DNA of 64,000 nucleotides from a virus, in the IMG/VR virus record IMGVR_UViG_3300032315_001604, positions 62,001 to 126,000 of that record; one strand, given 5' to 3'. Position 1 is the stretch's first letter. Each line of letters starts with the position of its first letter. This document shows positions 1 to 64,000 of the stretch, one piece after another. The position numbers and the translations under genes are program-made. Under the pieces are notes generated by a model. The model was not told the origin of the DNA. It saw only the letters and a list, made by a program, of their open reading frames with translations, and ran no database searches.

Positions 1-2
1 AA

Positions 3-434
3 AGAGATCTGCTTTACAAAATTAACATCAATCCTATTGCATTCTTCCCAAATGATGGAAACGTAGTTTTTGGACAAAAAACACTCTATCGTAAACCATC
101 AGCCTTTGATAGAATCAATGTTCGTAGATTGTTCTTAACATTAGAAAAAACTGCTCAATCAGTTCTTAAATTCTTTGTTTTCGAACCTAATACATTCACA
201 ACAAGAGCAAGAGTTGTGGGTGCATTAACACCAATCTTCGATCAAGCACGATTGAATGAAGGATTATACGATTATGCTATTGTGTGTGATGAAAGAAACA
301 ACACACCAAACACAATAGACAGTAATGAATTGAGAGTCTCTCTTTATATTCAACCTGTTCGCACTGCCGAATTTATTCTTGCAGACTTTATTGCTACAAG
401 AACAGGAGTGAACTTCGAAGAAATACTATCATAA
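3..434 (+). CDS. 18: Tail sheath protein gp18, C-terminal part (partial at left edge)
   Basis: The reading frame is open from the first bases of the window, so only about the last 143 residues of a larger protein are present. The segment reads through FDRINVRRLFLTLEK and KFFVFEPNTFTTR and ends with a beta-rich stretch containing LYIQPVRTAEFI. This is the conserved C-terminal domain of T4-type contractile sheath proteins, the part that packs against the tail tube. The tail tube gene follows 18 bases later, the same 18-19 order as in T4. An internal TTG at 129 is not a real start, because homology and the open frame continue upstream of it. Confidence 0.9.
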   Translation, partial: RDLLYKININPIAFFPNDGNVVFGQKTLYRKPSAFDRINVRRLFLTLEKTAQSVLKFFVFEPNTFTTRARVVGALTPIFDQARLNEGLYDYAIVCDERNNTPNTIDSNELRVSLYIQPVRTAEFILADFIATRTGVNFEEILS

Positions 435-435
435 G

Positions 436-442
436 ATAAATA
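436..442 (+). promoter_or_regulatory. Late-promoter-like box ATAAATA before the tail tube gene
   Basis: ATAAATA lies 10 bases before the ATG at 453. It matches the core of the T4 late promoter TATAAATA recognised by gp55-containing RNA polymerase. If used as in T4, transcription would begin very close to the start codon. The assignment rests on the repeated occurrence of this box before late genes in this window. Confidence 0.45.
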
Positions 443-452
443 ATTTAAACAT

Positions 453-1028
453 ATGGCAATACCAGAATATACACCGCAAGACAGAGGTTTACTTAACAAT
501 TATGGAATTTCAAATTTCTATAATGCAGCCGCTAACAACGATTTTATGCGAACAAATTTGTTCCGCATTATATCTCTTGGTGGCGTAAGATTTACAGCCA
601 ATGAGCTTCTTTATTTAACTTCAACAACATTACCAGGTCGTGCAATCACAAACATCCAAGTTCCTTTTATGGGATTAGTGTTTAACGTACCAGGCACAGC
701 AAACTATCCTAACAGTGGTGCATGGAATGTATCATTCAGAGTACCACAAAACCTTTCTATTCGTAGAAAATTTGAACAATGGACTAGAGATGTTTTCAAT
801 GACATCGATAGTTCAGGTTCTTATAGTATTCCAAGTGCAGATTCTTCTAATCAAGTTGTTATAACTTTAATTGATAAAGTAGGAACACCTATCAGAACAT
901 ATACACTTTATGGTGCATACTGCCAATCAGTAGGCGATGTCAATATGGACATTACTACTTCTGGCGAAGTAATGGTACAACAAGCAACATTAGCATATCA
1001 ATACTGGCAATTAAGTAACAACCCATAA
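453..1028 (+). CDS. 19: Tail tube protein gp19
   Basis: This 191-residue protein is close in size and character to T4 gp19 (163 residues), the subunit of the inner tail tube that polymerises on the baseplate. Visible hallmarks are the N-terminal NDFMRTNLFRI segment, the central LPGRAITNIQVPFMG, the RRKFEQWTRDVFND helix region, and the C-terminal beta segment QQATLAYQYWQL. It directly follows the sheath gene, as in T4. There is no Shine-Dalgarno sequence; an ATAAATA box lies 10 bases upstream. Two further proteins in this window (1061-1810 and 9645-10250) seem to share the tube fold. Confidence 0.9.
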   Translation: MAIPEYTPQDRGLLNNYGISNFYNAAANNDFMRTNLFRIISLGGVRFTANELLYLTSTTLPGRAITNIQVPFMGLVFNVPGTANYPNSGAWNVSFRVPQNLSIRRKFEQWTRDVFNDIDSSGSYSIPSADSSNQVVITLIDKVGTPIRTYTLYGAYCQSVGDVNMDITTSGEVMVQQATLAYQYWQLSNNP

Positions 1029-1047
1029 ACAAAAACTTAAATTAGGC

Positions 1048-1054
1048 ATAAATA
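1048..1054 (+). promoter_or_regulatory. Late-promoter-like box ATAAATA
   Basis: ATAAATA sits 6 bases before the ATG at 1061, in the only 32-base gap between the tail tube gene and the next tube-like gene. The position suggests a start of transcription at or next to the start codon. Confidence 0.45.
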
Positions 1055-1060
1055 TTTGAT

Positions 1061-1810
1061 ATGGCTAATTTAAGATCAAGTCCTTACGAATATTATCTAA
1101 AACTATTAGGCAGATGGCCTACTGGTTTAGCATTAGCTAGTCAATGGTTAGTGTATTTTGATTTTAGTTCTGTGGGTTGTTTACAAGGGGATTTACAAGG
1201 GTTAATCCGCAATAAAGAGAGTGCTTTCGGTTCGAATGGTTGGACTATAACAAACACTGTTACAAAATATCTTTTAGATGGTGGATTACAGTATTCATCT
1301 GATAATTTAACTGGTTGTGTATTTGCTAGACAAGTTAATTTACCAAGCGAGAGTATTAATGCAGGAAATGTCGGTTTAGATTATGGGGGTTATCAAGCAC
1401 CAGCAACAATAGGAAATAGAGAAAAATATAAAAAACTAACAGTCACCTTTCTAGAAACTAATGCATCGTTTTTAGATTTAGTTTTAAGACCTTGGACAGT
1501 AATGGTAGGTTATAATGGTTTAGTTGCAAGAGCTAGTAATTCATCAAAAAATGTTAAGTGTAACTATGCAGATGTTTTAATGTATGCAAAAACTGGTGTT
1601 AGTAACAGAATGCAAGTACGTAAAATATACAGGTTTTATAATCTTGCACCAGTTTCTATAGATGGTGAAGAATATTCTTATATGACGGAAGGCATGAAAT
1701 ATAGTAATGTTTCTTTTGTTTATGATGGTTATAGTGTATTAGATGCCAATACACCTAGTTTAATTGACTTAAATAATTCATTTTTAAGTCAATTAGGATT
1801 TTCAAGTTGA
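1061..1810 (+). CDS. Tail-tube-fold protein, possible baseplate tube initiator (gp54-like)
   Basis: This 249-residue protein shows the layout of tube-fold proteins. A beta segment LTVTFLETNASFLDLVLRPW (residues about 126-145) is followed by a helix-like stretch, then VRKIYRFYNLAPVSIDGEEY and a closing SNVSFVYDGYSV that parallels the end of gp19. In T4 the tube-fold proteins besides gp19 are gp48 and gp54, which cap and initiate the tube on the baseplate. gp48 is found separately at 6052, so this protein or the one at 9645 is a candidate for the gp54 role. Placement next to gp19 supports a tail function; the exact role is inference. Confidence 0.55.
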   Translation: MANLRSSPYEYYLKLLGRWPTGLALASQWLVYFDFSSVGCLQGDLQGLIRNKESAFGSNGWTITNTVTKYLLDGGLQYSSDNLTGCVFARQVNLPSESINAGNVGLDYGGYQAPATIGNREKYKKLTVTFLETNASFLDLVLRPWTVMVGYNGLVARASNSSKNVKCNYADVLMYAKTGVSNRMQVRKIYRFYNLAPVSIDGEEYSYMTEGMKYSNVSFVYDGYSVLDANTPSLIDLNNSFLSQLGFSS

Positions 1811-1840
1811 AAAACTTTTGTTGTTTGTTAGTATCTAACT

Positions 1841-2827
1841 GTGAATAAAAATTTTTTTTATAAGGTAGATTTACCTTTTTCTAAAAAAGTTATTAATTTT
1901 AAAGAACTTACAACCGAAAATCAATTAGAAATTGAAAAAATCAATCACTATTATCCATCTAATATTGAATATTATATGGAATACCATAACAATTTTTTGA
2001 AAGTTTTAAAAAATTGTATAGAAAATTTTGATGACGTTTTACAACTAGATATCATAGAATATCTTCTTTTGTGTTTAAAGTTGCGTATTACTAGTATTGG
2101 AAATGTTTTAGAATTACAGATAAAGTCTGATGATGCTAATGTTAAATTTAAAAAAATAACTCTTGATTTACAAGAACTTTTAAAAAATATTTTGTTAGCT
2201 GGTGAAAATTCATTAATTAATCAAAAATTAATATACGAAAATAAAAATTTAAACATTAGATTGGGATGGCCAAATATTAAGAGCGTAAAAACTTTTCATA
2301 ATTTATTTTTTAGTGATTTTTCTTTTCAAGAAAAGGTTTTAATGACTATTCCTGAATTTATTAAAGAAATACAAATTGATGAAAATATTATCAATTTTAC
2401 CGATTTAGATTTTGATCAAAAAGAAAAAATCATATTAAATTTTCCAGCATCAATAAAAAACGATATTCAAAATGCAGTTTTAGAAAATATTAGTAGTTTA
2501 TCAAATTATAATATTTTTGAAATTTCTTTTTTTAAAGATCAAAAATTTAATTTTTATAACTTAATTTACATAGAGCTTATAAAATTAATTTTTTCTCAAG
2601 CTCCAAAAAGAATATATGAAGAAATATACATATTATCCAACTTTAATATGAGTTCTGAATACGTTTTAAACATGTCTCCTTCAGAAAGAAAGATATACAT
2701 ATCTTTCATAGAAGCCCAAAGAAAATCGCAAGAGGGACCATCAGAGCCTTCTAGTGTGCCATTAGAAGGTGCTAATCGATCTTTAGAAGATTTAGCAGTT
2801 GAATTTGGAGATTTGCCTCCTAATTAA
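1841..2827 (+). CDS. Baseplate hub assembly protein, gp26-like (first of two)
   Basis: This 328-residue protein starts with GTG at 1841. Residues about 55-110 contain a helical stretch ending in the pattern DIIEYLLLCLKLRITSIGN, followed by basic beta strands. This matches the family of T4 baseplate proteins around gp26/gp51, where an acidic-aromatic D-x-E-Y-L motif precedes LR-x-x-S-x-G. The C-terminus after residue 295 is Pro/Ser/Glu-rich and probably disordered. It precedes a second gp26-like gene and the tape measure, mirroring the T4 cluster 26-51-27-28-29. The family call comes from pattern recognition and is moderate in strength. Confidence 0.5.
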   Translation: MNKNFFYKVDLPFSKKVINFKELTTENQLEIEKINHYYPSNIEYYMEYHNNFLKVLKNCIENFDDVLQLDIIEYLLLCLKLRITSIGNVLELQIKSDDANVKFKKITLDLQELLKNILLAGENSLINQKLIYENKNLNIRLGWPNIKSVKTFHNLFFSDFSFQEKVLMTIPEFIKEIQIDENIINFTDLDFDQKEKIILNFPASIKNDIQNAVLENISSLSNYNIFEISFFKDQKFNFYNLIYIELIKLIFSQAPKRIYEEIYILSNFNMSSEYVLNMSPSERKIYISFIEAQRKSQEGPSEPSSVPLEGANRSLEDLAVEFGDLPPN

Positions 2828-2834
2828 CTAATAT

Positions 2835-3653
2835 ATGCAACAAGATTTAAACTTTAACAATGCTTTAGAAGCAATTGAAGCTATTTCAAATAGTTTTACT
2901 GTTGATGCATGGGTTCCGTCCAAAGAAAAATTTTATTCTTTTAAGGAAATCGATGCCAAACAGCAAAAAACACTGTTAAGTTCTGCAATGAATTCGTCAG
3001 TGTATAATACCAATTTTGTTAAAACTTTTTACAATATTTTAAAAGAAAATTCAATTAGTGAAGATAAAAAAGAAATAAATGATTTTACCATTTTTGACAA
3101 AGCTTCTATTGCTTTGGCACTAAAAAGTAAAATATCAAAAGAGGCAAATATTATTTTTGATGAAGATAAAAATAATATTAAAAAGATTGATATTATACCT
3201 ATCATTGAAAAATTCAAAAATTTTCAAACACCAGAATCTGAATATATTGAATTAAAAAACGAAGAGAATCATATTAAATTAAAAATAAGCATTCCAACAA
3301 TCGGTAAAGAATTGGATTATGAAGAAGAAATTCATAAAAAAGAAAAGAGAGTAGATGATATTAAAAATACTGAAGATATTCAGAAAATATTATCCGAAGC
3401 TTTTGTTGGAGAAACTTCAAAATATATTCAAAGCATCGAAATAAACAACGTAGATGTTAGCTTTGATAGTTATGATTTTTCTAAAAAAATTAAAATAGTA
3501 GAAAAACTACCTAGTGGATTGATTCAAAAAATATTGGAAGCCGTTTCTAAATGGAAAAAACAATTTGATGAAATTCTTAAAGTAGAATTTACAGAAAACG
3601 AAACCACGTATAAAAAGGTTCTTAGCATAGATAGTTTGCTTTTTTTGAGTTAA
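2835..3653 (+). CDS. Baseplate hub assembly protein, gp26-like (second of two)
   Basis: A 272-residue protein starting 7 bases after the previous gene. Its first half repeats the plan of its neighbour: an N-terminal strand with a charged loop, helices around NTNFVKTFYNILKEN, then FTIFDKASIALALKSKIS in the place of the D-x-E-Y-L...LR-x-x-S motif. The final residues IDSLLFLS are a hydrophobic ending of the kind seen in gp26-type baseplate proteins. The pair could be a duplicated hub chaperone or a gp26/gp51 pair. Very Lys/Ile/Asn-rich. Confidence 0.4.
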   Translation: MQQDLNFNNALEAIEAISNSFTVDAWVPSKEKFYSFKEIDAKQQKTLLSSAMNSSVYNTNFVKTFYNILKENSISEDKKEINDFTIFDKASIALALKSKISKEANIIFDEDKNNIKKIDIIPIIEKFKNFQTPESEYIELKNEENHIKLKISIPTIGKELDYEEEIHKKEKRVDDIKNTEDIQKILSEAFVGETSKYIQSIEINNVDVSFDSYDFSKKIKIVEKLPSGLIQKILEAVSKWKKQFDEILKVEFTENETTYKKVLSIDSLLFLS

Positions 3654-3668
3654 AATCATATATTAATC

Positions 3669-3675
3669 CTAAATA
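3669..3675 (+). promoter_or_regulatory. Late-promoter-like box CTAAATA before the tape measure gene
   Basis: CTAAATA lies 7 bases before the ATG at 3683. It is one of a series of TAAATA boxes at similar distance from late-gene starts in this window. Confidence 0.4.
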
Positions 3676-3682
3676 TTAATAT

Positions 3683-6037
3683 ATGGCAGATATCCCATAC
3701 GATGAGATATTATCAAAATTTGCTGGAAATCAGATAGATTCAAAAGAATTTTTAAATCTTTTATTCTCTACTGATGAAACGGGTATTGATTATCTACAAT
3801 CTTTAAAAAAAGAATTTAAAGACAAATACGTTACACCTGTTTTTAAAAAGGCATCGTCGTATTATTCCAAAATTGGGGAACAAATAGATAAAGGTTCAAA
3901 AAAAGAAAATTTAGATGCATTAAACGACCCGTTAGATATTGTTAAGTTAAATCAAGAATATAAAGAAAAAACTAAACAACTTTTTGAAAAAAAATTAAAA
4001 GAGATTGATGTATCTGTTAACATAGAAAATCCACAGCAAACTAGAAGTGTTATAGAAAAAATAAAAGATTTAACTTCAGTTAATGTTCCAGAAACTCAAC
4101 CACAAAATATTCAAGAGCAACAAACCTTTGGTGTAAAACCAACGGTTATTACTTTATCAGAAAAAACCATAGAAGATTTAACTAAAGTTTTAAATCTTAA
4201 TTTTAAAGGAATAAAAGAAGGAATAGGGTTAAAAACAGAAACAAAAGAAGAAGAGGCGGGTGGTGGTTTGTTAAGTACGTTAGCTGGATTATTGGCATTT
4301 GGTGGCGTTGCTGCCTTATTGGTATCGGCTTTTTGGGATAAAATTAAACCATGGTTGGAAGAAAAAATTGGTGTAAAATTAGGATTTTTAGACAAATTTG
4401 AAGGTTTAGTTGAAGGTATAGGTAAATTTTTTACTCTCGGTGGTTTAAAAATAACCGCTGGTCCTTTATTTAATTTGGTAGGAAAAGCATTTACAACATT
4501 TGGAGATTTATTAGAAGGCGGTTTAAAAGCTATTTTTCAATTAGGATTTGGTGATGAGATAGTAGAAGCAGGAACAAAAGCAGCACCTGCTGCTTGGAAA
4601 ACTCTTTTACCGAAAATTGCAGGGGGTTTATTTAAAGGTGCTGGAAAAGTTGCTTTAAGAGGCATTCCTATTATCGGAAGTTTGATTAGTTTTTACTTTG
4701 CATATGACCGTTTCCAAAAAGGAGAAGTTATACAAGGTTTAATAGAAATTGCAGGAGGATTAGCAGGTTTAATACCTGGTGTAGGAATACCTTTAAGCAT
4801 CGGTATAGCGGCTTTAAATGCCTTTATAGACTATAAAGTAGCAGATCTGCCACAAGATCAACAAAACGCCGCAGCAGGGGGAATTATAGGCGATATAGGG
4901 GCAAAAATATACGATATGATCAAAGATATACCTTTTGTTGGAGGTCTTGTCAAATTTGGTTTGGGTATATATGAGTTAGTTTCTGGTAATTTTTCTAAAG
5001 GATTGGACTATTTGGTAGAACAGCCGTATTTAGGTCCGTTTCCAGCACTTATTAAATCTTTAATGGGTGCAACAGTTGAACAAGCAGACGGCACTAAAAC
5101 CTTTTCTTTTGAAGGATTTCAGAAAGAATTAAAAACGAACATGTTTAAGTGGATCATAAGCATGGTTCCTAATGCTTGGGGTATGAGAGGCGGTATTGCC
5201 AAAATAATGGGATTGGAATATAATGATACAACAGGAGATATAACAGTAAGCGAAGATCCATTTAATTTAGAATCAATAAACAGTCAAGAAAAAAATAAAA
5301 ATGATAAAATAAGAAAAGATGTATTAGAAAAATATGGTACTTCTCAAGATATAGCAAATTCTTCAGAAAATTTACAAAAAATAAAAAATGAATTGGATGC
5401 TCTTAGAAAAGAACAACCTGCACTTAAAAAACAATATGATGATTTAGCAGCATGGTCATTAGAAGGATGGAATCCGTTTGCTGATGAACAAAAAGAAGTT
5501 GAAGCAAAAGCAAAATTAGAAGAAGTTGAAAGAAGAATGGCAATTTTAGGAAATCAATATTTAGATGCATCGCAAAAACAAAAAGATATGTCACAATATG
5601 CAAATGATGCAGGAGAACTTGATCCATCAAAAGTTACAACAGTTTTAAAAGATAAAATAAAGTTTTCTACAGCACCTAAAGATGATTTTGAATATAATGC
5701 AAACTATTCTAATTCGGTTTTATTTGATAATAAAACACAAACAGCAAATATTTTAAATCCTAATGACAATATTTTGGCATATAAAACGGATGGTGTTTTT
5801 GATAAAAGTTTAAAACAAATGACAGCACTAATGGATTCTATTAATAAAGGAATTTACAAAATGTCTTCAGTTTTAGAAACAAACGAAAGCATGAAAGGAC
5901 CATCAATTAATATTGCTGCATCACAAGATAATGGTGGAAACTATAAAGATGTAATATTAAGTGGTAGTAGAGATTCAATTTACGAATTAAGAAATAATTG
6001 GTGGAGAAGTACAACAAGTATCCGCGATTTTGCTTAA
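3683..6037 (+). CDS. Tail tape measure protein (gp29-like)
   Basis: At 784 residues this is the longest protein of the + strand tail cluster and has tape-measure character. There is a charged helical N-terminus (1-190), a glycine/alanine-rich hydrophobic core with several membrane-like stretches (about 194-420, including GGGLLSTLAGLLAFGG), and a coiled-coil-prone charged C-terminal third (about 545-660). In T4 the equivalent gp29 (590 residues) sits in the hub, sets tail length and precedes gp48, and here gp48 also follows directly. If the usual relation of about 1.5 angstrom per residue holds, the tail would be somewhat longer than that of T4; this is inference. Confidence 0.65.
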   Translation: MADIPYDEILSKFAGNQIDSKEFLNLLFSTDETGIDYLQSLKKEFKDKYVTPVFKKASSYYSKIGEQIDKGSKKENLDALNDPLDIVKLNQEYKEKTKQLFEKKLKEIDVSVNIENPQQTRSVIEKIKDLTSVNVPETQPQNIQEQQTFGVKPTVITLSEKTIEDLTKVLNLNFKGIKEGIGLKTETKEEEAGGGLLSTLAGLLAFGGVAALLVSAFWDKIKPWLEEKIGVKLGFLDKFEGLVEGIGKFFTLGGLKITAGPLFNLVGKAFTTFGDLLEGGLKAIFQLGFGDEIVEAGTKAAPAAWKTLLPKIAGGLFKGAGKVALRGIPIIGSLISFYFAYDRFQKGEVIQGLIEIAGGLAGLIPGVGIPLSIGIAALNAFIDYKVADLPQDQQNAAAGGIIGDIGAKIYDMIKDIPFVGGLVKFGLGIYELVSGNFSKGLDYLVEQPYLGPFPALIKSLMGATVEQADGTKTFSFEGFQKELKTNMFKWIISMVPNAWGMRGGIAKIMGLEYNDTTGDITVSEDPFNLESINSQEKNKNDKIRKDVLEKYGTSQDIANSSENLQKIKNELDALRKEQPALKKQYDDLAAWSLEGWNPFADEQKEVEAKAKLEEVERRMAILGNQYLDASQKQKDMSQYANDAGELDPSKVTTVLKDKIKFSTAPKDDFEYNANYSNSVLFDNKTQTANILNPNDNILAYKTDGVFDKSLKQMTALMDSINKGIYKMSSVLETNESMKGPSINIAASQDNGGNYKDVILSGSRDSIYELRNNWWRSTTSIRDFA

Positions 6038-6051
6038 GTATAATATAAGAT

Positions 6052-7011
6052 ATGGGAAATATTTCAAAAAGTACTTTATATAAAGAAGTGAGTAGACCTT
6101 TTCCTATTTCACTTCCTTTTCTTAGTTTTAAGAGTACAACCAAATTGGAACCCGTTGGTAGCGGATTAATCGATGTTGTAAATTCATTTAAATGGAAAAA
6201 TTATGGTTCTGCTAGTGAAGTCCCATCAATTCTTTTAGATGAATATGAATTAAGTTTTGGTACTTGGGCGGCAAATTTAGCAAGACTTATGAAAATATAT
6301 AATGAAAGTGGTAATCTTGATCCATATCTTCCTTTATATAGTGTTGATAATAAAAATACAAATAGATTCAAATATCATATACCATACCTTTTAGGTGATG
6401 GGGCTAAAATTAGAACTATCCAAAACGAGTGGGGTAAATTTGAAGGCGGTATTGATAAAATGTTTAAAAGTACCCGTGGTGGCACATTAGATACTTTAGG
6501 ACAAGTGGCAGGATTTGTTGCTAGTGGATTTACACCTGGTGTAGGATTTGAAGAAATTTATGAATATAAAAATACTTCTTTAGAAGAAATTACTGTTACC
6601 TTTCCTTTGTATAATACTGGATCAGTCACTGATGCTTATAAAAATTATAATTTTGTCACTTTATTAACTTTTCAAAATTTAAAAACTAGAACTTCTTTTT
6701 TAACATATATACCACCTAGAATTTACACCGTTTCTACTAATAATTGTTTAGGTGGTTTATATTGGCCTGTGGCAGTAATTTCTAGACTTTCGATTGAAAG
6801 TATTGGTACTACCAGAGAATTAAATGAATTTGGAGGAAGACCGATTTTAATGCCAGAGGCATTTAAAATAAGTATTACGCTTAAACAAATAGTATCAAAC
6901 AGTTCTAATATTTTTGAAGGAGCAGTTGGTGGTACTAAAGTAGATGTAACGGTAGTAGCTAAAGATGAAGCACAAGAAATATTTAATAATATAGCAAATT
7001 ATTTTAGTTAA
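6052..7011 (+). CDS. 48: Baseplate tail tube cap gp48
   Basis: A 319-residue protein with the gp48 signature spread along its length: YKYHIP-type segment FKYHIPYLLGDG near residue 105, the ITVTFPLYNT strand near 185, NFVTLLTFQNLKTRTSF, PPRIYTVS, GLYWPVAVISRLSIESIG, and the closing AFKISITLKQIVSNSSNIFEG. In T4 gp48 sits between the hub and the tube, forming the platform on which the tube starts. It follows the tape measure (29-48 order as in T4) and is 1 base away from gp53. Confidence 0.85.
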   Translation: MGNISKSTLYKEVSRPFPISLPFLSFKSTTKLEPVGSGLIDVVNSFKWKNYGSASEVPSILLDEYELSFGTWAANLARLMKIYNESGNLDPYLPLYSVDNKNTNRFKYHIPYLLGDGAKIRTIQNEWGKFEGGIDKMFKSTRGGTLDTLGQVAGFVASGFTPGVGFEEIYEYKNTSLEEITVTFPLYNTGSVTDAYKNYNFVTLLTFQNLKTRTSFLTYIPPRIYTVSTNNCLGGLYWPVAVISRLSIESIGTTRELNEFGGRPILMPEAFKISITLKQIVSNSSNIFEGAVGGTKVDVTVVAKDEAQEIFNNIANYFS

Positions 7012-7012
7012 A

Positions 7013-7375
7013 ATGCAAAATCAAAATAATATACCAGACTTACCAAAATTATCATTGTATAGATATGAAAATTTTTTCAATATCTATAATGATGAAAAAA
7101 GTGATGTTAGATTTTATAATCTATTAAGAAATATTAGTATTTTTCCAGCTACAGATACTTCAGTGGAAGAAGATTATATTGTTGAATATGGTGATACTTG
7201 GGGTTACATTTCATACAAAAAATATAATACTTTAGATTTATGGTGGTTAATTTGTGCATACAACCAAATACAAAATCCGATTGATATGCCTGATTCTGGT
7301 ACTAAAATAAAAATTTTAAGATCTGATTATGTATATCCTATTATAGGATCTCTTTTGAATCAAATTCAATCTTAA
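7013..7375 (+). CDS. 53: Baseplate wedge protein gp53 (LysM-like)
   Basis: A 120-residue protein that carries the gp53 LysM-like pattern: residues about 58-90 read VEYGDTWGYISYKKYNT followed by LWWLICAYNQIQNP, and then a Gly-x-KIKIL strand. gp53 joins baseplate wedges around the hub in T4 (196 residues there), so this version is shorter. The last 35 bases overlap a convergent minus-strand gene. Confidence 0.85.
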   Translation: MQNQNNIPDLPKLSLYRYENFFNIYNDEKSDVRFYNLLRNISIFPATDTSVEEDYIVEYGDTWGYISYKKYNTLDLWWLICAYNQIQNPIDMPDSGTKIKILRSDYVYPIIGSLLNQIQS

Positions 7376-7754
7376 GAAATTTTTCTATATCAAAATAAAA
7401 ACGTACATCAATAAATTTTTTTAATCTTTTATTTAATTTCGAAGTTGTATAACAATATATAATATTATCTACTTTTATAAAAAAGAGTTCAGGCAAAGTT
7501 TTTTCAAAAATATATAATTCTAATTCAATATTTTGATTTTCATCTAAAAAATATTGAAATTCTTTTTCAGAAATATCTTGTAATTTATTATGTTCAACCA
7601 AATCTAATATTTTATTTTCGAAAGTTTCCCATAAGCCTTTTTTATTTTTAGTAGAAAGATTATATATTGACCAAATACTTTGATATTTATATATCATATC
7701 TTCATTTGTTTTTCGATTGTTCTCTGAAAATATATCTAAAGATGAAACTTTCAT
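7341..7754 (-). CDS. Hypothetical protein, lone minus-strand gene
   Basis: A 137-residue protein that I do not recognise. It is rich in Lys, Ile, Phe and Glu with alternating helix and strand character, contains no Cys pair or P-loop, and has no signal peptide. It is transcribed against the late cluster: its 3' end overlaps gp53 by 35 bases and its start is 24 bases from the terminase start, leaving a short divergent promoter space. A gene inserted alone against the late direction looks like an independently expressed accessory gene. Confidence 0.65.
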   Translation of the reverse strand: MKVSSLDIFSENNRKTNEDMIYKYQSIWSIYNLSTKNKKGLWETFENKILDLVEHNKLQDISEKEFQYFLDENQNIELELYIFEKTLPELFFIKVDNIIYCYTTSKLNKRLKKFIDVRFYFDIEKFLKIEFDSKEIL

Positions 7755-7778
7755 ATTTCTAATAAGTATTTATTAATC

Positions 7779-9641
7779 ATGGGAAGAAAAAAAAAGGAAG
7801 ACGCTGAAAACGATAATATAAACGAAATGCCATTAGAAGATATTATGGTAGACGCATCCTTTTATAAAGGAAACGAAAATCTTTTAAGAGGAAATTCTCA
7901 GTTCAAATGGACTGATAAAATGATTGATGAGTTAAAACTTTGTAACAAAAGTATCTTACATTTTGCCGAAAATTACTTTTTTATTACAACTCTCGATGAA
8001 GGAAAAAAGAAAATAGAACTTTATAAATATCAAAAAAAGCTTTTAAAAGCATTTAAAAATAATCGTTTTAATATAGTTCTATCAAGCCGTCAATCAGGAA
8101 AAACAACAACAATTACTATATATGCTTTATGGATAGTGTGTTTCCAATCTGATAAAAGGATTACTATTGTTGCTAATAAAGAATCAACAGCAAAAGAAAT
8201 TTTTGCGAGAATTAAAATGGCATTCGAACAACTTCCTGTTTGGATGAAACCTAGTGTAAAATCATGGCGAAAAGATGGTTTTCAGCTTGCCAACGACTCT
8301 GCAATTACTGTTAGTACGACATCTTCTGCTGGTCCTCGCGGATCTACCAGTAATCTTTTGATTATTGATGAGATGGCACACTGTCCTAATGAATTGATGA
8401 AAGAACTTTGGAAGTCTGCTATTCCTATTATATCATCTTCTAAAAAATCACAAATTGTTGTTATTAGTACTGCAAAAGGAACAGACAATAAATTTTATGA
8501 AATTTATCAGGAATCGCAAAAAGAAAATAGCGATTGGCATTTGGAAGTAGTTAATTGGTGGGATGTGCCAGGTCGTGACGATGAATGGAAACGTGAAACC
8601 GTGTCAGCAATGGGATCAAAAGAAGACTTTGATCAAGAGTTTGGAAATGTTTTCCATGAACCAGGAAAAACTGCAATAGATTCAGAACTTTTAGAAGAAT
8701 TAAAAAGTCAAAGTACAGATCCTGTATTAGTGTTAGATAATGGAAATTATAAAATTTTTAAAGAACCAAATCCAGAAAGTTTTTATGTTATAGGTGTGGA
8801 CGTAGGAGAAGGAATTGGTAGGTCTAATACAGTAGCACAAATTTTAGATGTTTCGGATTTAACGTCAATCAAACAAGTTGCTGTTTATTCAACAAATCAA
8901 ATGAGTCCTTTTCATTTCGGTACTAGATTAATGGGTATATTAGATGATTGGGGAAGACCTCCAATACTAGTTGAAAACAATAATAATGGTCAACAGGTTC
9001 TAGATGTTTTATGCCACACTCACAATTATGAATCCGTAGTTTCTTATTATTTTGATGGATTTAGTAAACATTACAATAAAGAAAATAGATTCGGCATTCA
9101 TAATCATACAAATACAAGATATAAAGGAATTACTAATTTAAGATATTGGATTAACAGTTTAAAAGCTGTACAGTTCCATGATATTGAAACTCTTTTAGAA
9201 TTGCAAAATTTTGTTAGATTGCCAAATTATACATTTAGTAAAAGAAAAGACGATGATTTAGATGATAGAGTTTTTGCTTTAGTTTGGGCTTTATTTATAT
9301 TAGATCCTACAGTCGCTTCAAAATATTATCAAATTGTCGATACTGATGATCAAGGAAGACCTCTAAAAATAAAACCTTTAGTTGATAATACAGAATTGAT
9401 AAAAAAAAGTCCTTTGTTTTATGGTCAAGTTTCTAATTTTAAAAAAACCGCAAATACGAATAATTCTTTTGCTTATGTTGGAAAATTTGATCAAAATTTA
9501 CCAGCAACTGTACATCAAGATATGTCTGAACTTCAAAGCTGGTTATTAAGGTGGGGTACTCCCACAGAAGAAAAAAAAGAAGAAAAGGGCGAAAATGATA
9601 AGTTATTAGGAGAAGAATATAGACCAGTAATGGTGTTTTAA
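7779..9641 (+). CDS. 17: Large terminase subunit gp17
   Basis: A 620-residue packaging motor with both domains. ATPase: Walker A SRQSGKTT (103-110), Walker B LLIIDEMA with DE at 197-198, and the coupling motif STAKG (230-234). Nuclease of RNase H fold: acidic residues in GVDVGEG (D341), ILVEN (E399) and DDDLDDRV (about 491-497), as in T4 gp17. It docks on the portal, cuts concatemeric DNA and translocates it into the prohead. Unlike T4, where gene 17 precedes 18, here it lies downstream of gp53 inside the baseplate cluster. gp16 and portal are not in the window. Confidence 0.97.
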   Translation: MGRKKKEDAENDNINEMPLEDIMVDASFYKGNENLLRGNSQFKWTDKMIDELKLCNKSILHFAENYFFITTLDEGKKKIELYKYQKKLLKAFKNNRFNIVLSSRQSGKTTTITIYALWIVCFQSDKRITIVANKESTAKEIFARIKMAFEQLPVWMKPSVKSWRKDGFQLANDSAITVSTTSSAGPRGSTSNLLIIDEMAHCPNELMKELWKSAIPIISSSKKSQIVVISTAKGTDNKFYEIYQESQKENSDWHLEVVNWWDVPGRDDEWKRETVSAMGSKEDFDQEFGNVFHEPGKTAIDSELLEELKSQSTDPVLVLDNGNYKIFKEPNPESFYVIGVDVGEGIGRSNTVAQILDVSDLTSIKQVAVYSTNQMSPFHFGTRLMGILDDWGRPPILVENNNNGQQVLDVLCHTHNYESVVSYYFDGFSKHYNKENRFGIHNHTNTRYKGITNLRYWINSLKAVQFHDIETLLELQNFVRLPNYTFSKRKDDDLDDRVFALVWALFILDPTVASKYYQIVDTDDQGRPLKIKPLVDNTELIKKSPLFYGQVSNFKKTANTNNSFAYVGKFDQNLPATVHQDMSELQSWLLRWGTPTEEKKEEKGENDKLLGEEYRPVMVF

Positions 9642-9644
9642 TTT

Positions 9645-10250
9645 ATGAATCAAGCAATTTTAAACAAATCACGTAATGATAAATTTCTATTAGTATTAGA
9701 CATACCAATAGAATTAAAAAAAAGATTTGATGCAGTTTTAGGAAAAAAATATAATGCCGATACGATTCAGTTTACAACCTTCGGATCACCTGTTCCTGCT
9801 GTTTCTGTTCCTAGTATTGATGTTCCTTATGATGGACAAGTATACAAAGCATCATCATTATCTCGTCCATCATATCAACCTTTAAATATTAGATTTTTTG
9901 TTGATAATGGTTATCAAAATTATTGGCTTATATGGCAATGGTTAAATATGTTTAACAATGCAAAAGAATCTACATCATTAATTGGTGTAGAAGAAGTACC
10001 AAGAGGAAATCGCATTGATGTTAATTTAGGTATATCTATGAAAGATTTGGTATCTATTTTTAGCATTTATGCTTTAGACGAATATAATAATAAGATTATT
10101 TCTTTTACATACAATCATGCATTTCCTGTATCTTTAGGAGAAATTAACTATTCACATCAAGATCCGTCTGAAATTACTTCTGTTGTGGGATTTGCTTTTA
10201 ATCAATTGGAAGTAAAACTTTTGAAAAACGTAAACGAAGCTACGTGTTAA
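9645..10250 (+). CDS. Tail-tube-fold / baseplate structural protein
   Basis: A 201-residue protein beginning 4 bases after the terminase. Residues about 15-110 have a pattern widespread in T4-like phages of aquatic origin: KFLLVLDIP, then TFGSPVPAVSVPSIDVPYDGQ, SSLSRPSYQPLNIRFFVDN, and NYWLIWQWLNM. The succession of strands followed by a Trp-rich helix and ending in a long strand resembles tail-tube folds. It directly precedes the gp27-like hub gene, so a baseplate-tube junction role (gp54-like or similar) is plausible but inferred. Confidence 0.5.
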   Translation: MNQAILNKSRNDKFLLVLDIPIELKKRFDAVLGKKYNADTIQFTTFGSPVPAVSVPSIDVPYDGQVYKASSLSRPSYQPLNIRFFVDNGYQNYWLIWQWLNMFNNAKESTSLIGVEEVPRGNRIDVNLGISMKDLVSIFSIYALDEYNNKIISFTYNHAFPVSLGEINYSHQDPSEITSVVGFAFNQLEVKLLKNVNEATC

Positions 10251-10256
10251 TTTTTT

Positions 10257-11987
10257 ATGGCTACTTTTGATCTTAATAGTACAGCATCAGATTTTACTGC
10301 GGGATTAAATCCAGGAAATGCTACTACACCTATTGAATATTGGGATTCGCAAAAACAACAAAGAAGATTTATACATCAAATTCGTGATCAATTTTATTAC
10401 ATTGAAATTTGGTTATACAACCAAATTGAAGGTCAAAAACCATTTCCTGTTCCTTTCTATTTTGTAAATTCTTTAGCGATTGAAGAAACTTTAATGGATT
10501 GGTTTGTTAAAGGCTGGATTGTTTTTAATAATAATTTTGAAATATTAGAAAGAGGATCAAATAGTAGAGGTTCTGGTACAACTGCCAAAGATAAAATTGA
10601 TGCTCCATACATTTTTAGAACTGATGGAAGAAACAGAATTTCTATAAAAATTTATCCTATACCAAATAATCAAAATTATAGTATTAATATAGGTCAAAGC
10701 GAATCTGAATTACCTAAAAATAAATGGGAAATGTCTTTTGATTGTGTGATATATGATGTTGAAGATTTACCAACTGGTAGTGCTCAAGTAAAATTAAAAA
10801 AATTTTATTTTTGGGATGAAAGGTATCAAATCTTTTTAGAAAAAAATATAGAATGGTCAACAAGTAAAGGCGAAAATGCATGGACACTACCTGATAATAA
10901 AAGAGGAATGTCAGCAAATAAGGCATTATTAGATTTAATTGAAACTGCTTCTTTAAAAGATCCAAAAAGCTCTTTTGAAAATCCTGCTAATATTATTAAA
11001 GTAGGATACTATGAAGGGGGAAGAATCGATAACCCAACTATTGCTTTAAATTATAGTGATTTGTCTTGGGATATGGGGGCTAATACAACTATTACAAAAA
11101 AATTAGTTGATAATACAGAAATTTCTTATAATAACGATTTAATATTTTATACATCACCAGCAAATAATAATGTTTTAGATGACATAGAATATATATTATC
11201 TAATGTAATATCTAAAGAAGGAAATCCTGCATTTTTAAGATTTGGTCGTTCTACTGAAGATAAAGTTTGGAATTTGATAGGATTAGAAAAATATTTCCGT
11301 GATGCGGAAAAAGAACAAGTGGAAAGACTTTTTATTGAAGATGGAGTTGAACCAACAAAACCATATATTCCTAGAGCACCATCAGATTTTAGTAGTGATA
11401 TACAAAATTTTATGTCTGGTATTGCGTCTAGAATTCATCAATATAAATTTTCACCAATGGTGGCAGTAGATGACAATAGAATATTAAATAGTCCTTTACA
11501 TCATTATGATTTTACAACTGGTAGATTTAATATTTTTTATGGTGAAAATACAGCAAAAGAGGTTATAAATCAAATGACTAATGCGGGAAAACAAGGTCTT
11601 CACTCTTTAAAGCAAGCCAGTTCCCATGTACTTTTAAATTTAAATCAAACTAAAAATACTGGTATTATGTTAAATAATATGTTTTCCCCCAAATCCTTCA
11701 TTCCAACGAATTTTCCAAAAATTCAGATGATGAAAGATGCTTTGTATTTAAATGAATCTTTATGTTTTGTTACAAATGGATTGACGATTAGATCTCCAGG
11801 TCGATTTATATTCATAGATCACGTAAATTCAAATGAAGCTAATCCATTTGATGATAGATTTTTAGGCCAATGGATGATTACAAAAGTTGTACATCTTTTT
11901 ACTCAAGATAATTATGTTACAGAAGTCGTGGCTAATAAAATTGATGCGTTTAGTCGTTTATGGCCAAATGAAGATAAAAATTTATGA
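10257..11987 (+). CDS. Baseplate hub subunit, gp27-like
   Basis: A 576-residue protein longer than T4 gp27 (391). The best evidence is the C-terminal quarter: LYLNESLCFVTNGLTIRSPGRFIFIDHV, then NPFDDRFLGQWMITKVVHLF and a strand leading to EVVANKID. This is the typical hub ending in which a tube-like barrel domain carries the PG+FI(F)ID and GQW motifs. gp27 trimers carry the gp5 spike, and the gp5-type gene lies three genes downstream. Its TGA stop overlaps the start of the next gene by 4 bases (ATGA). Confidence 0.65.
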   Translation: MATFDLNSTASDFTAGLNPGNATTPIEYWDSQKQQRRFIHQIRDQFYYIEIWLYNQIEGQKPFPVPFYFVNSLAIEETLMDWFVKGWIVFNNNFEILERGSNSRGSGTTAKDKIDAPYIFRTDGRNRISIKIYPIPNNQNYSINIGQSESELPKNKWEMSFDCVIYDVEDLPTGSAQVKLKKFYFWDERYQIFLEKNIEWSTSKGENAWTLPDNKRGMSANKALLDLIETASLKDPKSSFENPANIIKVGYYEGGRIDNPTIALNYSDLSWDMGANTTITKKLVDNTEISYNNDLIFYTSPANNNVLDDIEYILSNVISKEGNPAFLRFGRSTEDKVWNLIGLEKYFRDAEKEQVERLFIEDGVEPTKPYIPRAPSDFSSDIQNFMSGIASRIHQYKFSPMVAVDDNRILNSPLHHYDFTTGRFNIFYGENTAKEVINQMTNAGKQGLHSLKQASSHVLLNLNQTKNTGIMLNNMFSPKSFIPTNFPKIQMMKDALYLNESLCFVTNGLTIRSPGRFIFIDHVNSNEANPFDDRFLGQWMITKVVHLFTQDNYVTEVVANKIDAFSRLWPNEDKNL

Positions 11988-12298
11988 TTAGTAAAGAACA
12001 ATTAAAGGCAAAATTAGAAAGAAGTAAAATTCAAGAGTTGCAAGGATCTAATAGAAATCCTTACCCAAGTACATTACAAATGGCTAAAAATTTGGGATCT
12101 TCTGTTGTGAGAAATATTCAAAGTGTAGCAGCAGGTAATGATTTAAGATTATCGGAAGATGATGCAAATCGACGTTTAGCAATTTGTCAACAATGTGAAT
12201 TTTTTAGAGAAGATCAAAAAAGATGTGGAAAATGCGGATGCTTTATGTCTGTTAAAACATATTTAAAAGCAGAAAGATGTCCTATCGGTAAGTGGTAA
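11984..12298 (+). CDS. Small zinc-ribbon protein
   Basis: A 104-residue protein whose C-terminal 40 residues hold a Cys cluster: CQQC (68-71), C81, C84, C86 and CP at 99-100 before the terminal GKW. This C-x2-C / C-x2-C-x-C / C-P-x-G-x-W pattern is a common small zinc-binding module in phage genomes. It overlaps the hub gene by 4 bases and is therefore likely translationally coupled to it, suggesting a tail or hub-assembly role by analogy with small zinc-containing hub proteins. That role is inference. Confidence 0.6.
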   Translation: MISKEQLKAKLERSKIQELQGSNRNPYPSTLQMAKNLGSSVVRNIQSVAAGNDLRLSEDDANRRLAICQQCEFFREDQKRCGKCGCFMSVKTYLKAERCPIGKW

Positions 12299-12875
12299 AA
12301 AATTTTTTTAAAATTTCAGTCGCATGAAAATCTAAGATTTTTTTATCATGGTCTGAATTTTCATTTAAACTATCCCAATTTAAATGGTAGTCTGCTAACT
12401 TTTTAATAATATTATTATTAATTCTTTCTGTTTCATTAGCATCAAAAATATTTTTTCTCTCAATAAAAATTAAAAAACCATTTGCTTCATTTTTTAACCA
12501 ATACATTTCGTCTTGAGGATATTCAACATATCGAATATCGGGTATTATGTTTATTTTTCCTTTAATTTTTTCAAAACTATCAATAAAGTAACGTCCTTCG
12601 GTTTTATTTCTCATCAATTTACCATATTCTATCAAAAGTGGACGAATTAGTTCTTTTTCTTCATTATTTTCAGTAAAGGAATCTAAATTAATATTAATTT
12701 TTAACAAATCTTTTAAATCTTGTTTTACTTTATCTCCTGCTATAGATCTGCGAATTCCTTCTAAATTGTAGGAATTTTTTAGAACTCTTATTAAAGCCCT
12801 ACATAATGTGTCTTTTCCTGATCTGGCAGCACCAGCAATACCTATAATATTATGGATTTTTGAGTCTTCAGGCAT
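12282..12875 (-). CDS. Deoxynucleoside monophosphate kinase-like protein (T4 gp1-like)
   Basis: A 197-residue P-loop protein. The N-terminus IGIAGAARSGKDT (11-23) is the Walker A form typical of dNMP kinases of the T4 gp1 group and related phage kinases, where Asp follows the Lys. RNKTEGRYFIDSF and INIIPDIRYVEYP look like the substrate and DxRxx(E) motifs of this family. It would phosphorylate dNMPs to feed phage DNA synthesis. It lies on the opposite strand to the surrounding structural genes, overlapping the zinc-ribbon gene by 17 bases, so it must have its own early promoter. Confidence 0.75.
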   Translation of the reverse strand: MPEDSKIHNIIGIAGAARSGKDTLCRALIRVLKNSYNLEGIRRSIAGDKVKQDLKDLLKININLDSFTENNEEKELIRPLLIEYGKLMRNKTEGRYFIDSFEKIKGKINIIPDIRYVEYPQDEMYWLKNEANGFLIFIERKNIFDANETERINNNIIKKLADYHLNWDSLNENSDHDKKILDFHATEILKKFFTTYR

Positions 12876-12915
12876 AAGTTTTTAAAGGATATATTGTAAC
12901 AACTTTTCTTTAAAA

Positions 12916-12922
12916 GTAAATA
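12916..12922 (+). promoter_or_regulatory. Late-promoter-like box GTAAATA
   Basis: GTAAATA lies 7 bases before the ATG at 12930, in the divergent gap after the dNMP kinase gene. This is where the late cluster would need a restart after the interruption. Confidence 0.5.
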
Positions 12923-12929
12923 TTTTATT

Positions 12930-14342
12930 ATGGCAACATCAGGAATTACTCTAAAACAACTAGAAAAAAACACAAAATTAAAAAAACAAGTTTTAGATTT
13001 TTTAAAAAATCAATTAATAGGGCCAAATCGTATTAACAAATATGCTTGTGTTTTAGGTGTTTTATGGAAAGGATATGATGCTTTAGGTGATACGTTTTCT
13101 TACAATGGTCAACAAACCTATGGAGTATCAAAAACAACAATAGATTATGTAAAAAATGTTGTAGCTCGACAAAACTTTGCATACATTAAAAAAAATGTAA
13201 AATATGAAGAGTTTTTAATACAGTATTTGGTAAAAACTCCAGGATGGCAACAAATGACATCCCAAACAGAAGGAGGAGGAACAGGGGCTGATGCGAATCC
13301 TGCTTATGATAGCAAGGTTGGATTTTTAGGATTCCAATTACCTTTATTACCTAATAATCCATTATCAGGATCAGAAAAAGATTCACCACCGTTATGTGAA
13401 CAACTTTTAAATAAAATACATCCTGATTTTACCGACAATTTAGAAAAATTTTGTGGTCTTATAAAAAGTAGAGCTTATTTAGCTTTACCTGCTATGGCGT
13501 TTGGTTCTTTACAACGTGTAGTTGCATCAATCAACGGTGTAGTAGGTGCTTTTCAAAAAATAATTGGAGCAATTTACCGAGGTGTTATGCGAATCATACA
13601 ACAATTTTATGCTTATATAAACGGTATTATTGCAGAAATTCAAAGATGGTTAATGTGGGTTATAGAACAAATTATTCCTTTAGATTTGATATGTTTGATT
13701 CTTGAAACAATACAAGTTTTGTTAGATGATATTAATTTCTTTACATCTCTTTTTTCGCAATCTGGGTCTATATTCAGTTATTTAAATCAAATTCAAAATT
13801 TTATAAATATAGCATCCAGTGCTTTAACTAATCCTTTAACGTTTTTATATTCTTATCTTCCACCAGAAGTTGTACAGATTATAGATTTAGTAAATCAAAT
13901 TGGTACTGATCCTGATGGGTTTTTAACAGACATGCTAACAAATTATGGCTATTCTTATGTAGCAGAAGCTTTAAAAGGAAATATTGTTGCCGCATTAGTA
14001 GATAAATATGGACCACAATTTAGAGCTATTGGTCCAATATCTAACTTTATTAGTCAATTTGGAATTAGTGAGGTATCTGCATACTATCCACCTACTCCAG
14101 CAATAATCGGTCAATCTTGGGGTGCTGGTAATGATAGAGATGCTGTAGTAGATGTAAACTCAAATCCTATTGATGGTGCGTATAAAATAATTGAGCAAAC
14201 AAGTCAAAACGTTTCCGATGCCGTAGGAGATTTAGGAGATGCTGTAAGAAATGTGGGAACAGTTTTAGGCGATGAAGCAGAATATATTAAAAAAATTCCT
14301 AAAAAAGTAAGTGATGGAATTAAAGATGTATTTGATACGTAA
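12930..14342 (+). CDS. Predicted virion structural protein, unknown
   Basis: A 470-residue protein that I do not recognise by name. The N-terminal 100 residues are mixed with several Lys and Tyr. Residues about 185-300 form long hydrophobic and amphipathic helices (for example GVMRIIQQFYAYINGIIAEIQRW and a following LILETIQVLLDDI). The final 50 residues are a charged helix. It is immediately upstream of the gp5-type spike gene in a late cluster, and its helical hydrophobic middle suggests a tail-interior or hub-associated component, but that is inference. Confidence 0.6.
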   Translation: MATSGITLKQLEKNTKLKKQVLDFLKNQLIGPNRINKYACVLGVLWKGYDALGDTFSYNGQQTYGVSKTTIDYVKNVVARQNFAYIKKNVKYEEFLIQYLVKTPGWQQMTSQTEGGGTGADANPAYDSKVGFLGFQLPLLPNNPLSGSEKDSPPLCEQLLNKIHPDFTDNLEKFCGLIKSRAYLALPAMAFGSLQRVVASINGVVGAFQKIIGAIYRGVMRIIQQFYAYINGIIAEIQRWLMWVIEQIIPLDLICLILETIQVLLDDINFFTSLFSQSGSIFSYLNQIQNFINIASSALTNPLTFLYSYLPPEVVQIIDLVNQIGTDPDGFLTDMLTNYGYSYVAEALKGNIVAALVDKYGPQFRAIGPISNFISQFGISEVSAYYPPTPAIIGQSWGAGNDRDAVVDVNSNPIDGAYKIIEQTSQNVSDAVGDLGDAVRNVGTVLGDEAEYIKKIPKKVSDGIKDVFDT

Positions 14343-14350
14343 CATTTAAA

Positions 14351-15778
14351 ATGAACAAATATTACGGAAATTATCTTGGTATAGTTGTAGGTTCTGGTGA
14401 TGATCCTGAGAACAGAAATCGTGTACAAGTATGGATTCCTCATATTACAAATACTTTATATGATGGTTGGAACAATAAACCAAGTGTAGGAACTATTGAT
14501 TTTTTTAATTTTAAAGAAGGAATTAATATACCTGATCCTGATTTAATTACAAGAATTAGAAACGTATTACCTTGGGCTGAATGCGCCTCTCCGTTATTTG
14601 GTGGAGGTTCTCCAGTAACTCAAAATTTTTCAACTGGTCAATCTTCAATTGATGCTGGAAATGCTTTGCAATATGATGATGAAGTTTTATCTGAAGAAGA
14701 TACTTTGGTGCCAGGAAGTGATGTGGATGATATTTTAGAAGTTAGTCCAGAAGCAACACCATTTCAAGAAAATTTACCACCAATTCCAGATACTCCAGAA
14801 AACAATGCACCAAATAGTGGAAACGATTTACCTCCAGTAGAACCTCCCATGCCTACAGTAGAAGGATCTGGACAAACGGAAGTGGTTTTACTTGATGGTA
14901 CAACTGTTGTGGACGCAAATACAGGAGACTACATTCGTTCTTTAACAACTCCAAATGATGAAGATATAACCTTTCCTACTCCTGCAACAAGAACGGATCC
15001 ATCAATTCAAGATACAGGTCAAACACCAACAAAAATACCAAGTATTAAAGCACCTGTAGTAAATCTTAACAATCTTTATAAAACTGCTACAAGTACGGCG
15101 AGAGGAAAATGTATCGATGATGGTAGTACAGGATTATGTTTAAAAGGCGTAAGTGTTTGGAGCTATGCTTTAACAAAAGATGAATATTTTCTTACTGCTA
15201 CTGGAACAAATGCTAATGCGATTAATACAGGCAGAAGTGCCTATTTTCAAGATTCTAATCTTTATGATAAAAGAATTGATCTTCCTAATAACTATATACC
15301 TGTAGTGGGTGATATAGTATCAGATAAAAATCACATCATTACATATTTGGGTAATGATAAAAACGGTAAACAAGTATGGTATAGTGATTTTAAAGATAGA
15401 TCTCCTTCATATTATGTAGAAACTGGTAGATGGAACAATCCACAACTAATAAGATTAAATGATGACGGACTAAAATTAGTAGATAAAAATCCTGACTTGG
15501 CATTAAGTGAAGGGTATGTTGATGCCGTTAATCAGTATCGAGATGAATCGTCATCACAAGACCAAAGCCGTCCAGTTGAACCAGATGATTTTGCAGGTTC
15601 TACATTAGCTGCTGCTGGAAATGGTGGTTATGACGGAACATCAACAGGTACATATTCTGTACCAGATGTGGGTTCAAAGGTTTGGGTATTTTTTCATGGT
15701 GGAGATATACAAAAACCAATTTATTTTGCACAAGCACTTGATCCATCATCATTTGATCAAACAACACAAGGAACATAA
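14351..15778 (+). CDS. 5: Baseplate hub gp5-type OB-fold protein with inserted CHAP-like peptidase domain
   Basis: A 475-residue protein. Residues 1-85 are the gp5 OB-fold start (YYGNYLGIVVGSGDDPENRNRV, then LPWAECASPLFGGG). Residues 435-465 (SVPDVGSKVWVFFHGGD, PIYFAQALDP) are the OB-fold end as in gp5 and VgrG proteins. Between them lie an acidic Pro-rich linker (about 110-235) and a domain at about 240-370 that resembles CHAP/NlpC peptidases: RGKC (C254) after a basic residue, a helix, VVGDIV, then NHIITYLG (H328) and VWYSDFKDR (D346). T4 gp5 instead carries a lysozyme domain after the OB-fold. The enzyme would cut peptidoglycan during DNA delivery. OB-fold assignment is firm; the CHAP call is moderate. 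Confidence 0.75.
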   Translation: MNKYYGNYLGIVVGSGDDPENRNRVQVWIPHITNTLYDGWNNKPSVGTIDFFNFKEGINIPDPDLITRIRNVLPWAECASPLFGGGSPVTQNFSTGQSSIDAGNALQYDDEVLSEEDTLVPGSDVDDILEVSPEATPFQENLPPIPDTPENNAPNSGNDLPPVEPPMPTVEGSGQTEVVLLDGTTVVDANTGDYIRSLTTPNDEDITFPTPATRTDPSIQDTGQTPTKIPSIKAPVVNLNNLYKTATSTARGKCIDDGSTGLCLKGVSVWSYALTKDEYFLTATGTNANAINTGRSAYFQDSNLYDKRIDLPNNYIPVVGDIVSDKNHIITYLGNDKNGKQVWYSDFKDRSPSYYVETGRWNNPQLIRLNDDGLKLVDKNPDLALSEGYVDAVNQYRDESSSQDQSRPVEPDDFAGSTLAAAGNGGYDGTSTGTYSVPDVGSKVWVFFHGGDIQKPIYFAQALDPSSFDQTTQGT

Positions 15779-15781
15779 CAT

Positions 15782-17863
15782 ATGGGCGTAAGCGTAACAG
15801 AAAAAAACGGAAAAAAACAACGTAAAAGAAGAAGAGCAATAAAAACAAGAGCAGGTGGCTTAACTTTTGATGAAAACGTATCAACAGATGATGGTTCAGA
15901 AGTTCCATCCAGAAACGATTCTGTAAGATTAGATCATTCATCTGGAAGCTCGGTTACATTAGCATCTGGGGGTGTTGGTATAGCTTCTGTAGGAGATGTT
16001 TCGTTTAATGCTGCTGGTAATGCTCATATTACAGCAAAAGGTACTATACAAACCACAGCAGAAGGTAGCATTAGAAATTATGCACAAGGAGATATAGTTG
16101 ATGTAAGAGGTAAACAAAATGATACACAACTTGAAGCTGCAAAAAAAATGCAAGAAGGTGTCAACAGTATAGAAAAAGCAAAAGCTAATAAAATTAAAAG
16201 TACTAAAGGAGACGAAGTATTATGTCCAACATGTTCTAAAGAATATCTCACAAATAGGAAAAGTGGATTTGGATCAAGAGCATTTAAAACTATCAGAAAA
16301 TATACACCGCCTTATTTTGGATTTGCCATAGATATTCTTCAATGGCTTTATAATAATTTGGTTGCTCCGATGTTAGATATAGTATCAGGACAATCTCTTT
16401 TGGGAGGAACATGTGGAAATAAAGGATGTAAGAATGGAAAAATAGAATCTCCGAAAAAAAAATTAGAAGCAGGTAACGAAGAAGCTGTTAGAGTCGCAGA
16501 AGGCATTTCTGAAGAAATGAATGAAAATGCTTCTAAATTGAAAGGTGGAAATGTTGTTGATGTTTCTTCAGGGGATAGAACAATAAGAGCAGGATTAGTC
16601 ATGAATGATGCACCTGCTTATGTTGATACCGATACATATCACAATGAAGAATTCCGACATGAAAAAGATACAATTACTGGTGCATATTTTGCAGCAAGCG
16701 GTAAAGGTAATGCTAAAAGAGTAGTTCGAACCGTTCCGCATCATACTGTTGGTAATTTAAATTTAGAAGCTACCAACAGATTATTATTAGTAGCTGGTAG
16801 TCCAGGCTTCGGTATAGAAACCAAAGGACATGGCGATTTACAATTTGGAAGTTTTACTATTAGTGCAGGAGAAGCAGAAGCCGTCATAGCATCAAAAAAT
16901 AAAACTGTTATTAAAGGTAAAAATGTAATAATAGATGCCGAAGATAGAAGTGGTACTGAAGGTATTAAACTTCAATCCCCTCATACAAGAGTGGCAGGTG
17001 CTTTACACGTAGATGGAAATATGTCTATGATTGGAAGTCTATCAATAGATGGTAATTTGTCTGCACCTTTTTTGAAGGTTCCTTCGATGAGACTTCAAAC
17101 TGCGAAGTCAGGATCTACTAAAAGTGTTGCAAATGATGCAGAATGGCTTGGCTCTGCTCAATCTATTACTGCTGCTGATAAAGCTTTGCAAGTGATTGTA
17201 CGAGACATTATGCCAGGTCAACAACTAGATTTAGATTGGATTTTTACTCAAGCATTTGAAATTTTTAACTTAGCAAGAATTAGTTTATTAATAGAACCCG
17301 TTCCTACAGGTTTTGCGTTTTTCTTTGGATGTCCTCCGACATGTCCTCCTATGATTTTACCAATTTGGAATTGGAAACATACTCACACAAAATGCCCAGG
17401 ATCGCATACTCATGATCATACCGTTCCTAAAGGAAATTATTACGATGATCGTGAAGCATGGGGGAATGCAAGAGATGATGCCAGTTCTGTGCCTACTCCT
17501 GCTAATGATAAGGGTGATGGTTTAACCCCAGGACCAAAATCCAACGGTGGAGCGTGTGGAGGGGGTGGATTTGGTTTTGGTTCACCTAATAGCAATGCTT
17601 CAAAAAATAGATTATTAAGAAATCAAAGTTTTGGAATTAATAGCGGAGATGCTTATGGTGATTATGATTTTGTTAATATAATGCCATTGAGTGGAAATTT
17701 TGGTTATGATGAAGATGGCAACATTACACCTATAGATAAAGTTAACTTTAGTGTTAACTTGGAAGGTTGTGCGTTGTTTGATTTTAATAACAGTACAGAT
17801 TTGACTAATTCTACAAATCCAACTCCAAATGACCCATCAAAAGATGGATTGAATGACTGCTAA
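15782..17863 (+). CDS. Central spike needle protein (gp5 C-terminal-like beta-helix) with His-rich metal motif
   Basis: A 693-residue protein 4 bases after the OB-fold gene. Residues about 20-108 read like the start of a VgrG/gp5 needle: TRAGGLTFDEN, RNDSVRLDHSSGSSVTLASGG, then short repeats with G-D/N-x-x (SVGDVSFNAAGN, TAEGSIRNYAQGD). A second beta-repeat region lies at about 255-430. Inserted are two Cys pairs, CPTC (148-151) and CGNKGC (211-216), resembling a DnaJ-type zinc knuckle. Residues 533-546 contain HTHTKCPGSHTHDH, a candidate metal site like the HxH iron sites of phage spike tips. Gly-rich tail after 585. Together with the previous gene this is a split gp5. Confidence 0.7.
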   Translation: MGVSVTEKNGKKQRKRRRAIKTRAGGLTFDENVSTDDGSEVPSRNDSVRLDHSSGSSVTLASGGVGIASVGDVSFNAAGNAHITAKGTIQTTAEGSIRNYAQGDIVDVRGKQNDTQLEAAKKMQEGVNSIEKAKANKIKSTKGDEVLCPTCSKEYLTNRKSGFGSRAFKTIRKYTPPYFGFAIDILQWLYNNLVAPMLDIVSGQSLLGGTCGNKGCKNGKIESPKKKLEAGNEEAVRVAEGISEEMNENASKLKGGNVVDVSSGDRTIRAGLVMNDAPAYVDTDTYHNEEFRHEKDTITGAYFAASGKGNAKRVVRTVPHHTVGNLNLEATNRLLLVAGSPGFGIETKGHGDLQFGSFTISAGEAEAVIASKNKTVIKGKNVIIDAEDRSGTEGIKLQSPHTRVAGALHVDGNMSMIGSLSIDGNLSAPFLKVPSMRLQTAKSGSTKSVANDAEWLGSAQSITAADKALQVIVRDIMPGQQLDLDWIFTQAFEIFNLARISLLIEPVPTGFAFFFGCPPTCPPMILPIWNWKHTHTKCPGSHTHDHTVPKGNYYDDREAWGNARDDASSVPTPANDKGDGLTPGPKSNGGACGGGGFGFGSPNSNASKNRLLRNQSFGINSGDAYGDYDFVNIMPLSGNFGYDEDGNITPIDKVNFSVNLEGCALFDFNNSTDLTNSTNPTPNDPSKDGLNDC

Positions 17864-18684
17864 CTATAATTTGGAATCTTATCAACAAGCATAGCTTCTG
17901 ACAAAGCCACATAATTTTGTGGCTCTTCATCAAAAGTTAAAGTATAACGAGTAGTAATGGGGATATTTAATTTTTGAGAAATATAATCTCTTTGATCGTA
18001 ATAGTATTTTATAAATTTCTTTTCTGTATAACTTATATTATTTCCATTAGCATCTTTAGTAGTTACAGTTCTACTAGCTTCTATTAAAAATAGATATACT
18101 TTAGAATAAAAAATTAATTTAACAGTCCAACCTTTATTTATAAATTCTCTTTTAATATAAGATATTAAACCATCCGAATGAGTGTTGTATTTTACTTGTA
18201 TATAATCTGTAATAAATGTTTGTAATTCTTGGGCAGTAATAGGTTTTAAATATTGATCACCTTCTTGGCATGTCGATGATGCTTCCTGAATTTTTATTCC
18301 TTCGGGATTACAAATATAATTGTTTATTACTTGACAACCACCTGCTTGTGCAATTTCCAATTGGGTAAAAGCTCTTGGTAAAAACTCTAAAGATACTGCC
18401 TTCCATACTTCTCCGAAATTGACTCTTTCGTTAGCACCAATTGCTGATAATTGAGCAAAATAAGAATCTAAAAAATGTTCATAATCAAATCCATTTTCAT
18501 TTTCTATTTTTACAACAGGATCCACATACGGAATATTAGCCAACTTTAAAAGCTGACATAGATATGGAGTAATATCAAATCTATTTAATACGTTCCAACC
18601 AGAAAGACCAGGAATAGCACTTAAACTCCCATATGTCGGGAGTGTATAATTTTGATTGTAGTATGGATTTTCGTAAAATGGCAT
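17860..18684 (-). CDS. Hypothetical protein
   Basis: A 274-residue protein that I do not recognise. It has an N-terminal Tyr/Pro/Asn-rich segment, a middle with three Cys (positions about 116, 123, 139), and a C-terminal half with alternating strands around WTVKLIFYSKVYLFLIEAS. Its 3' end overlaps the convergent spike gene by 4 bases, marking the junction between the late + block and the minus-strand replication block. The composition and size are compatible with a virion component, but no family is visible. Confidence 0.6.
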   Translation of the reverse strand: MPFYENPYYNQNYTLPTYGSLSAIPGLSGWNVLNRFDITPYLCQLLKLANIPYVDPVVKIENENGFDYEHFLDSYFAQLSAIGANERVNFGEVWKAVSLEFLPRAFTQLEIAQAGGCQVINNYICNPEGIKIQEASSTCQEGDQYLKPITAQELQTFITDYIQVKYNTHSDGLISYIKREFINKGWTVKLIFYSKVYLFLIEASRTVTTKDANGNNISYTEKKFIKYYYDQRDYISQKLNIPITTRYTLTFDEEPQNYVALSEAMLVDKIPNYS

Positions 18685-19080
18685 TTAATCTAAAAAGTTT
18701 TCTTGTTGTTGTTTGATAAAAATAGTTTTTAAAAATTCCATGATAGCGTCTCTATCTCTAGCCTTTTCATAATTTTGTAAAATAATACGTTCTCCGTCCA
18801 AATTATAACCAAAAACTATAAAAGAATCTAAATACTCGGATACAATCGCTTTTAAAAGACCTAAATCTCTCATAGCAATAGTATTTTGCGTATGGTTATC
18901 TTTTAACCACTTATCTAAACTTTTTTCTAATTCTTTTCGATTGACCTCGTTAAAAACTTTTTCTGCAACTTCTTGCATATCAAATTTTTTCTTTACGGCA
19001 GGTTTGGTTTCACAAATGTTTGCTGACAAAGCTGGTGTTTGGGAATCCTTTAAAAGTCTTTTACCTTTTTTAGAAGCCAT
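18685..19080 (-). CDS. Hypothetical protein, basic N-terminus
   Basis: A 131-residue protein starting MASKKGKRLLKD. I chose the ATG at 19080 because it follows the upstream gene's stop by 1 base and MASKKGK looks like a normal start; a longer reading (ATG at 19149) would overlap the upstream gene by 68 bases. The protein is Lys/Glu-rich and largely helical, with FIVFGYNLDGERIILQNYEKARDRDA in the C-terminal half. The stop is directly adjacent to the start of the downstream gene, consistent with one operon. Function unknown. Confidence 0.6.
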   Translation of the reverse strand: MASKKGKRLLKDSQTPALSANICETKPAVKKKFDMQEVAEKVFNEVNRKELEKSLDKWLKDNHTQNTIAMRDLGLLKAIVSEYLDSFIVFGYNLDGERIILQNYEKARDRDAIMEFLKTIFIKQQQENFLD

Positions 19081-19081
19081 A

Positions 19082-19402
19082 CTATTGTTTATATGTTTGG
19101 GATTTATTATTGATACCAAATTTAACAAGATATTCGATAATAATTTCAATTGAACTGGTTTTTAATTTAAAATTTTCTGGAACATATTGATTTCCATCTG
19201 AAATCTCGAAATATTCTTCTCCTAAATAATTACGATTATTAAAACATGTAATAAAAATTGAAGTATTTTTAGGATCTACTATAGCTGTCCAGCAACGAGG
19301 ATCATGATCTGAATAATCAGAAAAAAGTTTGTCTGCTACGTATCCGCTATCTCTAAGTCTTTTTATGAAATAGCTAACTGTTGTTATTTTATTTTTAGCC
19401 AT
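19082..19402 (-). CDS. Hypothetical protein
   Basis: A 106-residue protein with an N-terminal helix (SYFIKRLRDSGYVADKLFSDYS) followed by beta strands containing PRCWTAIVDPKNTSIFITC and a closing helix. I recognise no family. The R-D-x-G-Y-V-x-D plus compact alpha-beta size recalls small DNA- or nucleotide-related accessory proteins, but this is only an impression. It lies 23 bases after the sliding clamp gene in the same orientation. Confidence 0.6.
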   Translation of the reverse strand: MAKNKITTVSYFIKRLRDSGYVADKLFSDYSDHDPRCWTAIVDPKNTSIFITCFNNRNYLGEEYFEISDGNQYVPENFKLKTSSIEIIIEYLVKFGINNKSQTYKQ

Positions 19403-19425
19403 ATAAACAACTTATTCTTTAGTAT

Positions 19426-20181
19426 TTATTTAACAAGTGCAGATACAATATATTTAAACTGCACATTTTCATCATCTTGCGATTGAAAGACAAAAACATT
19501 GTACTGATTGTTAATTTTAACTTTTATTGGGTTTTTACTTAAAATAAAGTTTTTAAATATCTCTACATTAATCGGCATTGGTGAAGATAATGGTTGGCCT
19601 AAAACCTTTTCTGACAAAAGCATAGAAATGTTATCTATATTTTGTAAAGTTCTGTCGTTTATTTCTCCATATATCTGATCGTTTTTACTATAAACATATA
19701 ACTTTGTTGCATCTGTAGCAAATGCATATGCGGACATTATTTTTTTAAATTTGTCTGTAGAAATTTCAAATTCTGTATCAAAAGTTAATTTTGCGATTTT
19801 TTGAACGTTTACGGTAGATTCTTTAATAATTCCATCATCGACTAAATGATATTTAAAGTGACATATTTCACCAGTATCTTTATTTTCTAGTTGGCATTTA
19901 ATGTGATTATCAGTCAAAGATATGGAAAATTCTCCATCATCACCTAAACAATCTAATCCTGTTAGAAGTTTTTTAATGTTAATCAAGTTGAGTTTAAATG
20001 GATTTACGTCCACAGGCAATTCTGCTTTAGCATATAAAATTAAAGAGTTGTCTGATGGTGTACAAATAGTGTACATCTCTTTGTCAGAGGCTTTTAAAAC
20101 ACAACTTTCGCTTAATTTGCTGACAGGCTTTAATAATTTTTCCAAAAATGTTTTTGGAATAGGTAGAATTCTTTCAGTCAT
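19426..20181 (-). CDS. 45: DNA polymerase sliding clamp, gp45-like
   Basis: A 251-residue protein, slightly longer than T4 gp45 (228). It has two similar halves in clamp style. The first has MYTICTPSDNSLILYAKAEL and INIKKLLTGLDCLGDDGEFSI; the second has TEFEISTDKFKKIMSAYAFATD, LYVYSKNDQIYGEINDRT, then a strand ending in FKYIVSALVK. This matches the order of gp45: helix with Leu-Leu, D/E-rich loop, IKCQ-like strand. The clamp tethers gp43 to DNA and in T4 is also required for late transcription with gp33 and gp55. In T4 gene 45 is between 46 and 44; here it is near 32. Confidence 0.7.
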   Translation of the reverse strand: MTERILPIPKTFLEKLLKPVSKLSESCVLKASDKEMYTICTPSDNSLILYAKAELPVDVNPFKLNLINIKKLLTGLDCLGDDGEFSISLTDNHIKCQLENKDTGEICHFKYHLVDDGIIKESTVNVQKIAKLTFDTEFEISTDKFKKIMSAYAFATDATKLYVYSKNDQIYGEINDRTLQNIDNISMLLSEKVLGQPLSSPMPINVEIFKNFILSKNPIKVKINNQYNVFVFQSQDDENVQFKYIVSALVK

Positions 20182-20677
20182 TTAGTACTTGCTTCTTTTT
20201 ATCTACTTTTAGTGTATGAGTTTTTACATAAAAATCAACAAGTTTTTCAAGAGAATTTGCAATTTTTTCAAATGATTGCTCTAAAGAAGAAGAAGTTTGA
20301 ATGTTCATCTTTGGATTGGAAGTATTCTGTACCAATGTTTGAACTTCTTCTGTAGGGATAGAAGATGCCTGTATTACTGGCTGTACTGGTGCAGGTGCTA
20401 CATTTTGCACCACTGGTGGCATTTCAATCAAATCAGGTGGTTTACTGTACATGGAAGTATCAGGAACCATTTTTTGTACTAATGCCTCTGAAACATATCC
20501 AGAGGCATTCCCAAACTGCTTGTTCGGATCAACAACTTTTGCAATAAACTGATTAATGTCTATTCTATTTGCTGGTACATTTGATCTTTCAAGAGAAAAC
20601 TTGTCAATCATGTTGAGATGTGACCCAACAATTTTAGCAAGTTTTGCTGCTTCTAAATGATCGTCTTTAGATGGCAT
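20174..20677 (-). CDS. Hypothetical protein with Pro-rich linker
   Basis: A 167-residue protein. Residues 1-60 are a helix-rich domain (DDHLEAAKLAKIVGSHLNMIDKF), 80-115 are a Pro/Val/Gln-rich probably disordered linker, and 130-160 are a helix (SLEQSFEKIANSLEKLVDFYVK). It overlaps the start of the sliding clamp by 8 bases and is 3 bases from gp32, so it is translated together with replication proteins. The two-ended shape with a flexible linker suggests an adaptor, which is inference; no family is recognised. Confidence 0.6.
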   Translation of the reverse strand: MPSKDDHLEAAKLAKIVGSHLNMIDKFSLERSNVPANRIDINQFIAKVVDPNKQFGNASGYVSEALVQKMVPDTSMYSKPPDLIEMPPVVQNVAPAPVQPVIQASSIPTEEVQTLVQNTSNPKMNIQTSSSLEQSFEKIANSLEKLVDFYVKTHTLKVDKKKQVLND

Positions 20678-20680
20678 ATC

Positions 20681-21526
20681 TTAGAGATCTTTTAAGATAT
20701 CTTGCATTTTCTTATCTTCATCAGTTTCTTCATCTGAAGATTTTGCAACAACTTCCTTAGAAGAAGGAACAAAATCAACGTCTTCGACTTCTTGTTCCGA
20801 AGAAGATGAAGTATTTTCTTCAACTTCGCCTAAATAATGCGTGTTGAAAAGTTTTTTGATTTCATCATAAGATTTATGTTCAAAGACAGAATCCAACTCA
20901 TGAATTGAATTGTAAAGAGATTCGATATCGTCTGCTCCTTCTAATGTTGAAGGAGACACGAATTTAGAATAAACATATGTGGGATAACCCCCCTCATTCT
21001 TTTCGACTTTAATCTTCAAGTTACAACCTTTGTCGGATAGATCAAAGATCTTAGGACCAAATTCATTCGAATCGTCTCCACTGATAGCAGACTCAATAAT
21101 TCTGGCGAGTTGTCTACCATAACGAAGAATTTTAATTTTTCCTTGATTTTCAGGATTGGTTGGATCTTTAACAACAAAGACATTGACTAACCAATTTTCA
21201 TTTCTTTTGATTGGAAGCATTTTGTCAATTTCATTCTGGTCTTTGGTATTATAAACTTTAGAACGATATTCATCGATTGGGCATTTTTCTCCGTATGTAT
21301 TTGGACAAAGAACCGAAGTAATATTATTAGTTAAATTACTCTTCCAAATATGATTATAGTAATGGAAAAGAGTTCTTTCAGGATTGTTAACATTTGGAAT
21401 TAAGCGAACAATATAAGTCTTGTCCACTTCAGTTTTCATAAAGTCCTTAAAAGAACTTTCTGTTGGTGTATTTTTATTAAGTGCTTCTTTGATTGATTCG
21501 AATAATGATGATGTATATTTGCTCAT
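20681..21526 (-). CDS. 32: Single-stranded DNA-binding protein gp32
   Basis: A 281-residue gp32 homologue (T4: 301). The N-terminus SKYTSSLFESIKEAL is a cooperativity-type segment. The core has the DKTYIVRLIPN strand, FHYYNHIWKS, ENWLVNVFVVKDP, and GCNLKIKVEKNEGGYP. The C-terminus is Ser/Glu/Asp-rich and acidic (from about 232), as in gp32, where it recruits partners. The T4 zinc site is His64-Cys77-Cys87-Cys90; here the region has H59, C74 and C82 but Asp85 in the place of the last Cys. It coats ssDNA during replication and recombination. Confidence 0.9.
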   Translation of the reverse strand: MSKYTSSLFESIKEALNKNTPTESSFKDFMKTEVDKTYIVRLIPNVNNPERTLFHYYNHIWKSNLTNNITSVLCPNTYGEKCPIDEYRSKVYNTKDQNEIDKMLPIKRNENWLVNVFVVKDPTNPENQGKIKILRYGRQLARIIESAISGDDSNEFGPKIFDLSDKGCNLKIKVEKNEGGYPTYVYSKFVSPSTLEGADDIESLYNSIHELDSVFEHKSYDEIKKLFNTHYLGEVEENTSSSSEQEVEDVDFVPSSKEVVAKSSDEETDEDKKMQDILKDL

Positions 21527-21549
21527 ATGTTTTATATTAACAGGTTTTC

Positions 21550-22194
21550 TTAGTTGTGCAACTCTTTTTTAAGAAAATCTTCAATTTTTTTTGTAACAGT
21601 TTTGACGTAATCTTTAGTTTTAGGCGAGTTGTGATATCTAACTTTGAATGTTTCGATTTTACCTAAAAGTGTATTAGAATACAAATCATGTTCATCTTCA
21701 GATAAAAGTGAAAATGCATTATTAATGTTACCTAGTTCCATTAAACTATAAGGATTTATGCGATGCTCTCTGTAATGATTAAGCCATGAAAACATATATC
21801 CATTTTTAAAATTTAAATACTCCTTTAAGGTTATTTTATTTTTTAAACAAAACATTCCAATAAATCTTAAACTTTCTTTTATATCTTCAAATTGATTTTC
21901 TGGATTGTCTTCTTCTTTTTGTTTTTTATAAACGGAATATGTTCTAATCGCTACTCTTGTGGTAAAAAAGTTTAAATATGGATATTTTTCATCAGAATGT
22001 AAAATTCTCGGTGCTTCAAAATATTCTTCTATTTTAATATGGTTATATTTTTGGAAAAAGTTTTCCAGTTTTACTAGCAATGCTTTATTTTCTACTGAAA
22101 TATCAGAAAAGTCTTTTCTGTACTGAAAAGGTTGACCATATCTTAAATTTTTTAAAAAAGTATTATAGATATATTCTTGTGTTTTACTCAACAT
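21550..22194 (-). CDS. 59: Probable helicase loader gp59
   Basis: A 214-residue all-helical protein of almost the same length as T4 gp59 (217), directly upstream of gene 32 as in T4. The C-terminal half aligns by eye with gp59 in spacing and character: FIGMFCLKNKITLKEYLNF, a helix, then INPYSLMELGNINNAF, DEHDLYSNTLLGKIETFKVRY and SPKTKDYVKTV. gp59 loads the gp41 helicase onto gp32-coated forks. The N-terminal half is less similar. Overlap with the upstream gene is 11 bases. Confidence 0.6.
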   Translation of the reverse strand: MLSKTQEYIYNTFLKNLRYGQPFQYRKDFSDISVENKALLVKLENFFQKYNHIKIEEYFEAPRILHSDEKYPYLNFFTTRVAIRTYSVYKKQKEEDNPENQFEDIKESLRFIGMFCLKNKITLKEYLNFKNGYMFSWLNHYREHRINPYSLMELGNINNAFSLLSEDEHDLYSNTLLGKIETFKVRYHNSPKTKDYVKTVTKKIEDFLKKELHN

Positions 22195-22492
22195 TTTTTC
22201 TTTTTTGATTTAGTTTTGATCGAAATATTTTTTTATATACGTTTGGTGTAGATTTTAAATATGCTCTAATGATGTTTTGTAAATTTGATTCTCCTATTAA
22301 TTCAAAATAAATTTTTTGTGTTTTTTTATCATCTACTAAAAATTTTAAAAAATTTAAATAATTTAATTTTTTTCCTTTAGCAATACATACGAAAGATCCA
22401 AATTTAAGAGTAACTTCTTCAAATTCTTCTAGATTTATAGCTTCTGCTGGATTGCTAAATTCTTGTAATTGTTGAGACGATGTAATAATCAT
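22184..22492 (-). CDS. Small protein in the gp33 position (possible late transcription co-activator)
   Basis: A 102-residue protein. It has a strand-rich N-terminal half (FEEVTLKFGSFVCIAKGKKL) and a basic helical C-terminus (IRAYLKSTPNVYKKIFRSKLNQKRK). In T4 the order is 33-59-32 and gp33 is 112 residues, so position and length suggest gp33. The sequence similarity I can see is too weak for a firm call, and the clamp-binding hydrophobic-acidic C-terminus known from T4 gp33 is not visible. It may therefore be an unrelated gene. Confidence 0.4.
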   Translation of the reverse strand: MIITSSQQLQEFSNPAEAINLEEFEEVTLKFGSFVCIAKGKKLNYLNFLKFLVDDKKTQKIYFELIGESNLQNIIRAYLKSTPNVYKKIFRSKLNQKRKNVE

Positions 22493-23385
22493 AGTGGTTT
22501 TAAATTTTTTGTCAACTCCATAAAAAGAGGAGTTATTTTTCCTCCTGCTGCATAAGTGTGTCCTGCCCCTTCACAAAACTTTTCAGCAAATTTATTCAAA
22601 TCTATGGGATTTTTATCTTTCCTTTGTCTTAAACTGACTTTTTGTGTTTTACTGTTAATGAAAAAGAACAGATCTGGATCATATTTTCTCATCAAAGAAT
22701 CCATAACCAAATTGTTTAAAGAATTTGTTAATACTCCCATTGTATCTTTTTTAATTCCTTTAATTTCTAAAGAACCAAAAAATTTGGGACACGATTCTGC
22801 TTCTTTTGAAGCAAGACTTTTAACATTTTTAATCCTATTTTTTTGATTTTCTGAAAATGGTTTAAATCCTTGTTTATAATCATGAATAAATTTAACAAAA
22901 TTATTTTTATATTCAGTCCAAAAAAGAATATTTAAATCATAAGACTCTTCAAATTGAAGTTTAAATGAATCATAATCATCAGTTAAAAGTATTAATTTTT
23001 TCTGTTCATTTGAAAGAGAAGGTGCTTTATCTGCAAAATGTTTTCTTATTAAAAGAGAATTCGAACTAGTTTCACTATAAATGATTTTTGCTTTTTTAAA
23101 ACGATTTACGAAGTTTTCAGAACTTTTATGATGGTCTATAAAAGTAATATATTCTTTATCTAAATCTGATACAAAACTTTCTCTTAAAGAAAGATCAAAA
23201 ACATATATATTAGGAGGAGGGATATTTATAGTTCTGGAAATAAAACTCTTGATTTCATCTGTTTGTAAATTATTGATGTTATTAAATGTGATAGCATCGT
23301 TTGGGTGTGACCACAGAAAAGTCAATAAACTCACAGCACCATCTAGGTCATTGTGAGTAAAAATCTGATTCATATTTTTCTGCAT
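22489..23385 (-). CDS. DHH-family phosphoesterase (nanoRNase / RecJ-like)
   Basis: A 298-residue protein. It has the DHH superfamily motifs: FTHNDLDGAVS (9-19), YVFDLSL (61-67), and FIDHHKSS (82-89) which gives the family its name. Near the C-terminus GAGHTYAAGGKI is the DHHA1-type GxxHxxAAG motif. Such enzymes hydrolyse short RNAs, cyclic dinucleotides or single-stranded DNA using Mn or Mg ions. It sits where T4 keeps rnh/dsbA upstream of 33-59-32, so removal of RNA primers is an attractive but inferred role. A second in-frame ATG 12 bases inside is also a possible start. Confidence 0.8.
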   Translation of the reverse strand: MQKNMNQIFTHNDLDGAVSLLTFLWSHPNDAITFNNINNLQTDEIKSFISRTINIPPPNIYVFDLSLRESFVSDLDKEYITFIDHHKSSENFVNRFKKAKIIYSETSSNSLLIRKHFADKAPSLSNEQKKLILLTDDYDSFKLQFEESYDLNILFWTEYKNNFVKFIHDYKQGFKPFSENQKNRIKNVKSLASKEAESCPKFFGSLEIKGIKKDTMGVLTNSLNNLVMDSLMRKYDPDLFFFINSKTQKVSLRQRKDKNPIDLNKFAEKFCEGAGHTYAAGGKITPLFMELTKNLKPL

Positions 23386-23407
23386 AGGAGTATTTAATCA
23401 CCTATGA

Positions 23408-24802
23408 TCATTTTTCATCATCTAAACTTAAACTTTCTATAAGATCTAAAGTACTGGTTACGTTAGGATTACTATCTTTTTTTAGGTTGCTTGGAATCGT
23501 TCCTTTAACAACAAAGGATTTAGCAACATCGTCTGGATCTCGTAAAGATAATGTTTCATAATCAATTTCTAAAACCGTATGGCATTGTCTAGGACCAAAC
23601 CTATTTTTGACAATACCCATATGAATAATACCTAATTCAAAATCTTCAGCTTCGGTCCAAATTGAAATCTGTGCATCTACTGTATGAGAAAGACCCATAG
23701 ACTCACTAGTCATATCCATATCAGGATTTGGTGTTTGAAACGCAGATCTATTAGCTTGTGTTGCAGATATAATCGGACAACTAAAATGATAAGATAATGC
23801 TCTTACTTGTTCTGTAATTTCTTTTATTGATTCGTATGAATTTAGTCCTTTGGTATTTGGTGCGAGCAAATTTAAATAATCCAAAACGATTGCATCTGGA
23901 TGAATACCTTGTTTGTTAAGTTTTTCAATATAGGATTTGATCTGTAAAGGTGATACTGTTTTGGTTGGAAATTCTTTAATGACCAATTTGGAATTTTGAT
24001 TTTTAATTTTATAAGAATTTAAATATTTTTTAAGAGGATCAATTTGCAATGACAAATCTTTGAATGGAATTTTAGAAAGCTGTGCGCTAATACGACGAGC
24101 ATAAATTTGTTCTGGCATTTCCAAAGAAATTAATAGAACTGTTTTATTTTGACTTAAAAGATTTGTTGCAATATTGCCCAAAAATATAGACTTTCCAACA
24201 TTTGTTACACCGAAAAATACATATAATGCTCTTCCATCTGCCATGAATCCACCGCCGAGTTTATCATCCAACCAATTCCAACCAGTAGGTATAACTTTAA
24301 ATACTTTTTGAATATCTGCACAATGTTGATCGATAGATTCTAAATAATCGAATCCTAAGTTATCTACCAGAGAAATATTACATGCATTTTCAAAATCTTT
24401 TAAAATTTTAGATGCGTCTATTTCTCCTGTTTGGATATCTAAAGACGTTTTAAGTACAGTATTTAAAACTGCTTTTTCTTTTAAAAATCTTTCTGTATTT
24501 TTAAGTAGAACCTCTTTATCGTATTTTTTATCCAGCGACTGAATGAGTAATATAGTCTCTTTTAAAGCTTCTCTTTTATCTTGATCGATTAAATGTGCTT
24601 TAAGTTCAGTTACATTCGGAGTTTTAGAAAACTCTTTATAATAAGAAAGCAAACAATCAAATATTGTTTTTATGCTCTTATTCTTAAAATAAGAAGGTTT
24701 GACATGACTGATGATTGTTTCTAAATACGATTGATCAAACAATGCATTGTAAATTACAATCTTTTCAAAAAGATCTAAATCTAATGGCAACTGCTTGTTC
24801 AT
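23408..24802 (-). CDS. 41: Replicative DNA helicase gp41 (DnaB-like)
   Basis: A 464-residue protein, like T4 gp41 (475). The N-terminal helical domain (1-150) is followed by a RecA-type core: Walker A GVTNVGKS (198-205), SLEM (226-229), Walker B AIVLDYLNLL (D308), and the SATQANRSAF motif. Acting as a hexamer it unwinds the lagging strand 5'-3' and partners with primase gp61. It lies just downstream of uvsX, the same uvsX-41 order as in T4. No Shine-Dalgarno sequence is present at the start. Confidence 0.93.
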   Translation of the reverse strand: MNKQLPLDLDLFEKIVIYNALFDQSYLETIISHVKPSYFKNKSIKTIFDCLLSYYKEFSKTPNVTELKAHLIDQDKREALKETILLIQSLDKKYDKEVLLKNTERFLKEKAVLNTVLKTSLDIQTGEIDASKILKDFENACNISLVDNLGFDYLESIDQHCADIQKVFKVIPTGWNWLDDKLGGGFMADGRALYVFFGVTNVGKSIFLGNIATNLLSQNKTVLLISLEMPEQIYARRISAQLSKIPFKDLSLQIDPLKKYLNSYKIKNQNSKLVIKEFPTKTVSPLQIKSYIEKLNKQGIHPDAIVLDYLNLLAPNTKGLNSYESIKEITEQVRALSYHFSCPIISATQANRSAFQTPNPDMDMTSESMGLSHTVDAQISIWTEAEDFELGIIHMGIVKNRFGPRQCHTVLEIDYETLSLRDPDDVAKSFVVKGTIPSNLKKDSNPNVTSTLDLIESLSLDDEK

Positions 24803-24840
24803 TGTAAGATTATAAAGTGTTTTTTATAAAACACAATCTA

Positions 24841-25941
24841 TTACAAATCTTCTTTTTTAAATTTTAATTCGGTTTGAAGTTTTTCTTCAAGTTTTGGTAA
24901 AATTTTTGACCATACTTCGTCATTATCTTTCCAATCTTTATAGAAGCCTAAAACCTCTTCGCCAAGAGCATATCTATGGCCTTGTTTATGAAGAACCTCA
25001 TATCCTTCAGCCATTTCAAGCAATCCTGAATATTTGGAAATACCTGATCTGAAATTAAGATACATTTCACATTCTAAAAATGGAGGAATGAATCTATTTT
25101 TTGTTGTAAGTGCTCGCATAGTTAAGCCATTAACATCTTTAGAAAGCGGCGTAACATCTTCTGTTGCATTTTTGTTATCGGATCTACTAACTCTTTCTTG
25201 TTTTGTTGCCATCTGTACAAGAACAGAAGACATATACAACGGACCAGAGCCTCCCGATTGGCTTTTAACTAGCGTAGGATACAATGCACCTGGATTATCA
25301 TATGTATGGTTTGTAAAGACAATTGGGCAGTTTGCTTTTGCTGCGGCATGAGTTATAGCACGAAGCATACTTTTAAGAGAAACTGCTCTAGCACCCATAT
25401 CTGCTGAGTCTTTACCATCTTCAATAATTTTGGCCTCTCTTGCCGAAATTAAATTTCCAAGAGAATCAATTGCAATAATAACTTTACCTTGTAATCCTTT
25501 TTCAACAACTGTTTTTAGAAACTTAACCATTTGATTTCTACATTCTTCAATGATTTCAATCGGACAATGTTTAATTTTACTAGGATCACATCCCAAATTT
25601 TCTGCGGTGTCTTTATCTAAGGCGTTTTCTGTATCAAAATAAACGACATGCATACCCTTTTTCTGAGCATTTGCCATGATTTTATTGACCATTAATGTTT
25701 TACCACAAGCTTGTGGTCCTGCAAATCCTGTAATTCTTCCTACAGGGATTCCGCCATATAAAGAACCTGAAATAATAGCATTTAATGCCATACATCCAGT
25801 ATCAATCCACTCATTTACAGTTGATAAACTGTTTTCATCAAGGAAAGTTGCATCTGGATTTAAATCATCAAGAATTTTAAAAGCATCTTCAATTGACCCA
25901 TCATTAAAATTATCATTAATTTCTTTTTTATTTTTAGCCAT
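24841..25941 (-). CDS. uvsX: UvsX recombinase (RecA-like)
   Basis: A 366-residue RecA family protein. It has Walker A GPQACGKT (75-82), YFDTENALD (101-109), Walker B VIIAIDSLGNL (154-164), and FTNHTYDNPG, with a C-terminal segment typical of UvsX. It forms filaments on ssDNA, displaces gp32 with the help of UvsY, and drives the strand invasion that starts recombination-dependent replication. A strong hairpin terminator stands between it and the upstream gene, so uvsX probably has its own promoter in the 68-base gap or relies on readthrough. TATAAATA overlaps its ATG. Confidence 0.95.
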   Translation of the reverse strand: MAKNKKEINDNFNDGSIEDAFKILDDLNPDATFLDENSLSTVNEWIDTGCMALNAIISGSLYGGIPVGRITGFAGPQACGKTLMVNKIMANAQKKGMHVVYFDTENALDKDTAENLGCDPSKIKHCPIEIIEECRNQMVKFLKTVVEKGLQGKVIIAIDSLGNLISAREAKIIEDGKDSADMGARAVSLKSMLRAITHAAAKANCPIVFTNHTYDNPGALYPTLVKSQSGGSGPLYMSSVLVQMATKQERVSRSDNKNATEDVTPLSKDVNGLTMRALTTKNRFIPPFLECEMYLNFRSGISKYSGLLEMAEGYEVLHKQGHRYALGEEVLGFYKDWKDNDEVWSKILPKLEEKLQTELKFKKEDL

Positions 25942-25955
25942 ATTTATATGATAAC

Positions 25956-25995
25956 AAAAAAGGCCGAAAAGTCAAAAACTTTTCGGCCTTTTTTT
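25956..25995 (-). terminator. Strong Rho-independent terminator, usable on both strands
   Basis: A perfect 17-base-pair stem (25956-25972 with 25978-25994) with a 5-base loop. The GGCCGAAAAGT arm is flanked by A-runs on the left and T-runs on the right, so both strands present a GC-containing stem followed by U residues. It would end transcripts of the 26010-26399 gene before uvsX. It is by far the clearest terminator in the window. Confidence 0.9.
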
Positions 25996-26009
25996 ACTTC
26001 TTATTTTTT

Positions 26010-26399
26010 TTATTCGTCAAACAGATTGATTACACCGCCTTGATCTTGTTGTTGAGGTTGTGGCGCAACATATGCATTATTGTTGTTAAACATTTGAGTA
26101 TATTGAGTTTGGAGTCTAAAATCCAAAGTTTCAATATTTGAAAGAGTGATTGTATCTTTTTTATAGTGCAAAATTACTTCAGAGCTTTTATCTGCTAAAA
26201 ATTCTCTAAAGAAAAGAGGGAAAAGTTGTACTGACATTTTTCCTGTTTGATCGCCGTTAATCATAATAACAACGGGATTTTTAACATTAAAATTTTTATC
26301 ATCGGTAGAATCTACTTTCTCACCAAGAATGAGTCTGCCAATACTATCCAAAAAGATAATAAGTGATGGTTTAGTTTCTGAGTTATTTTCTGTATTCAT
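26010..26399 (-). CDS. Small protein with Gln-rich linker and C-terminal NLFDE tail
   Basis: A 129-residue protein. Residues 10-85 are beta-rich (SLIIFLDSIGRLILGE, NPVVIMINGD, GKMSVQLFPLFFREFL, EVILHYKK), 100-120 are Asn/Gln-rich and disordered, and the end is GGVINLFDE. The short hydrophobic-acidic tail resembles sliding-clamp-binding ends, and gp43 here ends in a similar DLNELFS. I do not recognise the fold family. It is separated from uvsX by a terminator. Confidence 0.6.
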   Translation of the reverse strand: MNTENNSETKPSLIIFLDSIGRLILGEKVDSTDDKNFNVKNPVVIMINGDQTGKMSVQLFPLFFREFLADKSSEVILHYKKDTITLSNIETLDFRLQTQYTQMFNNNNAYVAPQPQQQDQGGVINLFDE

Positions 26400-26444
26400 A
26401 TACTATATAATATAGCAATGATTTATAAAAAATCAATAGTTTTT

Positions 26445-26672
26445 TTATAAAATTGATACAATTTCTTCACCAGCTATTGAAACTAATGTTTCACCGTTGA
26501 TACTTTCAAAAGTGGTTTCTTCGTTTATTTTACCTGTTGTAACTGACAAAGACCCTAAATTGTTTATAATAGAAAGCGGTGCAGTATTTTCTGTTGTGCT
26601 ATAGTTATAGCCATACTTCTTATGAATCATATAAGAAGCATTTCTTTTTTTAAAGTGTTGTATTCTAGCCAC
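26445..26672 (-). CDS. Small hypothetical protein, GTG start
   Basis: A 75-residue protein whose start is GTG at 26672, 8 bases after the ThyX stop. The N-terminus is basic (ARIQHFKKRNASYMIHKK), and the remainder is strand-like with Thr/Ser/Glu. A TAAATATA stretch including the ThyX stop codon lies just upstream. No family is recognised. Confidence 0.5.
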   Translation of the reverse strand: MARIQHFKKRNASYMIHKKYGYNYSTTENTAPLSIINNLGSLSVTTGKINEETTFESINGETLVSIAGEEIVSIL

Positions 26673-26679
26673 TATATAT

Positions 26680-27324
26680 TTACCATTCGAGAGCTTCGCT
26701 AATATTTGGAAATATGTCTTTAAACGTATTTTTAAGTTCTATGGCAATTTCTCTATGTTCTTTTTGTGTATCTTGATTGGATCTCAAATCAATATAGTGA
26801 ATCCAAGAACGAATTGAACCTGACATATATAGTGTTGTTGAGGTATTTAAAGGAAGTATTGACCTTGCACATTCTTTTGCAACTCCTTTTGAGATTAAAT
26901 CATTATAAATTTTTATAGAATCTTCTTGCAACTTTTCGATTTTATCGAAAAGTTCAATATGCTCAGATATACTTAAAGGCTCATCGCCTACTTGTCTATT
27001 TGTTTTGCCTTGTTTTCTTAATTCAATTCTTTCTAATTCGGTTGCTGTAGAATATCTTTGACTGAATTCTTGAAAAGAAAAACTTCGATGTCTTAAAATT
27101 TGTGCAGCAATAGCTCTACTGGTTTGAATTTCAAAAGTAGCTGATACCATTTCAAATGGTGACCAATGTTTATGCTTAATAAGATATTTTAATAATTTTG
27201 GTGCAGTTTCTAAATTTAGTTGATTGGATGGATTACTGACTCTTGCACAATAAGAGATTAAATCTTCTGCGTTATTAATTCCATCTACTAATGGTTTTGA
27301 TATTGATATTAATTTAGTTTTCAT
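26680..27324 (-). CDS. thyX: Flavin-dependent thymidylate synthase ThyX
   Basis: A 214-residue ThyX. The signature RHRSFSFQEFSQRY (78-91) matches the family motif RHR-x7-S-x-R, and EMVSATFEIQTSR and ARSILPLNTSTTLYMSGSIRSW fit the flavin and dUMP sites. It makes dTMP from dUMP with FAD and methylene-tetrahydrofolate. T4 uses the unrelated Td (ThyA type), so ThyX marks a different lineage. It overlaps the DNA polymerase gene by 4 bases, so polymerase and nucleotide supply are translationally coupled. Confidence 0.95.
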   Translation of the reverse strand: MKTKLISISKPLVDGINNAEDLISYCARVSNPSNQLNLETAPKLLKYLIKHKHWSPFEMVSATFEIQTSRAIAAQILRHRSFSFQEFSQRYSTATELERIELRKQGKTNRQVGDEPLSISEHIELFDKIEKLQEDSIKIYNDLISKGVAKECARSILPLNTSTTLYMSGSIRSWIHYIDLRSNQDTQKEHREIAIELKNTFKDIFPNISEALEW

Positions 27325-29897
27325 GAGAATAATTCATTTAAATCTGTAACTTGTTCACAGCCTATAATAGGAACAGGCCATCCAATTGTAACAAAAACTC
27401 TTGCAATAACAGGTGCAACATTTTTTTCAAACATTAACTTGTAATCGGGTTTTAAACAAGAAAAAAACTCTTTTGGATAATCATTTAAAAATGCGACATT
27501 TGTAAAACCTAAAGAGTTTTTTAAACAATACAAAATTTTCATTTTTTCTCCACTACTAATTTTTTGATAAATGTCTGTTATTTTTAACTTTTCAATCAAA
27601 TTGTTATAGTTGATAGCCGCTTTAACGTGATTCGGTGTTCCTTTACCGAATTTATTATTTGAATCAATCATTCTAGAATATTTTTCTAGATTATTAATTT
27701 TTTTTCTTAAAGCTATAATATCAGGTGACATTTGACAAAATTTTTCATAACCTTCTTGAAAAATTCTACTAGCAGTTTTCTTTTCTTTAGAAATTAAAGC
27801 TGTCTCAATAACATTTTTAATCAAATCTTTAACGTCTTTCGATAAGATGGATTTGGCTACTTCTATGCCTTTATATTCAAATTTATCGGTCTTAACGCCT
27901 TCTTTATCTAAAATATGCAGAATATAAAACTTTTTCTTTTGAAGAAGGGCTACATCGCAAATTTTTTCTCTTTTAAAGAAGTATCTACTGTCTATTGATT
28001 TAAATTCATTTTTTGCCCATTCGTTAATTTCTAAATTTAGAATTTTTCCAAATTCTTCGATTAATTTGTTAGCTTCATTAGAAATATTATTGTTATCGTC
28101 CTTTAAAAGAATATTTTTTATTTTAAAAATATCTTTAAATGAAAAGAATTCACTATCCGTATCCTGATATATGCAGATATCTTGCTCTTCTCCTCTAAAT
28201 CCTAAAGTCTTTGCATGTTCATATATGATTTTCGACCCTTGCTTAACAACAGCTTGACCAGAAAGAGTTACGCTTTCGGCATGATCTATATCAAAAAGTG
28301 GTGAATAGATTTGAGAGAAAACACCATAAATTGAATTTAAAAAGACTTTATATACGCTTTCAAGCGTTGTATTATCAACAATTTCTTCTTTTAATAAAGC
28401 TATTTCTTTTTCGTCTGTAGTTTTTTTAAGCTTTTTCTTGGATTCCAACATTTTTGTTTTAGCTGTTACACGTTCTTTATAAAGTTTATCGATTAAATTT
28501 GGTACTATACCTTTAAATTTTTGAGTGTATAAAATATTTGCTTTAGTGATAGAAAGCTTTTCTTTTTCGACTAGTCTATCAAATTTTTCTTTTTCTAGAT
28601 TTACTATTTTTTCATTCGTGAGTTTGATTGTGTATATATTATCTTCTATTTTAAGAATCTTTCCTATTTTTGTTTCGGTAGAAATATTTAAAGTTATGAT
28701 TGTATTGGGATACAGACTGTTGGCATCGTATGTTACAACATCTTCGTATAGACCAGGTTTTGGTTCCAAAACAAAACCTCCAGCAAAACTTTGTTTAATA
28801 TTTTCCACATTAAACGTAGGAATTATTTTTTCTTCTTTTAAAGCTTGATGTGCTACTGCACCAGTAATTAAAGAAACTTTGCCCATAGACTTTTCAAATG
28901 GAATAAATCCTTTATAAGACAAATTTCTAATAAGTTTTAGATATTTTAGCTTCTCTTCTAATTTAATTAAAAGTTTAACGTCTTGAATATTATATTCAAC
29001 AAAAGTTTTCCAATCATTATCTGCTAAATCCGCAAGAGATGAATTAACGTATGCTACTTTACTTTCTCCTAATTCATATTCAGATATATAATTTAAACTA
29101 TAAGATTCTCTGTCTCCTAATGTAAAAGTTTTATAAACTTCCATGTAATCTAAAACACTAATACCATAGATATACCATCTATCAATAGCTTTACCTAGTT
29201 TATTGACTGCTACATTTTCTCTAAAATATAAACGTTGAACAGGAGATAGTTTTCGTGCTTCTTCTTCTCCTAAAATAATAGTAATTCTGTTTATGATATA
29301 AGGAATATCATATCCTGAAATATTCCAACCTGTTATACAATCGGGTGGATCTTTTTGCCAAAAGTCTAAAAATCTTTTTAAGAGGCTTTCTTCATTATGA
29401 CACTTTATATAAATTTCATCAGGATTTTTCGAAATATAATCTTTTTTTAACCCCCATGTATAATATTTTTCATCTATGGAATCATAGACAGTGATCAAAT
29501 TGATAAGATCTGTAGCATCTTTTGGTGAAGCAAACCCATTTTTTCCATACGTTTCGATATCGAAATAAAATATTTTAAGTTTGTTTTTACTGAAGTCAGA
29601 ATTTTCTGATGTATTCTTATATGTATCGAGAAGATATTGTTGCTCGCAATTTAAATTATAAAAAACTCTTTTGATCGTCGTTTCGTTTAAAAATTTACTT
29701 CTTTCAAATTGATTTCTAAATTTCACCTTTTTAAGGGGTGTATTAAAAATTGATACTCCATCTGTACCATTAGTAGATTCTATGTAAATATAAGGCTCAA
29801 AGCTATTTACAATTTTGATTCTTTGACCGTTTTCATCCCATGTCCAAAGATGAATAGCCTCTCCGCGAGGATCATAATAGACGTTTCTATAGCCCAT
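27321..29897 (-). CDS. 43: DNA polymerase gp43 (family B)
   Basis: An 858-residue polymerase (T4: 898). Proofreading exonuclease: Exo I YFDIET (111-116), Exo II WNISGYD (191-197), Exo III YNIQDVKLL (302-310). Polymerase: motif A YDANSLYPN (390-398), motif B KVFLNSIYGVF (517-527), motif C YQDTDSEFF (577-585). The C-terminal DLNELFS resembles the clamp-binding tail of gp43. It copies both strands with clamp gp45. The order 46-(GT)-43 keeps the T4 direction, but regA, 62, 44 and 45 are missing between them. Confidence 0.97.
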   Translation of the reverse strand: MGYRNVYYDPRGEAIHLWTWDENGQRIKIVNSFEPYIYIESTNGTDGVSIFNTPLKKVKFRNQFERSKFLNETTIKRVFYNLNCEQQYLLDTYKNTSENSDFSKNKLKIFYFDIETYGKNGFASPKDATDLINLITVYDSIDEKYYTWGLKKDYISKNPDEIYIKCHNEESLLKRFLDFWQKDPPDCITGWNISGYDIPYIINRITIILGEEEARKLSPVQRLYFRENVAVNKLGKAIDRWYIYGISVLDYMEVYKTFTLGDRESYSLNYISEYELGESKVAYVNSSLADLADNDWKTFVEYNIQDVKLLIKLEEKLKYLKLIRNLSYKGFIPFEKSMGKVSLITGAVAHQALKEEKIIPTFNVENIKQSFAGGFVLEPKPGLYEDVVTYDANSLYPNTIITLNISTETKIGKILKIEDNIYTIKLTNEKIVNLEKEKFDRLVEKEKLSITKANILYTQKFKGIVPNLIDKLYKERVTAKTKMLESKKKLKKTTDEKEIALLKEEIVDNTTLESVYKVFLNSIYGVFSQIYSPLFDIDHAESVTLSGQAVVKQGSKIIYEHAKTLGFRGEEQDICIYQDTDSEFFSFKDIFKIKNILLKDDNNNISNEANKLIEEFGKILNLEINEWAKNEFKSIDSRYFFKREKICDVALLQKKKFYILHILDKEGVKTDKFEYKGIEVAKSILSKDVKDLIKNVIETALISKEKKTASRIFQEGYEKFCQMSPDIIALRKKINNLEKYSRMIDSNNKFGKGTPNHVKAAINYNNLIEKLKITDIYQKISSGEKMKILYCLKNSLGFTNVAFLNDYPKEFFSCLKPDYKLMFEKNVAPVIARVFVTIGWPVPIIGCEQVTDLNELFS

Positions 29898-29936
29898 TTT
29901 TATATTGTCTCATACTTTGCTTAAAAAGCAAAGAGT

Positions 29937-31253
29937 TTAAGCTTTTTGATCAGGGTTATTTTTAATCAATTGTGGTGACTTTTCGTTTCTTTCTTTTGAA
30001 CCAAAAGATGTAAAATACAGAGCTTCGTATTCGTCTAAATGATCTTCTAGCCATAAACCATCAACAAATTTTCTAGATTCCTCGGACATTCTCATATATC
30101 TATCAAAATCGGATGTGATATGATCCAATTGATCAATTAATTCACTACCATTTTTAAATTTTATTTCTGCATCTTCATATGTACATAGATCTTGATAAGC
30201 TCCTGGTATACCTAATGCACCCGCTTCAATCATTTTAATATTGCTTTTTGATTTATTAAAAACATTATCCATTAATGGAGCAAACGCAACGTTACAGTTT
30301 GTATCATATAAACCTTTTGGATAATCAAATAAAGCAGACCAATCGATATATTCCATTTCACCATTATCAATAAATGGTTTTACTGCTAGTGGATAACAAC
30401 CCTTCCAAACAAATTTAAATTTTTTACGAGCTTTAATGATTGCATCTACAACGTGAGCAAAATCATCATTCATTCCTGTTCGGTTTAAGACATCGATATG
30501 CGTTCCTGATCCTGAATATAAAATACGAGGACGTTTTTTATTTTTTTCATATAAACTCTCAATACGTTTTTTATCATAAAACCTATCCAACCAAAATTTT
30601 GGAGGATAATTTGGTATAACTGTTACATTTTTATTTCCAGTTTTAGAAATATAGTAATCTTTCATGTATTTGCATGTGACGGATATTTCATCCATCTCCG
30701 ACATGATTTCTAAAATACTTTTTACGATTGTTGGATCAACAAAAGCATCTTTGCAACGATTATAATCAGGAATATCGTCTTTGAAAACGATATCATCGAT
30801 TTCATAAATTAAACGAAAACCCATTTGTGATCTCGTTTTAGATAGCTCTTTGATAAATGCATTTTGGATTGGTGTAGCCTGTCTTTGCATTCTTATAGCC
30901 TTTAACGGTCCATAAAATCGCATATCGAGTATCATCTGTGTAAGACCTGAAATACATGCTTTATGATATCCGTTTAATAAAAATTCAGGCCATACCATAC
31001 GCCAAAACCCACAACCACCATAATCTGCATAATAGTTTAAAGCTCTTGGTAGATTGGCTTCAGGCATTTCGATTGGCGGTGGTTGTGGGATATGTACAGG
31101 TTGTGGAGCAGCATAACTATACTTCGGTGCTCCTATAGGCATTCCCATCGGAGCAAATGGAATACTCGTTTGTATTGGTTTATATTGAAATACTACGTTA
31201 GAACCATTACTTTGTTCCACAGTAGGAGTATTTGATTTAATTTTTAATGCCAT
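29937..31253 (-). CDS. GT-B glycosyltransferase (GT4-like)
   Basis: A 438-residue protein. The N-terminal 75 residues are low-complexity, Pro/Met/Gln-rich and probably disordered. The rest is a GT-B-like glycosyltransferase: GFRLIYEIDDIVF (acceptor side), VTCKYMKDYY, NVTVIPNYPP, RPRILYSGSGTH, KFKFVWKGCYP, and NCNVAFAPLMDNVFNKSKSNIKMIEAGALGIP. The last is the nucleotide-sugar-binding E-x7-E-like region. It stands between 46 and 43, the spot where T4 has 45-44-62-regA. The substrate is unknown. Confidence 0.75.
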   Translation of the reverse strand: MALKIKSNTPTVEQSNGSNVVFQYKPIQTSIPFAPMGMPIGAPKYSYAAPQPVHIPQPPPIEMPEANLPRALNYYADYGGCGFWRMVWPEFLLNGYHKACISGLTQMILDMRFYGPLKAIRMQRQATPIQNAFIKELSKTRSQMGFRLIYEIDDIVFKDDIPDYNRCKDAFVDPTIVKSILEIMSEMDEISVTCKYMKDYYISKTGNKNVTVIPNYPPKFWLDRFYDKKRIESLYEKNKKRPRILYSGSGTHIDVLNRTGMNDDFAHVVDAIIKARKKFKFVWKGCYPLAVKPFIDNGEMEYIDWSALFDYPKGLYDTNCNVAFAPLMDNVFNKSKSNIKMIEAGALGIPGAYQDLCTYEDAEIKFKNGSELIDQLDHITSDFDRYMRMSEESRKFVDGLWLEDHLDEYEALYFTSFGSKERNEKSPQLIKNNPDQKA

Positions 31254-31282
31254 AATAAGATTTAATATTTAAAATGTTCTTT

Positions 31283-33082
31283 TCAAGAGATCATTTGAGT
31301 CTGGTTTTTGTTTTTTTGTAAAAAAATCACATTATCAAAATTGTTTTTAATTGAAGATTTGTTATGAGAAACAATATATATCGATTCTTCATTTAAATCC
31401 ACTCTATTCTTTAGAATATCCATAATTTTTTGTATTCCTGCTTCATCTATAGCAGAATCAAATAATTCATCATACATGCTTAATGAAAAGAAAGTTCCAG
31501 AATAAAATCGTAAAATGTCTTGAAACATAAAAAGTATAGACAAATCTATTCTTTTTCTTTCGCCGCCACTAAAGTTAAAATAAGAACATTCTTTACCTTC
31601 CAAATTTTTTATAGTTTCTTCAAATTGTTCGTTAAATACGCAAGTACATGGAGCATCTAATTTTTTAAGATAAAAATTCAATTTTTCATTTAATATATCT
31701 AACAGTTTTTTTACAATAAATGTTTTTACTCCTTCTTCTGATAAGACAAACTTAACAGAATCCAAAATAGATATATCTTTTTTTATTTCTTTTAATTTAC
31801 TTTCTAAATCTTTTATATTTTCATTTATTTTTTTAATTTCTTCTTCTGATGGATCTTTTTCTTTTTCTAAATCTACAATGAATTGTTCGTAGTCTTTAAT
31901 TTTATTATTGAACTCTTTAATTTTTTCATCTTTGGCTTCTGTGGCGTTTTTTAATTGTTCTAACTCTTTAATTTTTAAATTTATTTGTGCTATTGCACTT
32001 TTAATTTCACTTTTTTTATCATTTTGTTTTTTTAAATCGTTAAAAGCCAATGTTTTACTTTCATTTAATTCTTTTAAATTTTTTTCTATTTGCTCTGTTT
32101 TTTCTTTTACAATTTTTATTTCATCCTCAGAATATGCTCTATTACAGACAGGACATATCTCTTTTTTTTGAGATAATGTCATTTTTTCTTTTTGTATTTG
32201 TTCGAGTTTGACTTTAATTTCTGTATGATTGTTACTGAGTTGTACAATTTCTTCTTCTTTTTCGCTCAAAATCATATTTGCTTGTGATAGTTTATCTTGA
32301 GCAGTTTGAAGTTTTTTTGTTATATCCGTGATGTTTACGTTTTGTTTTTGTATTTTTTCTATTTCGTTTTTGATATTACTGATAGTTATATTAAAATTTT
32401 TTATTTTATCGTTTTTAGTTTCTTGGTATTTTTTAGATTGTTTTTCAAAAATTTCTAAATTTTTTTGTTGGTTGATAAAGTCGTTGCATTTAATATCGTT
32501 TTCTTTTTTAACGTCATTAAAATCTGATCTGGTTTTTAACAACATATCTGTAAAAATGTTTAAGTTAAAAACTCCCTCTAAAAACTTTCTTTTATCAATT
32601 TTTTTCTGTGCCATGAAAGGCAGTGTGTTATTAGCCGTCATAATGACAGCATTATTAAAAAGTTCTTCGTTTGCCCCTAATAAGGTTTTTATGAAATCAT
32701 CATTATTTGGTATAGTTGATAATGTAACATCTTTATCATCACAAAAAATTTGTATTTTACTTGGTCCTAAAAATCTTTTAATGTTGTAAGTTGATGTTGT
32801 TTTGTCATGATTAATGATATCGAAAAACAATGAGACTTCGCAGTCTTTTTTTGTTTTATTGTGTATAATTTTATCGTTTTTAATTTCTCTGATAGTATTT
32901 CCAAAAATACACCAATAAATAGCCTCTATTATAGATGATTTACCTACACCATTGCGTGTGCCGTTATCTAAGTTATCGCCTGTTATTAAATTTATACCTT
33001 TAGAAAAGTTTAAAGATATAGGATTTTCCCCAATAGATAAAAAGTTTTTAATAAAAATTGATTTAAATGCAATTTTTTTCAC
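31283..33082 (-). CDS. 46: Recombination endonuclease subunit gp46 (SbcC/Rad50-like)
   Basis: A 599-residue SMC-like ATPase. It has Walker A NGVGKSS (44-50), long coiled coils (about 190-440) interrupted by the zinc hook CPVC (310-313), the ABC signature FSGGERKRIDLS (504-515), and Walker B SLSMYDELFD (533-542). With nuclease gp47 it resects DNA ends to make 3' ssDNA for UvsX. In T4 gene 46 follows 47 directly; here about 10 kb of sugar-modification genes separate them. Confidence 0.95.
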   Translation of the reverse strand: MKKIAFKSIFIKNFLSIGENPISLNFSKGINLITGDNLDNGTRNGVGKSSIIEAIYWCIFGNTIREIKNDKIIHNKTKKDCEVSLFFDIINHDKTTSTYNIKRFLGPSKIQIFCDDKDVTLSTIPNNDDFIKTLLGANEELFNNAVIMTANNTLPFMAQKKIDKRKFLEGVFNLNIFTDMLLKTRSDFNDVKKENDIKCNDFINQQKNLEIFEKQSKKYQETKNDKIKNFNITISNIKNEIEKIQKQNVNITDITKKLQTAQDKLSQANMILSEKEEEIVQLSNNHTEIKVKLEQIQKEKMTLSQKKEICPVCNRAYSEDEIKIVKEKTEQIEKNLKELNESKTLAFNDLKKQNDKKSEIKSAIAQINLKIKELEQLKNATEAKDEKIKEFNNKIKDYEQFIVDLEKEKDPSEEEIKKINENIKDLESKLKEIKKDISILDSVKFVLSEEGVKTFIVKKLLDILNEKLNFYLKKLDAPCTCVFNEQFEETIKNLEGKECSYFNFSGGERKRIDLSILFMFQDILRFYSGTFFSLSMYDELFDSAIDEAGIQKIMDILKNRVDLNEESIYIVSHNKSSIKNNFDNVIFLQKNKNQTQMIS

Positions 33083-33103
33083 TGATACTAAATTATATCA
33101 CAC

Positions 33104-33964
33104 TTAATTTTTTTGTAAAGTATCAATCAAATATTTGGCTGATGCGATGGTAGTTAAATGTTTTTTAGTGTGTTCAAAAACTTCATTTAAAAGTTCATAA
33201 TATCTATCATTGACTGTTCCGCTGTTAAAAATGCCGTTTGCTTCAAGTATTTCATTTTTAGGAAAATTAAACATAGTTTGAGATGGGCAACGTTCTAGAT
33301 CTGGAAAATGTGGCATACAATAATTTGCTAAAATCTCATAATGTCTCATGCAATCCCATCCACCTTTTTTATGTGTTCTACCAAAAAATGCTTCTTTATA
33401 GTTATTATAATATTCTTTTTCTGATTGATATATGTAACCAGAACCAGAATTACTAGGCAAATAATCTGCTAAAAACTTAGTTTTTTCAATTTTTGATATA
33501 TCTGTAACAATTTTTTCTTCAGGAATAGAAAAAGATATCGGATATATTTTTGGTATATTAACTAACAATTCCCTTTTAAAAAAGGGAATATTTTTTGTAT
33601 TGACTAATATATAGTCATCTTCTCCATCTACAGCCGCAATTTTATCTTTAGGATAGTTTTCCACAACCAAATTCAAATAATCTTTGCAACGACGAATACT
33701 ACCATAAACAATATAATCAAAATATTTGTTTTTAATTTTTAATTCTATATCAGATTTATCATTTAAATACTTGGGAAGATTGCCCCAAATGGTAAATCCC
33801 TTACCTGAACTGTTAAGTAGCTGTTCAGGTGTTGTGTGTTCTTTATACATTAAAAAATAGTCATCGGTGTGTGTTAAGTCTTCTCCTAATAAGCTATATA
33901 AGCCGTGTAAAAGACAATCACACTGGTAATCTGGTTGTCCTAAAGATATAAAAAGAACTTTCAT
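33104..33964 (-). CDS. Glycosyltransferase-like protein (CgeB-type)
   Basis: A 286-residue protein when started at ATG 33964, 1 base after the upstream stop; a longer start at 34000 would overlap that gene. KVLFISLGQPDYQCDCLLHGL is a Rossmann-type opening. KIAAVDGEDDYILV and the segment FGRTHKKGGWDCMRHYEIL followed by CMPHFPDLERCP and FPKNEILEAN match the pattern of CgeB-like GT-B proteins. It is the last gene of the glycosylation island before gp46. Confidence 0.6.
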   Translation of the reverse strand: MKVLFISLGQPDYQCDCLLHGLYSLLGEDLTHTDDYFLMYKEHTTPEQLLNSSGKGFTIWGNLPKYLNDKSDIELKIKNKYFDYIVYGSIRRCKDYLNLVVENYPKDKIAAVDGEDDYILVNTKNIPFFKRELLVNIPKIYPISFSIPEEKIVTDISKIEKTKFLADYLPSNSGSGYIYQSEKEYYNNYKEAFFGRTHKKGGWDCMRHYEILANYCMPHFPDLERCPSQTMFNFPKNEILEANGIFNSGTVNDRYYELLNEVFEHTKKHLTTIASAKYLIDTLQKN

Positions 33965-33965
33965 T

Positions 33966-34748
33966 TTAGATAAATTTATAAAAATTTTGAAACCAATCAC
34001 CTTGCATCAAATTAAATAACTCTGGATTTTTTTGATACGTAAAGGCATATATAGTTTGGTCATCATTGATTGCTTTTGCATTTAAAAACTCTTCTATTAC
34101 TTCAAAACATAAATTTTTAAGTTCTATTAATGGTTGCGCTTTTCCTGCAAACATAGAACCAGTAATACTCACTCTAGGATCGAGATATGAAGATAAAGCG
34201 ATTTGATCAGACAGAGTTAAAAAATGAACCTTATTATCGTCTAAAATTTTAATTTTTTCTGGATCTGGGTATTGTTTTAAACAATATTCTTGCGGAAAAC
34301 GATTATGATAGAATCCTGCATCCATCCATATAAAATAATCGCTTAAAAACGGATTTTCTTTTACTGTTTGCTCTATAAAACTGACTTTATTAAAATTAAT
34401 AATGTTATATTCAGGATAAAGCATTTCTGGTGTATGTTGTTCGTTTCTTTTTTTAAAAAAATCTAAGCTATCCATTACGTTTTTACTTTTTAAATAAAAT
34501 TTTTGAAATGCTTCTAAATTTGAAAAAGAATTTATGATAAATTTTGTTTTTTGAAATGATGGATCTACTTCAGATCTTAAAAGTTTTACTGTATCGTAAT
34601 CCTTTTCATCAATGTATATAACCATATTGCAGTCTAATGAAAGGACATTTTTAAAATATTTAAAATACTCTTGATAAGATCTTTGAAAGATATTATTCCA
34701 AGATCCTCTGCCTATATCATATAGACTAGTAACGATTGTAGTGCTCAT
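33966..34748 (-). CDS. HtrL/YibB-like glycosyltransferase family protein
   Basis: A 260-residue protein. The start STTIVTSLYDIGRGSWN, the NMVIYIDEKDY strand, LSDYFIWMDAGFYH, and ITGSMFAGKAQPL match the HtrL/YibB family, found in bacterial surface-polysaccharide loci and giant viruses. The W-M-D-A-G segment is the likely metal/nucleotide-sugar site. The substrate is unknown. It overlaps the upstream gene by 1 base (TAATG-like junction). Confidence 0.7.
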   Translation of the reverse strand: MSTTIVTSLYDIGRGSWNNIFQRSYQEYFKYFKNVLSLDCNMVIYIDEKDYDTVKLLRSEVDPSFQKTKFIINSFSNLEAFQKFYLKSKNVMDSLDFFKKRNEQHTPEMLYPEYNIINFNKVSFIEQTVKENPFLSDYFIWMDAGFYHNRFPQEYCLKQYPDPEKIKILDDNKVHFLTLSDQIALSSYLDPRVSITGSMFAGKAQPLIELKNLCFEVIEEFLNAKAINDDQTIYAFTYQKNPELFNLMQGDWFQNFYKFI

Positions 34749-35407
34749 TAATCTAAAACTTCTTGGCCATCGGGTGCTAAATTTCCTGATAGATTAATCT
34801 TATCAGTATTATGGATTATATCAAATTCAAAGATTTGATATTTATAAAAACTATGTTCAAGATCTATATAAAGACCTTTATTGTTTAACATTTCAGATAA
34901 GTTTTTTTCAAATTTATCTGCATAAGAAAATGGGAATCTATAATATCTAGTATCGCAAATGCCTTGATTTGACCAAGTATTAGTATCTTTTTTCTTTATC
35001 AGAATTTTATCTAATGGACAGTTGGTAAAATCGTGATGATCTGTTAAGAAATATCTTCCTGATATTTTGCTAACGGTTAAAATGTTTTTCTCGGCTTTTA
35101 ACTGATTAAAATAATCAGATTTTAAATAATTTAAAATTAAAGTGGCTTCTCCTATACTTTTATGTAAATTGCTTATATCGAAATATAAGAGGTTGTGAAT
35201 TTTACTTTCTTTAAGTTTTGCAATATCTTCTTTTGTCAGGATACTTCCTTCTAATACCACTATATAAGGGTTTGGTATTTTTTTATAAATTGAACTGATA
35301 GTTAAATCTGTTAACTGTTTAAGTCTTTCATTTGGACTATAAATCGATGAATGAAAGGGATAAATTACAGATGTGACAACAACTAAATTTATTTTTTTAG
35401 AGTCCAT
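34748..35407 (-). CDS. Glycosyltransferase-like protein, unassigned family
   Basis: A 219-residue protein with a GT-A-like beginning (INLVVVTSVIYPFHSSIYSPNERLKQLTDLTISSIYKKIP) in which the Tyr/Ser/Glu-Arg segment is a typical acceptor-counting opening. TVSKISGRYFLTDHHDF recalls the SKISGRY motif seen in uncharacterised glycan-locus proteins. It overlaps the downstream HtrL-like gene at 1 base and the upstream methyltransferase by 19 bases. Its membership in the island is clear, the chemistry is not. Confidence 0.5.
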   Translation of the reverse strand: MDSKKINLVVVTSVIYPFHSSIYSPNERLKQLTDLTISSIYKKIPNPYIVVLEGSILTKEDIAKLKESKIHNLLYFDISNLHKSIGEATLILNYLKSDYFNQLKAEKNILTVSKISGRYFLTDHHDFTNCPLDKILIKKKDTNTWSNQGICDTRYYRFPFSYADKFEKNLSEMLNNKGLYIDLEHSFYKYQIFEFDIIHNTDKINLSGNLAPDGQEVLD

Positions 35408-36033
35408 TTAATGTCATGTTCACACCATTCTTCAGGAACATCTTCGAACACCCCATCTGTCAAATTTCCCCACCCTTTAGCAATTTTAATATATTTTTCA
35501 CCTAAAATATTATTAAAATTTGATTCTTTATTTTGATTTTCTACAATCTCATTATTATAAATTGTAGGTTTGTTATCTTTTTCGACTTCGCATTGTATTT
35601 CATCAATCAAACCTTTATTAATATATGGTTCAAGAGTTTTTAAAACTATCAAATCATATCCTTGTAAATCGCTAATATATGTATCGATTTTTTGGATATT
35701 GTTTTCTTGACAAAAATTAAAAAGATTAATTGTAGGAACTGTTAATTGCTCTGATGTTTGGATACATGAAAATAATTCATTGTTAACATTTGGAGTTAAA
35801 ATAGAACTAGAATCTCCATTATTTTTAGAAATATTAAAAGTGATAACTGTATTGTGTTTTTCGCAAATTGCTGCATTAATAATCGTTACGTTTTGATTTG
35901 TCGCAAAACGTTGTTTTAAGATTTGACAAAATCTTGGATTTGCTTCAAATGCATATATTTGTTCATATTCAGAAATAAAATTGGATACAGAGTTTCCATG
36001 ATGAGCACCGACATAAATTAATGTTTTTTTCAT
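35389..36033 (-). CDS. FkbM-family SAM-dependent methyltransferase
   Basis: A 214-residue protein. The SAM-binding start LIYVGAHHGNSVSNFI (motif I), the acidic EANPRFCQIL (motif II), then VTIINAAICEKHNTVITFNISKNNGDSSSI and a LQGYDLIVLKTL segment in the place of the FkbM DxEGxExxVLxG motif. Such enzymes O-methylate sugars in glycolipids and polysaccharides. It is probably used to cap or decorate the glycan made by neighbouring transferases. Confidence 0.8.
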   Translation of the reverse strand: MKKTLIYVGAHHGNSVSNFISEYEQIYAFEANPRFCQILKQRFATNQNVTIINAAICEKHNTVITFNISKNNGDSSSILTPNVNNELFSCIQTSEQLTVPTINLFNFCQENNIQKIDTYISDLQGYDLIVLKTLEPYINKGLIDEIQCEVEKDNKPTIYNNEIVENQNKESNFNNILGEKYIKIAKGWGNLTDGVFEDVPEEWCEHDIKWTLKK

Positions 36034-36037
36034 AATA

Positions 36038-36529
36038 TTAATAATCTATAATAAGAATATCTTTTGGATGCCAACGATCAGCTTCATATGAAATTTTGGC
36101 ATTTGGTTTATATTTTTTAATTAGATCGGTGATTGTTTGTATGTTAACACTTTGATCAAAGTTTTCATATAGTCGCATATCATCCACATATATAAGTTCT
36201 CCGTCTATGTTTCTAGATAAAATCATTTGTAGCTCAGTTATTAGTGGTGTAGAATCGCTCATATGAGCATCTAACCAAAACGTAAAAGCAGTATTTAAAT
36301 TGCTGTCCAAAACTTCTTTTAATTTTAAAGAAGAATCTCCTAAAATCATTTGAACTTTTGGTTCATTTGAAAATCTATCTACACAATGTTTGTAATATTG
36401 TTCTACTAATTCTATCGCATAAATTTTTGAAAATCCACTATCTAAAGCTAATTGAATACTATAGCCTTCAAATGCTCCAGTTTCTATATACGACTCCGTT
36501 TTTTTATAAAAAGTAGATTCTTTTGGCAT
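36038..36529 (-). CDS. Small class I SAM methyltransferase-like protein
   Basis: A 163-residue protein. ESYIETGAFEGYSIQLALDSG is motif I in variant form (E-T-G-x-x-x-G), IYAIELVEQYYKHC is motif II, and MILGDSS and FTFWLDAHMSD complete the Rossmann core, with YVDDMRLY and RWHPKDILII towards the end. The length is short for an FkbM enzyme. The substrate is unknown; it sits between an FkbM gene and a double GT2 gene. Confidence 0.7.
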   Translation of the reverse strand: MPKESTFYKKTESYIETGAFEGYSIQLALDSGFSKIYAIELVEQYYKHCVDRFSNEPKVQMILGDSSLKLKEVLDSNLNTAFTFWLDAHMSDSTPLITELQMILSRNIDGELIYVDDMRLYENFDQSVNIQTITDLIKKYKPNAKISYEADRWHPKDILIIDY

Positions 36530-36532
36530 TTT

Positions 36533-37846
36533 TTAAATTTGTGTGTTGTTATACACACTGTTTTCTCCTGTTTGTAAACATGCTGTATTTGCTTCGGTGT
36601 GAACATACGCATGTAAAGGCTTATCGATAAAAAATTCTGTTTTTGCGTCTCTCCATAACTGAGAAACCCAACCAAAATCTTCACATATGTTATTGCTAGG
36701 TACTCTATATTTTTGAGCTAGTTTTCTGTTCCATGCACAAATATGATATGGTTTTCTCTTAAAGATTGTATCTGGTGAATATGTTTCGTTTTCATTTTGA
36801 AGACCAAATACTACTATAGATTTTGGATTTTCTTCAATAAAACAGTTTTGTTTAAATGTAATAACGTCTACATCAGGATTATTTTTAATAGCATTTACTA
36901 ATTCTATTACATAATCGTTAGATATATCATCGTCATCATCAACAAAAGCAACAAATTGACCTACTGCGGATTGTATTAAATTATCTCTTTTTCGGCCAAC
37001 AGTTCTAACTTTATTATCTATGAGTATTAAATGTTCTACTTTTTTTTCAAGATTGTGTTGTTTTATTTGCTGTTCAATTTTATCAATCAATTTTTTTAAA
37101 CTAGTTCCAATTCTTGATGGAATGCTAGGTGTCAATATAGAAAGATGTGGTAGGAATGGATTTAAATCAAAATTTAATTTATGTCTTTTTTCATATGTGA
37201 CTTTATCTATATTAAAATAAGATTCGTTTCTTGCATATAATTCATCAAAATTTGTTTTTTGATATACAGGATGAGCATGTTCGATAATGACGTTATCAAG
37301 TTTATAACATTTTCCTAAAAAATTTGAAACATCTGTAAACTCATTATCACACCAAAGACTTATATATTCTGGATTGTATATGTAATTGAATCTTTGATAA
37401 TATTTGTGACCCAAAATGCACAAAGTATTAATTTTATCTTGTCCACCATCACTATACCATAAAACACCATCCATGTTTCTATGATATGCAAGCATGTCAT
37501 TACGAATGATATCGTCATATCCATCTACTATAGGAATCATATCATCTGAAGCAAGTAACAGTATATGCCACCCTCCTACTTTTTCCATATCTGCATTAAT
37601 TGCTTGAACTTTTGTTTTATTATGACCAAAAAAATAAACTAATTTTATTTTTTTCTTAAATTCTTCAAGTCTTGATATAACTTGAGGATTATTCATAGCT
37701 GGATCATCAACATCGCAGCTTATAACAAAAGCTATATCATTTTTATTTGTTGCTTTACTATAATATAACTCTAAAACTTGAAAAAATTTTTCAGGTCTTC
37801 CCCTTGTTGGGAATTTAATTAATAAGTTTAATGAATCGGATATCAT
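36533..37846 (-). CDS. Two-domain glycosyltransferase (GT2-like x2)
   Basis: A 437-residue protein with two GT-A units. Unit 1 (about 5-215): LLIKFPTRGRPEKFFQVLEL and ILLLASDDMIP. Unit 2 (about 225-425): LSILTPSIPSRIGTSLKKLID, GRKRDNLIQSAVGQFVAFVDDDDDI with the DxD-type metal site, VITFKQNCFI and YHICAWNRKL. The second unit is a typical GT2. The overlap of 4 bases with the upstream GT-B gene suggests coordinated expression. Substrate unknown. Confidence 0.8.
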   Translation of the reverse strand: MISDSLNLLIKFPTRGRPEKFFQVLELYYSKATNKNDIAFVISCDVDDPAMNNPQVISRLEEFKKKIKLVYFFGHNKTKVQAINADMEKVGGWHILLLASDDMIPIVDGYDDIIRNDMLAYHRNMDGVLWYSDGGQDKINTLCILGHKYYQRFNYIYNPEYISLWCDNEFTDVSNFLGKCYKLDNVIIEHAHPVYQKTNFDELYARNESYFNIDKVTYEKRHKLNFDLNPFLPHLSILTPSIPSRIGTSLKKLIDKIEQQIKQHNLEKKVEHLILIDNKVRTVGRKRDNLIQSAVGQFVAFVDDDDDISNDYVIELVNAIKNNPDVDVITFKQNCFIEENPKSIVVFGLQNENETYSPDTIFKRKPYHICAWNRKLAQKYRVPSNNICEDFGWVSQLWRDAKTEFFIDKPLHAYVHTEANTACLQTGENSVYNNTQI

Positions 37847-38844
37847 AAATTCTCTAAAAATACTTGATTAAACTGTTTCATAACATTTTGTGGATTATAC
37901 CACTGATAAGAGTTATAATCCACATTTTTATTTGGTACAAAATTCATAAAAATGTCAAATAAATCGTTTTCTTCTTCGTAATATATAGCATCATTTTTAA
38001 GAATATCAATATATCCTTTACCGATACCATGTTTCCATGTAATAATAGGTTTATTTAAGGCACAGAATTCTGCAATAGCTAATCCAAATGTTTCTCCATG
38101 ATGTCTGGCATGAATCATTGCGTCAGTAGCAGCAATATATCGATATTTTTCTTTTAAATCGATAATTGGATCTACATAAATCAATCTTTCATGTGAAAGA
38201 AAGGGGTTTGTACAAATCATTAAAAAATATAAATCTTTTCTTTGATTTAAAACTTTGTTTATAGCGTTATAAACAAAAGGTAAATTAAAATCATTATATC
38301 CTCCTATTCTTCCATAAACAAAAGCATCTTCAGGAATATTAAGTTTATGTCTAATTTCTTTTTTGGCTGCTACTGCGTCTATTTGAGGGGTGTTGATAAT
38401 ATGTGAAACGTAAGGTATTTTGCCTTGAGAGCATGTATCAGATAACCATTTAGATACATATGCAAATCTATCACCATGAACATTACTCATAGGTTGAGGA
38501 AAAACCGAGTGAATAAGCATTTTTGCATGTTTTGAATAAAACCCTGTAGGTTCACCCGATTTTATATTATAAACAGCATCAATTTTTTCTTTCAAAATGA
38601 AAGAATCTAATTCTTCATAATTTTTATATTCAATCAAATTAAATTTTAATTTTAAAGAATCTATAGTTTTATCTACATAATTTTTGTAAAACGGTTCATT
38701 CCATGGAAAAACATCAATTCTTTTGCCAAAAGCTAAAAAAGATTTGTTTTTTAAAATTTTTTCATTAAAAAATGCATAATCTAACAAAGCTCTGGTAGAA
38801 CCTTGCATTGAAAATTGTTCTTCTAAAAAAAGTATATTTTTCAT
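37843..38844 (-). CDS. GT4-like (GT-B) glycosyltransferase
   Basis: A 333-residue protein. ILFLEEQFSMQGSTRALLDYA is the opening loop, FAYVSKWLSDTC the acceptor-domain end, YGRIGGYNDFNLPFVYNAI the start of the donor domain, and AMIHARHHGETFGLAIAEFCALNKPII the donor-binding motif (E-x-F-G-x-x-x-x-E) characteristic of GT4 enzymes. It overlaps its neighbours by 4 bases on both sides. Confidence 0.85.
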   Translation of the reverse strand: MKNILFLEEQFSMQGSTRALLDYAFFNEKILKNKSFLAFGKRIDVFPWNEPFYKNYVDKTIDSLKLKFNLIEYKNYEELDSFILKEKIDAVYNIKSGEPTGFYSKHAKMLIHSVFPQPMSNVHGDRFAYVSKWLSDTCSQGKIPYVSHIINTPQIDAVAAKKEIRHKLNIPEDAFVYGRIGGYNDFNLPFVYNAINKVLNQRKDLYFLMICTNPFLSHERLIYVDPIIDLKEKYRYIAATDAMIHARHHGETFGLAIAEFCALNKPIITWKHGIGKGYIDILKNDAIYYEEENDLFDIFMNFVPNKNVDYNSYQWYNPQNVMKQFNQVFLENL

Positions 38845-39392
38845 TGTGTTTGAGAAGGTTGATAAAAATATATTGGAGTTTTGATATAAACTTCAGTTTT
38901 CAATAAAGTTTTTAAACGTAAAGAGTAATCGTAATCTTCCCCAACTGAAATATCAAGAAAATCTATTGATAATGCAATTTCTTTTTTAATAGGATTCAAA
39001 TGATTTGGGCATCTGTAATGAACATTATTTTTAGTATACCAAGAAGAATATTGAATAGAATGTACAAATTTTTCTTTTTTATTGCGATTGATAATCATAC
39101 CTTCTATTCCACAGCAATCTGGGTTTTTATATGAAATTGCTGTTAAAATTTTAACAACATAATCATCGGAAACCCAATCATCATCATCGATAAAAACTAC
39201 ATACTCGCCTTTAGCTGAACGTAATAATTCATTTCTTTTTAAGCCTATACTTTTTTCTCCAGAATCTATGTTAGCCAAAAGCTCAACATCAGGACAAAAT
39301 TTAATTTGTTCAGTTAAATGTCTGTTTAACTTTTTAAATTTGTTAGTTCTATTATGTAGAGTACAAGTTAATATAGAAAGTTTTTTATTCAT
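38841..39392 (-). CDS. GT2 glycosyltransferase (short)
   Basis: A 183-residue protein. KLSILTCTLHNRTNKFKKL is the nucleotide-binding start, SIGLKRNELLRSAKGEYVVFIDDDDWVSDDYV holds the GT2 DDD metal site (about residues 73-78), and SVGEDYDYSLRL is the ED catalytic base motif. It is a compact GT2 without extra domains. It resembles the second unit of the 36533-37846 protein, suggesting duplication inside the island. Confidence 0.85.
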   Translation of the reverse strand: MNKKLSILTCTLHNRTNKFKKLNRHLTEQIKFCPDVELLANIDSGEKSIGLKRNELLRSAKGEYVVFIDDDDWVSDDYVVKILTAISYKNPDCCGIEGMIINRNKKEKFVHSIQYSSWYTKNNVHYRCPNHLNPIKKEIALSIDFLDISVGEDYDYSLRLKTLLKTEVYIKTPIYFYQPSQTQ

Positions 39393-41514
39393 TTACTTTA
39401 TAAATTAATAATCCATCTGATCCTACTCTTCTTTCAAAAAATGGTATATCTAAAAATAAGTTATAATCTAATGATTTAAAAAATTCTTTACATTCATTGT
39501 GCCAAAAATCAGAATGTGTTAATATATACACATGTTTTATTTTTTTATTTATAAAAAGTTCTTTATTTTCATTTAAAAGTGTTGTTTCTGATCCATCAAT
39601 ATCAAAATGTAATACATCAATTTCTATTATATTATGTTCTTTAAAAATCTCATAAAGTGTTATTGGTTTGACTTGAAAATTTTTAATATTTTGATTTGTT
39701 TGAATTACCCAATCATTACCAATACCATTATTATAAAAAATTCCTTCACAATTATTAATCTCAAAATGTTTTTTTCCTAATTCCAAATAAGGTATATGCG
39801 GTTCTATCATTATATTAATAGTATTATTTTTACCTAAAATGTGTTTAAATAGTAAAGAATAATATGCTTGATTAGCACCTACTTCGATCATAATATATGG
39901 AGGTTTATTTTTTTTAAATTCTAAAGTATTTTTTTCAAAATTTTCAATTAAATCGATTTCTGAATCATCTTGATAATATTCCCAAACGTTTTCATGTCCT
40001 TGATTTTTTAAAATTTTAAAATTATATTTTTTTGTGTATGTTTGTTTTTTGGCAACTTTAATATGTTTAAAATCTAAATTTTGATTGATATCAATTTGAT
40101 ATTCATTTAAATTAATATTTTTAAATCCGTTGTCAAACATGTTAGTTTTGCCTGATTGTTCATCTTCTCTTTTTTGTCCGTTCACATAATGTGCTTTTAC
40201 TTCTACATCGTTTAATAATCTTGTTTGATGTGGAACAGAATAAAATTTGCCAAAAGGGTGCGTATAAATTTTCAAACCTACTTTTTCTACACGATTTCCT
40301 AGTGTTCTGTCTTCAGATCCCCACCCTATATAATCAATCGGATATCCATTAACTGCTTCAAAATGTTCTTTTCGAAAAACTATAACTCCTCCCATTGTTG
40401 CATCTGGATTTTGTATATAATCGAATTGACTACAATATGTGCTCATATGCACAGGTGTTTCTGGATATGAATAATCTGCAATTTCGGGTATTAGATCTAC
40501 ATCATGAAAACAGTAATAATTAAAATTGGGATTAAATAAAAATGCTATATTATTTAATAATCCTTTATTAAAAAGATCATTATCATTTTGTTCTACAACA
40601 ACAATTTCATATTTAGAAACTTGTTTTGATAGGACGTTTTTAAGAGCAGGAATTAGCTGATCTAATGCTGTTTTTCTATCTCTATATGGAATAACGACAC
40701 ACAATTCCTTATCGTTATTGATTAATTTTTTACGACTATAGTTTGTCTGCAACACTACTAAACTTTTGAGTAAATTTTTAATTCCCAAATCTTGAATAGT
40801 ATTTGTAAAGTGACCCCATTTTTTAGTAAAAAATTCTGCTGATTTTTGCCAATTTTCTTGATATTTTTCTTTATTTGTAATAGATGAATTTGCACTACTA
40901 CCTTCTATATCAGTTAAATAATCTTCACTGTTATAAAGATCAGGGAAATACCAAAAAGGAGGAGCAACGTTTTTTTGAATTAAATTGTAAGCAAAGTCGA
41001 TATGCTCAAATGCATTGGTATAATTTTCATCAAAATATCCCAACTTTTTAAGTAATTGGGCATTGATATACATAAATGCTCCTTGTGGATTGTGATAGAA
41101 ACCTATTTTTACTCCATCTGGTTGTTCGTGGACGTATTTTAAGCTCTTTTCATTGTCAGCTACCTTTTCATAACACAAATGATGAATTCCTGTTGAATTA
41201 GCAGCTTTAATATATTCTTCAAAAACATTAGAGTCTTTTACAATAATATCATCTTCTATTAAGAATAGATGTTCGCACCCCAAATTAATTAGCTCTTTAA
41301 GAGCTTTGTTTTTTGATTTAGCTACCCCTAATTGTTTATTGTTATGAATAACTGTATCTGCATCTGCTGGATTTACATATGCATCTTCTCCATCATTTAC
41401 TATGACTAGTTTATCCATCTTATCTTTTGGTAAAGATGCATAAACTTTACTATAATAATCAGGGCGATTATATGTAATAATACCAACACCTATTCTTGAT
41501 GATACAGTTTCCAT
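39385..41514 (-). CDS. Three-domain glycan enzyme: GT2-like + GT7-like galactosyltransferase-like + FkbM methyltransferase
   Basis: A 709-residue fusion. Domain 1 (about 5-235): RIGVGIITYNRPDYY, LFLIEDDI (EDD 87-89), QGAFMYINAQLL. Domain 2 (about 270-450): LCVVIPYRDR, FHDVDLIPE (DVD 338-340), MGGVIVFRKEHF, and YIGWGSEDRTLGNR (397-408), matching the GWGxED motif of beta-1,4-galactosyltransferase-type (GT7) enzymes. Domain 3 (about 535-705): IMIEVGANQAYYSLLF motif I, IMIEPHIPYL, DVLHFDIDGSETTLL, the FkbM pattern. One polypeptide could add two sugars and methylate the product. Domain order is seen; donors and acceptor are unknown. Confidence 0.85.
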   Translation of the reverse strand: METVSSRIGVGIITYNRPDYYSKVYASLPKDKMDKLVIVNDGEDAYVNPADADTVIHNNKQLGVAKSKNKALKELINLGCEHLFLIEDDIIVKDSNVFEEYIKAANSTGIHHLCYEKVADNEKSLKYVHEQPDGVKIGFYHNPQGAFMYINAQLLKKLGYFDENYTNAFEHIDFAYNLIQKNVAPPFWYFPDLYNSEDYLTDIEGSSANSSITNKEKYQENWQKSAEFFTKKWGHFTNTIQDLGIKNLLKSLVVLQTNYSRKKLINNDKELCVVIPYRDRKTALDQLIPALKNVLSKQVSKYEIVVVEQNDNDLFNKGLLNNIAFLFNPNFNYYCFHDVDLIPEIADYSYPETPVHMSTYCSQFDYIQNPDATMGGVIVFRKEHFEAVNGYPIDYIGWGSEDRTLGNRVEKVGLKIYTHPFGKFYSVPHQTRLLNDVEVKAHYVNGQKREDEQSGKTNMFDNGFKNINLNEYQIDINQNLDFKHIKVAKKQTYTKKYNFKILKNQGHENVWEYYQDDSEIDLIENFEKNTLEFKKNKPPYIMIEVGANQAYYSLLFKHILGKNNTINIMIEPHIPYLELGKKHFEINNCEGIFYNNGIGNDWVIQTNQNIKNFQVKPITLYEIFKEHNIIEIDVLHFDIDGSETTLLNENKELFINKKIKHVYILTHSDFWHNECKEFFKSLDYNLFLDIPFFERRVGSDGLLIYKVNE

Positions 41515-42311
41515 ATTTCTTTTAGTTTTTGCACAACTTCTTGTTCAGAAGCAATGTTTTCTTGTGGTCCGTATCCCGCAACAACCGAGAAGTTATTCTT
41601 GTGAATAAAATGATCCAATCCTTTTTTAAAGGTATCTTGAAAATCAGATTCGGATCTAATTTTAGATTGTTGGTGATCAGGAACAATATCTTTTAAGTAT
41701 AAATTAGAATCTTTAATATCAGCAAACCATCTAAAAGGAGGATGGTAGTTATTTTTAATAATTTGATATGTATGATCTACATGCTCTAATGCATTATAAA
41801 AATTTTCATCCATTAAACCGATTTTATTTAAGACATCTACATGATAGTAACTAAATGCTCCAAGCACATTAGGGTATAAATTAATTGATGTTTTATCAGG
41901 ATAATTTATAGATTTACGGATATTTGGTTGATTTAAAAAATTTAAATTGTGATTGCCATGAAGTCCGTAGTTAAAATGTTTAATACCTGTGCTTTTTGAA
42001 GCATTTATATATTTTTCAAAAATTTCATGATTTAAAATTTCAATGTCATCTTCCATTAAGAAGATATGTTCACATTTTTGATCTAATAAATATTTTAAAG
42101 CTATGTTTTTTGCTTTAGCTACTCCCTCCTTGCCCTTTGTCTCTTTAAAAATAACAGGATAATATGGCAATTTTTCCGTTCCATCATTGATTATGATATA
42201 TTCTAACTCTGTTTTTTGAGAAGCATCTAATAGAGAAGTGACCGATTTTTTATAAAAATCTGGTCTGTCACATGTAATTAGCCCTATTCCTATTTTATTT
42301 TGAGCTACCAT
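41490..42311 (-). CDS. GT2-like glycosyltransferase, paralogue of the fusion protein's first domain
   Basis: A 273-residue protein when started at ATG 42311, which gives MVAQNKIGIGLITCDRPDFY, matching the start of its paralogues; an ATG at 42341 would add ten residues and extend the overlap with the upstream gene. IFLMEDDIEILN holds the EDD site; NVLGAFSYYHVDVLNKIGL and NALEHVDHTYQIIKNNYHPPFRWFADI closely follow the layout of domain 1 of the 709-residue neighbour (QGAFMYI, NAFEHIDFAY, APPFWYFPDL). The two are clear duplicates. Substrate unknown. Confidence 0.8.
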   Translation of the reverse strand: MVAQNKIGIGLITCDRPDFYKKSVTSLLDASQKTELEYIIINDGTEKLPYYPVIFKETKGKEGVAKAKNIALKYLLDQKCEHIFLMEDDIEILNHEIFEKYINASKSTGIKHFNYGLHGNHNLNFLNQPNIRKSINYPDKTSINLYPNVLGAFSYYHVDVLNKIGLMDENFYNALEHVDHTYQIIKNNYHPPFRWFADIKDSNLYLKDIVPDHQQSKIRSESDFQDTFKKGLDHFIHKNNFSVVAGYGPQENIASEQEVVQKLKEIWKLYHQE

Positions 42312-43074
42312 AAGTTTTTTGAAGTTTTTCCATAAACTCAAGTAAAACTTGTTGGGTTACTCCACTTGGATCATTTTGAGATGGTATATATTTGTGTTTA
42401 TGGTAAAAATAGGCACAAGATAATTCTAAAGATTTGTCATCATCTGGTTTGTATTGCTCTTTTGACTGAGGCATTTCTTTAAAATTTATTTTTTCTATGT
42501 TAGCAACATATTCCTCTAAAGAATCTTTTTCGATTGTTGGATTATAATGTTTAGGAGGATAAACTTCTTTTTCTCTCATTTTATTGATAAAATCAACTAT
42601 ATCTAAATCTTTGGTGTTATAATATCTTTCATCAAAGTATCCAAAGTTTTTAATAATTCCCGAATACAGAAAGATAAAATTTGTATTAAGCTGTGGAGAA
42701 AGGTTTAGAGTTAAATTGGCAGCATCATCTTCTACTGGAATACTATTAGATCCTGCGCCAGTAATAAACCATGTTCCAAAAGTTTCTGCCAGATTTATTG
42801 TTTTTTCAAAAAAATTATTGTCTTTAATTCTTACATTTGAATTTAAGAGAAAATAGTATTTTAAATTTTTAATTCTCATCTGAGAAATTAAATAGTTTCT
42901 CATTGTTGCTAATGAGACTTGTTTTGTATAATTTTTTTGATTCTCTTTAGAGAATGTTTTATTAGATACAATAAAAACATTTGATTTAAATTCTTCAGGA
43001 ATAGAAGAAATTGCTCCTTCTAATAATTCATCAGAGTGTATGTCTAAAATACCAATTCCTATTTCGCTTTTCAT
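42295..43074 (-). CDS. GT2-like protein, divergent paralogue
   Basis: A 259-residue protein with the same frame as the next two genes: EIGIGILDIHSDELLEGAISSIP, YYFLLNSNVRIKD where the paralogues have EDDI, then YSGIIKNFGYFDERYYNTKDLDIVDF and VYPPKHYNP. The acidic metal site is replaced by NSNVR, so it may be catalytically inactive or use a different mechanism. It overlaps gp47 by 4 bases and is the first gene of the island after 47. Confidence 0.65.
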   Translation of the reverse strand: MKSEIGIGILDIHSDELLEGAISSIPEEFKSNVFIVSNKTFSKENQKNYTKQVSLATMRNYLISQMRIKNLKYYFLLNSNVRIKDNNFFEKTINLAETFGTWFITGAGSNSIPVEDDAANLTLNLSPQLNTNFIFLYSGIIKNFGYFDERYYNTKDLDIVDFINKMREKEVYPPKHYNPTIEKDSLEEYVANIEKINFKEMPQSKEQYKPDDDKSLELSCAYFYHKHKYIPSQNDPSGVTQQVLLEFMEKLQKTYGSSK

Positions 43075-44114
43075 TTTATTAAATCATTATACAATTCTTT
43101 TACATAAGAAACAACTTCTTTTTTATTTTCAATATCAAGAGAGTCTACATATGTTTTAATATCTTGCATTAAATCAACGGTTTTTAATTCATTTTCTTTT
43201 AATGAAGATGTAGTTTTCTCAGATTCTTGATGATCTATTCTTAAAGAAATCGGTTCTAGTTTATTTATTTTGCTGTGTAAAAGTATCAACTTTTCTTCAT
43301 CTAGTTGAGTATCAACGACTAAACTAATATGATTATTTTTAATATTTTCTTTTAAAAAGGATACTGTTATTTCACCTGATAGTATTCTTTTGATAGAAAT
43401 TTTTATATGTTTTGGTGAAATTTTATTTTCTATAAAATCGAAATTGTTTTTTTCTACATCATAAACATATATTCCTCTACTATCTAAAGTGTCACCAAAG
43501 TTTTGTTGATAAGGACTGCCCAAATAAACTATTTCACCGTTTTGATATGTTCTGTGATCTTTTTTATGAAAATGTCCTGAGATAATAAGTTTAGATTTTT
43601 TAAAAAGATCAGCAGACTTTAAACCATGTTCACAAACTTTATATGTATTCATATAAAAAGATGTGATTTCAAAATGACCAAATATAATATCTACATTTGG
43701 AATATCAACAATATCAGTACCCCAAGGAACTAAAACTGCTTTCTTATTATAGATATCTAATTCAAAAGGCATATCATCTATAATTTTGATATTTTTCCAA
43801 CCATCAAAAATTGATATTGAATTAACTTTTCCTGTATCTTTGTAAAAGCTGTCATGATTTCCTACGGAAATATAAAGATTAAAATCTTTAAAATAATCAA
43901 AAAACTTTTTAGCTGTATCTAATGTAGATACGGATATTTCTGATCTGTTATGAAAAATATCACCAGGAATGATTATATCATTTATTCCGAGTTCCAAATA
44001 TTTTTTAGAAGCCCATTCAGCAAATTCTAATACTATCTTATGCCATATAGGATTATCTTGATTAATTCCTATATGAACATCTGAAAAACATCCGATTTTG
44101 TTACTTTTAATCAT
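43071..44114 (-). CDS. 47: Recombination endonuclease subunit gp47 (SbcD/Mre11-like)
   Basis: A 347-residue metallophosphoesterase, close to T4 gp47 (339). Metal-binding motifs: CFSDVHIG (D12, H14), IPGDIFHNR (D52), VGNHDSF (GNHD 85-88), FGHFEI (146-150), and ISGHFHKKDH (178-187). Its final residues VKELYNDLIK form a helix. It works with ATPase gp46 in end resection. Its start overlaps the gp55 gene by 8 bases, keeping the T4 order 55-47. Confidence 0.95.
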   Translation of the reverse strand: MIKSNKIGCFSDVHIGINQDNPIWHKIVLEFAEWASKKYLELGINDIIIPGDIFHNRSEISVSTLDTAKKFFDYFKDFNLYISVGNHDSFYKDTGKVNSISIFDGWKNIKIIDDMPFELDIYNKKAVLVPWGTDIVDIPNVDIIFGHFEITSFYMNTYKVCEHGLKSADLFKKSKLIISGHFHKKDHRTYQNGEIVYLGSPYQQNFGDTLDSRGIYVYDVEKNNFDFIENKISPKHIKISIKRILSGEITVSFLKENIKNNHISLVVDTQLDEEKLILLHSKINKLEPISLRIDHQESEKTTSSLKENELKTVDLMQDIKTYVDSLDIENKKEVVSYVKELYNDLIK

Positions 44115-44820
44115 TCAAATGTTGTTTGAGAGCAGATATTTTATTATTTTTTAAATAACTATTATAAGTTTCTGACATTAACATAAGTTCGGCTTGATAT
44201 TTAATATGTGTCTCGTTAATGTGTTTTTCTTTTTTAATTCTGTTTCTAAATGCATTAAAAGCAATTCTAGTAAAATATGAAAAGGGGTTTGTACCTTTTT
44301 CTCTATCATATTTTTTAGACATAAGAGCTTTAAACATTCTAATTAAAGCATCCCCTACCATATCTTCTCTATATGTATAGTTAATAAAATTGGGAGCATA
44401 ACTTAATTTATGTGCAATTTTATTAACCATTTCTGCTAAGTCGTTGCTTAAAACACCTGTTTCGTAATATACCACAATTTCTTCATCAAATTTTTTTGGT
44501 TCTACATAAAATTTGGTTTTGTCTACTTTTGGACCTTTCTTTTTAACAGGTTTTTCTTCTTCTAATTCTTCTTCTACTTCTTCTTCTAATTCGGCATCTT
44601 CTTCTAATTCGGCATCAGTATCATCTTCTTCTAAATCTAATAACTCTTCCTCGTTTTCTATTTCTAGCTCATCATCGATGATTTCACTCTTAATTTTTTT
44701 CGGTATTTTATTTTTTACTTTTTTAACAGCTTTCGTTTTAACTGTTTTTTTCTTTGGTTTTTTATTTTTAACAGCTTTCGTTTTAACTGTTTTATTTTTA
44801 TGTAATTTCTTTTTCTTCAT
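44107..44820 (-). CDS. 55: Late-transcription sigma factor gp55 with Lys-rich and acidic N-terminal extension
   Basis: A 237-residue protein. The conserved sigma region is at about 145-202: YTYREDMVGDALIRMFKAL, KYDREKGTNPFSYFTRIAFNAFRNRIKKEK, which matches gp55 of T4-like phages and recognises TATAAATA late promoters. T4 gp55 has 185 residues; here the first about 44 residues are almost pure Lys/Thr/Val/Ala (histone H1-like, with KTVKTKAVK twice) and 45-90 are Glu/Asp-rich. The C-terminus lacks the hydrophobic-acidic clamp-binding ending known in T4 gp55. It overlaps uvsW by 23 bases. Confidence 0.9.
   Translation of the reverse strand: MKKKKLHKNKTVKTKAVKNKKPKKKTVKTKAVKKVKNKIPKKIKSEIIDDELEIENEEELLDLEEDDTDAELEEDAELEEEVEEELEEEKPVKKKGPKVDKTKFYVEPKKFDEEIVVYYETGVLSNDLAEMVNKIAHKLSYAPNFINYTYREDMVGDALIRMFKALMSKKYDREKGTNPFSYFTRIAFNAFRNRIKKEKHINETHIKYQAELMLMSETYNSYLKNNKISALKQHLND
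44721..44793. repeat. Two identical 28-base direct repeats in the gp55 N-terminal extension
   Basis: The 28 bases at 44721-44748 recur unchanged at 44766-44793, spaced by 45 bases (15 codons), so slippage would keep the frame. They encode the two KTVKTKAVK units of the Lys-rich tail. Confidence 0.9.
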
Positions 44821-46225
44821 AATTAAAATTTTCTGATGTGTAAAGTTTTTTTCTTTCGCTTACATGGATTTTACCATACTTTGTGTTATCTGCAACATCG
44901 AATATATTAGCCATACTTTTAGTAGGGTGTAATCTTAAAGCTCTACCAATAGATTGCATAATTTTAATCTTGGCTTTACCAGCAGATGCAAAAATTATAT
45001 TATGTAAATTTGGTATATTAATACCTGTACTAAAAATTTTAGAAATGGCTACAACAATTACATCATTTCTACCATCCATTAGTTTTCTAATTCTTTCGCG
45101 TTCTTCCATTTCAGTTAAACCTCTAATAAAATAGATTGGACGATTTTCATCACATATGTTTTTTAATTTGCTTTCGACAACAATTCCATGTTCAATTCTA
45201 TCTACCATTATTAATGTGTTTTGATTTAATTTATTGGCTAGATTACAAATAATTTCATTTCTTCTCTCATTTTGCATTAAAAAATCTATTTCTTGCTGAT
45301 ATGCTTCAGCAGGTTTTGTTAAATTTACAGAAATATGTGGTATTTTTTGGTGTTTTAAATTTAAAATTATTATTCTAAAATCTGATACATATTTTTTGTT
45401 TTTTAAGTCTTCTGTTTTTTCTTGATATACTACTGGTCCTAGTTTTCCAATTATGTTCCATTGGTCAATTAAATTAGGTGGCATTGTTCCTGTAAAACCA
45501 AACTTAAAATTAGTTTTTATGAACTTTAAAATTTTATTAATTTCATTGTTCTTTTTAAGAACATGTGTTTCATCGACAATTAATATTTCGACATCATCTA
45601 AAATAGAAAGATCGGTTTTATTACTTAACAGAATTTGATTTCCTGCGATAATAGTTGTCGCATTAAAATCAGGTTTATTGTCTCCAGACCATTTTGTTAG
45701 CTTTTTTAAGCCGTACTCTTGAAAATCTTTATATGTTTGTTCAACTAACTGTAAGCTAGGTACTATAACCACGGCTAATGCATCAGGTTTATTCAAATTT
45801 AATCTGATACTTTCAATTAATCCAGCAATAGCCAGTGTTTTTCCTCCTGCTGTAGGAATTAAAACCACTCCTTTGCCCTTCTTGAGGGAATTAAAAATTG
45901 ATTTTTCTTGATGTTCTCTGTATGGTAAATCTTTATATTTAACTATTTGGGGGTTTTGAAAACCGTTGTTAAAATCTGCTTCTACATCGCTTTCTACTTT
46001 AAAATTAATAGAGTGCTCTATCAAATATGTTTTAATATGATCTAATAATCCCAATTCAAATTTTCCTGATGGTGTTAATGCGTATATTCTAGCTTGAGAA
46101 AATCTTTGATTTCTTTGAAATGCGGGATTTGCCACTGAAAAATATTCTCTTATAGTTAAAAGAAAACTATTATCGCAACATATTTGCAATTGTTGTTTGT
46201 TGGCAGTATATCTAATTTCTATCAT
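44798..46225 (-). CDS. uvsW: UvsW helicase (SF2, recombination and repair)
   Basis: A 475-residue helicase when started at ATG 46225, 4 bases after the UvsY stop; an ATG 51 bases upstream would overlap UvsY. Motif I PTAGGKT (124-130), motif II VDETH (217-221), FGFTGTMPP (motif III), MVDRIEHG, and QSIGRALRLHP (motif VI). UvsW unwinds R-loops and branched recombination intermediates and in T4 helps the switch to recombination-dependent replication. The gene order uvsY-uvsW-55-47 is compact, with overlaps. Confidence 0.93.
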   Translation of the reverse strand: MIEIRYTANKQQLQICCDNSFLLTIREYFSVANPAFQRNQRFSQARIYALTPSGKFELGLLDHIKTYLIEHSINFKVESDVEADFNNGFQNPQIVKYKDLPYREHQEKSIFNSLKKGKGVVLIPTAGGKTLAIAGLIESIRLNLNKPDALAVVIVPSLQLVEQTYKDFQEYGLKKLTKWSGDNKPDFNATTIIAGNQILLSNKTDLSILDDVEILIVDETHVLKKNNEINKILKFIKTNFKFGFTGTMPPNLIDQWNIIGKLGPVVYQEKTEDLKNKKYVSDFRIIILNLKHQKIPHISVNLTKPAEAYQQEIDFLMQNERRNEIICNLANKLNQNTLIMVDRIEHGIVVESKLKNICDENRPIYFIRGLTEMEERERIRKLMDGRNDVIVVAISKIFSTGINIPNLHNIIFASAGKAKIKIMQSIGRALRLHPTKSMANIFDVADNTKYGKIHVSERKKLYTSENFNYEEKEIT

Positions 46226-46229
46226 TATA

Positions 46230-46628
46230 TTAAGTCGTTTCCAACTTTTCGAGTTCAACTGCATTTTTGATATCAAAAGTCATAGAACGACATATAGATT
46301 CTACTTTTTCTAAATAATCTATAATTAAATCTACTTCTTCGATTTCTTGATCGATTTTTTTAATAATATCTGATGATTCAACTTTTTTATCCAATGAAGC
46401 CTTTGGTATATTCATTGGTATGTCTTTGTCTGCTAAAGTCTTTAAAACTTCTTCTTTTAAAGATTTTTTCTTTTTTTGAAGAAAATTTTTATTTCTTTTT
46501 TGTTCAATTAGTCTAGAAACCCACTTGTGTTTGATTGCTGGTAAGACTAATTGTTTTTCTAACAAAGAAATTCTATCCAATTTTAGATCATCTTGAATTT
46601 CTTTTTTAATTTTATCAAAAAATTCCAT
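46230..46628 (-). CDS. uvsY: UvsY recombination mediator
   Basis: A 132-residue helical protein (T4 UvsY: 137) that begins the minus-strand block. EFFDKIKKEIQDDLKLD, LPAIKHKWVSRLIEQ, a Lys-rich middle, and the closing IDYLEKVESICRSMTFDIKNAVELEKLE follow the UvsY pattern, whose last helix has the form F-x-I-K-x-x-x-x-x-x-K-L-E. It loads UvsX onto gp32-covered ssDNA. It is directly upstream of uvsW; in T4 the two are also neighbours. Confidence 0.75.
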   Translation of the reverse strand: MEFFDKIKKEIQDDLKLDRISLLEKQLVLPAIKHKWVSRLIEQKRNKNFLQKKKKSLKEEVLKTLADKDIPMNIPKASLDKKVESSDIIKKIDQEIEEVDLIIDYLEKVESICRSMTFDIKNAVELEKLETT

Positions 46629-46655
46629 AAGTATATAAAGAATAAATTATATCAT

Positions 46656-46916
46656 ATGTTTAATAAATTTCAAATTTTAGTTAACACTCTTTTAGAAAAC
46701 AATACAGCAGGATCTGGCGGTGCTTTAGGAACGCCACAACAAGCTATATTTAACCCACCAGTTAGCATATCATCTGCTGATACATATGCACAAGAGGATG
46801 CCCGTAATGTTATGGGTGGTGTTTTCCCCTTACAAGGTAAGAAAAAGGGTAAGAAAAAGTCTAAAAAACAAAAACCTTTAGTAATTAAAAGAAACTTACA
46901 AAGAAATTCTTTATAA
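46656..46916 (+). CDS. Small protein with Gly/Ala/Asp middle and strongly basic C-terminus
   Basis: An 86-residue protein starting MFNKFQILVNTLLENN; the ATG at 46656 is preferred over a longer start at 46593, which would run back into uvsY. The middle AGSGGALGTPQ, FNPPVSISSADTYAQEDAR and the end GKKKGKKKSKKQK with QRNSL resemble a group of small conserved proteins in marine T4-like phages (S-x-D-x-Y-A-x-x-D-A-R then Lys-rich tail). The function is unknown. Its stop overlaps the next start by 1 base. Confidence 0.6.
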   Translation: MFNKFQILVNTLLENNTAGSGGALGTPQQAIFNPPVSISSADTYAQEDARNVMGGVFPLQGKKKGKKKSKKQKPLVIKRNLQRNSL

Positions 46917-47353
46917 TGGATTACGGACATTGGATTTTGGAAGAAAATATAGAAATCACAGAGGATACCTTTGGTTTTTTGTATGAAATAACCAATAAAA
47001 TAACCAATAAAAAATATATTGGCAAAAAACAGTGTTTTATGAGAATAAAACGTAAACCTTTAAAGGGTTATAAAAGAAACAGAATATCAAAATCTGAATC
47101 TGATTGGAAGGCTTATACAAGTTCTTCAAAAGAGTTAAACGAAGATATTAAAAAATACGGAAAAGATAACTTTCAATTCAAAATTATTAAAACTTGTAAT
47201 TCAAAATGGTCTTTAGCTTATTATGAAATAAAAGAACAAATTGATAAGAATGTACTTTTAAGAGACGATTATTATAATGGTATAATAAATGTTAGAATAG
47301 GTACACCTCCTAAAGAAGAGTTAGATAAGTTTAAAAAAGAAGTAATTATATAA
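46916..47353 (+). CDS. SegE-like GIY-YIG domain protein
   Basis: A 145-residue protein. Residues 20-38 contain the modified GIY-YIG core, GFLYEITNKITNKKYIGKK, followed by WKAYTSSSKELNEDIKKYGKDNFQFKII and YYEIKEQ, giving the Arg/Lys, Glu and Tyr residues usual in the family. T4 SegE-type proteins are homing-like endonucleases, but in T4-like phages many are stable genome residents. Whether it cuts DNA is open. Confidence 0.75.
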   Translation: MDYGHWILEENIEITEDTFGFLYEITNKITNKKYIGKKQCFMRIKRKPLKGYKRNRISKSESDWKAYTSSSKELNEDIKKYGKDNFQFKIIKTCNSKWSLAYYEIKEQIDKNVLLRDDYYNGIINVRIGTPPKEELDKFKKEVII

Positions 47354-47354
47354 T

Positions 47355-47897
47355 ATGAGTTGTATATACTGTGATTCTAAAACTTATGGAAGACCTTGTT
47401 TGTTTTCTCCGACAAATACCCATGTTCATATGGACGAACCAAATCGTTGTATATATTGTGGTTCAAAGTATTTGGGATCAGGTTGTTTATTCAATCCTTA
47501 TGGTAAAATGCATGTAAGAGGACCAGAATTTTTAAATAGAGTTGTCGAGCAAACTCAAAAGTCTACAGTTTTAAAGTATTTGTATGAGACAGTAAAAGGA
47601 ACGATTGATATTAAATTCTTATCTCCTTTAGGGCGTTTTTATAAAAGATTATCAGAAATTATTGCAAATTCTGGTGAACCTTTACTTGAATCTTTTGAAC
47701 TACAAAGTAAACCAACTCTAAATAATTTGTCAAAAGAACAATTTGTTCAAGCTATGGAATTTAAAGATAGATTAAACGAACAATATAAAGAATTGACCAA
47801 CACTGTAAAATTGGCAAATTTGGCTTTACCTCAAGAAATTGTAGAAGAAATTTTAATTGATGCTATTATTAAAGATAGCAAAAATGATAAAGCATAA
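47355..47897 (+). CDS. Protein with tandem CIYC zinc motifs
   Basis: A 180-residue protein. Residues 3-25 and 32-53 are two copies of a Cys/His module: C-I-Y-C-x-S then G-x-x-C-L-F-x-P and a His near the end (C3, C6, C15, H23/H25 and C32, C35, C44, H53). Each could bind one zinc ion. Residues 60-180 are helical, including KYLYETVKGTIDIKFLSPLGRFYKRL. Such double CxYC modules occur in T4-like phage proteins of unknown role. It follows the GIY-YIG gene by 1 base. Confidence 0.65.
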   Translation: MSCIYCDSKTYGRPCLFSPTNTHVHMDEPNRCIYCGSKYLGSGCLFNPYGKMHVRGPEFLNRVVEQTQKSTVLKYLYETVKGTIDIKFLSPLGRFYKRLSEIIANSGEPLLESFELQSKPTLNNLSKEQFVQAMEFKDRLNEQYKELTNTVKLANLALPQEIVEEILIDAIIKDSKNDKA

Positions 47898-48378
47898 AAA
47901 GTATTTTTTTTATTATCTAAAAGAAAACATTTTAATATTTGATGTTTCTTGTTATATAGATGAACTAGCTGTTCATGTTATTGATTTTTTTTACGAATGG
48001 GATTTATTAAAAAATAAAGACGATCAGACAATTATTAATAATAATCCAAAATTAGTTAAAGAACTATTAGAAACAAAAATTAAAAAAGAATTGGAAGATT
48101 TTAAAAAAACTGCTTACGAGAATAATTGTAAATTATTGTCATTTTTTTCTCTTAATGCAGAACCCAATGAATGGAAAAATTATTTTTTAGATCCTTTAAA
48201 GTTTATAAAAGTTAGTAAAAGAATTTGTAAAAAAAATTTACCTAATTTTTATGAAGCAAATATAAATCAAAATCTTTTTACAAAGAGAAAAGGTTCTTTT
48301 TTAGATTTTTCGTGTATCGTACCTAGTGGAGAAGATGAAGAGTTTATTTTAAAAGCTCTTGACAAATTAAAAAAATAA
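47884..48378 (+). CDS. Hypothetical protein
   Basis: A 164-residue protein when started at ATG 47884 (MIKHKKYFF), overlapping the zinc-motif gene by 14 bases; an upstream ATG at 47857 would overlap it by 41. It has aromatic/hydrophobic strands (KYFFYYLKENILIFDVSCY), a Lys/Glu helix, and FFSLNAEPNEWKNYFLDPLKF in the middle. No family is recognised. It is the last gene of a + strand block that meets a convergent operon. Confidence 0.55.
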   Translation: MIKHKKYFFYYLKENILIFDVSCYIDELAVHVIDFFYEWDLLKNKDDQTIINNNPKLVKELLETKIKKELEDFKKTAYENNCKLLSFFSLNAEPNEWKNYFLDPLKFIKVSKRICKKNLPNFYEANINQNLFTKRKGSFLDFSCIVPSGEDEEFILKALDKLKK

Positions 48379-48386
48379 AATAATTA

Positions 48387-48404
48387 GCATTAGAAAAATA
48401 ATGC
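48387..48404 (+). terminator. Weak hairpin after the + strand block
   Basis: A 6-base-pair stem (GCATTA at 48387-48392 with TAATGC at 48399-48404) and a 6-base loop, followed 7 bases later by GTTTAATTTTTTTA. It is the only hairpin in the convergent gap and could end the + transcripts. The stem is short, so this is tentative. Confidence 0.35.
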
Positions 48405-48424
48405 AAAGAGTTTAATTTTTTTAC

Positions 48425-48452
48425 TTGACATATTTTTAAAGCTTGGTATAAT
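48425..48452 (+). promoter_or_regulatory. Perfect sigma-70-type promoter, pointing into the antisense of the lysis genes
   Basis: TTGACA (48425-48430), a 16-base spacer, then TATAAT (48447-48452), both hexamers matching consensus exactly. The nearest + strand start after it is not before 57215; immediately downstream are minus-strand genes. It is the only such perfect pair I noticed in the window. It could drive an antisense or non-coding RNA. No small + strand gene is visible behind it. Confidence 0.6.
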
Positions 48453-48473
48453 TTTTTTAGGTAAACAGATTTA

Positions 48474-48728
48474 TTATTGTTTATTTAAATTTGATAATTC
48501 TTTCAAAGCATCTTCAAAGGATAATGATTTAACTGAAGGTTTTGGAATATTTTGATTATTTGTAGGAGAATCTTTACCGATTATTTCTTTCATTTTAGAA
48601 AAAACGTCAATTTCTAATTTATTGATAGTAGAATCTCTGGTTTGTATAGAAGGAAAATGTCCACCAACAGATAATGTACTAACTGGAGATTTTTTTACTC
48701 TATTAGCGTATATTTCAGATAAATCCAT
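48474..48728 (-). CDS. Small hypothetical protein after the endolysin
   Basis: An 84-residue protein starting MDLSEIYANRVKK; the ATG at 48728 is chosen because it follows the endolysin stop by 2 bases, while a longer start at 48794 would overlap that gene by 64. The protein is Ser/Lys-rich and mostly helical (LEIDVFSKMKEIIG, SFEDALKELSNL). It ends the lysis/tail-fibre operon. Function unknown. Confidence 0.55.
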   Translation of the reverse strand: MDLSEIYANRVKKSPVSTLSVGGHFPSIQTRDSTINKLEIDVFSKMKEIIGKDSPTNNQNIPKPSVKSLSFEDALKELSNLNKQ

Positions 48729-48730
48729 TT

Positions 48731-49204
48731 TTATAAGAGAGCAGCTTGAAAATGCATCCAATCGTAATTTTTTACTCTTCCAAGACTGACCCAACCTTCA
48801 CTTTCTACAATTTTCCAAAAGCTATCGTATTCTTTTTTTGCAAGAGAAGCTCTATCTCTGCCCCATTTAAGACGGTTTCTATCAGGATCTAAATCTACAG
48901 CAGCACCCCAAGAATGTATTGACCAAGCAGAACCACCACGCATTTTACGAACATTCACACATCCACCAAAGCTATTCAATTTAAGTTTTTGAATGTCTTT
49001 TAAACCATATGTTTTAAGAGTTTGCTCAAAAATTTTATGTAAAGATTCTGCACATTTCTTATTACAAGAAATTTTTTTAACTTTTGCTTTTTCATCCCAT
49101 GCCAAATACATTTCATATGGAAGTTGTATTTGTGTCATGTTTTCTCCAACAGGACCATAAAAAGCCGTCATCGATGTAAAATTTTGCTTTGGCCAGTTAT
49201 TCAT
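48731..49204 (-). CDS. Endolysin, M15-type peptidase (VanY / L-Ala-D-Glu peptidase-like)
   Basis: A 157-residue peptidase. The zinc-binding pattern is complete: SIHSWGAAVDLDP (H97, D104) and DWMHFQ (H151), with ESEGWVSLG (E135-G136 region) and R-rich NVRKMRGGSAW in front. This is the M15 fold of phage L-alanyl-D-glutamate peptidases and VanY-like carboxypeptidases that cut peptide cross-links. There is no signal peptide, so release would need a holin. It overlaps the preceding membrane protein gene by 8 bases. The spike protein in this window may carry a different peptidoglycan enzyme. Confidence 0.88.
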   Translation of the reverse strand: MNNWPKQNFTSMTAFYGPVGENMTQIQLPYEMYLAWDEKAKVKKISCNKKCAESLHKIFEQTLKTYGLKDIQKLKLNSFGGCVNVRKMRGGSAWSIHSWGAAVDLDPDRNRLKWGRDRASLAKKEYDSFWKIVESEGWVSLGRVKNYDWMHFQAALL

Positions 49205-49667
49205 AAGGTTGTTCCTCCACCCATTCTAAAGGAGCATAAGAAGGATCATCTTTATACTTTTCCGCATAAATTTGAATAATAGTTTCTTGTACTTCTTCTT
49301 TTGCATAGATAATTTCTCCCTTTAAAGAAGTATTAGATTCTGAATTGTATTTAAAATCTATTGCTGCTTGTAATCCAAGATAAGCAGAAATAACGATTGC
49401 AAACACTTTAATTGTTTCTACAAATATTGTAACAAAAGGCATAGTGATGGATGGTGCAGGAACTGTTAAAAACAAAATAAAAACGCTAATACCATAAAAA
49501 CCAAGTAACATTAAAATTGAAGTAAAAACTATAAAAAATTTTTTACTTCTTAAAAAATTAATAGATTTCATCTCATCGACATATTGTGGTGGAGTATTTG
49601 GTGGAGCTTTATCACAACTCACCATTGCTGCCAGAGATTTACCTATAACTGAAAGCCTATTCCACAT
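49197..49667 (-). CDS. Membrane protein, holin candidate
   Basis: A 156-residue protein when started at ATG 49667, which follows the upstream stop by 1 base. Two transmembrane segments are clear: about 44-69 (FFIVFTSILMLLGFYGISVF) and about 78-103 (FVTIFVETIKVFAIVISAYL). The N-terminus has a single Cys and a Pro-rich stretch, and the C-terminus is acidic (EEVQETIIQIYAEKY). It stands directly before the endolysin, which makes a holin role likely, but no holin family signature is recognised. Confidence 0.55.
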   Translation of the reverse strand: MWNRLSVIGKSLAAMVSCDKAPPNTPPQYVDEMKSINFLRSKKFFIVFTSILMLLGFYGISVFILFLTVPAPSITMPFVTIFVETIKVFAIVISAYLGLQAAIDFKYNSESNTSLKGEIIYAKEEVQETIIQIYAEKYKDDPSYAPLEWVEEQPYE

Positions 49668-49668
49668 A

Positions 49669-50208
49669 TTAGAAAAATAACCAAACACCGCCAAATGCCA
49701 TAATTGCTCCAGCAATAGGCAATGCAAATGCATATGCGGCATATACAGGAGGAACTAGTCTCATACAATACATTCCGAGCATAGCACCAAAAAGAGCAGC
49801 AACGATGGCTGCTATGTTTTTAAGTCTATGATAGCGTTTTATTGTTTTAGTATACTTCTCCATCCACTCAAATGCTTGATTTTGTTGTTCTATACCCCAA
49901 TCTTTTAATGCATCTGCGTTTTTTTGAATTTGTTGTGTATTAACTTCTGCTTCTTTCACTTTATTATTGGCAGCTACTAATTTGTTTTTTAATTCAGAAT
50001 TTGTTTTTTTTGCTGAACTAAGCTCATTGTTAAGTTCTTTAATAACAGATTTTGCTTCTTGTAAAGGATTATTTGATGATGACGAAACCGTTTTCGTGAT
50101 CATAACAGGAGTTGGACTTGGTTTTGATTTTGGTTTTGGTTTCCAAAATTGACCAAAACTGGTTGTACTAATGGTAATAAGAATTATAAAAGGTAATAAT
50201 GTTTTCAT
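49669..50208 (-). CDS. Membrane-anchored coiled-coil protein, lysis cassette
   Basis: A 179-residue protein. The N-terminus KTLLPFIILITISTTSFGQF is a signal peptide or anchor, followed by a Lys/Pro linker (KPKPKSKPSPTP), a coiled coil (about 48-100), and two hydrophobic segments at about 132-153 and 156-179. The N-terminal part resembles an inner-membrane spanin in layout, but the C-terminal hydrophobic pair is unlike known spanins and could be a pore component. It overlaps the lipoprotein gene by 4 bases. Confidence 0.5.
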   Translation of the reverse strand: MKTLLPFIILITISTTSFGQFWKPKPKSKPSPTPVMITKTVSSSSNNPLQEAKSVIKELNNELSSAKKTNSELKNKLVAANNKVKEAEVNTQQIQKNADALKDWGIEQQNQAFEWMEKYTKTIKRYHRLKNIAAIVAALFGAMLGMYCMRLVPPVYAAYAFALPIAGAIMAFGGVWLFF

Positions 50209-50474
50209 TTTACTATATTTTTATTTGATGTATTGCTTTGTTCTTTTTCAATTTGTTCTAAAAGAATATCTAAACGTTGTGCTAAACTTAAAGCTTTATC
50301 GATATTTGCAGCAACTTTTGTATTCGCCTCACCTGCTTGTTGTAATTCAGTTTTAGTATCTTTTAAAGATACAATAAGTTGATCAGTTGATACTGATGGC
50401 GGTAACGTTTTCTTTTTTTCTATATTTGCACATCCAACAAATAATAAAAATATCAAAGGTAATAAAAATCTCAT
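50205..50474 (-). CDS. Small lipoprotein, outer-membrane spanin candidate
   Basis: An 89-residue protein with a lipoprotein signal peptide, MRFLLPLIFLLFVGC, the Cys at 15 being the lipidation site. The mature part is a single long helix (LIVSLKDTKTELQQAGEANTKVAANIDKALSLAQRLDILLEQIE). With the neighbouring signal-anchored coiled-coil protein it could form an o-spanin/i-spanin pair for outer-membrane disruption. It implies a Gram-negative (two-membrane) host. The role is inference from context. Confidence 0.55.
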   Translation of the reverse strand: MRFLLPLIFLLFVGCANIEKKKTLPPSVSTDQLIVSLKDTKTELQQAGEANTKVAANIDKALSLAQRLDILLEQIEKEQSNTSNKNIVK

Positions 50475-50479
50475 AAAAC

Positions 50480-50486
50480 TATTTAT
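50480..50486 (-). promoter_or_regulatory. Late-promoter-like box ATAAATA before the lysis cassette
   Basis: On the minus strand ATAAATA lies 5 bases before the ATG at 50474. This is the expected place for a late promoter of the lysis genes. Confidence 0.4.
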
Positions 50487-50493
50487 CTTTACA

Positions 50494-51003
50494 TTACCAA
50501 CCTTGCGGTAAGGTAATTGAAATTGTAGGATCTAAATCATTAGAATCTCTTGTGACAATATATTGCCATTTGGTTTCATTGATATCAGATGCTTGTGAAC
50601 TGACCCAATTTGTAATAGAAGGCACAAACACAGGTTCTGTTAATCTTTTATCAGTAAATAAATCAATACCGCAAAATAATGTTCCAGTTAAAGATAATGT
50701 TATAACAGTAGATCCTGTGGTTCTATCACCCCACGGCGTAATATCTGCACCTGTATTTTCTTTATCATAAACTACATAACCAGCCGACAAATAAACTACA
50801 TAATCGTCGTCTGATCTCCAAGTATTAATTCTTGGTCTATCATTCTCGTTGATAATTGGCGAATATGCAGTAACAATTACATTGTTGGTGTTCCAAGAAA
50901 GATTAAAATTTACTTCATTAGGAAAAATTAATTTATCTCCCAAATAAATTTTACCAACCCCTTTATCTCCTACATATGCAGTTAAAATTTTATTTAAAAT
51001 CAT
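50494..51003 (-). CDS. Tail fibre-associated structural protein (predicted)
   Basis: A 169-residue, Cys-poor, beta-rich protein. MILNKILTAYVGDKGVGKIYLGDKLIFP is a beta opening of the sort seen in phage fibre accessory and baseplate proteins, and the rest alternates short strands with Asp/Asn/Thr loops (ITPWGDRTTGSTVITLSLTGTL). It overlaps the end of the large fibre gene by 4 bases (ATGA), so it is probably translated with it and acts as a fibre tip, adaptor or chaperone. Family not recognised. Confidence 0.5.
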   Translation of the reverse strand: MILNKILTAYVGDKGVGKIYLGDKLIFPNEVNFNLSWNTNNVIVTAYSPIINENDRPRINTWRSDDDYVVYLSAGYVVYDKENTGADITPWGDRTTGSTVITLSLTGTLFCGIDLFTDKRLTEPVFVPSITNWVSSQASDINETKWQYIVTRDSNDLDPTISITLPQGW

Positions 51004-53999
51004 ACAATAATATATATTGTTGACGGATCTTTAACTGCTAAACCTGTGTATGTAGCTTCTGAAAGATATACCATATTAACAACAGCACTTGCAGAAGGAG
51101 ATACTGTTGATGGTTTACTAGCTACAACATCATAAATTCTATTACTTGCAGAAATATTTCCATTAACCGTTAATGCTTGAGCAGGAGTTGTTGTGCCAAT
51201 GCCTACGTTTCCTGTGTGATCAATACGCATTCTTTCTACCGATCCTAAACTAGAACCTGTAATTTGAGTTCTAAATGTTATATAAGAACCTTGTGCCGTG
51301 CTTGTATACTTTTCAGCAGCCCACATTTGTATTGCTACTGGAGAATTTTGTGTTGGGTTTATTCCACCATCAAGCATACCCCATGCTCTTATACTCATGA
51401 GAGCATCTCCAGCACTAACTCCAATAGCAGCAGTAGACGCTCCTCTTGATCTTAATGCTTTAATATTGGGAGATCTTTGAACATCCCCTGCATTTCCAGT
51501 ATATCTGCTCATAACCAACATGGTCTTTGCAGGATTAGGCGAATTATCATCAAGAGTTAATCCTAGTGTAAAAGTATCTACAGCAGCATCACCAAGAGCT
51601 ATACTGCTTATAGCAGCACCAAGGGAAGTATTACCCAATACCGTTAAACCATTTGCATTAAAATCTGTTCCAACACCAAGTCTACCTGCAACAAACATAC
51701 CACCAGAAGCAGATACCATGTATTGGCCTGTTCTAGTCGTGGAGACGTTTTGTGTTAATGTGCCTAAATTACCATCAGACCAAGCATAGGTGTAATTTTG
51801 TGCTGCTGTTGCTCTAAATCCTGCTGAGTGTGACGCAATACCTTTAGCTTCAGAAAATCTTCCTTCTGCATGACTATATATTGCAGTAGCTCTTGTTGAA
51901 GCTCCTTCTGCATGTGAAGAGTTACTATTAGCATGTGTATTAACACCCTCACTGTGAGAATATGCACCAGATGCTATAGTCAAATCACCTTCTGCATGAC
52001 TATAAGTTCCAGAAGCTGTTGTACTACCTCCTTCTGCATGACTATAATTTCCAGAAGCTGTTGTACTATAGCCTTCTGCATGACTTGCTTCTCCAGAAGC
52101 TGATGTATTATCACCTTCTGCATGACTTGCGATACTAGAAGCAAATGAATTTCTTCCTTCTGCATGACTTGCTAGGTCAGAAGCTGTTGTACCTTCTCCT
52201 TCGGCATGACTTCCATCACCAGATGCTGTTGTATAACCACCTTCGGCATGACTTGAATATCCAGAAGCTGTTGTACCTTCTCCTTCAGAGTGACTTGCTG
52301 TTCCAGAAGCCACTGTACCAGAACCTTCGGCATGTGAATAATTTCCAAGTACTACAGAATTGATTCCTTCAACATGGTTGAATAAACCATAAGATGCAGT
52401 ACCTGAACCTTCAATAACACTGCCTACTACAAACAAATCAGCATTTGCAGTCAAATTTCCTGTTAAAGTTCCACCACTTAATGGTAAAAAGTTATTTCTT
52501 AAAAAGGTATCAGTAATCCATTCATTAGAATTTGCACTATTAGTATAAAGTATTCCATTTGAACTTATGTTTCCAAAAACTGTTAATTTATTACTTGATA
52601 AACCAACATTATAGCCATCAACACCAATGCCCATGTTTCCTGGAATAAAAACTCCACCAGAAGCAGATATCATATATTGGCCTGTTCTAGTCGTGGAGAC
52701 GTTTTGTGTTAATGTACCCAAATTACCATCTGACCAAGCATATGTATAATTTTGTGCTGCTGTTGCTCTAACTCCTGCTGCATGACTGTAAGATCCGTTA
52801 GCAACAGTTTCTCTACCTTCAGCATGACTTCCAAGTTTAGAAGCTATTGTACTATAACCTTCGGCATGACTTCCAAAGTTTCCAGAAGCTGTTGTATTAA
52901 AACCTTCTGCATGACTTCCAATGTTTCCAGAAGCTATTGTAGCATACCCTTCTGCATGACTATAATTTCCAGAAGCTGTTGTACTATAGCCTTCTGCATG
53001 ACAGAAAGTTCCAGAAGCTGTTGTTTCACCACCTTCAGCATGACTTCCACTTCCAAAAGCTGTTGTAAGATACCCCTCTGCGTGTGCCCCCGCAGCAGAA
53101 TTTGATTCAAAAATAATAAATCCGTTTGATGTATCACTAGAAAATACATCAGATCTTGCTGATATAGCTCCATTAATTGAATTTCTAGAAGCTACAGTAA
53201 ATTCTTGATAAAAATTTAAAAAGGTATTTTTGGCTCTTAATACAGTTCCAGCTGCAAGAGTACTAAACTTAGAACTTAACAAATTAGAAAAAGTAAAAAG
53301 CCTTGTTGAAGCTGTGTATGTTAAAAAATCAATCCTTTGTCCAGTTGCTGTATCATAGCCTTCTGCATGACTATATAACCCTGTAGCAGTTGTGTAGAGT
53401 CCTTCTGCATGACTGTGGAATCCAGATGCAAATGTGGCAGAACCTTCTGCATGACTACCTAAGTTTCCTGCTGCTCTTGTATTTACGCCTTCTGCATGAC
53501 TATAAGTTCCAGAAGCTGTTGTATTATTGCCTTCTGCATGACTTTCATTTCCAGAAGCTGTTGTATTAGATCCTTCTGCATGACTATTAGTTCCTAACGC
53601 TTTTGTACCAGAACCTTCTTCTACTCTTCCAGTAAATTTAACATTTACTGCACTTAAATTAAAATTGACTTTTAAATTGCCTGTTAGAGTTCCACCACTT
53701 AAAGGCAAATAGTTATTCAAAATAGCATTATTTAAATCCGCGAGGTTAGCAATTCTTTGCGTATATGCTGTTACAGGATAAGATAAAGAACTTAATGTAT
53801 AATATTTTGATTGTTCACTGACATGAATTAACATGCCTACTTTCTGTCTATCTAATGGTACGGCTGTTGAAAGATCGACTAAAGTTGAAACAGACATCAA
53901 TCCACCTTTTCCATAGATGTCTTCATGTGTTGGAAATGTTGCATCCGTATCGCCTGGACTGATTTTAGCTGCTAAAATTGTACCTTGTATTTCTGCCAT
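51000..53999 (-). CDS. Large tail fibre/adhesin with YadA-like SHAEG repeats
   Basis: A 999-residue protein. The N-terminus (1-95) contains FPTHEDIYGKGGLMSVSTLVDL and GMLIHVSEQSKYYTL, a common attachment region of phage fibres. The middle has about 30 copies of a 14-residue repeat of the form SHAEGxxTTASGxx, in two blocks (about residues 130-430 and 540-760), each closed by AAQNYTYAWSDGNLGTLT and a VSASGGxF cap. These are left-handed beta-roll head repeats as in trimeric adhesins. The C-terminus ends in LAVKDPSTIYIIV, a typical fibre ending. It would bind the host surface as a trimer. Confidence 0.8.
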   Translation of the reverse strand: MAEIQGTILAAKISPGDTDATFPTHEDIYGKGGLMSVSTLVDLSTAVPLDRQKVGMLIHVSEQSKYYTLSSLSYPVTAYTQRIANLADLNNAILNNYLPLSGGTLTGNLKVNFNLSAVNVKFTGRVEEGSGTKALGTNSHAEGSNTTASGNESHAEGNNTTASGTYSHAEGVNTRAAGNLGSHAEGSATFASGFHSHAEGLYTTATGLYSHAEGYDTATGQRIDFLTYTASTRLFTFSNLLSSKFSTLAAGTVLRAKNTFLNFYQEFTVASRNSINGAISARSDVFSSDTSNGFIIFESNSAAGAHAEGYLTTAFGSGSHAEGGETTASGTFCHAEGYSTTASGNYSHAEGYATIASGNIGSHAEGFNTTASGNFGSHAEGYSTIASKLGSHAEGRETVANGSYSHAAGVRATAAQNYTYAWSDGNLGTLTQNVSTTRTGQYMISASGGVFIPGNMGIGVDGYNVGLSSNKLTVFGNISSNGILYTNSANSNEWITDTFLRNNFLPLSGGTLTGNLTANADLFVVGSVIEGSGTASYGLFNHVEGINSVVLGNYSHAEGSGTVASGTASHSEGEGTTASGYSSHAEGGYTTASGDGSHAEGEGTTASDLASHAEGRNSFASSIASHAEGDNTSASGEASHAEGYSTTASGNYSHAEGGSTTASGTYSHAEGDLTIASGAYSHSEGVNTHANSNSSHAEGASTRATAIYSHAEGRFSEAKGIASHSAGFRATAAQNYTYAWSDGNLGTLTQNVSTTRTGQYMVSASGGMFVAGRLGVGTDFNANGLTVLGNTSLGAAISSIALGDAAVDTFTLGLTLDDNSPNPAKTMLVMSRYTGNAGDVQRSPNIKALRSRGASTAAIGVSAGDALMSIRAWGMLDGGINPTQNSPVAIQMWAAEKYTSTAQGSYITFRTQITGSSLGSVERMRIDHTGNVGIGTTTPAQALTVNGNISASNRIYDVVASKPSTVSPSASAVVNMVYLSEATYTGLAVKDPSTIYIIV
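51685..52785. repeat. Duplicated cap module in the fibre gene
   Basis: The stretch encoding the AAQNYTYAWSDG cap occurs at about 51687-51830 and again at about 52652-52785 with near-identical bases, including 33 unchanged bases around the Thr-Arg-Thr-Gly codons. A 40-base part of the first copy is also identical to 55919-55958 in the neighbouring fibre gene. Confidence 0.8.
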
Positions 54000-54004
54000 A
54001 ATGT

Positions 54005-54012
54005 TATTTATT
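54005..54012 (-). promoter_or_regulatory. Late-promoter-like box AATAAATA before the 999-residue fibre gene
   Basis: AATAAATA on the minus strand, 5 bases before the ATG at 53999. It is inside the 11-base gap to the upstream fibre gene and overlaps its stop codon. Confidence 0.4.
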
Positions 54013-57000
54013 AAATTATTTCAACAGTATAAGTTCCTGTTAAAAGATTGTTTGTTCTGTATACATAATAATTATCGTTTCCACCGTAGATATTAGCAAA
54101 TGGTGTAATCGATAATTGTGTCATGTCATTAAAATTAAATCCATTGATTCTAATTAATGCCGTTGTTCCAAATCTAATTGGGTATGCAACATAAATATAT
54201 TCGTTTGTTGCATATACTGTTTTAGCTCCTAATGATAGGCGAGATGTTGCTAAAACACTATCATCCGCATTTGAATATATAGTTATATTATTTGCACTAA
54301 GTTGATTTGTTGCACCAAAATATACTCTATATCTCCAATTTGCATTAATAGTTCTTGTATGTTCAGCATTAGACCAATCGGTTACTTTTACGCTCCACGA
54401 ACTTGTTTGTTGTGTAGCAGTTCCTCCGATACTACTAATACTATATGTATTTGTGTCATTGTAAGAAGAGAATGTAAAAGTATTTGTACCTACTGTTGTT
54501 AATCCAGTAGGTAAAGTTAATGTGTATTTTGATACTGCTTGTGGTTCAACTTTTGTGCTATTCCAAACAAGAGAAGGTGAAACTAAAGATTGACCTATTT
54601 CTAATGTTAGAGAGCTAGAACCATTTAATAATAAATATGAAAAATTTGGCGCAACATATAAAAATGCATTTAATGCTTGTTTAATACCTGTTAAACTTGG
54701 TCTTTCTAAACTACCAAAATCAAGTTCTCTGGAATAAACAATTTGTTGCGAACTTACATTTCCTGTAACATTTAATTGTCCAGAAACACTTAAATTACCA
54801 GTTAAAGATCCACCTGATAATGCTAAGAAATTATTTTTAACATAATTTTGAGTAGCATACGTTGCACTATTACTGTTTACGTTACTATAAACGCTGTTCC
54901 ATTGATTGGAATTACCATTATTAGCATAAACAAGACCTGATCCACTAATAACACCAGCAACCGTCAATGCATTTTCTTGTGAATCAGTTCCAATACCAAC
55001 CTGCCCTCTTGGAATGTAAACACCAGATGGCGCATATATAAAATACTGTCTAGATTTTGTTGATGATATATTATTTGTTAATGTATTGTCTCCAGACCAT
55101 GCATAACTATAATCATATGCTGCTGTTGCTTTATAACCAGCAGCATGAGAAACTAATCCTTTAGATTCTGCATATCTTCCTTCTGCATGACTATATAACC
55201 CAGAAGCTATTGTAGACGCACCTTCCGCATGACTATAAGTGCCAGAAGCTATTGTAACCGCACCTTCTGCATGACTCGATTCTCCAGAAGCTGTTGTACT
55301 ATCACCTTCTGAATGACTAAAATTACCAGAAGCCGTAGTTTCATATCCCTCTGCATGACTCGATTCTCCAGAAGCTTTGGTGTTTTCCCCTTCAGTATGA
55401 CTTGAATCACCAGAAGCTGTTGTTGAATTTCCTTCAGCATGACTAAACGATCCTAATGCTTTTCCTGATCCTTCTTCGACTCTGCCAGTAAACTTAACAT
55501 TTACCGCACTTAAATTATTTGTAACATTTAAATTACCTGATATTTGACCACCAGAAAGTGGTAAAAATTTATTATTTGTGAAAAGAATAGTGGCATATCT
55601 TGCACTATTACTGATTACATTACTATAAACATTGTTCCAATTTGCAGAAGTACTGTTAACAACGGAAGTTACTGACAATTCTGTTGCACTATTAGCAAAA
55701 ACCCAATTAGAACCTTTGTACGAATTTAAAATATCAGCACTATTGGAGTTTACAAAACTTCTAGCAGATTGATCTAAAGAACTATTGGCATTTGTGTAGC
55801 TGTAAACAGAATTCCATTGATTAGAATTACCATTATTAGCATAAACAATACTTGTTCCGCTGATAATACCAACAACACTTAAAGCATTTGCTTGAGAATC
55901 TGTTCCAACACCAAGCTGTCCTGCAACAAACATACCACCAGAAGCAGATACCATGTATTGACCCGTTCTAGTTGTTGAAACGTTTTTTGTAAGAGTTCCT
56001 AAGTTACCATCTGACCAAGCATATGTATAATTTTGAGCAGCAGTTGATCTAAAACCTGCTGCATGACTTGCATCTCCAGAAGCTACTGTTTGATATCCTT
56101 CTGCATGACTTGAACTTCCAGAAGCTCTTGTCACCTGTCCTTCTGCATGACTTGCACTTCCAGAAGCTACTGTTTGAAAACCTTCTGCATGACTTTGATT
56201 GGTAGAAGCTACTGTTTGAAAACCTTCTGCATGACTATTTTGCCCAGAAGCGGTGGTTGCGGCTCCTTCTGCATGACTTGCATCTCCAGAAGCTAATGTT
56301 ACGTTTCCTTCAGCATGACTATAGAATCCAGAAGCTTCCGTACTATTACCTTCCGCATGACTAAACGATCCTAATGCTTTTCCTGATCCTTCTTCGACTC
56401 TGCCAGTAAACTTAACATTTACAGCACTTAAATTATTATTAACATTTAAATTTCCTGTAATTTGACCACCACTTAAAGGTAAAAATTTGTTATTGCTAAA
56501 AAGGATAGTGGCATATGTTGCACTATTACTGTTTACATTACTATAAACAGAATTCCAACTGGCTGATGTACTATTGACTACACTTGTAACTGAAAGTTCT
56601 GTAGCACTATTAGCAAAAACCCAATTAGAACCTTTATAACCGTTGATAATAGAAGCACTATTAGAATTTACAAATGATGTTGCAGCCAATTCCGTAGAAC
56701 TATTAGCATTTACAAAAGCGGTAGCAGCTAATTCTGTTGCACTGTTTGCAAAAACCCAACTAGATCCTTTATAACCATTAATAATAGTAGAACTATTAGC
56801 ATTTACAAATGATCTAGAAGCCTGATCAAAAGAACTATTAGTATTTGTATAAGAATAAACACTATTCCAATTTAAACTATTGGTTTTAGCACCAGTAATA
56901 TTACCAGTAATAGTTAAATCCCCATTTATATTGACGTTATTTGTATAAAGAGTGTTTGTTTGTGTTCCGATGATGTTGTTACCAACAATAAAAGAGTTAT

Positions 57001-57178
57001 TTGCGCTTAAAATGTTGTTTTGACCACCTAAAATTGCCGAATTGTTACTTGGTACAAAGTTATTACTTCCACCTAGCACAGAACTATTATTTCCTGATAC
57101 CGCATTGGAGGTAGAACCGATTCTAACTTGACCTTTATTTGAATCGATATAAAGAGATTTGCTATTAATAAATTCCAT
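54011..57178 (-). CDS. Large tail fibre/adhesin, paralogue with SHAEG repeats and distinct C-terminus
   Basis: A 1055-residue protein. The N-terminus has short YadA-like repeats (NNSSVLGGSNNFVPSN, NNSAILGGQNN) and a stalk of NSNSAT/FVNANS units (about 95-220). Two SHAEG-repeat blocks of eight units each follow (about 270-380 and 575-690), each preceded by KFTGRVEEGSGKALGSFSHAEG and closed by a YAWS cap. The last 220 residues form a separate domain (LNAFLYVAPNFSYLLLNGSSSLTLEIG onward), likely the receptor-binding tip. It has a different N-terminus from the 999-residue neighbour, so the two may join in series along one fibre. Confidence 0.8.
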   Translation of the reverse strand: MEFINSKSLYIDSNKGQVRIGSTSNAVSGNNSSVLGGSNNFVPSNNSAILGGQNNILSANNSFIVGNNIIGTQTNTLYTNNVNINGDLTITGNITGAKTNSLNWNSVYSYTNTNSSFDQASRSFVNANSSTIINGYKGSSWVFANSATELAATAFVNANSSTELAATSFVNSNSASIINGYKGSNWVFANSATELSVTSVVNSTSASWNSVYSNVNSNSATYATILFSNNKFLPLSGGQITGNLNVNNNLSAVNVKFTGRVEEGSGKALGSFSHAEGNSTEASGFYSHAEGNVTLASGDASHAEGAATTASGQNSHAEGFQTVASTNQSHAEGFQTVASGSASHAEGQVTRASGSSSHAEGYQTVASGDASHAAGFRSTAAQNYTYAWSDGNLGTLTKNVSTTRTGQYMVSASGGMFVAGQLGVGTDSQANALSVVGIISGTSIVYANNGNSNQWNSVYSYTNANSSLDQSARSFVNSNSADILNSYKGSNWVFANSATELSVTSVVNSTSANWNNVYSNVISNSARYATILFTNNKFLPLSGGQISGNLNVTNNLSAVNVKFTGRVEEGSGKALGSFSHAEGNSTTASGDSSHTEGENTKASGESSHAEGYETTASGNFSHSEGDSTTASGESSHAEGAVTIASGTYSHAEGASTIASGLYSHAEGRYAESKGLVSHAAGYKATAAYDYSYAWSGDNTLTNNISSTKSRQYFIYAPSGVYIPRGQVGIGTDSQENALTVAGVISGSGLVYANNGNSNQWNSVYSNVNSNSATYATQNYVKNNFLALSGGSLTGNLSVSGQLNVTGNVSSQQIVYSRELDFGSLERPSLTGIKQALNAFLYVAPNFSYLLLNGSSSLTLEIGQSLVSPSLVWNSTKVEPQAVSKYTLTLPTGLTTVGTNTFTFSSYNDTNTYSISSIGGTATQQTSSWSVKVTDWSNAEHTRTINANWRYRVYFGATNQLSANNITIYSNADDSVLATSRLSLGAKTVYATNEYIYVAYPIRFGTTALIRINGFNFNDMTQLSITPFANIYGGNDNYYVYRTNNLLTGTYTVEII
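55437..56422. repeat. Long exact direct repeats framing a 918-base module in the 1055-residue fibre gene
   Basis: About 68 bases at 55437-55504 recur unchanged at 56355-56422, exactly 918 bases (306 codons) apart. Recombination between them would delete or duplicate one adhesin block in frame. Confidence 0.85.
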
Positions 57179-57184
57179 CGTTTA

Positions 57185-57191
57185 TATTTAC
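57185..57191 (-). promoter_or_regulatory. Late-promoter-like box GTAAATA before the fibre/lysis operon
   Basis: GTAAATA on the minus strand, 6 bases before the ATG at 57178, in a 36-base divergent gap. It would start transcription of the whole fibre and lysis operon, which runs to 48474. Confidence 0.5.
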
Positions 57192-57214
57192 AATATAAAG
57201 TGTAAATATATGAA

Positions 57215-57529
57215 ATGAAATTCGAAGAACTCTACAATAAAGTTGCTCCTTTATATATTAAGGAACAAGAAGAACAAACATCACCAATGCAAGTATCAGA
57301 CGAAATATCGTCACAACTACCAACACCTGATACCGTTGATTTAAACGAAGAAAAATATAAAACTTTATTATTAGCTTTAAAAAAAGCATTAGAAGTAGCA
57401 GCAAAAGACGATTTAGAAAAAAGAAAAGTAGTATCTGATATTAATATCGATGCAGATCCTAAAGCAGCAGAAGAACAATTGATTTCAATTTTAAATACAG
57501 ATTCTTCCGAGTTTCCACAATCACAATAA
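57215..57529 (+). CDS. Small acidic hypothetical protein
   Basis: A 104-residue acidic protein: KFEELYNKVAPLYIKEQEE at the start, a disordered Ser/Thr/Pro middle, a helix YKTLLLALKKALEVAAKDDLEK, and a Ser/Gln tail. It has the look of small phage core or scaffold-associated proteins, but no family is recognised. Divergent from the fibre operon, 36 bases away. Confidence 0.55.
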   Translation: MKFEELYNKVAPLYIKEQEEQTSPMQVSDEISSQLPTPDTVDLNEEKYKTLLLALKKALEVAAKDDLEKRKVVSDINIDADPKAAEEQLISILNTDSSEFPQSQ

Positions 57530-57566
57530 TAGTTGCATTTTGTCAAAACTTTAGTAATATAAAGTA

Positions 57567-57869
57567 ATGACAAAGACAAAAAAATACTCAAGTGAAGATT
57601 TATCTCTTTCTAAAAAAGATATTAAAACAATTTTAGAATGTATTTTATTTTCATCTTCGGTTGATGTTTGTGCGTCATGGTATAAAGAAGATACTAATAG
57701 AATGTTAGATTTGGCGGAACGTCTTCGTATGGAACATACTGATATTCCAATTGAAAATGTTTATATTTCTCGATTTGAAGATGAAGAACATCCATTTATG
57801 GATGAACAAACCCAAAGAATCGTTGATGCTTTCCCAGAAATTGAAAAAATAGAAAAGTTTAGTTTATGA
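57567..57869 (+). CDS. Small hypothetical protein
   Basis: A 100-residue protein starting MTKTKKYSSEDLSLSKKDIKTILECIL. It has two Cys and a central Trp (VDVCASWYKEDTNRMLDLAERLR), and ends with an acidic stretch. The pattern suggests a helical bundle. It overlaps the kinase gene by 4 bases and is therefore likely co-translated with it. No family recognised. Confidence 0.55.
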   Translation: MTKTKKYSSEDLSLSKKDIKTILECILFSSSVDVCASWYKEDTNRMLDLAERLRMEHTDIPIENVYISRFEDEEHPFMDEQTQRIVDAFPEIEKIEKFSL

Positions 57870-58501
57870 AAATTGCTGTAAGCGGAACACAAAATACTGG
57901 AAAATCTACATACATTCAAGATTTTATAAAAAAATGGCCAATGTATGAAACATGTTCTAGTTCTTATCGTGATCTAATCAAAGAAAAAAAGATTACTCAT
58001 AGTAAAGAAGGAACAGAAGAAACACAAAAAACAATTTTAAATTATTTGGTGGATCAAGCAATCGAATCTTCAAAAAAAGATTTTGCGATTTTAGATAGAT
58101 GCATTTTGGATAATTTGGCATATTCTTCTTGGCTTCATCTTAATGAAAAAGTATCAGAAAAGTTTTTAGACGAAAGTAGAATTTTGGTTAGAGAAACTTT
58201 AAAATTGTTTGATATTATTTTCTTTATACCTTTAACTAGAGTTGCAGAAATTCCAATTGAAGATAATAATACAAGAGAAATTGATCCTGTTTATCGAGAA
58301 GAAGTTGATGTGATTTTTAAGGCATTTCAAGAATCTTATCATCGAGGAGATGGTAGAATTTTTCCAAAAGGAGATAGTCCACCGATTGTTGAAATTTTTG
58401 GAAATAGAGAAGAAAGAATTAAATTAACAGAGTTATATATCCGAGAAGACGGAAAATGTTTTGGCGAGGATGAAAGTTTAATCATTCCCGCAACAATGTA
58501 A
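57866..58501 (+). CDS. P-loop kinase/ATPase (NadR-like AAA domain)
   Basis: A 211-residue protein. Walker A is SGTQNTGKST (6-15), followed by YRDLIKEKKI, then FAILDRCILDNLAYSSWL, where Asp-Arg resembles the LID/Walker B region of NadR-type nucleoside kinases and phage kinases. IIFFIPLTR is the next core strand. The substrate could be nicotinamide riboside or a nucleoside; this cannot be decided from the sequence. It is in the operon that leads to primase. Confidence 0.7.
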   Translation: MKIAVSGTQNTGKSTYIQDFIKKWPMYETCSSSYRDLIKEKKITHSKEGTEETQKTILNYLVDQAIESSKKDFAILDRCILDNLAYSSWLHLNEKVSEKFLDESRILVRETLKLFDIIFFIPLTRVAEIPIEDNNTREIDPVYREEVDVIFKAFQESYHRGDGRIFPKGDSPPIVEIFGNREERIKLTELYIREDGKCFGEDESLIIPATM

Positions 58502-58547
58502 AATAAAGGTTTGATTTTTTTAGAATCTTTTAGTATCATATGAGTAT

Positions 58548-59501
58548 ATGATATTGCCTGAAACCTATGTATTAGGTAAATTTTATGCTTATGCTGGCGA
58601 TCCTGAATATCGCAAGTATGATAATGTTTATAATGCAGGGTGTCCTGTTTGCCGTGAAGGAAGTAGTTGGGGAAAGAAAAAAAGACTATACTATTATCCA
58701 TCTACCAATACATTTTTTTGTTTCAATTGTTCCAAATCTTGGTCTGCTTTCAATTGGCTAAAAGAAGCATGTAATATCAATTCTGACGAAATACAATCCG
58801 AATTAATTCAAAATAAAACTTCTTTTGATATTAATAAAAAAACAACATATCAAAAAACAAAAAAGAATTTACCAGATTTACCTTACGATTCTATAAATCT
58901 GTGTGACTCTATTCAAAAAAACTTTTACATAAAAAATGAAGTGTTTGTTCATGCATTGGAATATATTCAAAAAAGAAGATTGCTAACAGCGATTAATAAA
59001 TCACCTAATTTATACATAAGTTTAACTGATTTTTATCATAAAAACAGAATATGCATACCATTTCATGATAGAAACAAAAAAATTATGTTCTATCAAACTA
59101 GAGTTTTGGACGATTCAATTCCGAAATATCTTGGAAAGGTGGGTTATGATAAAACATTGTTTGGAATAGACAGAATTGACTCAAATTTAGATTATATTTT
59201 TATATTCGAAGGACCAATTGATGCAATGTTTGTTAAGAATGGCATCAGTGCAGCAGGATTAAACATAACTCAAAAACAACTACAACAATTATCAGAATTT
59301 CCCTTGCACGAAAAAATATGGATATTAGATAATCCAAGATATGATAAAACTGCTAAAGAAAAAACATGCGAATTAATCAATAAAGGACAAAAAGTTTTTA
59401 GATGGCCAATCGATTTAAATTATAAAGACTTTAATGAAATGGCTGTAACAGAACAGCTAAACGAAATCGATTATAATTTAATTTTAAAGAATATATATTA
59501 G
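58548..59501 (+). CDS. 61: DNA primase gp61
   Basis: A 317-residue primase (T4 gp61: 342). The zinc-binding N-terminus has CPVC (32-35) and CFNC (58-61) with YPSTNTFFCF between. The TOPRIM domain has IFEGPIDAMF (E221, D225) and WILDN (D261). It makes RNA primers for the lagging strand with gp41. A long Lys/Asp-rich segment (80-130) links the zinc domain and TOPRIM. It converges on and overlaps the gene at 59498 by 4 bases. Confidence 0.9.
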   Translation: MILPETYVLGKFYAYAGDPEYRKYDNVYNAGCPVCREGSSWGKKKRLYYYPSTNTFFCFNCSKSWSAFNWLKEACNINSDEIQSELIQNKTSFDINKKTTYQKTKKNLPDLPYDSINLCDSIQKNFYIKNEVFVHALEYIQKRRLLTAINKSPNLYISLTDFYHKNRICIPFHDRNKKIMFYQTRVLDDSIPKYLGKVGYDKTLFGIDRIDSNLDYIFIFEGPIDAMFVKNGISAAGLNITQKQLQQLSEFPLHEKIWILDNPRYDKTAKEKTCELINKGQKVFRWPIDLNYKDFNEMAVTEQLNEIDYNLILKNIY

Positions 59502-60112
59502 CTACCCATCTTAAGCTGTTCAGTATCGCGCAACTTTTTAGGTGCTGTATTAATATATGTATTTAAAATCTCTTTCAATTTTTCGATTTCACCAGCAATA
59601 CGTGTGATACTGTCAGATGCTTTACGTGTAATACCGCGCAATATACTTCCTGCACGGTCATTATCAGCTAAAATCTTATGTAAATTATCTTCTTCTGGAC
59701 TATTTAAGAACATTGCGAACTCGTCTAATTTTTTAGACCATTCAACAATTTTTTCAACATTTTGAACAGTCAATTCTGGAGAAACCCCTTCAATATCAAA
59801 TTGAGAAGGATCGGTTTCAGGTTGTAAAGATTTCTGAAAATCTTCTTTATTTGCTTCTGGAGTAAAATCTTCAGGATTTTTAGGTTGATCTTCAGATGTT
59901 TCTTCTACATCTGTTTTTATTTCAACGTCTTCTTGCTCTTTAATTAAAGAATAAAGAAAGCTTTTTACAAAAGGAAAATCGGAATCTTCAGTTAAATCCA
60001 AGCGAGACATGTTCGATTTTAAAATTCTATCGACTTCGCTTTTTGCTTTTTTAGAAATTTGTGGTATATTTGTTTTAGACATCTTCTTTTTGACTTTCTT
60101 TGGTTTTTTCAT
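59498..60112 (-). CDS. Hypothetical protein, charged, lone minus-strand gene
   Basis: A 204-residue protein. The N-terminus is strongly basic (KKPKKVKKKMSK), the middle acidic and Pro-rich (about 65-110, disordered), and the C-terminal half helical (VQNVEKIVEWSKKLDEFAMFL, ITRIAGEIEKLKEIL). It ends in a conserved-looking TEQLKMGS. It converges with primase (4-base overlap) and diverges from the following glycosyltransferase gene. A structural or prohead-core role is possible; this is a guess from its composition. Confidence 0.55.
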   Translation of the reverse strand: MKKPKKVKKKMSKTNIPQISKKAKSEVDRILKSNMSRLDLTEDSDFPFVKSFLYSLIKEQEDVEIKTDVEETSEDQPKNPEDFTPEANKEDFQKSLQPETDPSQFDIEGVSPELTVQNVEKIVEWSKKLDEFAMFLNSPEEDNLHKILADNDRAGSILRGITRKASDSITRIAGEIEKLKEILNTYINTAPKKLRDTEQLKMGS

Positions 60113-60118
60113 TACAAT

Positions 60119-60125
60119 TATTTAC
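60119..60125 (-). promoter_or_regulatory. Late-promoter-like box GTAAATA
   Basis: GTAAATA on the minus strand, 6 bases before the ATG at 60112, in a 16-base divergent gap. It suggests that the lone minus-strand gene is late. Confidence 0.4.
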
Positions 60126-60128
60126 CAT

Positions 60129-60827
60129 ATGTATTTACTCAAAAACACTGACAATTTAGAAAAATTATATAAATTTGTAATAGCCACGCCATATTCTGAT
60201 CAAAATACTTTCAAAAGTAAAGCACAGATTTCATTATCTTTAGATAAAATGGGATGGACTGACATTTCTCATATTGAATATGGAAATAAACAAGGACTTC
60301 CAAAATTATATAATTCTTTTATAAAAGAAGAAAATAGAGATAAACGTATTATTTTTATTCATCATGATGTATTAATAGATGATATGTTACTTTTAGAAAA
60401 ACTAGAAATAGCTTTTAACAAATATGATATTGTTGGGTTAGCAGGTAGTAAAAAATGTAATTTAAATTCTCCATTACCAGCTTGGCATTTAATGTGCAAT
60501 AGAGAAGATATGGTTGGCGAAGTCTCACACGGAAAAGATCAAAATTATTGGACTACGGTTTTTGGTCCTACCGATTCAAGAGCTTTAATTCTAGACGGTC
60601 TTTTTATTGCTGTTAAAACAGACAAACTTTTAGACACAAAAACATTTTTTGATGAAAATTTTGATTTTCATCATTACGACATTAGTTTTTGTATAAAAGC
60701 AAACGCAAACAAATTAAAAATGGGAGTCTATCCAATAAAGGTAACACATTTTGGTTTAGGAGATAGTATGAACTCTAATGCTTGGCAACATAGTGCTGAA
60801 AAATTTAAAAAAATTTACATTAAATGA
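60129..60827 (+). CDS. GT2-like glycosyltransferase (StrF-type)
   Basis: A 232-residue protein starting MYLLKNTDNLEKLYKFVIATPYS; a longer ORF from 60009 would add a hydrophobic run that is only an antisense shadow of the lone minus gene. GLPKLYNSFIKEEN, IIFIHHDVLIDDMLL (variant metal site HHDV), DIVGLAGSK, LDGLFIAVKT and FHHYDISFCIKA match the GT2 subgroup seen in StrF-like and tailocin-associated glycosyltransferases. It lies away from the main glycosylation island. Confidence 0.75.
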   Translation: MYLLKNTDNLEKLYKFVIATPYSDQNTFKSKAQISLSLDKMGWTDISHIEYGNKQGLPKLYNSFIKEENRDKRIIFIHHDVLIDDMLLLEKLEIAFNKYDIVGLAGSKKCNLNSPLPAWHLMCNREDMVGEVSHGKDQNYWTTVFGPTDSRALILDGLFIAVKTDKLLDTKTFFDENFDFHHYDISFCIKANANKLKMGVYPIKVTHFGLGDSMNSNAWQHSAEKFKKIYIK

Positions 60828-61366
60828 TACAAATGTTTTTAAATTTAGGATTGGAAAAAGAATATGAGATTTTATCGATTGATTGTATAGATCTTTCAAA
60901 GGCTACTGTGTTTTTTGGTGATGAAAATAAACGAAAAAGTGATTTAACTGATATGTCTAAATTTATTTCATCAGTTCCATATGGGAAATATACTGTATAT
61001 AAAAGCGGAAGTCAACATCCGTTGCCACTTTATAACAATTCTAATGATTTCCCTTATATAGTTAATAATCATACTGGAAATTTATTAAAACCAAATTGTA
61101 GTAGAGCAGTTTATCCGTGTTATACTATTGATAATGGTATATGCAGTAAACGTGTATATGCTCATAGAATTTTTGCTATGGCATTTATAGATAATTTTAT
61201 TCCAGAAATTAACTATAATGTTAATCATATTAATGAAGATAAATTAGATTATCGTGTTCATAACATGGAATGGGTTTCAACTTCAAAAAATATGAAAAAC
61301 ATTCGAAATACAGCAAATAAAAAAAATATTAATTTTAAATTTTATTCTAGTGAAAATTACATATGA
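60824..61366 (+). CDS. HNH endonuclease (NUMOD-type, homing-like)
   Basis: A 180-residue protein. The C-terminal HNH core has VYAHRIFAMAFIDNF (111-125) and NVNHINEDKLDYRVHNMEWVSTSKNM (132-157), the standard HNH ordering with H135 and N147. An N-terminal segment (40-100) resembles the DNA-binding arm of NUMOD4-type homing endonucleases. It overlaps the flanking genes by 4 bases on each side, so it sits inside an operon rather than in an intron. Free-standing homing endonucleases in T4-like phages are common at such places. Confidence 0.85.
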   Translation: MIQMFLNLGLEKEYEILSIDCIDLSKATVFFGDENKRKSDLTDMSKFISSVPYGKYTVYKSGSQHPLPLYNNSNDFPYIVNNHTGNLLKPNCSRAVYPCYTIDNGICSKRVYAHRIFAMAFIDNFIPEINYNVNHINEDKLDYRVHNMEWVSTSKNMKNIRNTANKKNINFKFYSSENYI

Positions 61367-61740
61367 AAAAGAAAAATAACAATAATAATTTATTCGATGT
61401 TTTAAATTGGATATTGAAAAGTAAAAAAAAGTTGCCAGAAAATACATTTCAATCAAATTTTATTTTAAATAGATGGCTTTCAATGACATCTCCTGATATA
61501 GCACAGATAATAAATGTTACAGGCAATAGATGGTCAAAATATACCAAAGACTTTTCATTAGCAGAATTTTATCATTCCGTACTTCCAAAATTTTCTAAAA
61601 CAATTCAATATATTAAAAAAGAACAAAAAAATACCGAAAATGAAAATTTAAAACTTTTAGCAGAAAATATGGAAATATCTATAAAAGATGTTCTTTTTTT
61701 AGAAAAGTCACTTGAAGATTTAAATAACTGTTCTAAATAA
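61363..61740 (+). CDS. 62: Probable clamp-loader small subunit gp62
   Basis: A 125-residue protein, shorter than T4 gp62 (187). The pattern is the one of aquatic T4-like gp62 proteins: FDVLNWILKSKK, then FILNRWLSMTSPDIAQIIN, FYHSVLPKFSKTIQYIKKEQK, and a closing EISIKDVLFLEKSL. gp62 pairs with gp44 to load the sliding clamp. In T4 it sits next to 44 and 45; here it is on another strand, beside an HNH gene and a co-chaperonin, and no 44 is seen. Moderate confidence. Confidence 0.5.
   Translation: MKKKNNNNNLFDVLNWILKSKKKLPENTFQSNFILNRWLSMTSPDIAQIINVTGNRWSKYTKDFSLAEFYHSVLPKFSKTIQYIKKEQKNTENENLKLLAENMEISIKDVLFLEKSLEDLNNCSK
61733..61739 (+). promoter_or_regulatory. Late-promoter-like box CTAAATA
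   Basis: CTAAATA overlaps the gp62 stop codon and lies 8 bases before the ATG at 61748. It may start transcription of the co-chaperonin group. Confidence 0.35.
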
Positions 61741-61747
61741 ATTAAAT

Positions 61748-62137
61748 ATGATACCTAGACCTCCTCAAGAAGATAAAATCGGTGGAAAAGTTCAATTAGA
61801 TAGTTATATTGGACATGAAATGAATTTGGATGAATGGACTTTGACAAAAGTATTAGATGACATTTTAATGTGTCAGTATATCGATGTCAGTGAAGACGGA
61901 CAAGAAGTAAAGCGCGGTTCAATATGGGTTCCTGTAAACACTGTAAACTTTACATGGCGTTTAGCAAAAGTTCTTTTATCTGGTCCTGACTGTAAAACAG
62001 TTGAAAGCGGTGATATTGTCATGTTCCCTAATGATAAGGGAATTCAAGTAGCCAATATGAATGGTTTAAAAAATGTTGTGTTTTTAAACGAGTCCAGAAT
62101 TTTTGGTGTATGTGAACCAAAAAAATCTGAAACATAA
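61748..62137 (+). CDS. GroES-like co-chaperonin (gp31-like)
   Basis: A 129-residue protein with the GroES fold order: DDILMCQYIDVSEDG (first strand), KRGSIWVPVNTVNFTWRLAKVLLSGPD (mobile loop region and strand), VESGDIVMFPNDKGIQV (G-D-x-V-x-F-P, typical of GroES), and VVFLNESRIFGVCE (final strands). T4 gp31 replaces GroES in the host chaperonin to fold the major capsid protein gp23. Here it could play the same role with the host GroEL. The protein is slightly longer than GroES. Confidence 0.65.
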   Translation: MIPRPPQEDKIGGKVQLDSYIGHEMNLDEWTLTKVLDDILMCQYIDVSEDGQEVKRGSIWVPVNTVNFTWRLAKVLLSGPDCKTVESGDIVMFPNDKGIQVANMNGLKNVVFLNESRIFGVCEPKKSET

Positions 62138-62142
62138 TTTTT

Positions 62143-62523
62143 ATGGCTTTGAGTGTTGGCGGCTTAACAAAACTATGTTTGTCTAATGTAGTTGAATTAA
62201 AGTTTGTACGTCGAAACAAATTAAGAATACCGCCAACTAGACGTATGCTTTGCACATTGGATTCAACTTTATTAAACTCAACTTTAGGAAAAGAAATTTT
62301 AAATTTTAAACCACCGAAATACTCTCCTCCTTACAATGCTGCATCGAAAGGATTGGTTGTAGTTTGGGATGTAATCATGCAAGATTGGAGAGCGGTTCCT
62401 GCGGATAGCTGCGAAGTTGTTACAGCAATAACCACAAAACCAGTTTCAACTTTTTGGAAATATTTTGATACAGTTTTAACTAAAATGAATGCTTCACAGA
62501 AAAAAGCTTTCATGGACAAATAA
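62143..62523 (+). CDS. Conserved hypothetical protein of T4-like phages
   Basis: A 126-residue protein. VELKFVRRNKLRIPPTRRMLCT, STLGKEILNFKPPKYSPPYNAASKGLVVVWDVIMQDWRAVP make it look like a small SH3/Sm-type beta barrel with a conserved GLxxxWDxxxQDWR segment. The final half (STFWKYFDTVLTKMNASQKKAFMDK) is helical. I recall this organisation in hypothetical proteins of marine T4-like phages. Function unknown. It overlaps the next gene by 1 base. Confidence 0.6.
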   Translation: MALSVGGLTKLCLSNVVELKFVRRNKLRIPPTRRMLCTLDSTLLNSTLGKEILNFKPPKYSPPYNAASKGLVVVWDVIMQDWRAVPADSCEVVTAITTKPVSTFWKYFDTVLTKMNASQKKAFMDK

Positions 62524-62876
62524 TGACAATTCACGGATCAAAATTAGAAAATGCTTGCAGATTTCTTTTACAAAAAGAAATAACTATAGATTTGGGAAAA
62601 AAATTACACAAAAAAGGAAAATTAATTTTATTTTATCAGAAAAACTTTCATTTGATTTTTATAATGAATACTGCTAAAAAAGATAAAGAAAAGATTGAAT
62701 TGCCTATTCCTTATGACGTAGAAGTTCATCATGATGATAATCTAGTATATTTCGATTATCGAATTAAATCGTTGGCAAAATATGCACCTGAAATTGAAAC
62801 AAATTTAATTTTATATCCATTAAAAGTTGCAGGTAATAAATTTTGGGATATAATAGTAACTATAGATGGAAACTAA
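62523..62876 (+). CDS. Hypothetical protein
   Basis: A 117-residue protein beginning at an ATG that overlaps the previous stop by 1 base. The N-terminus is helical and basic (LLQKEITIDLGKKLHKKGK), the rest strand-rich with YDVEVHHDDNLVYFDYRIKSL and FWDIIVTIDGN. It has two adjacent His residues and no Cys. No family recognised. It overlaps the next gene by 11 bases. Confidence 0.55.
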   Translation: MTIHGSKLENACRFLLQKEITIDLGKKLHKKGKLILFYQKNFHLIFIMNTAKKDKEKIELPIPYDVEVHHDDNLVYFDYRIKSLAKYAPEIETNLILYPLKVAGNKFWDIIVTIDGN

Positions 62877-63129
62877 TAGTAATACCGTTTGGATTTATAG
62901 CGTTTTTTCAGGAACATTATATCAATTACCAGAAAAAGATATATCTTTATTAGATATAGGTCAGTTGCCCTTGCTTAAAAAGCCTAATACTAGTTGTAAA
63001 AAATGCTATGGTAAGATGGATTTGGGAAGAGATGCACAAAATTATGCATACGTTCCATGTTCTTGCTTGAGAAAAGTTATAAACTTTGATATACTAAAAA
63101 GTCTTGAAAGCGTTCAATTCACAAAATAG
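62866..63129 (+). CDS. Small zinc-ribbon-like protein
   Basis: An 87-residue protein. TVWIYSVFSGTLYQLPEKD is a beta hairpin, and NTSCKKCYG (C44, C47) with VPCSCLRK (C65, C67) forms a likely four-Cys metal site of the C-x2-C / C-x-C type. It overlaps the helicase gene by 26 bases. Function unknown; its position suggests a DNA-metabolism role, which is inference. Confidence 0.55.
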   Translation: METNSNTVWIYSVFSGTLYQLPEKDISLLDIGQLPLLKKPNTSCKKCYGKMDLGRDAQNYAYVPCSCLRKVINFDILKSLESVQFTK

Positions 63130-64000
63130 TATTTTAGATTTTTTTCCTAAAAATTCTCAACCAAGAACACAACAAAAAGAAGCTCTTCTTAAAATAGAAG
63201 AGTCCTTTAACAAAGGCAAAAAATTTGTAATAGGATGTTTACCTACAGGTTCAGGGAAAAGTCATATTGGATATACTGTAGGCTTATCATCAAGATTGAT
63301 GGATGCTGATCTTGTAGAACTTATTAAGAATTATTCAATCTATAAAAAAAATAAAAATGGCGATTATCATTATGAAGATAATTTTTTAAGTAAAAAACCA
63401 TCCTCTGCATTTATTTTAACTATTACAAAATCTTTACAAGAACAATATTTAGGATTATTTAATGACATCAAAGTTTTAAAGGGTAAAAATAACTATCAAT
63501 GTGATGTAGATGGAAACTTTAGTGCAGAAAATGCGCCATGTATCTTTTCAAAAAAACTTAAAAGCGACTGTTTTGACAAGTGTCGCTGTCCTTATTACGA
63601 AGCAAGGAACGATTCACTTGCATCACAATCTCCAATATTAAACTATCGTGTATTTTTTAACCTTCCTGACTTTTTAAAACGTAGAGAAATTTATATTTGC
63701 GATGAAGCAAGTGGTTTAGAAGATGAATTGGTTGCAAAATATTCGTTAAGTTTGCCTTATAACTTTTTAGAATTTGAAAAAATAAAATTTAAAAAAGTAT
63801 TAAGCGATAATGAAAGAGATTCTTTATTTTGGCTTCAAGATATTCAATTGCAAATAGATGATATCTATGAAGAAATAATTAATAATTTAAATTCTTATGA
63901 TATTTCATCACCTAATGACAAAAAATATCTTAAGGATATGCAACGACTTTCTAAAATATCAAAAATTAAACATACATTAAGCGATACAATCGATAATTGG
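63104..64000 (+). CDS. XPD/DinG-like SF2 helicase with Fe-S cluster, N-terminal part
   Basis: The frame is open to the window end (299 codons seen). No ATG precedes the first motif; a TTG at 63104, 26 bases before the upstream stop, is the best start. QPRTQQKEAL and CLPTGSGKSHI (Walker A 47-53) are followed by five Cys at 133, 146, 156, 160 and 162, consistent with a 4Fe-4S site, and ICDEASGLEDELV (D200-E201-A202-S203, DEAH-box variant). This is the XPD/DinG/Rad3 group of 5'-3' helicases. The C-terminal motifs are outside the window. Confidence 0.75.
   Translation, partial: MKAFNSQNSILDFFPKNSQPRTQQKEALLKIEESFNKGKKFVIGCLPTGSGKSHIGYTVGLSSRLMDADLVELIKNYSIYKKNKNGDYHYEDNFLSKKPSSAFILTITKSLQEQYLGLFNDIKVLKGKNNYQCDVDGNFSAENAPCIFSKKLKSDCFDKCRCPYYEARNDSLASQSPILNYRVFFNLPDFLKRREIYICDEASGLEDELVAKYSLSLPYNFLEFEKIKFKKVLSDNERDSLFWLQDIQLQIDDIYEEIINNLNSYDISSPNDKKYLKDMQRLSKISKIKHTLSDTIDNW

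Follow-up and report, generated by a model that had tools for sequence, protein, structure and literature searches.

The window analysed here is a stretch of 64,000 nucleotides, positions 62,001 to 126,000 of IMG/VR virus record IMGVR_UViG_3300032315_001604. The full record is 195,163 bp long and comes from a large, uncultured T4-like virus that infects bacteria. It encodes a set of T4-like replication proteins (a family B polymerase, an SbcC-like subunit, UvsX, and a DnaB-like helicase) and also carries a T4-like terminase and a tail tube. Two adjacent genes in the window, which lie in the same frame and are separated by 3 nt (15779-15781), encode a predicted baseplate hub of 475 aa and a needle (spike) of 693 aa. 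The features of this locus are as follows.

14351-15778, plus strand: gp5-type baseplate hub gene, 475 aa, predicted OB-fold with an inserted papain-like peptidase
14351-14620, plus strand: OB-fold N-half, residues 1-90, strands β1-β3, ending with PWAECASPLFGGG (N-half HMM 9e-41; homologous to the N-halves of the relatives)
14621-15100, plus strand: acidic, proline-rich N-side linker, residues 91-250 (composition; low pLDDT)
15092-15493, plus strand: predicted Tae3/CHAP-like papain-fold peptidase domain (modelled over residues 248-381, with its core at about 258-381)
15137-15139, plus strand: C263, predicted nucleophile at the N terminus of the first helix (invariant in 14/14 sequences; model)
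15332-15334, plus strand: H328, predicted general base, placed where the central strand begins (invariant in 14/14 sequences; model)
15383-15385, plus strand: S345, probable third catalytic residue, in a W-x-S-D motif (conserved in 13/14 sequences; Cys-His-Ser triad of Tae3)
15494-15640, plus strand: acidic C-side linker, residues 382-430 (composition)
15641-15775, plus strand: OB-fold C-half, residues 431-475, strands β4-β5, GSKVWVFFHGGDIQKPIYFA (Pfam Phage_base_V)
15782-17863, plus strand: needle/spike gene, equivalent of gp5C, 693 aa, with a His-rich HxH C-terminal region (homology to fused needles)

Sequence comparisons identify the 475-aa protein as a predicted gp5-type (Phage_base_V) OB-fold hub that differs from the standard form in lacking both the short β3-β4 loop and a needle on the same chain. 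In the window hub, the Pfam Phage_base_V model matches only residues 429 to 458 (profile positions 41 to 70), with an E value of 1.2e-8, a match that passes the curated cut-off. In the hubs of its relatives, the N-terminal ~90 residues correspond to positions 2 to 32 of this profile and the C-terminal ~35 residues to positions 36 to 75, with the insert between them; in L014, L016, and L017, both hub halves around the insert match phrog_430 (T4 gp5). The cultured Alishewanella phage Slicko01 encodes an uninterrupted OB hub of 171 aa with a loop of about 6 residues, and the C-half of the window hub is 63% identical to it over 30 aa. Since the halves of the relatives flank the insert and Slicko01 has the uninterrupted version, the insertion point can be placed in the β3-β4 loop, which in the window hub holds 343 inserted residues. 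Of these, the N-side linker (residues 91-250) contains 27 D+E, 5 K+R, and 20 P. The AlphaFold2 model of the full-length hub (12 rows) is poor (pLDDT 39), so the interrupted OB-fold as a whole rests on sequence and not on the model.

The inserted domain of the window hub, taken alone, has no match in Pfam (CHAP, PF05257, and NlpC/P60, PF00877, at their cut-offs included), NCBIfam, or PDB. Its first relative, detected in L024 by blastp (1e-10), has a sole Cys that aligns with C263. A wider scan retrieved 13 homologues, all from other phages and all located in this OB loop. Members of this set share about 16 to 28% identity, and the best Pfam matches of the homologues are weak and stay below the cut-off (NLPC_P60, 0.0017; CHAP, 0.016 and 0.037). 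A two-sequence profile of the domain gave chance matches only in PDB and in 398 genomes; the matter was settled with 13 members, whose profile, run against 177,635 PDB sequences, matched a single family, Tae3 (4HZ9/4HZB, E=5.5e-5). In hhalign, the domain scores 94% to the L102/L104 pair, which consists of the CHAP domain of Acj9 gp27 and a Tae3 homologue.

AlphaFold2 modelling of residues 248-381 yielded a structure with a pLDDT of 80.9 and a pTM of 0.80. The rows of its VIA-align comparison are nearly all papain-like (C39, CHAP lysin 8TW1, Tae3, NlpC/P60, and Gsp amidase); the leading rows have Z scores of 7.2 to 7.4, all below 8, and Tae3 shows 22% identity to the domain. A Foldseek search with the same model found no significant match (best E, 0.15). 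Because the VIA Z scores are below 8, the papain fold is assigned from profile, motif, and model jointly; the three agree and point to a papain-like amidase/peptidase of the Tae3/CHAP type with a predicted enzymatic activity. The initial annotation, made from the letters of the DNA alone, had described an OB-fold hub interrupted in one loop, an acidic linker, and a papain-like (CHAP/NlpC-type) peptidase inserted there. All three are recovered here, the first by the Phage_base_V halves that bracket the insert in this hub and its relatives, the second by residue composition, and the third by profile, motif, and model. Structure prediction, which it had put forward as a check, bore out the papain-like domain but failed for the hub at full length.

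In the domain alignment, C263, G320, H328, and W343 are invariant in all 14 sequences, S345 is kept in 13 and D321 in 11, and the D346 column is variable. The first helix of the domain model starts at model residue 15, next to C263 (model residue 16), and H328 (model residue 81) stands where the central strand (82-88) begins. Alignment and model thus mark C263 as the predicted nucleophile and H328 as its partner. The GD motif of the NlpC/CHAP/amidase cluster is present as G320-D321. A Cys-His-Ser triad has been reported for Tae3, and the GD motif is characteristic of the cluster (PMC10318531); S345 and G320-D321 fit this triad and this motif, and the third catalytic residue is probably S345 rather than D346. 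The catalytic set originally proposed was C254, H328, and D346, of which only H328 survives: C263 takes the place of C254, and S345 most likely that of D346. C254 was rejected as the nucleophile: no homologue has it, and in the model it belongs to the disordered lead-in, whereas C263 is conserved throughout.

The same alignment bears on whether the domain might have retained its fold and lost its activity, or might serve for wall binding only. The variability of the D346 column, taken as the third catalytic position, would be in keeping with such a loss, but an invariant Cys, His, GD glycine, and Trp, together with a Ser kept in 13 of 14 sequences at only about 16 to 28% identity, form the pattern of a live site, and an inactive domain is unlikely.

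The relatives considered here are IMG/VR hubs, about 60 of which have loop enzymes. The relatives yielded 61 distinct loop inserts of more than 110 aa, which excludes a chance reading of the insert. The spacing of the OB halves in 104 distinct hubs is bimodal, with nearly all values at either ~77 to 94 residues, where the loops have no recognisable domain, or ~140 to 525 residues, where they usually do. The inserts fall into at least nine unrelated classes, namely, Tae3-like, M15, Amidase_5, SLT, GH24 lysozyme, tail lysozyme, 3D/DPBB-like, GH75, and SleB-like. A Pfam scan of 58 inserts found the established wall hydrolases Phage_lysozyme (5 members, best 3e-15), Phage_lysozyme2 (2e-9), VanY (2e-6), GH75 (8e-6), Amidase_5 (5e-5), M15_3 (3e-4), and SLT (6e-4), as well as CHAP and HH_signal, the latter of which we take to represent an M15-like metallopeptidase fold. 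Iterative clustering gave groups of M15 (15 inserts), Tae3-like (14), SLT (11), L004-type (8), 3D/DPBB-like (6), and GH24 (5), followed by the rarer SleB-like (3), second DPBB-like (3), and GH75 (2) groups and some smaller ones; the names SleB-like and 3D/DPBB-like were given by motif, without a Pfam match, and the L004-type, L147b, and 3D/DPBB-like inserts carry no firm enzyme assignment. Two domains could be assigned in 22 inserts, and each of these inserts pairs exactly one peptide-cutting class (Tae3-like, M15, or Amidase_5) with one other, in either order. Random pairing would produce this outcome with a probability of 2e-6, a value that ignores shared ancestry and unassigned classes.

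A tree built from the OB halves has few columns and is weakly resolved; on it, the presence of an insert changes twice. Insert content changes 33 times among the 56 insert-bearing hubs, close to what is seen with shuffled labels (37.8; 33-41). The exchange is seen best in L140 and L145. Their DNA is 84% identical over the 5.4 kb that end at hub residue ~127 and 93% identical after the domain; between these flanks they have no similarity, with a GH75-like domain in L140 and a SleB-like one in L145. L113 and L179 differ in the presence and absence, respectively, of an M15 domain, and their DNA is otherwise 91 to 95% identical. From these sequences, the hub loop is a predicted cassette site, in which hydrolases with unrelated folds replace one another, with OB-fold core and needle unchanged. 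The initial annotation had proposed that the T4 lysozyme was swapped for a peptidase by insertion into the loop. Loop insertion holds, but not a one-off replacement, as the site holds many classes in the relatives, including a T4-type GH24 lysozyme. The odds are about even for a broader proposal, according to which the loop of this uncultured T4-like lineage serves as a dedicated exchange site, where recombination between the OB halves swaps one or two hydrolases, usually a peptide cutter and a glycan cutter, and the tail-tip chemistry follows the host wall and helps to set the host range.

Three further loci deserve mention. The hub of L179 keeps an 83-aa loop without the M15 domain and appears to be the empty allele of the near-identical L113. 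L152 (4989-7443) encodes two adjacent hub paralogues, one with a Tae3-like insert and the other with an SLT insert, which possibly form a mixed hub. In L002 (4995-6130), the hub consists of two overlapping ORFs with one OB-fold half each and a break in the N-side linker; this could be a frameshift or an assembly error.

The range of enzymes found in the loop also weighs on the possibility that the papain-like domain is a virion-maturation protease for the hub, the needle, or another tail protein. T4 gp5 requires a maturation cleavage (PMC3004832), and the needle is a separate chain here, but hub and needle are already two genes, the same slot in the relatives holds GH24, SLT, GH75, M15, and Phage_lysozyme2 domains, which act on walls and not on proteins, and Tae3, the closest relative with a solved structure, is a peptidoglycan amidase. 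A maturation role is unlikely.

The 693-aa needle is homologous to the C-terminal ~600 to 670 aa of the fused hub-needle proteins of the relatives (E=2e-100 over 666 aa for L014; 2e-83 for L008), and a needle encoded separately just downstream of the hub, as first annotated, is confirmed by this homology and by its own ORF. Many relatives have split hub and needle genes, and others have them fused. In the split relatives, the two genes stand in relative frames 0, 1, and 2, the gap between them varies, and all three stop codons occur. Programmed readthrough from hub to needle was rejected on this variation in gap and frame, with the second ATG of the split members in any of the three frames. 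An accidental or misassembled fusion, with the needle split off by a nonsense mutation or joined by readthrough, would suit the in-frame arrangement of the window genes, which have a single stop codon and 3 nt between them, but is highly improbable in view of the same hub on a second, separate IMG/VR contig (L001), the dozens of relatives with inserts in the same loop, and the frames and stop codons of the split relatives. Cleavage of T4 gp5 during maturation leaves the hub-enzyme (gp5*) and the needle (gp5C) as separate chains in the virion, and the gene split yields these same two chains (PMC3004832). The needle also contains a Cys-rich segment (CPTC...CGNKGC), which separates the N-terminal repeats from the middle part; its Cys pairs recur in the relatives and may bind metal.

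Taken together, the data favour, with a probability of about 0.82, a gp5*-type hub with a loop-tethered Tae3/CHAP-type amidase and a separate needle, in which the loop is a cassette site. The 475-aa protein would be the hub adaptor at the tip of the contractile tail, with its OB-fold assembled from residues ~1-90 and ~431-475 and the amidase hanging from the β3-β4 loop on long, flexible acidic tethers. The 693-aa protein would form a trimeric needle seated on the OB trimer, as the counterpart of gp5C. Upon contraction, the needle would pierce the outer layer and the OB-fold cap would be carried into the cell wall, where the three tethered peptidases might cut peptide stems or cross-links of the peptidoglycan, using C263, H328, and probably S345. 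Wall cutting beside the tube would open a hole for its passage. The domain architecture, homology, fold, conserved residues, and cassette exchange in this scheme were computed; the trimer geometry, timing, enzymatic activity, and bond specificity are those that we infer.

The enzymes of phage tail tips are, in most descriptions, end fusions to gp5, VgrG, or the tape measure protein. T4 gp5 resembles the system described here in combining an OB-fold adaptor, a wall hydrolase, and a trimeric needle that end up as separate chains in the final virion (PMC3004832). However, its lysozyme follows the OB-fold, with linkers to the needle, and everything is encoded by one gene, whereas in the window the enzyme is papain-like and lies inside the OB loop, and the needle has its own gene. 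The type VI secretion amidase Tae3 (4HZ9/4HZB), CHAP, and NlpC/P60 domains have in common with the window domain the papain-like fold and the C-GD-H-(W-x-S-D) order. Tae3 is secreted as a free effector and is paired with an immunity protein, in contrast to the tethered virion domain of the window, which is about 20% identical to it. Acinetobacter phage Acj9 and its relatives also carry a CHAP/Tae3-like amidase on a T4-like baseplate hub protein, gp27, but there it is fused at the C-terminal end and not inserted in the gp5 OB-fold. In Acj9 gp27 (L102, 228-1814) and its counterparts in several Acinetobacter T4-like phages, this C-terminal domain (CHAP, E=5e-6) is covered only by the annotation as a baseplate hub.

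The trimeric hub gp15 of Anabaena phage A-1(L) has glycan- and peptide-cutting domains that are active in vitro and both lyse host cells; these domains reside in a gp27-type barrel protein, and the OB-fold spike gp25 has none (PMC10966104). Phage P1 gp5 and the Slicko01 hub, with an OB-fold and a needle but no enzyme, represent the empty form without an insertion, and in P1 the hydrolase is part of the tape measure protein. The window domain was absent from the cultured phages searched, and no enzyme insertion in the OB loop was found in 50,697 cultured-phage records; searches with the other insert-bearing hubs likewise found the whole architecture in none of the cultured phages. Searching the literature outside subscription journals for tail enzymes, OB-folds, and hubs yielded no description of an enzyme inserted into the OB loop of gp5. 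The single components are already known; new with respect to the literature and phage records searched are the OB-loop site, the variety of its enzymes, and their clean cassette exchange.

A loop of a β-barrel in the load-bearing tip would be a socket that accepts many families of enzymes and leaves the barrel undisturbed. The natural allele pairs that differ only at the cassette offer a testable case of changing the wall-breaching chemistry, and the loop inserts could serve as a natural collection of hydrolase parts carried on the virion. An OB domain split by hundreds of residues would also explain why such hubs have been overlooked by annotation pipelines.

Two other loci of the window were also noted. 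A 784-aa protein encoded 5' of the tail genes (3683-6037, plus strand) shows weak similarity to endolysins (phrog_790, 4e-7) and peptidases (phrog_23178, 5e-5) and could be another wall hydrolase encoded by this phage. On the minus strand (51000-57178), two adjacent genes encode proteins of ~1000 aa, both of which match phrog_25468 (function not assigned) and have several repeated stretches; this pair is probably a duplicated repeat protein.

Follow-up and report, generated by a model that had tools for sequence, protein, structure and literature searches.

Clusters of glycan genes in T4-like phages, for which no target is known, have so far gone under the name of 'LPS genes' or been regarded as possible filler (PMC3037559, PMC7824862). 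In cyanophages these LPS clusters are located near hli03 or phoH (PMC3037559), and in pelagimyophages a hypervariable host recognition cluster, rich in glycosyltransferases (GTs), lies between VrlC and gp14, in the structural part of the genome and together with tail fibres (PMC7029224). Virions of mycobacteriophage Che8 are glycosylated by phage GTs (PMC12363180; PMC11256854), and its gp110 was reported to be essential for capsid glycosylation (PMC12363180). The locus described here is likewise a hypervariable, GT-rich region of a T4-like phage, but it is found in the recombination/replication region, between gp47 and gp46.

The window analysed is a stretch of 64,000 nt (positions 62,001-126,000 of the 195-kb record IMGVR_UViG_3300032315_001604); positions refer to this window unless the record is stated, and every gene given with window coordinates is on the minus strand. 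A tblastn search of the record with S-RIM2 and T4 proteins found homologues of the T4 core genes 43, 46, 47, 55, uvsW, uvsX, 41, 44, 17, 18, 20, 21 and 23 (best E per gene 8e-16 to 4e-104), so the phage is T4-like in a broad sense. The island (33104-43074) is bracketed by two intact genes. The left border is gp47, the SbcD-like subunit (43071-44114; sub-threshold Metallophos_2 match, tblastn matches to T4 and S-RIM2 gp47), and the right border is gp46, the SbcC-like subunit (31283-33082; SMC_N/AAA_23, tblastn match to T4 gp46). Between them are 11 ORFs, about 99% coding, which confirms the single-strand island between 47 and 46 proposed in an earlier note on this DNA and corrects its count of ten genes. 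The junctions comprise overlaps of 1, 4, 4, 4, 8, 19, 25 and 35 b and three gaps of 3, 4 and 21 b, and the I1/I2 overlap is 47 b given the assumed TTG start of I2; several junctions thus lie in the range of 1-25 b given earlier, while the two longest overlaps and the gaps do not. A near-identical contig (L029/L042) contains the island's second half followed by gp46, GT438 and gp43.

Genes 46 and 47 are not adjacent in T4, as had been assumed; two small ORFs, 46.1 and 46.2, separate them, and alpha-gt is nearby. In S-RIM2 a single 82-aa ORF lies between them. The next conserved gene downstream of gp46 is the gp43 DNA polymerase (27321-29897; PF00136, PF03104). An extra GT is indeed located between 46 and 43. 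The idea that it fills the place of 45-44-62-regA fails, however, for the clamp-loader gene gp44, which is present next to a baseplate wedge gene elsewhere in the record (record positions 138173-139099).

The locus has a fixed core, I1 and I2 after gp47 and GT438 after gp46, which brackets a variable block of predicted soluble enzymes. I1 (259 aa; 42295-43074), which comes first after gp47 in all of clade C, is a degenerate GT-A protein. Its profile is paralogous to that of I2 (hhalign 98%, E 2e-13), GT-A enzymes, POMGNT1 and GnT I among them, have the closest solved folds to its AlphaFold model (pLDDT 89.5), and the E-D-D motif is kept in 0 of 67 distinct homologues, most of which have S-N. 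I2 (283 aa with the assumed TTG start; 41490-42341), the second core gene, is a GT-A glycosyltransferase with the E-D-D motif, for which the PHROG GT matches are clear (phrog_2456, 3e-23) and the Pfam GT2 match is sub-threshold; EDD or EED is present in 72 of 77 distinct homologues, and the remaining five are all from the single-GT clade. GT438 (29937-31253; phrog_7162 7e-23 and synteny) is a GT-B glycosyltransferase between gp46 and gp43, whose AlphaFold model (pLDDT 88) matches BshA, SenB, PimB' and other GT-B enzymes in Foldseek. It is found in every relative reaching that point, including L246, where the 47-46 site is empty.

The window's own cassette begins with I3 (709 aa; 39385-41514), in which Pfam identifies a fusion of GT2-like, GT7 and FkbM methyltransferase parts (Glyco_transf_7N 2e-18 and 7C 2e-16; GT2 6e-6 in the N-part; FkbM 2.7e-4 in the C-part, just below the cut-off). 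In most relatives the I3 counterpart lacks the FkbM part and is about 490 aa long. I4 (183 aa; 38841-39392) is a GT2 enzyme (3e-8), in which DDDD and other motifs are invariant. I5 (333 aa; 37843-38844) is GT-B/GT4-like by a group-1 GT match below the cut-off (Glycos_transf_1, 1.2e-4), and I6 (437 aa; 36533-37846) contains two GT units, an N-half matching phrog_14945 and a C-half GT2 of the I4 family; these two families (clusters 9 and 3) occur in 11 and 16 islands, respectively. I8 (214 aa; 35389-36033) is an FkbM methyltransferase (PF05050, 9e-10) and I10 (260 aa; 33966-34748) an HtrL_YibB family protein (PF09612, 2e-43). The unassigned cassette protein I9 (219 aa; 34748-35407) has a 52% identical homologue in the island of L023, and I11 (298 aa with an assumed GTG start; 33104-34000), likewise unassigned, has homologues in L023 and L119. 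I7 (163 aa; 36038-36529) has no Pfam or PHROG family. Among the enzymes listed earlier, GT2, GT7 and HtrL_YibB therefore stand, the GT4-like unit (I5) is sub-threshold, and the CgeB-like unit and the third methyltransferase were given up: neither I11 as CgeB-like nor I7 as a methyltransferase has Pfam or PHROG support, with Pfam checked up to E 10. The island contains at least six GT/HtrL-type units and one or two FkbM methyltransferases, and domain searches of its ORFs detected no nucleotide-sugar enzyme.

A nucleotide search of isolates with the region gave no match, so the comparison was made via metagenomic viral contigs. The 47-46 arrangement with intact ORFs recurs in more than 100 of them and is therefore more than chance. 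Comparing the 47-46 intervals of relatives, as the earlier note had suggested, gave 40 complete intervals, all belonging to a single uncultivated clade of T4-like phages (4.0-16.7 kb, 4-22 ORFs), plus single-GT and empty sites. The degraded reading frames that the note had named as evidence against the island were not seen, and relatives' intervals are 95-100% coding. In sister phages the site holds one GT (about 0.8 kb) or is empty (12 and 39 b; L120 and L246), which forms an evolutionary series at one address, from empty through a single GT to a cassette. The island was thus indeed inserted in the evolutionary sense, not as a one-off event but as a clade-wide locus. Island proteins form 122 clusters, 70 of them singletons; the core is constant and the rest is mosaic. 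Cluster representatives mostly have Pfam matches to GT2, FkbM and other methyltransferases, epimerase/GMD, GT47, GT8, GT10 and DegT, and many relatives' blocks include nucleotide-sugar enzymes. Phages with 88-96% identical, collinear flanks carry unrelated cassettes, indicating that cassettes were replaced. Judged from these sequence comparisons, the locus is old, clade-wide and constantly re-sorted, and it is not special to the window's phage.

The 'LPS' cluster of the T4-like cyanophage P-SSM2 (genes 257-271, 193428-205500) is similar in being a contiguous same-strand run of soluble GTs, epimerase/GMD and methyltransferases. Proteins of this cluster match island clusters in 8 of 15 cases (E about 1e-24 or better), for example GT 263 to cluster 25 (3e-105), GT 268 to cluster 33 (4e-64), methyltransferase 267 to cluster 11 (1e-52) and the GMD/epimerases to cluster 1; I8 belongs to the same family as gene 267 by phmmer, and 0 of the 15 proteins has a membrane-like segment. 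However, the P-SSM2 cluster lies near hli03, not between 47 and 46, and has no match to the I1/I2 core; the window's own cassette also differs from it in lacking nucleotide-sugar enzymes. As for the Che8 gp108-110 cluster, I4 and the GT half of gp108 are homologous over their full length (phmmer 1e-29), I6 also matches gp108 (4e-20), and the methyltransferase half of gp108 is homologous to island cluster 26. The similarity of gp110 to island cluster 6 is weak (hmmsearch 5.5e-6 over about 52 residues; hhalign probability 25%). The Che8 cluster differs in having three genes only and no T4-like context. Bacterial O-antigen and capsule loci resemble the island in their exchangeable GT/sugar cassette, conserved flanks and diversity between close relatives, but they differ in that no initiating transferase or flippase was found for the island in 14 records and nearly no membrane proteins occur in it.

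There is good support for a glycan locus with several enzymes, methyltransferases among them; the complex methylated glycan of the earlier note is predicted from its domains. We read the region as a clade-wide, cassette-swapped, cytosolic glycan-assembly locus whose most likely target would be virion proteins, one of the targets that the earlier note had listed, and give this reading an about even chance. The suggested link to protein glycosylation comes from the homology of I4, I6 and cluster 26 to gp108 of Che8, a phage with glycosylated virions. One of 453 island proteins has a membrane-like segment, and PF02397 and PF01943 (initiating transferase and flippase families) match 0 of the 14 largest records, though control genomes do match; for this reason the soluble-only enzyme set was counted in favour of a cytosolic process. 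The enzymes would be expressed alongside the replication/recombination genes, ahead of assembly, and would act in the cytosol directly on putative phage-encoded acceptors, of which fibre, capsid or tail proteins of the virion are the most likely. The core may start or prime the glycan, with I1 as a possible non-catalytic acceptor- or partner-binding subunit, and the sugars and methyl caps added later would depend on the cassette. The turnover of cassettes would be explained by diversifying selection acting on the surface glycan.

Late-promoter-like motifs were found upstream of some structural genes and of no island gene, so the island and the virion genes are probably not co-regulated, a point that was counted against the virion reading together with the weak gp110 similarity. 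A promoter-like site (TTTACA-16-TATAAT, a sequence match only) lies at 33119-33092, at the gp46/island border; a conserved own promoter for gp46 was dropped, since exact TATAAT is present in 25 of 76 relatives with no clear excess over other genes. A lone GT29 gene lies within the structural module of the window's genome. Its location was counted for a virion target and its occurrence in just 1 of the 14 large records against, and for the latter reason a sialyl-type glycan from GT7 and GT29 is not claimed. Among isolate phages, 57 have an I4 relative, and every one of them has Mycobacterium or Gordonia as its host. An actinobacterial host is nevertheless not claimed, since WhiB is absent from the 14 records and members of the I4 family are common in bacteria and occur in more than 300 viral contigs. 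No gp46 relative was found in a search of genome contigs.

The main rival, which we consider possible but rather unlikely, is host-envelope modification, in which the soluble enzymes would lengthen or cap the host's lipid-linked precursors of O-antigen or capsule at the cytosolic face, and host flippase and ligase would export the product, so that superinfection is blocked or the infected cell disguised. Clusters of this kind in cyanophages and pelagimyophages are usually interpreted in this way (PMC7029224, PMC7824862), and the interpretation agrees with enzymes that resemble O-antigen loci and overlap the P-SSM2 cluster, and with a place in the replication unit that fits early expression. 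A bacterial I4 relative (L256) lies in a surface-polysaccharide locus beside GT10, GT1 and ABC exporter genes, which was also counted against the virion reading. The lack of flippase and initiating transferase families in the 14 largest records and the near lack of membrane-like segments in island proteins argue against an envelope target, and in our judgement the gain for a lytic phage within a single infection is uncertain.

DNA, another target offered by the earlier note, is disfavoured. GTs could attach sugars to modified bases in the phage's DNA, like alpha-gt and beta-gt of T4, and this would fit the GT genes in the replication unit and the position of alpha-gt beside gene 47 in T4. We regard it as very unlikely, as PF00303 (thymidylate-synthase/dCMP-hydroxymethylase family) is found in 0 of 14 large records and 9 of 14 control genomes, T4 gp42, alpha-gt and beta-gt have no match in the window's genome (tblastn, whole record, E<0.1), and only ThyX is present; a search for TET/JBP, made without a positive control and given little weight, had no match. 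To our knowledge, up to 22 enzymes with methylases and GMD are more than any known DNA-glucosylation set, which was also counted against this target. The 47/46 junction might instead be a tolerant site where sugar genes pile up as filler. The strong gene turnover speaks for this, and 'stuffer DNA' has been raised for cyanophage LPS genes (PMC3037559), but such non-adaptive cargo is highly improbable here given the intact ORFs and 95-100% coding intervals, core GTs that are 34-67% identical across the clade with invariant motifs, and content that is functionally coherent rather than random.

Returning to glycosylation of virion proteins, we tentatively suggest, at somewhat less than an even chance, a 'glycotype' locus in lytic T4-like phages that is comparable to bacterial serotype loci. 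A priming core that includes a degenerate GT, possibly an acceptor adaptor, and a recombinationally exchanged cassette would together produce a strain-specific, protein-linked glycan coat, all in the cytosol. The clade offers a natural series at one fixed address, from empty through one GT to 4-22 genes, and this series, together with pairs of close relatives whose main difference is the cassette and with a soluble-only enzyme set, makes the target question testable. The conserved degenerate GT beside gp47 (I1) is a concrete protein for study. If the virions of cassette-swapped relatives differ in glycan, this would mean a serotype-like diversity of particle surfaces, bearing on adsorption, host range and particle recognition.

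The IMG/VR virus record (195,163 bases, of which the window covers 62001–126000) belongs to a T4-like phage with roughly 25–46% protein identity to isolates, based on whole-record tblastn with S-RIM2 and T4 protein queries. Between gp47 (43071–44114) and gp46 (31283–33082), which border the island, eleven close-packed ORFs lie on the minus strand (I1 next to gp47, I11 next to gp46), one more than the earlier note had counted. Comparison of T4 and S-RIM2 gene orders corrects its claim of 46/47 adjacency in T4, and Pfam/PHROG assignment revises its CgeB-like call and one of its three methyltransferase calls. The extra glycosyltransferase (GT) it placed at T4 45-44-62-regA is real (GT438, after gp46), but gp44 is not replaced, as this clamp-loader gene has moved to 138173–139099 of the record. 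Elsewhere, a SegE-type GIY-YIG homing endonuclease gene (46916–47353; PF19835, 1.5e-31) adjoins uvsY, and record positions 1–31000 (L031, L032) encode three proteins matching BspA-type leucine-rich repeats (best 7e-94), adenylosuccinate synthetase, IMP dehydrogenase and a sulfotransferase.

The island between 47 and 46 is not a one-off insertion. Scanning viral contigs with gp47, gp46 + gp47 profiles and the gp47 of an empty-site relative yielded some 200 loci. In clade C, to which the window belongs, nearly every contig reaching far enough has an I1 homologue first after gp47 and an I2 homologue second (L135 and L089 are among the exceptions), while GT438 and then gp43 lie downstream of gp46. 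The 40 distinct complete intervals span 3,952–16,668 b and contain 4–22 ORFs, with 95–100% coding. All-against-all clustering of their proteins gave 122 clusters (70 singletons), and the I1/I2/I3 paralogue group is the sole cluster present in 40 of 40 islands, the remaining ones occurring in 1 to 17. The main Pfam families among 114 cluster representatives are GT2, FkbM and other methyltransferases, GT1, GT47, GT8, GT10, nucleotide-sugar epimerase/GDP-mannose dehydratase and DegT aminotransferase. In some relatives, homology to gp43 (DNA polymerase; L061, L070, L081, L214, L215) is split into two pieces, which suggests an inserted element; that to gp55 is likewise divided, with about 1 kb between its two parts (L004:1740–3182, L008:2261–3655), suggestive of an intron, intein or homing insertion.

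Cassettes, the variable gene blocks between conserved core genes, are exchanged at this conserved locus. Identity between L007 and L011 is 96.4% across 9 kb upstream, 91.2% in the part reaching from gp47 to within I3 and 87.8% in the part spanning gp46 to gp43, whereas their middles (about 8.4 vs 4.6 kb) are essentially unrelated except for one 0.7-kb stretch at 80%. Likewise, L162+L084 and L164+L092 have flanks with 94.1% (11.3 kb, left) and 93.2% (6.9 kb, right) identity, and their middles, about 4.8 kb and 6.5 kb long, show no alignment; L011 and L023 also combine similar flanks with a different middle. Such a pattern is the expected trace of homologous recombination in conserved flanks, which would be the mechanism.

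A gp47+uvsW tree (101 rows, quick search) resolved three groups. Clade A comprises the empty-site L246 (12 b), where GT438 still adjoins gp46, and ten single-GT phages with intervals of about 0.8 kb; clades B and C carry cassettes, and the empty-site L120 (39 b) is placed at the base of clade C without resolution. Three state changes are enough to explain this distribution. L120 instead has, immediately upstream of uvsY, a group-1 GT-like gene (L120:26–1045; sub-threshold Pfam match). HtrL recurs as a partner of the 47/46 locus, since an HtrL-like gene lies beside gp47, on the opposite strand, in the single-GT sister clade (L210, L211, L212, L215, L220, L226, L233, L234, L238, L239, L240, L244).

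I1 is a remote paralogue of I2 (hhalign 98%). E-D-D or E-E-D is found in 72 of 77 distinct I2 sequences and in 0 of 67 I1 sequences, most of which have S-N at that place; EDD is kept in the first genes of clade B and lost in the single GTs of clade A (N-D-x and similar). The I1 structure is predicted with confidence (pLDDT 89.5) and, among solved structures, comes closest to GT-A enzymes, although TM scores of about 0.5 are modest. A non-catalytic role of I1 is suggested by the loss of this motif, which probably binds metal. GtfB of the serine-rich-repeat adhesin pathway is a non-catalytic GT-fold partner that binds acceptors, and by analogy I1 may act similarly.

The island would produce a glycan, and the chance that virion proteins are its target is about even, protein glycosylation being the best fit for soluble enzymes on a soluble acceptor. 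Both I4 and the I6 C-half show homology to gp108 of mycobacteriophage Che8 across the whole GT half, with DDDD and further motifs in common, and island cluster 26 is homologous to its methyltransferase half. In Che8 and other mycobacteriophages, capsid and tail-tube proteins were reported to be glycosylated by phage GTs (PMC12363180, PMC12619734). Against this reading, the I4 GT family is also represented in an exporter-containing bacterial locus, the island match to Che8 gp110, the one reported as essential, is weak, and late-promoter-like motifs precede 0 of 11 island genes vs 11 of 43 structural genes. That the glycan goes to the host envelope is less likely: envelope polysaccharide loci require membrane proteins, but among 453 island proteins just 1 contains a 19-residue segment of strong hydrophobicity, and initiating transferase and flippase families, detected in control genomes, were not found in the 14 largest records. 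DNA is a very improbable target, as its glucosylation requires a hydroxylated base, but the thymidylate-synthase family was not found in the 14 largest records (controls work). Searching this genome for T4 gp42, alpha-gt and beta-gt likewise gave no match, and ThyX was the sole thymidylate synthase detected.

Two large adjacent proteins are encoded at 51000–53999 and 54011–57178. The first combines a phage tail tip domain with numerous SHAEG repeats (YadA head repeats), therefore the pair are probably fibres and possible glycan acceptors. Outside the window, a 202-aa GT29 (sialyltransferase-family) gene lies on the minus strand (L035:19007–19615, record 144007–144615), opposite to the structural gene module that surrounds it; it occurs in this record only and is absent from 13 large relatives. 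The structural region also encodes a 1732-aa protein (L037:4367–9565, record 167367–172565) that contains a von Willebrand A domain and, at its C-terminus, a lectin domain of the legume type.

The nearest described system is the 15-gene "LPS" cluster of the T4-like cyanophage P-SSM2; it has strong matches to island clusters for 8 of its 15 proteins and is likewise without membrane-like segments. Such clusters have been viewed as serving host O-antigen modification or as possible filler (PMC7029224, PMC7824862, PMC3037559). Full-text literature search turned up no account of a glycan locus at 47/46, although one may still exist outside the literature searched. New here are the constant position between 47 and 46, a conserved core including a degenerate GT, the series of empty, single and cassette states, and the evidence for cassette replacement.
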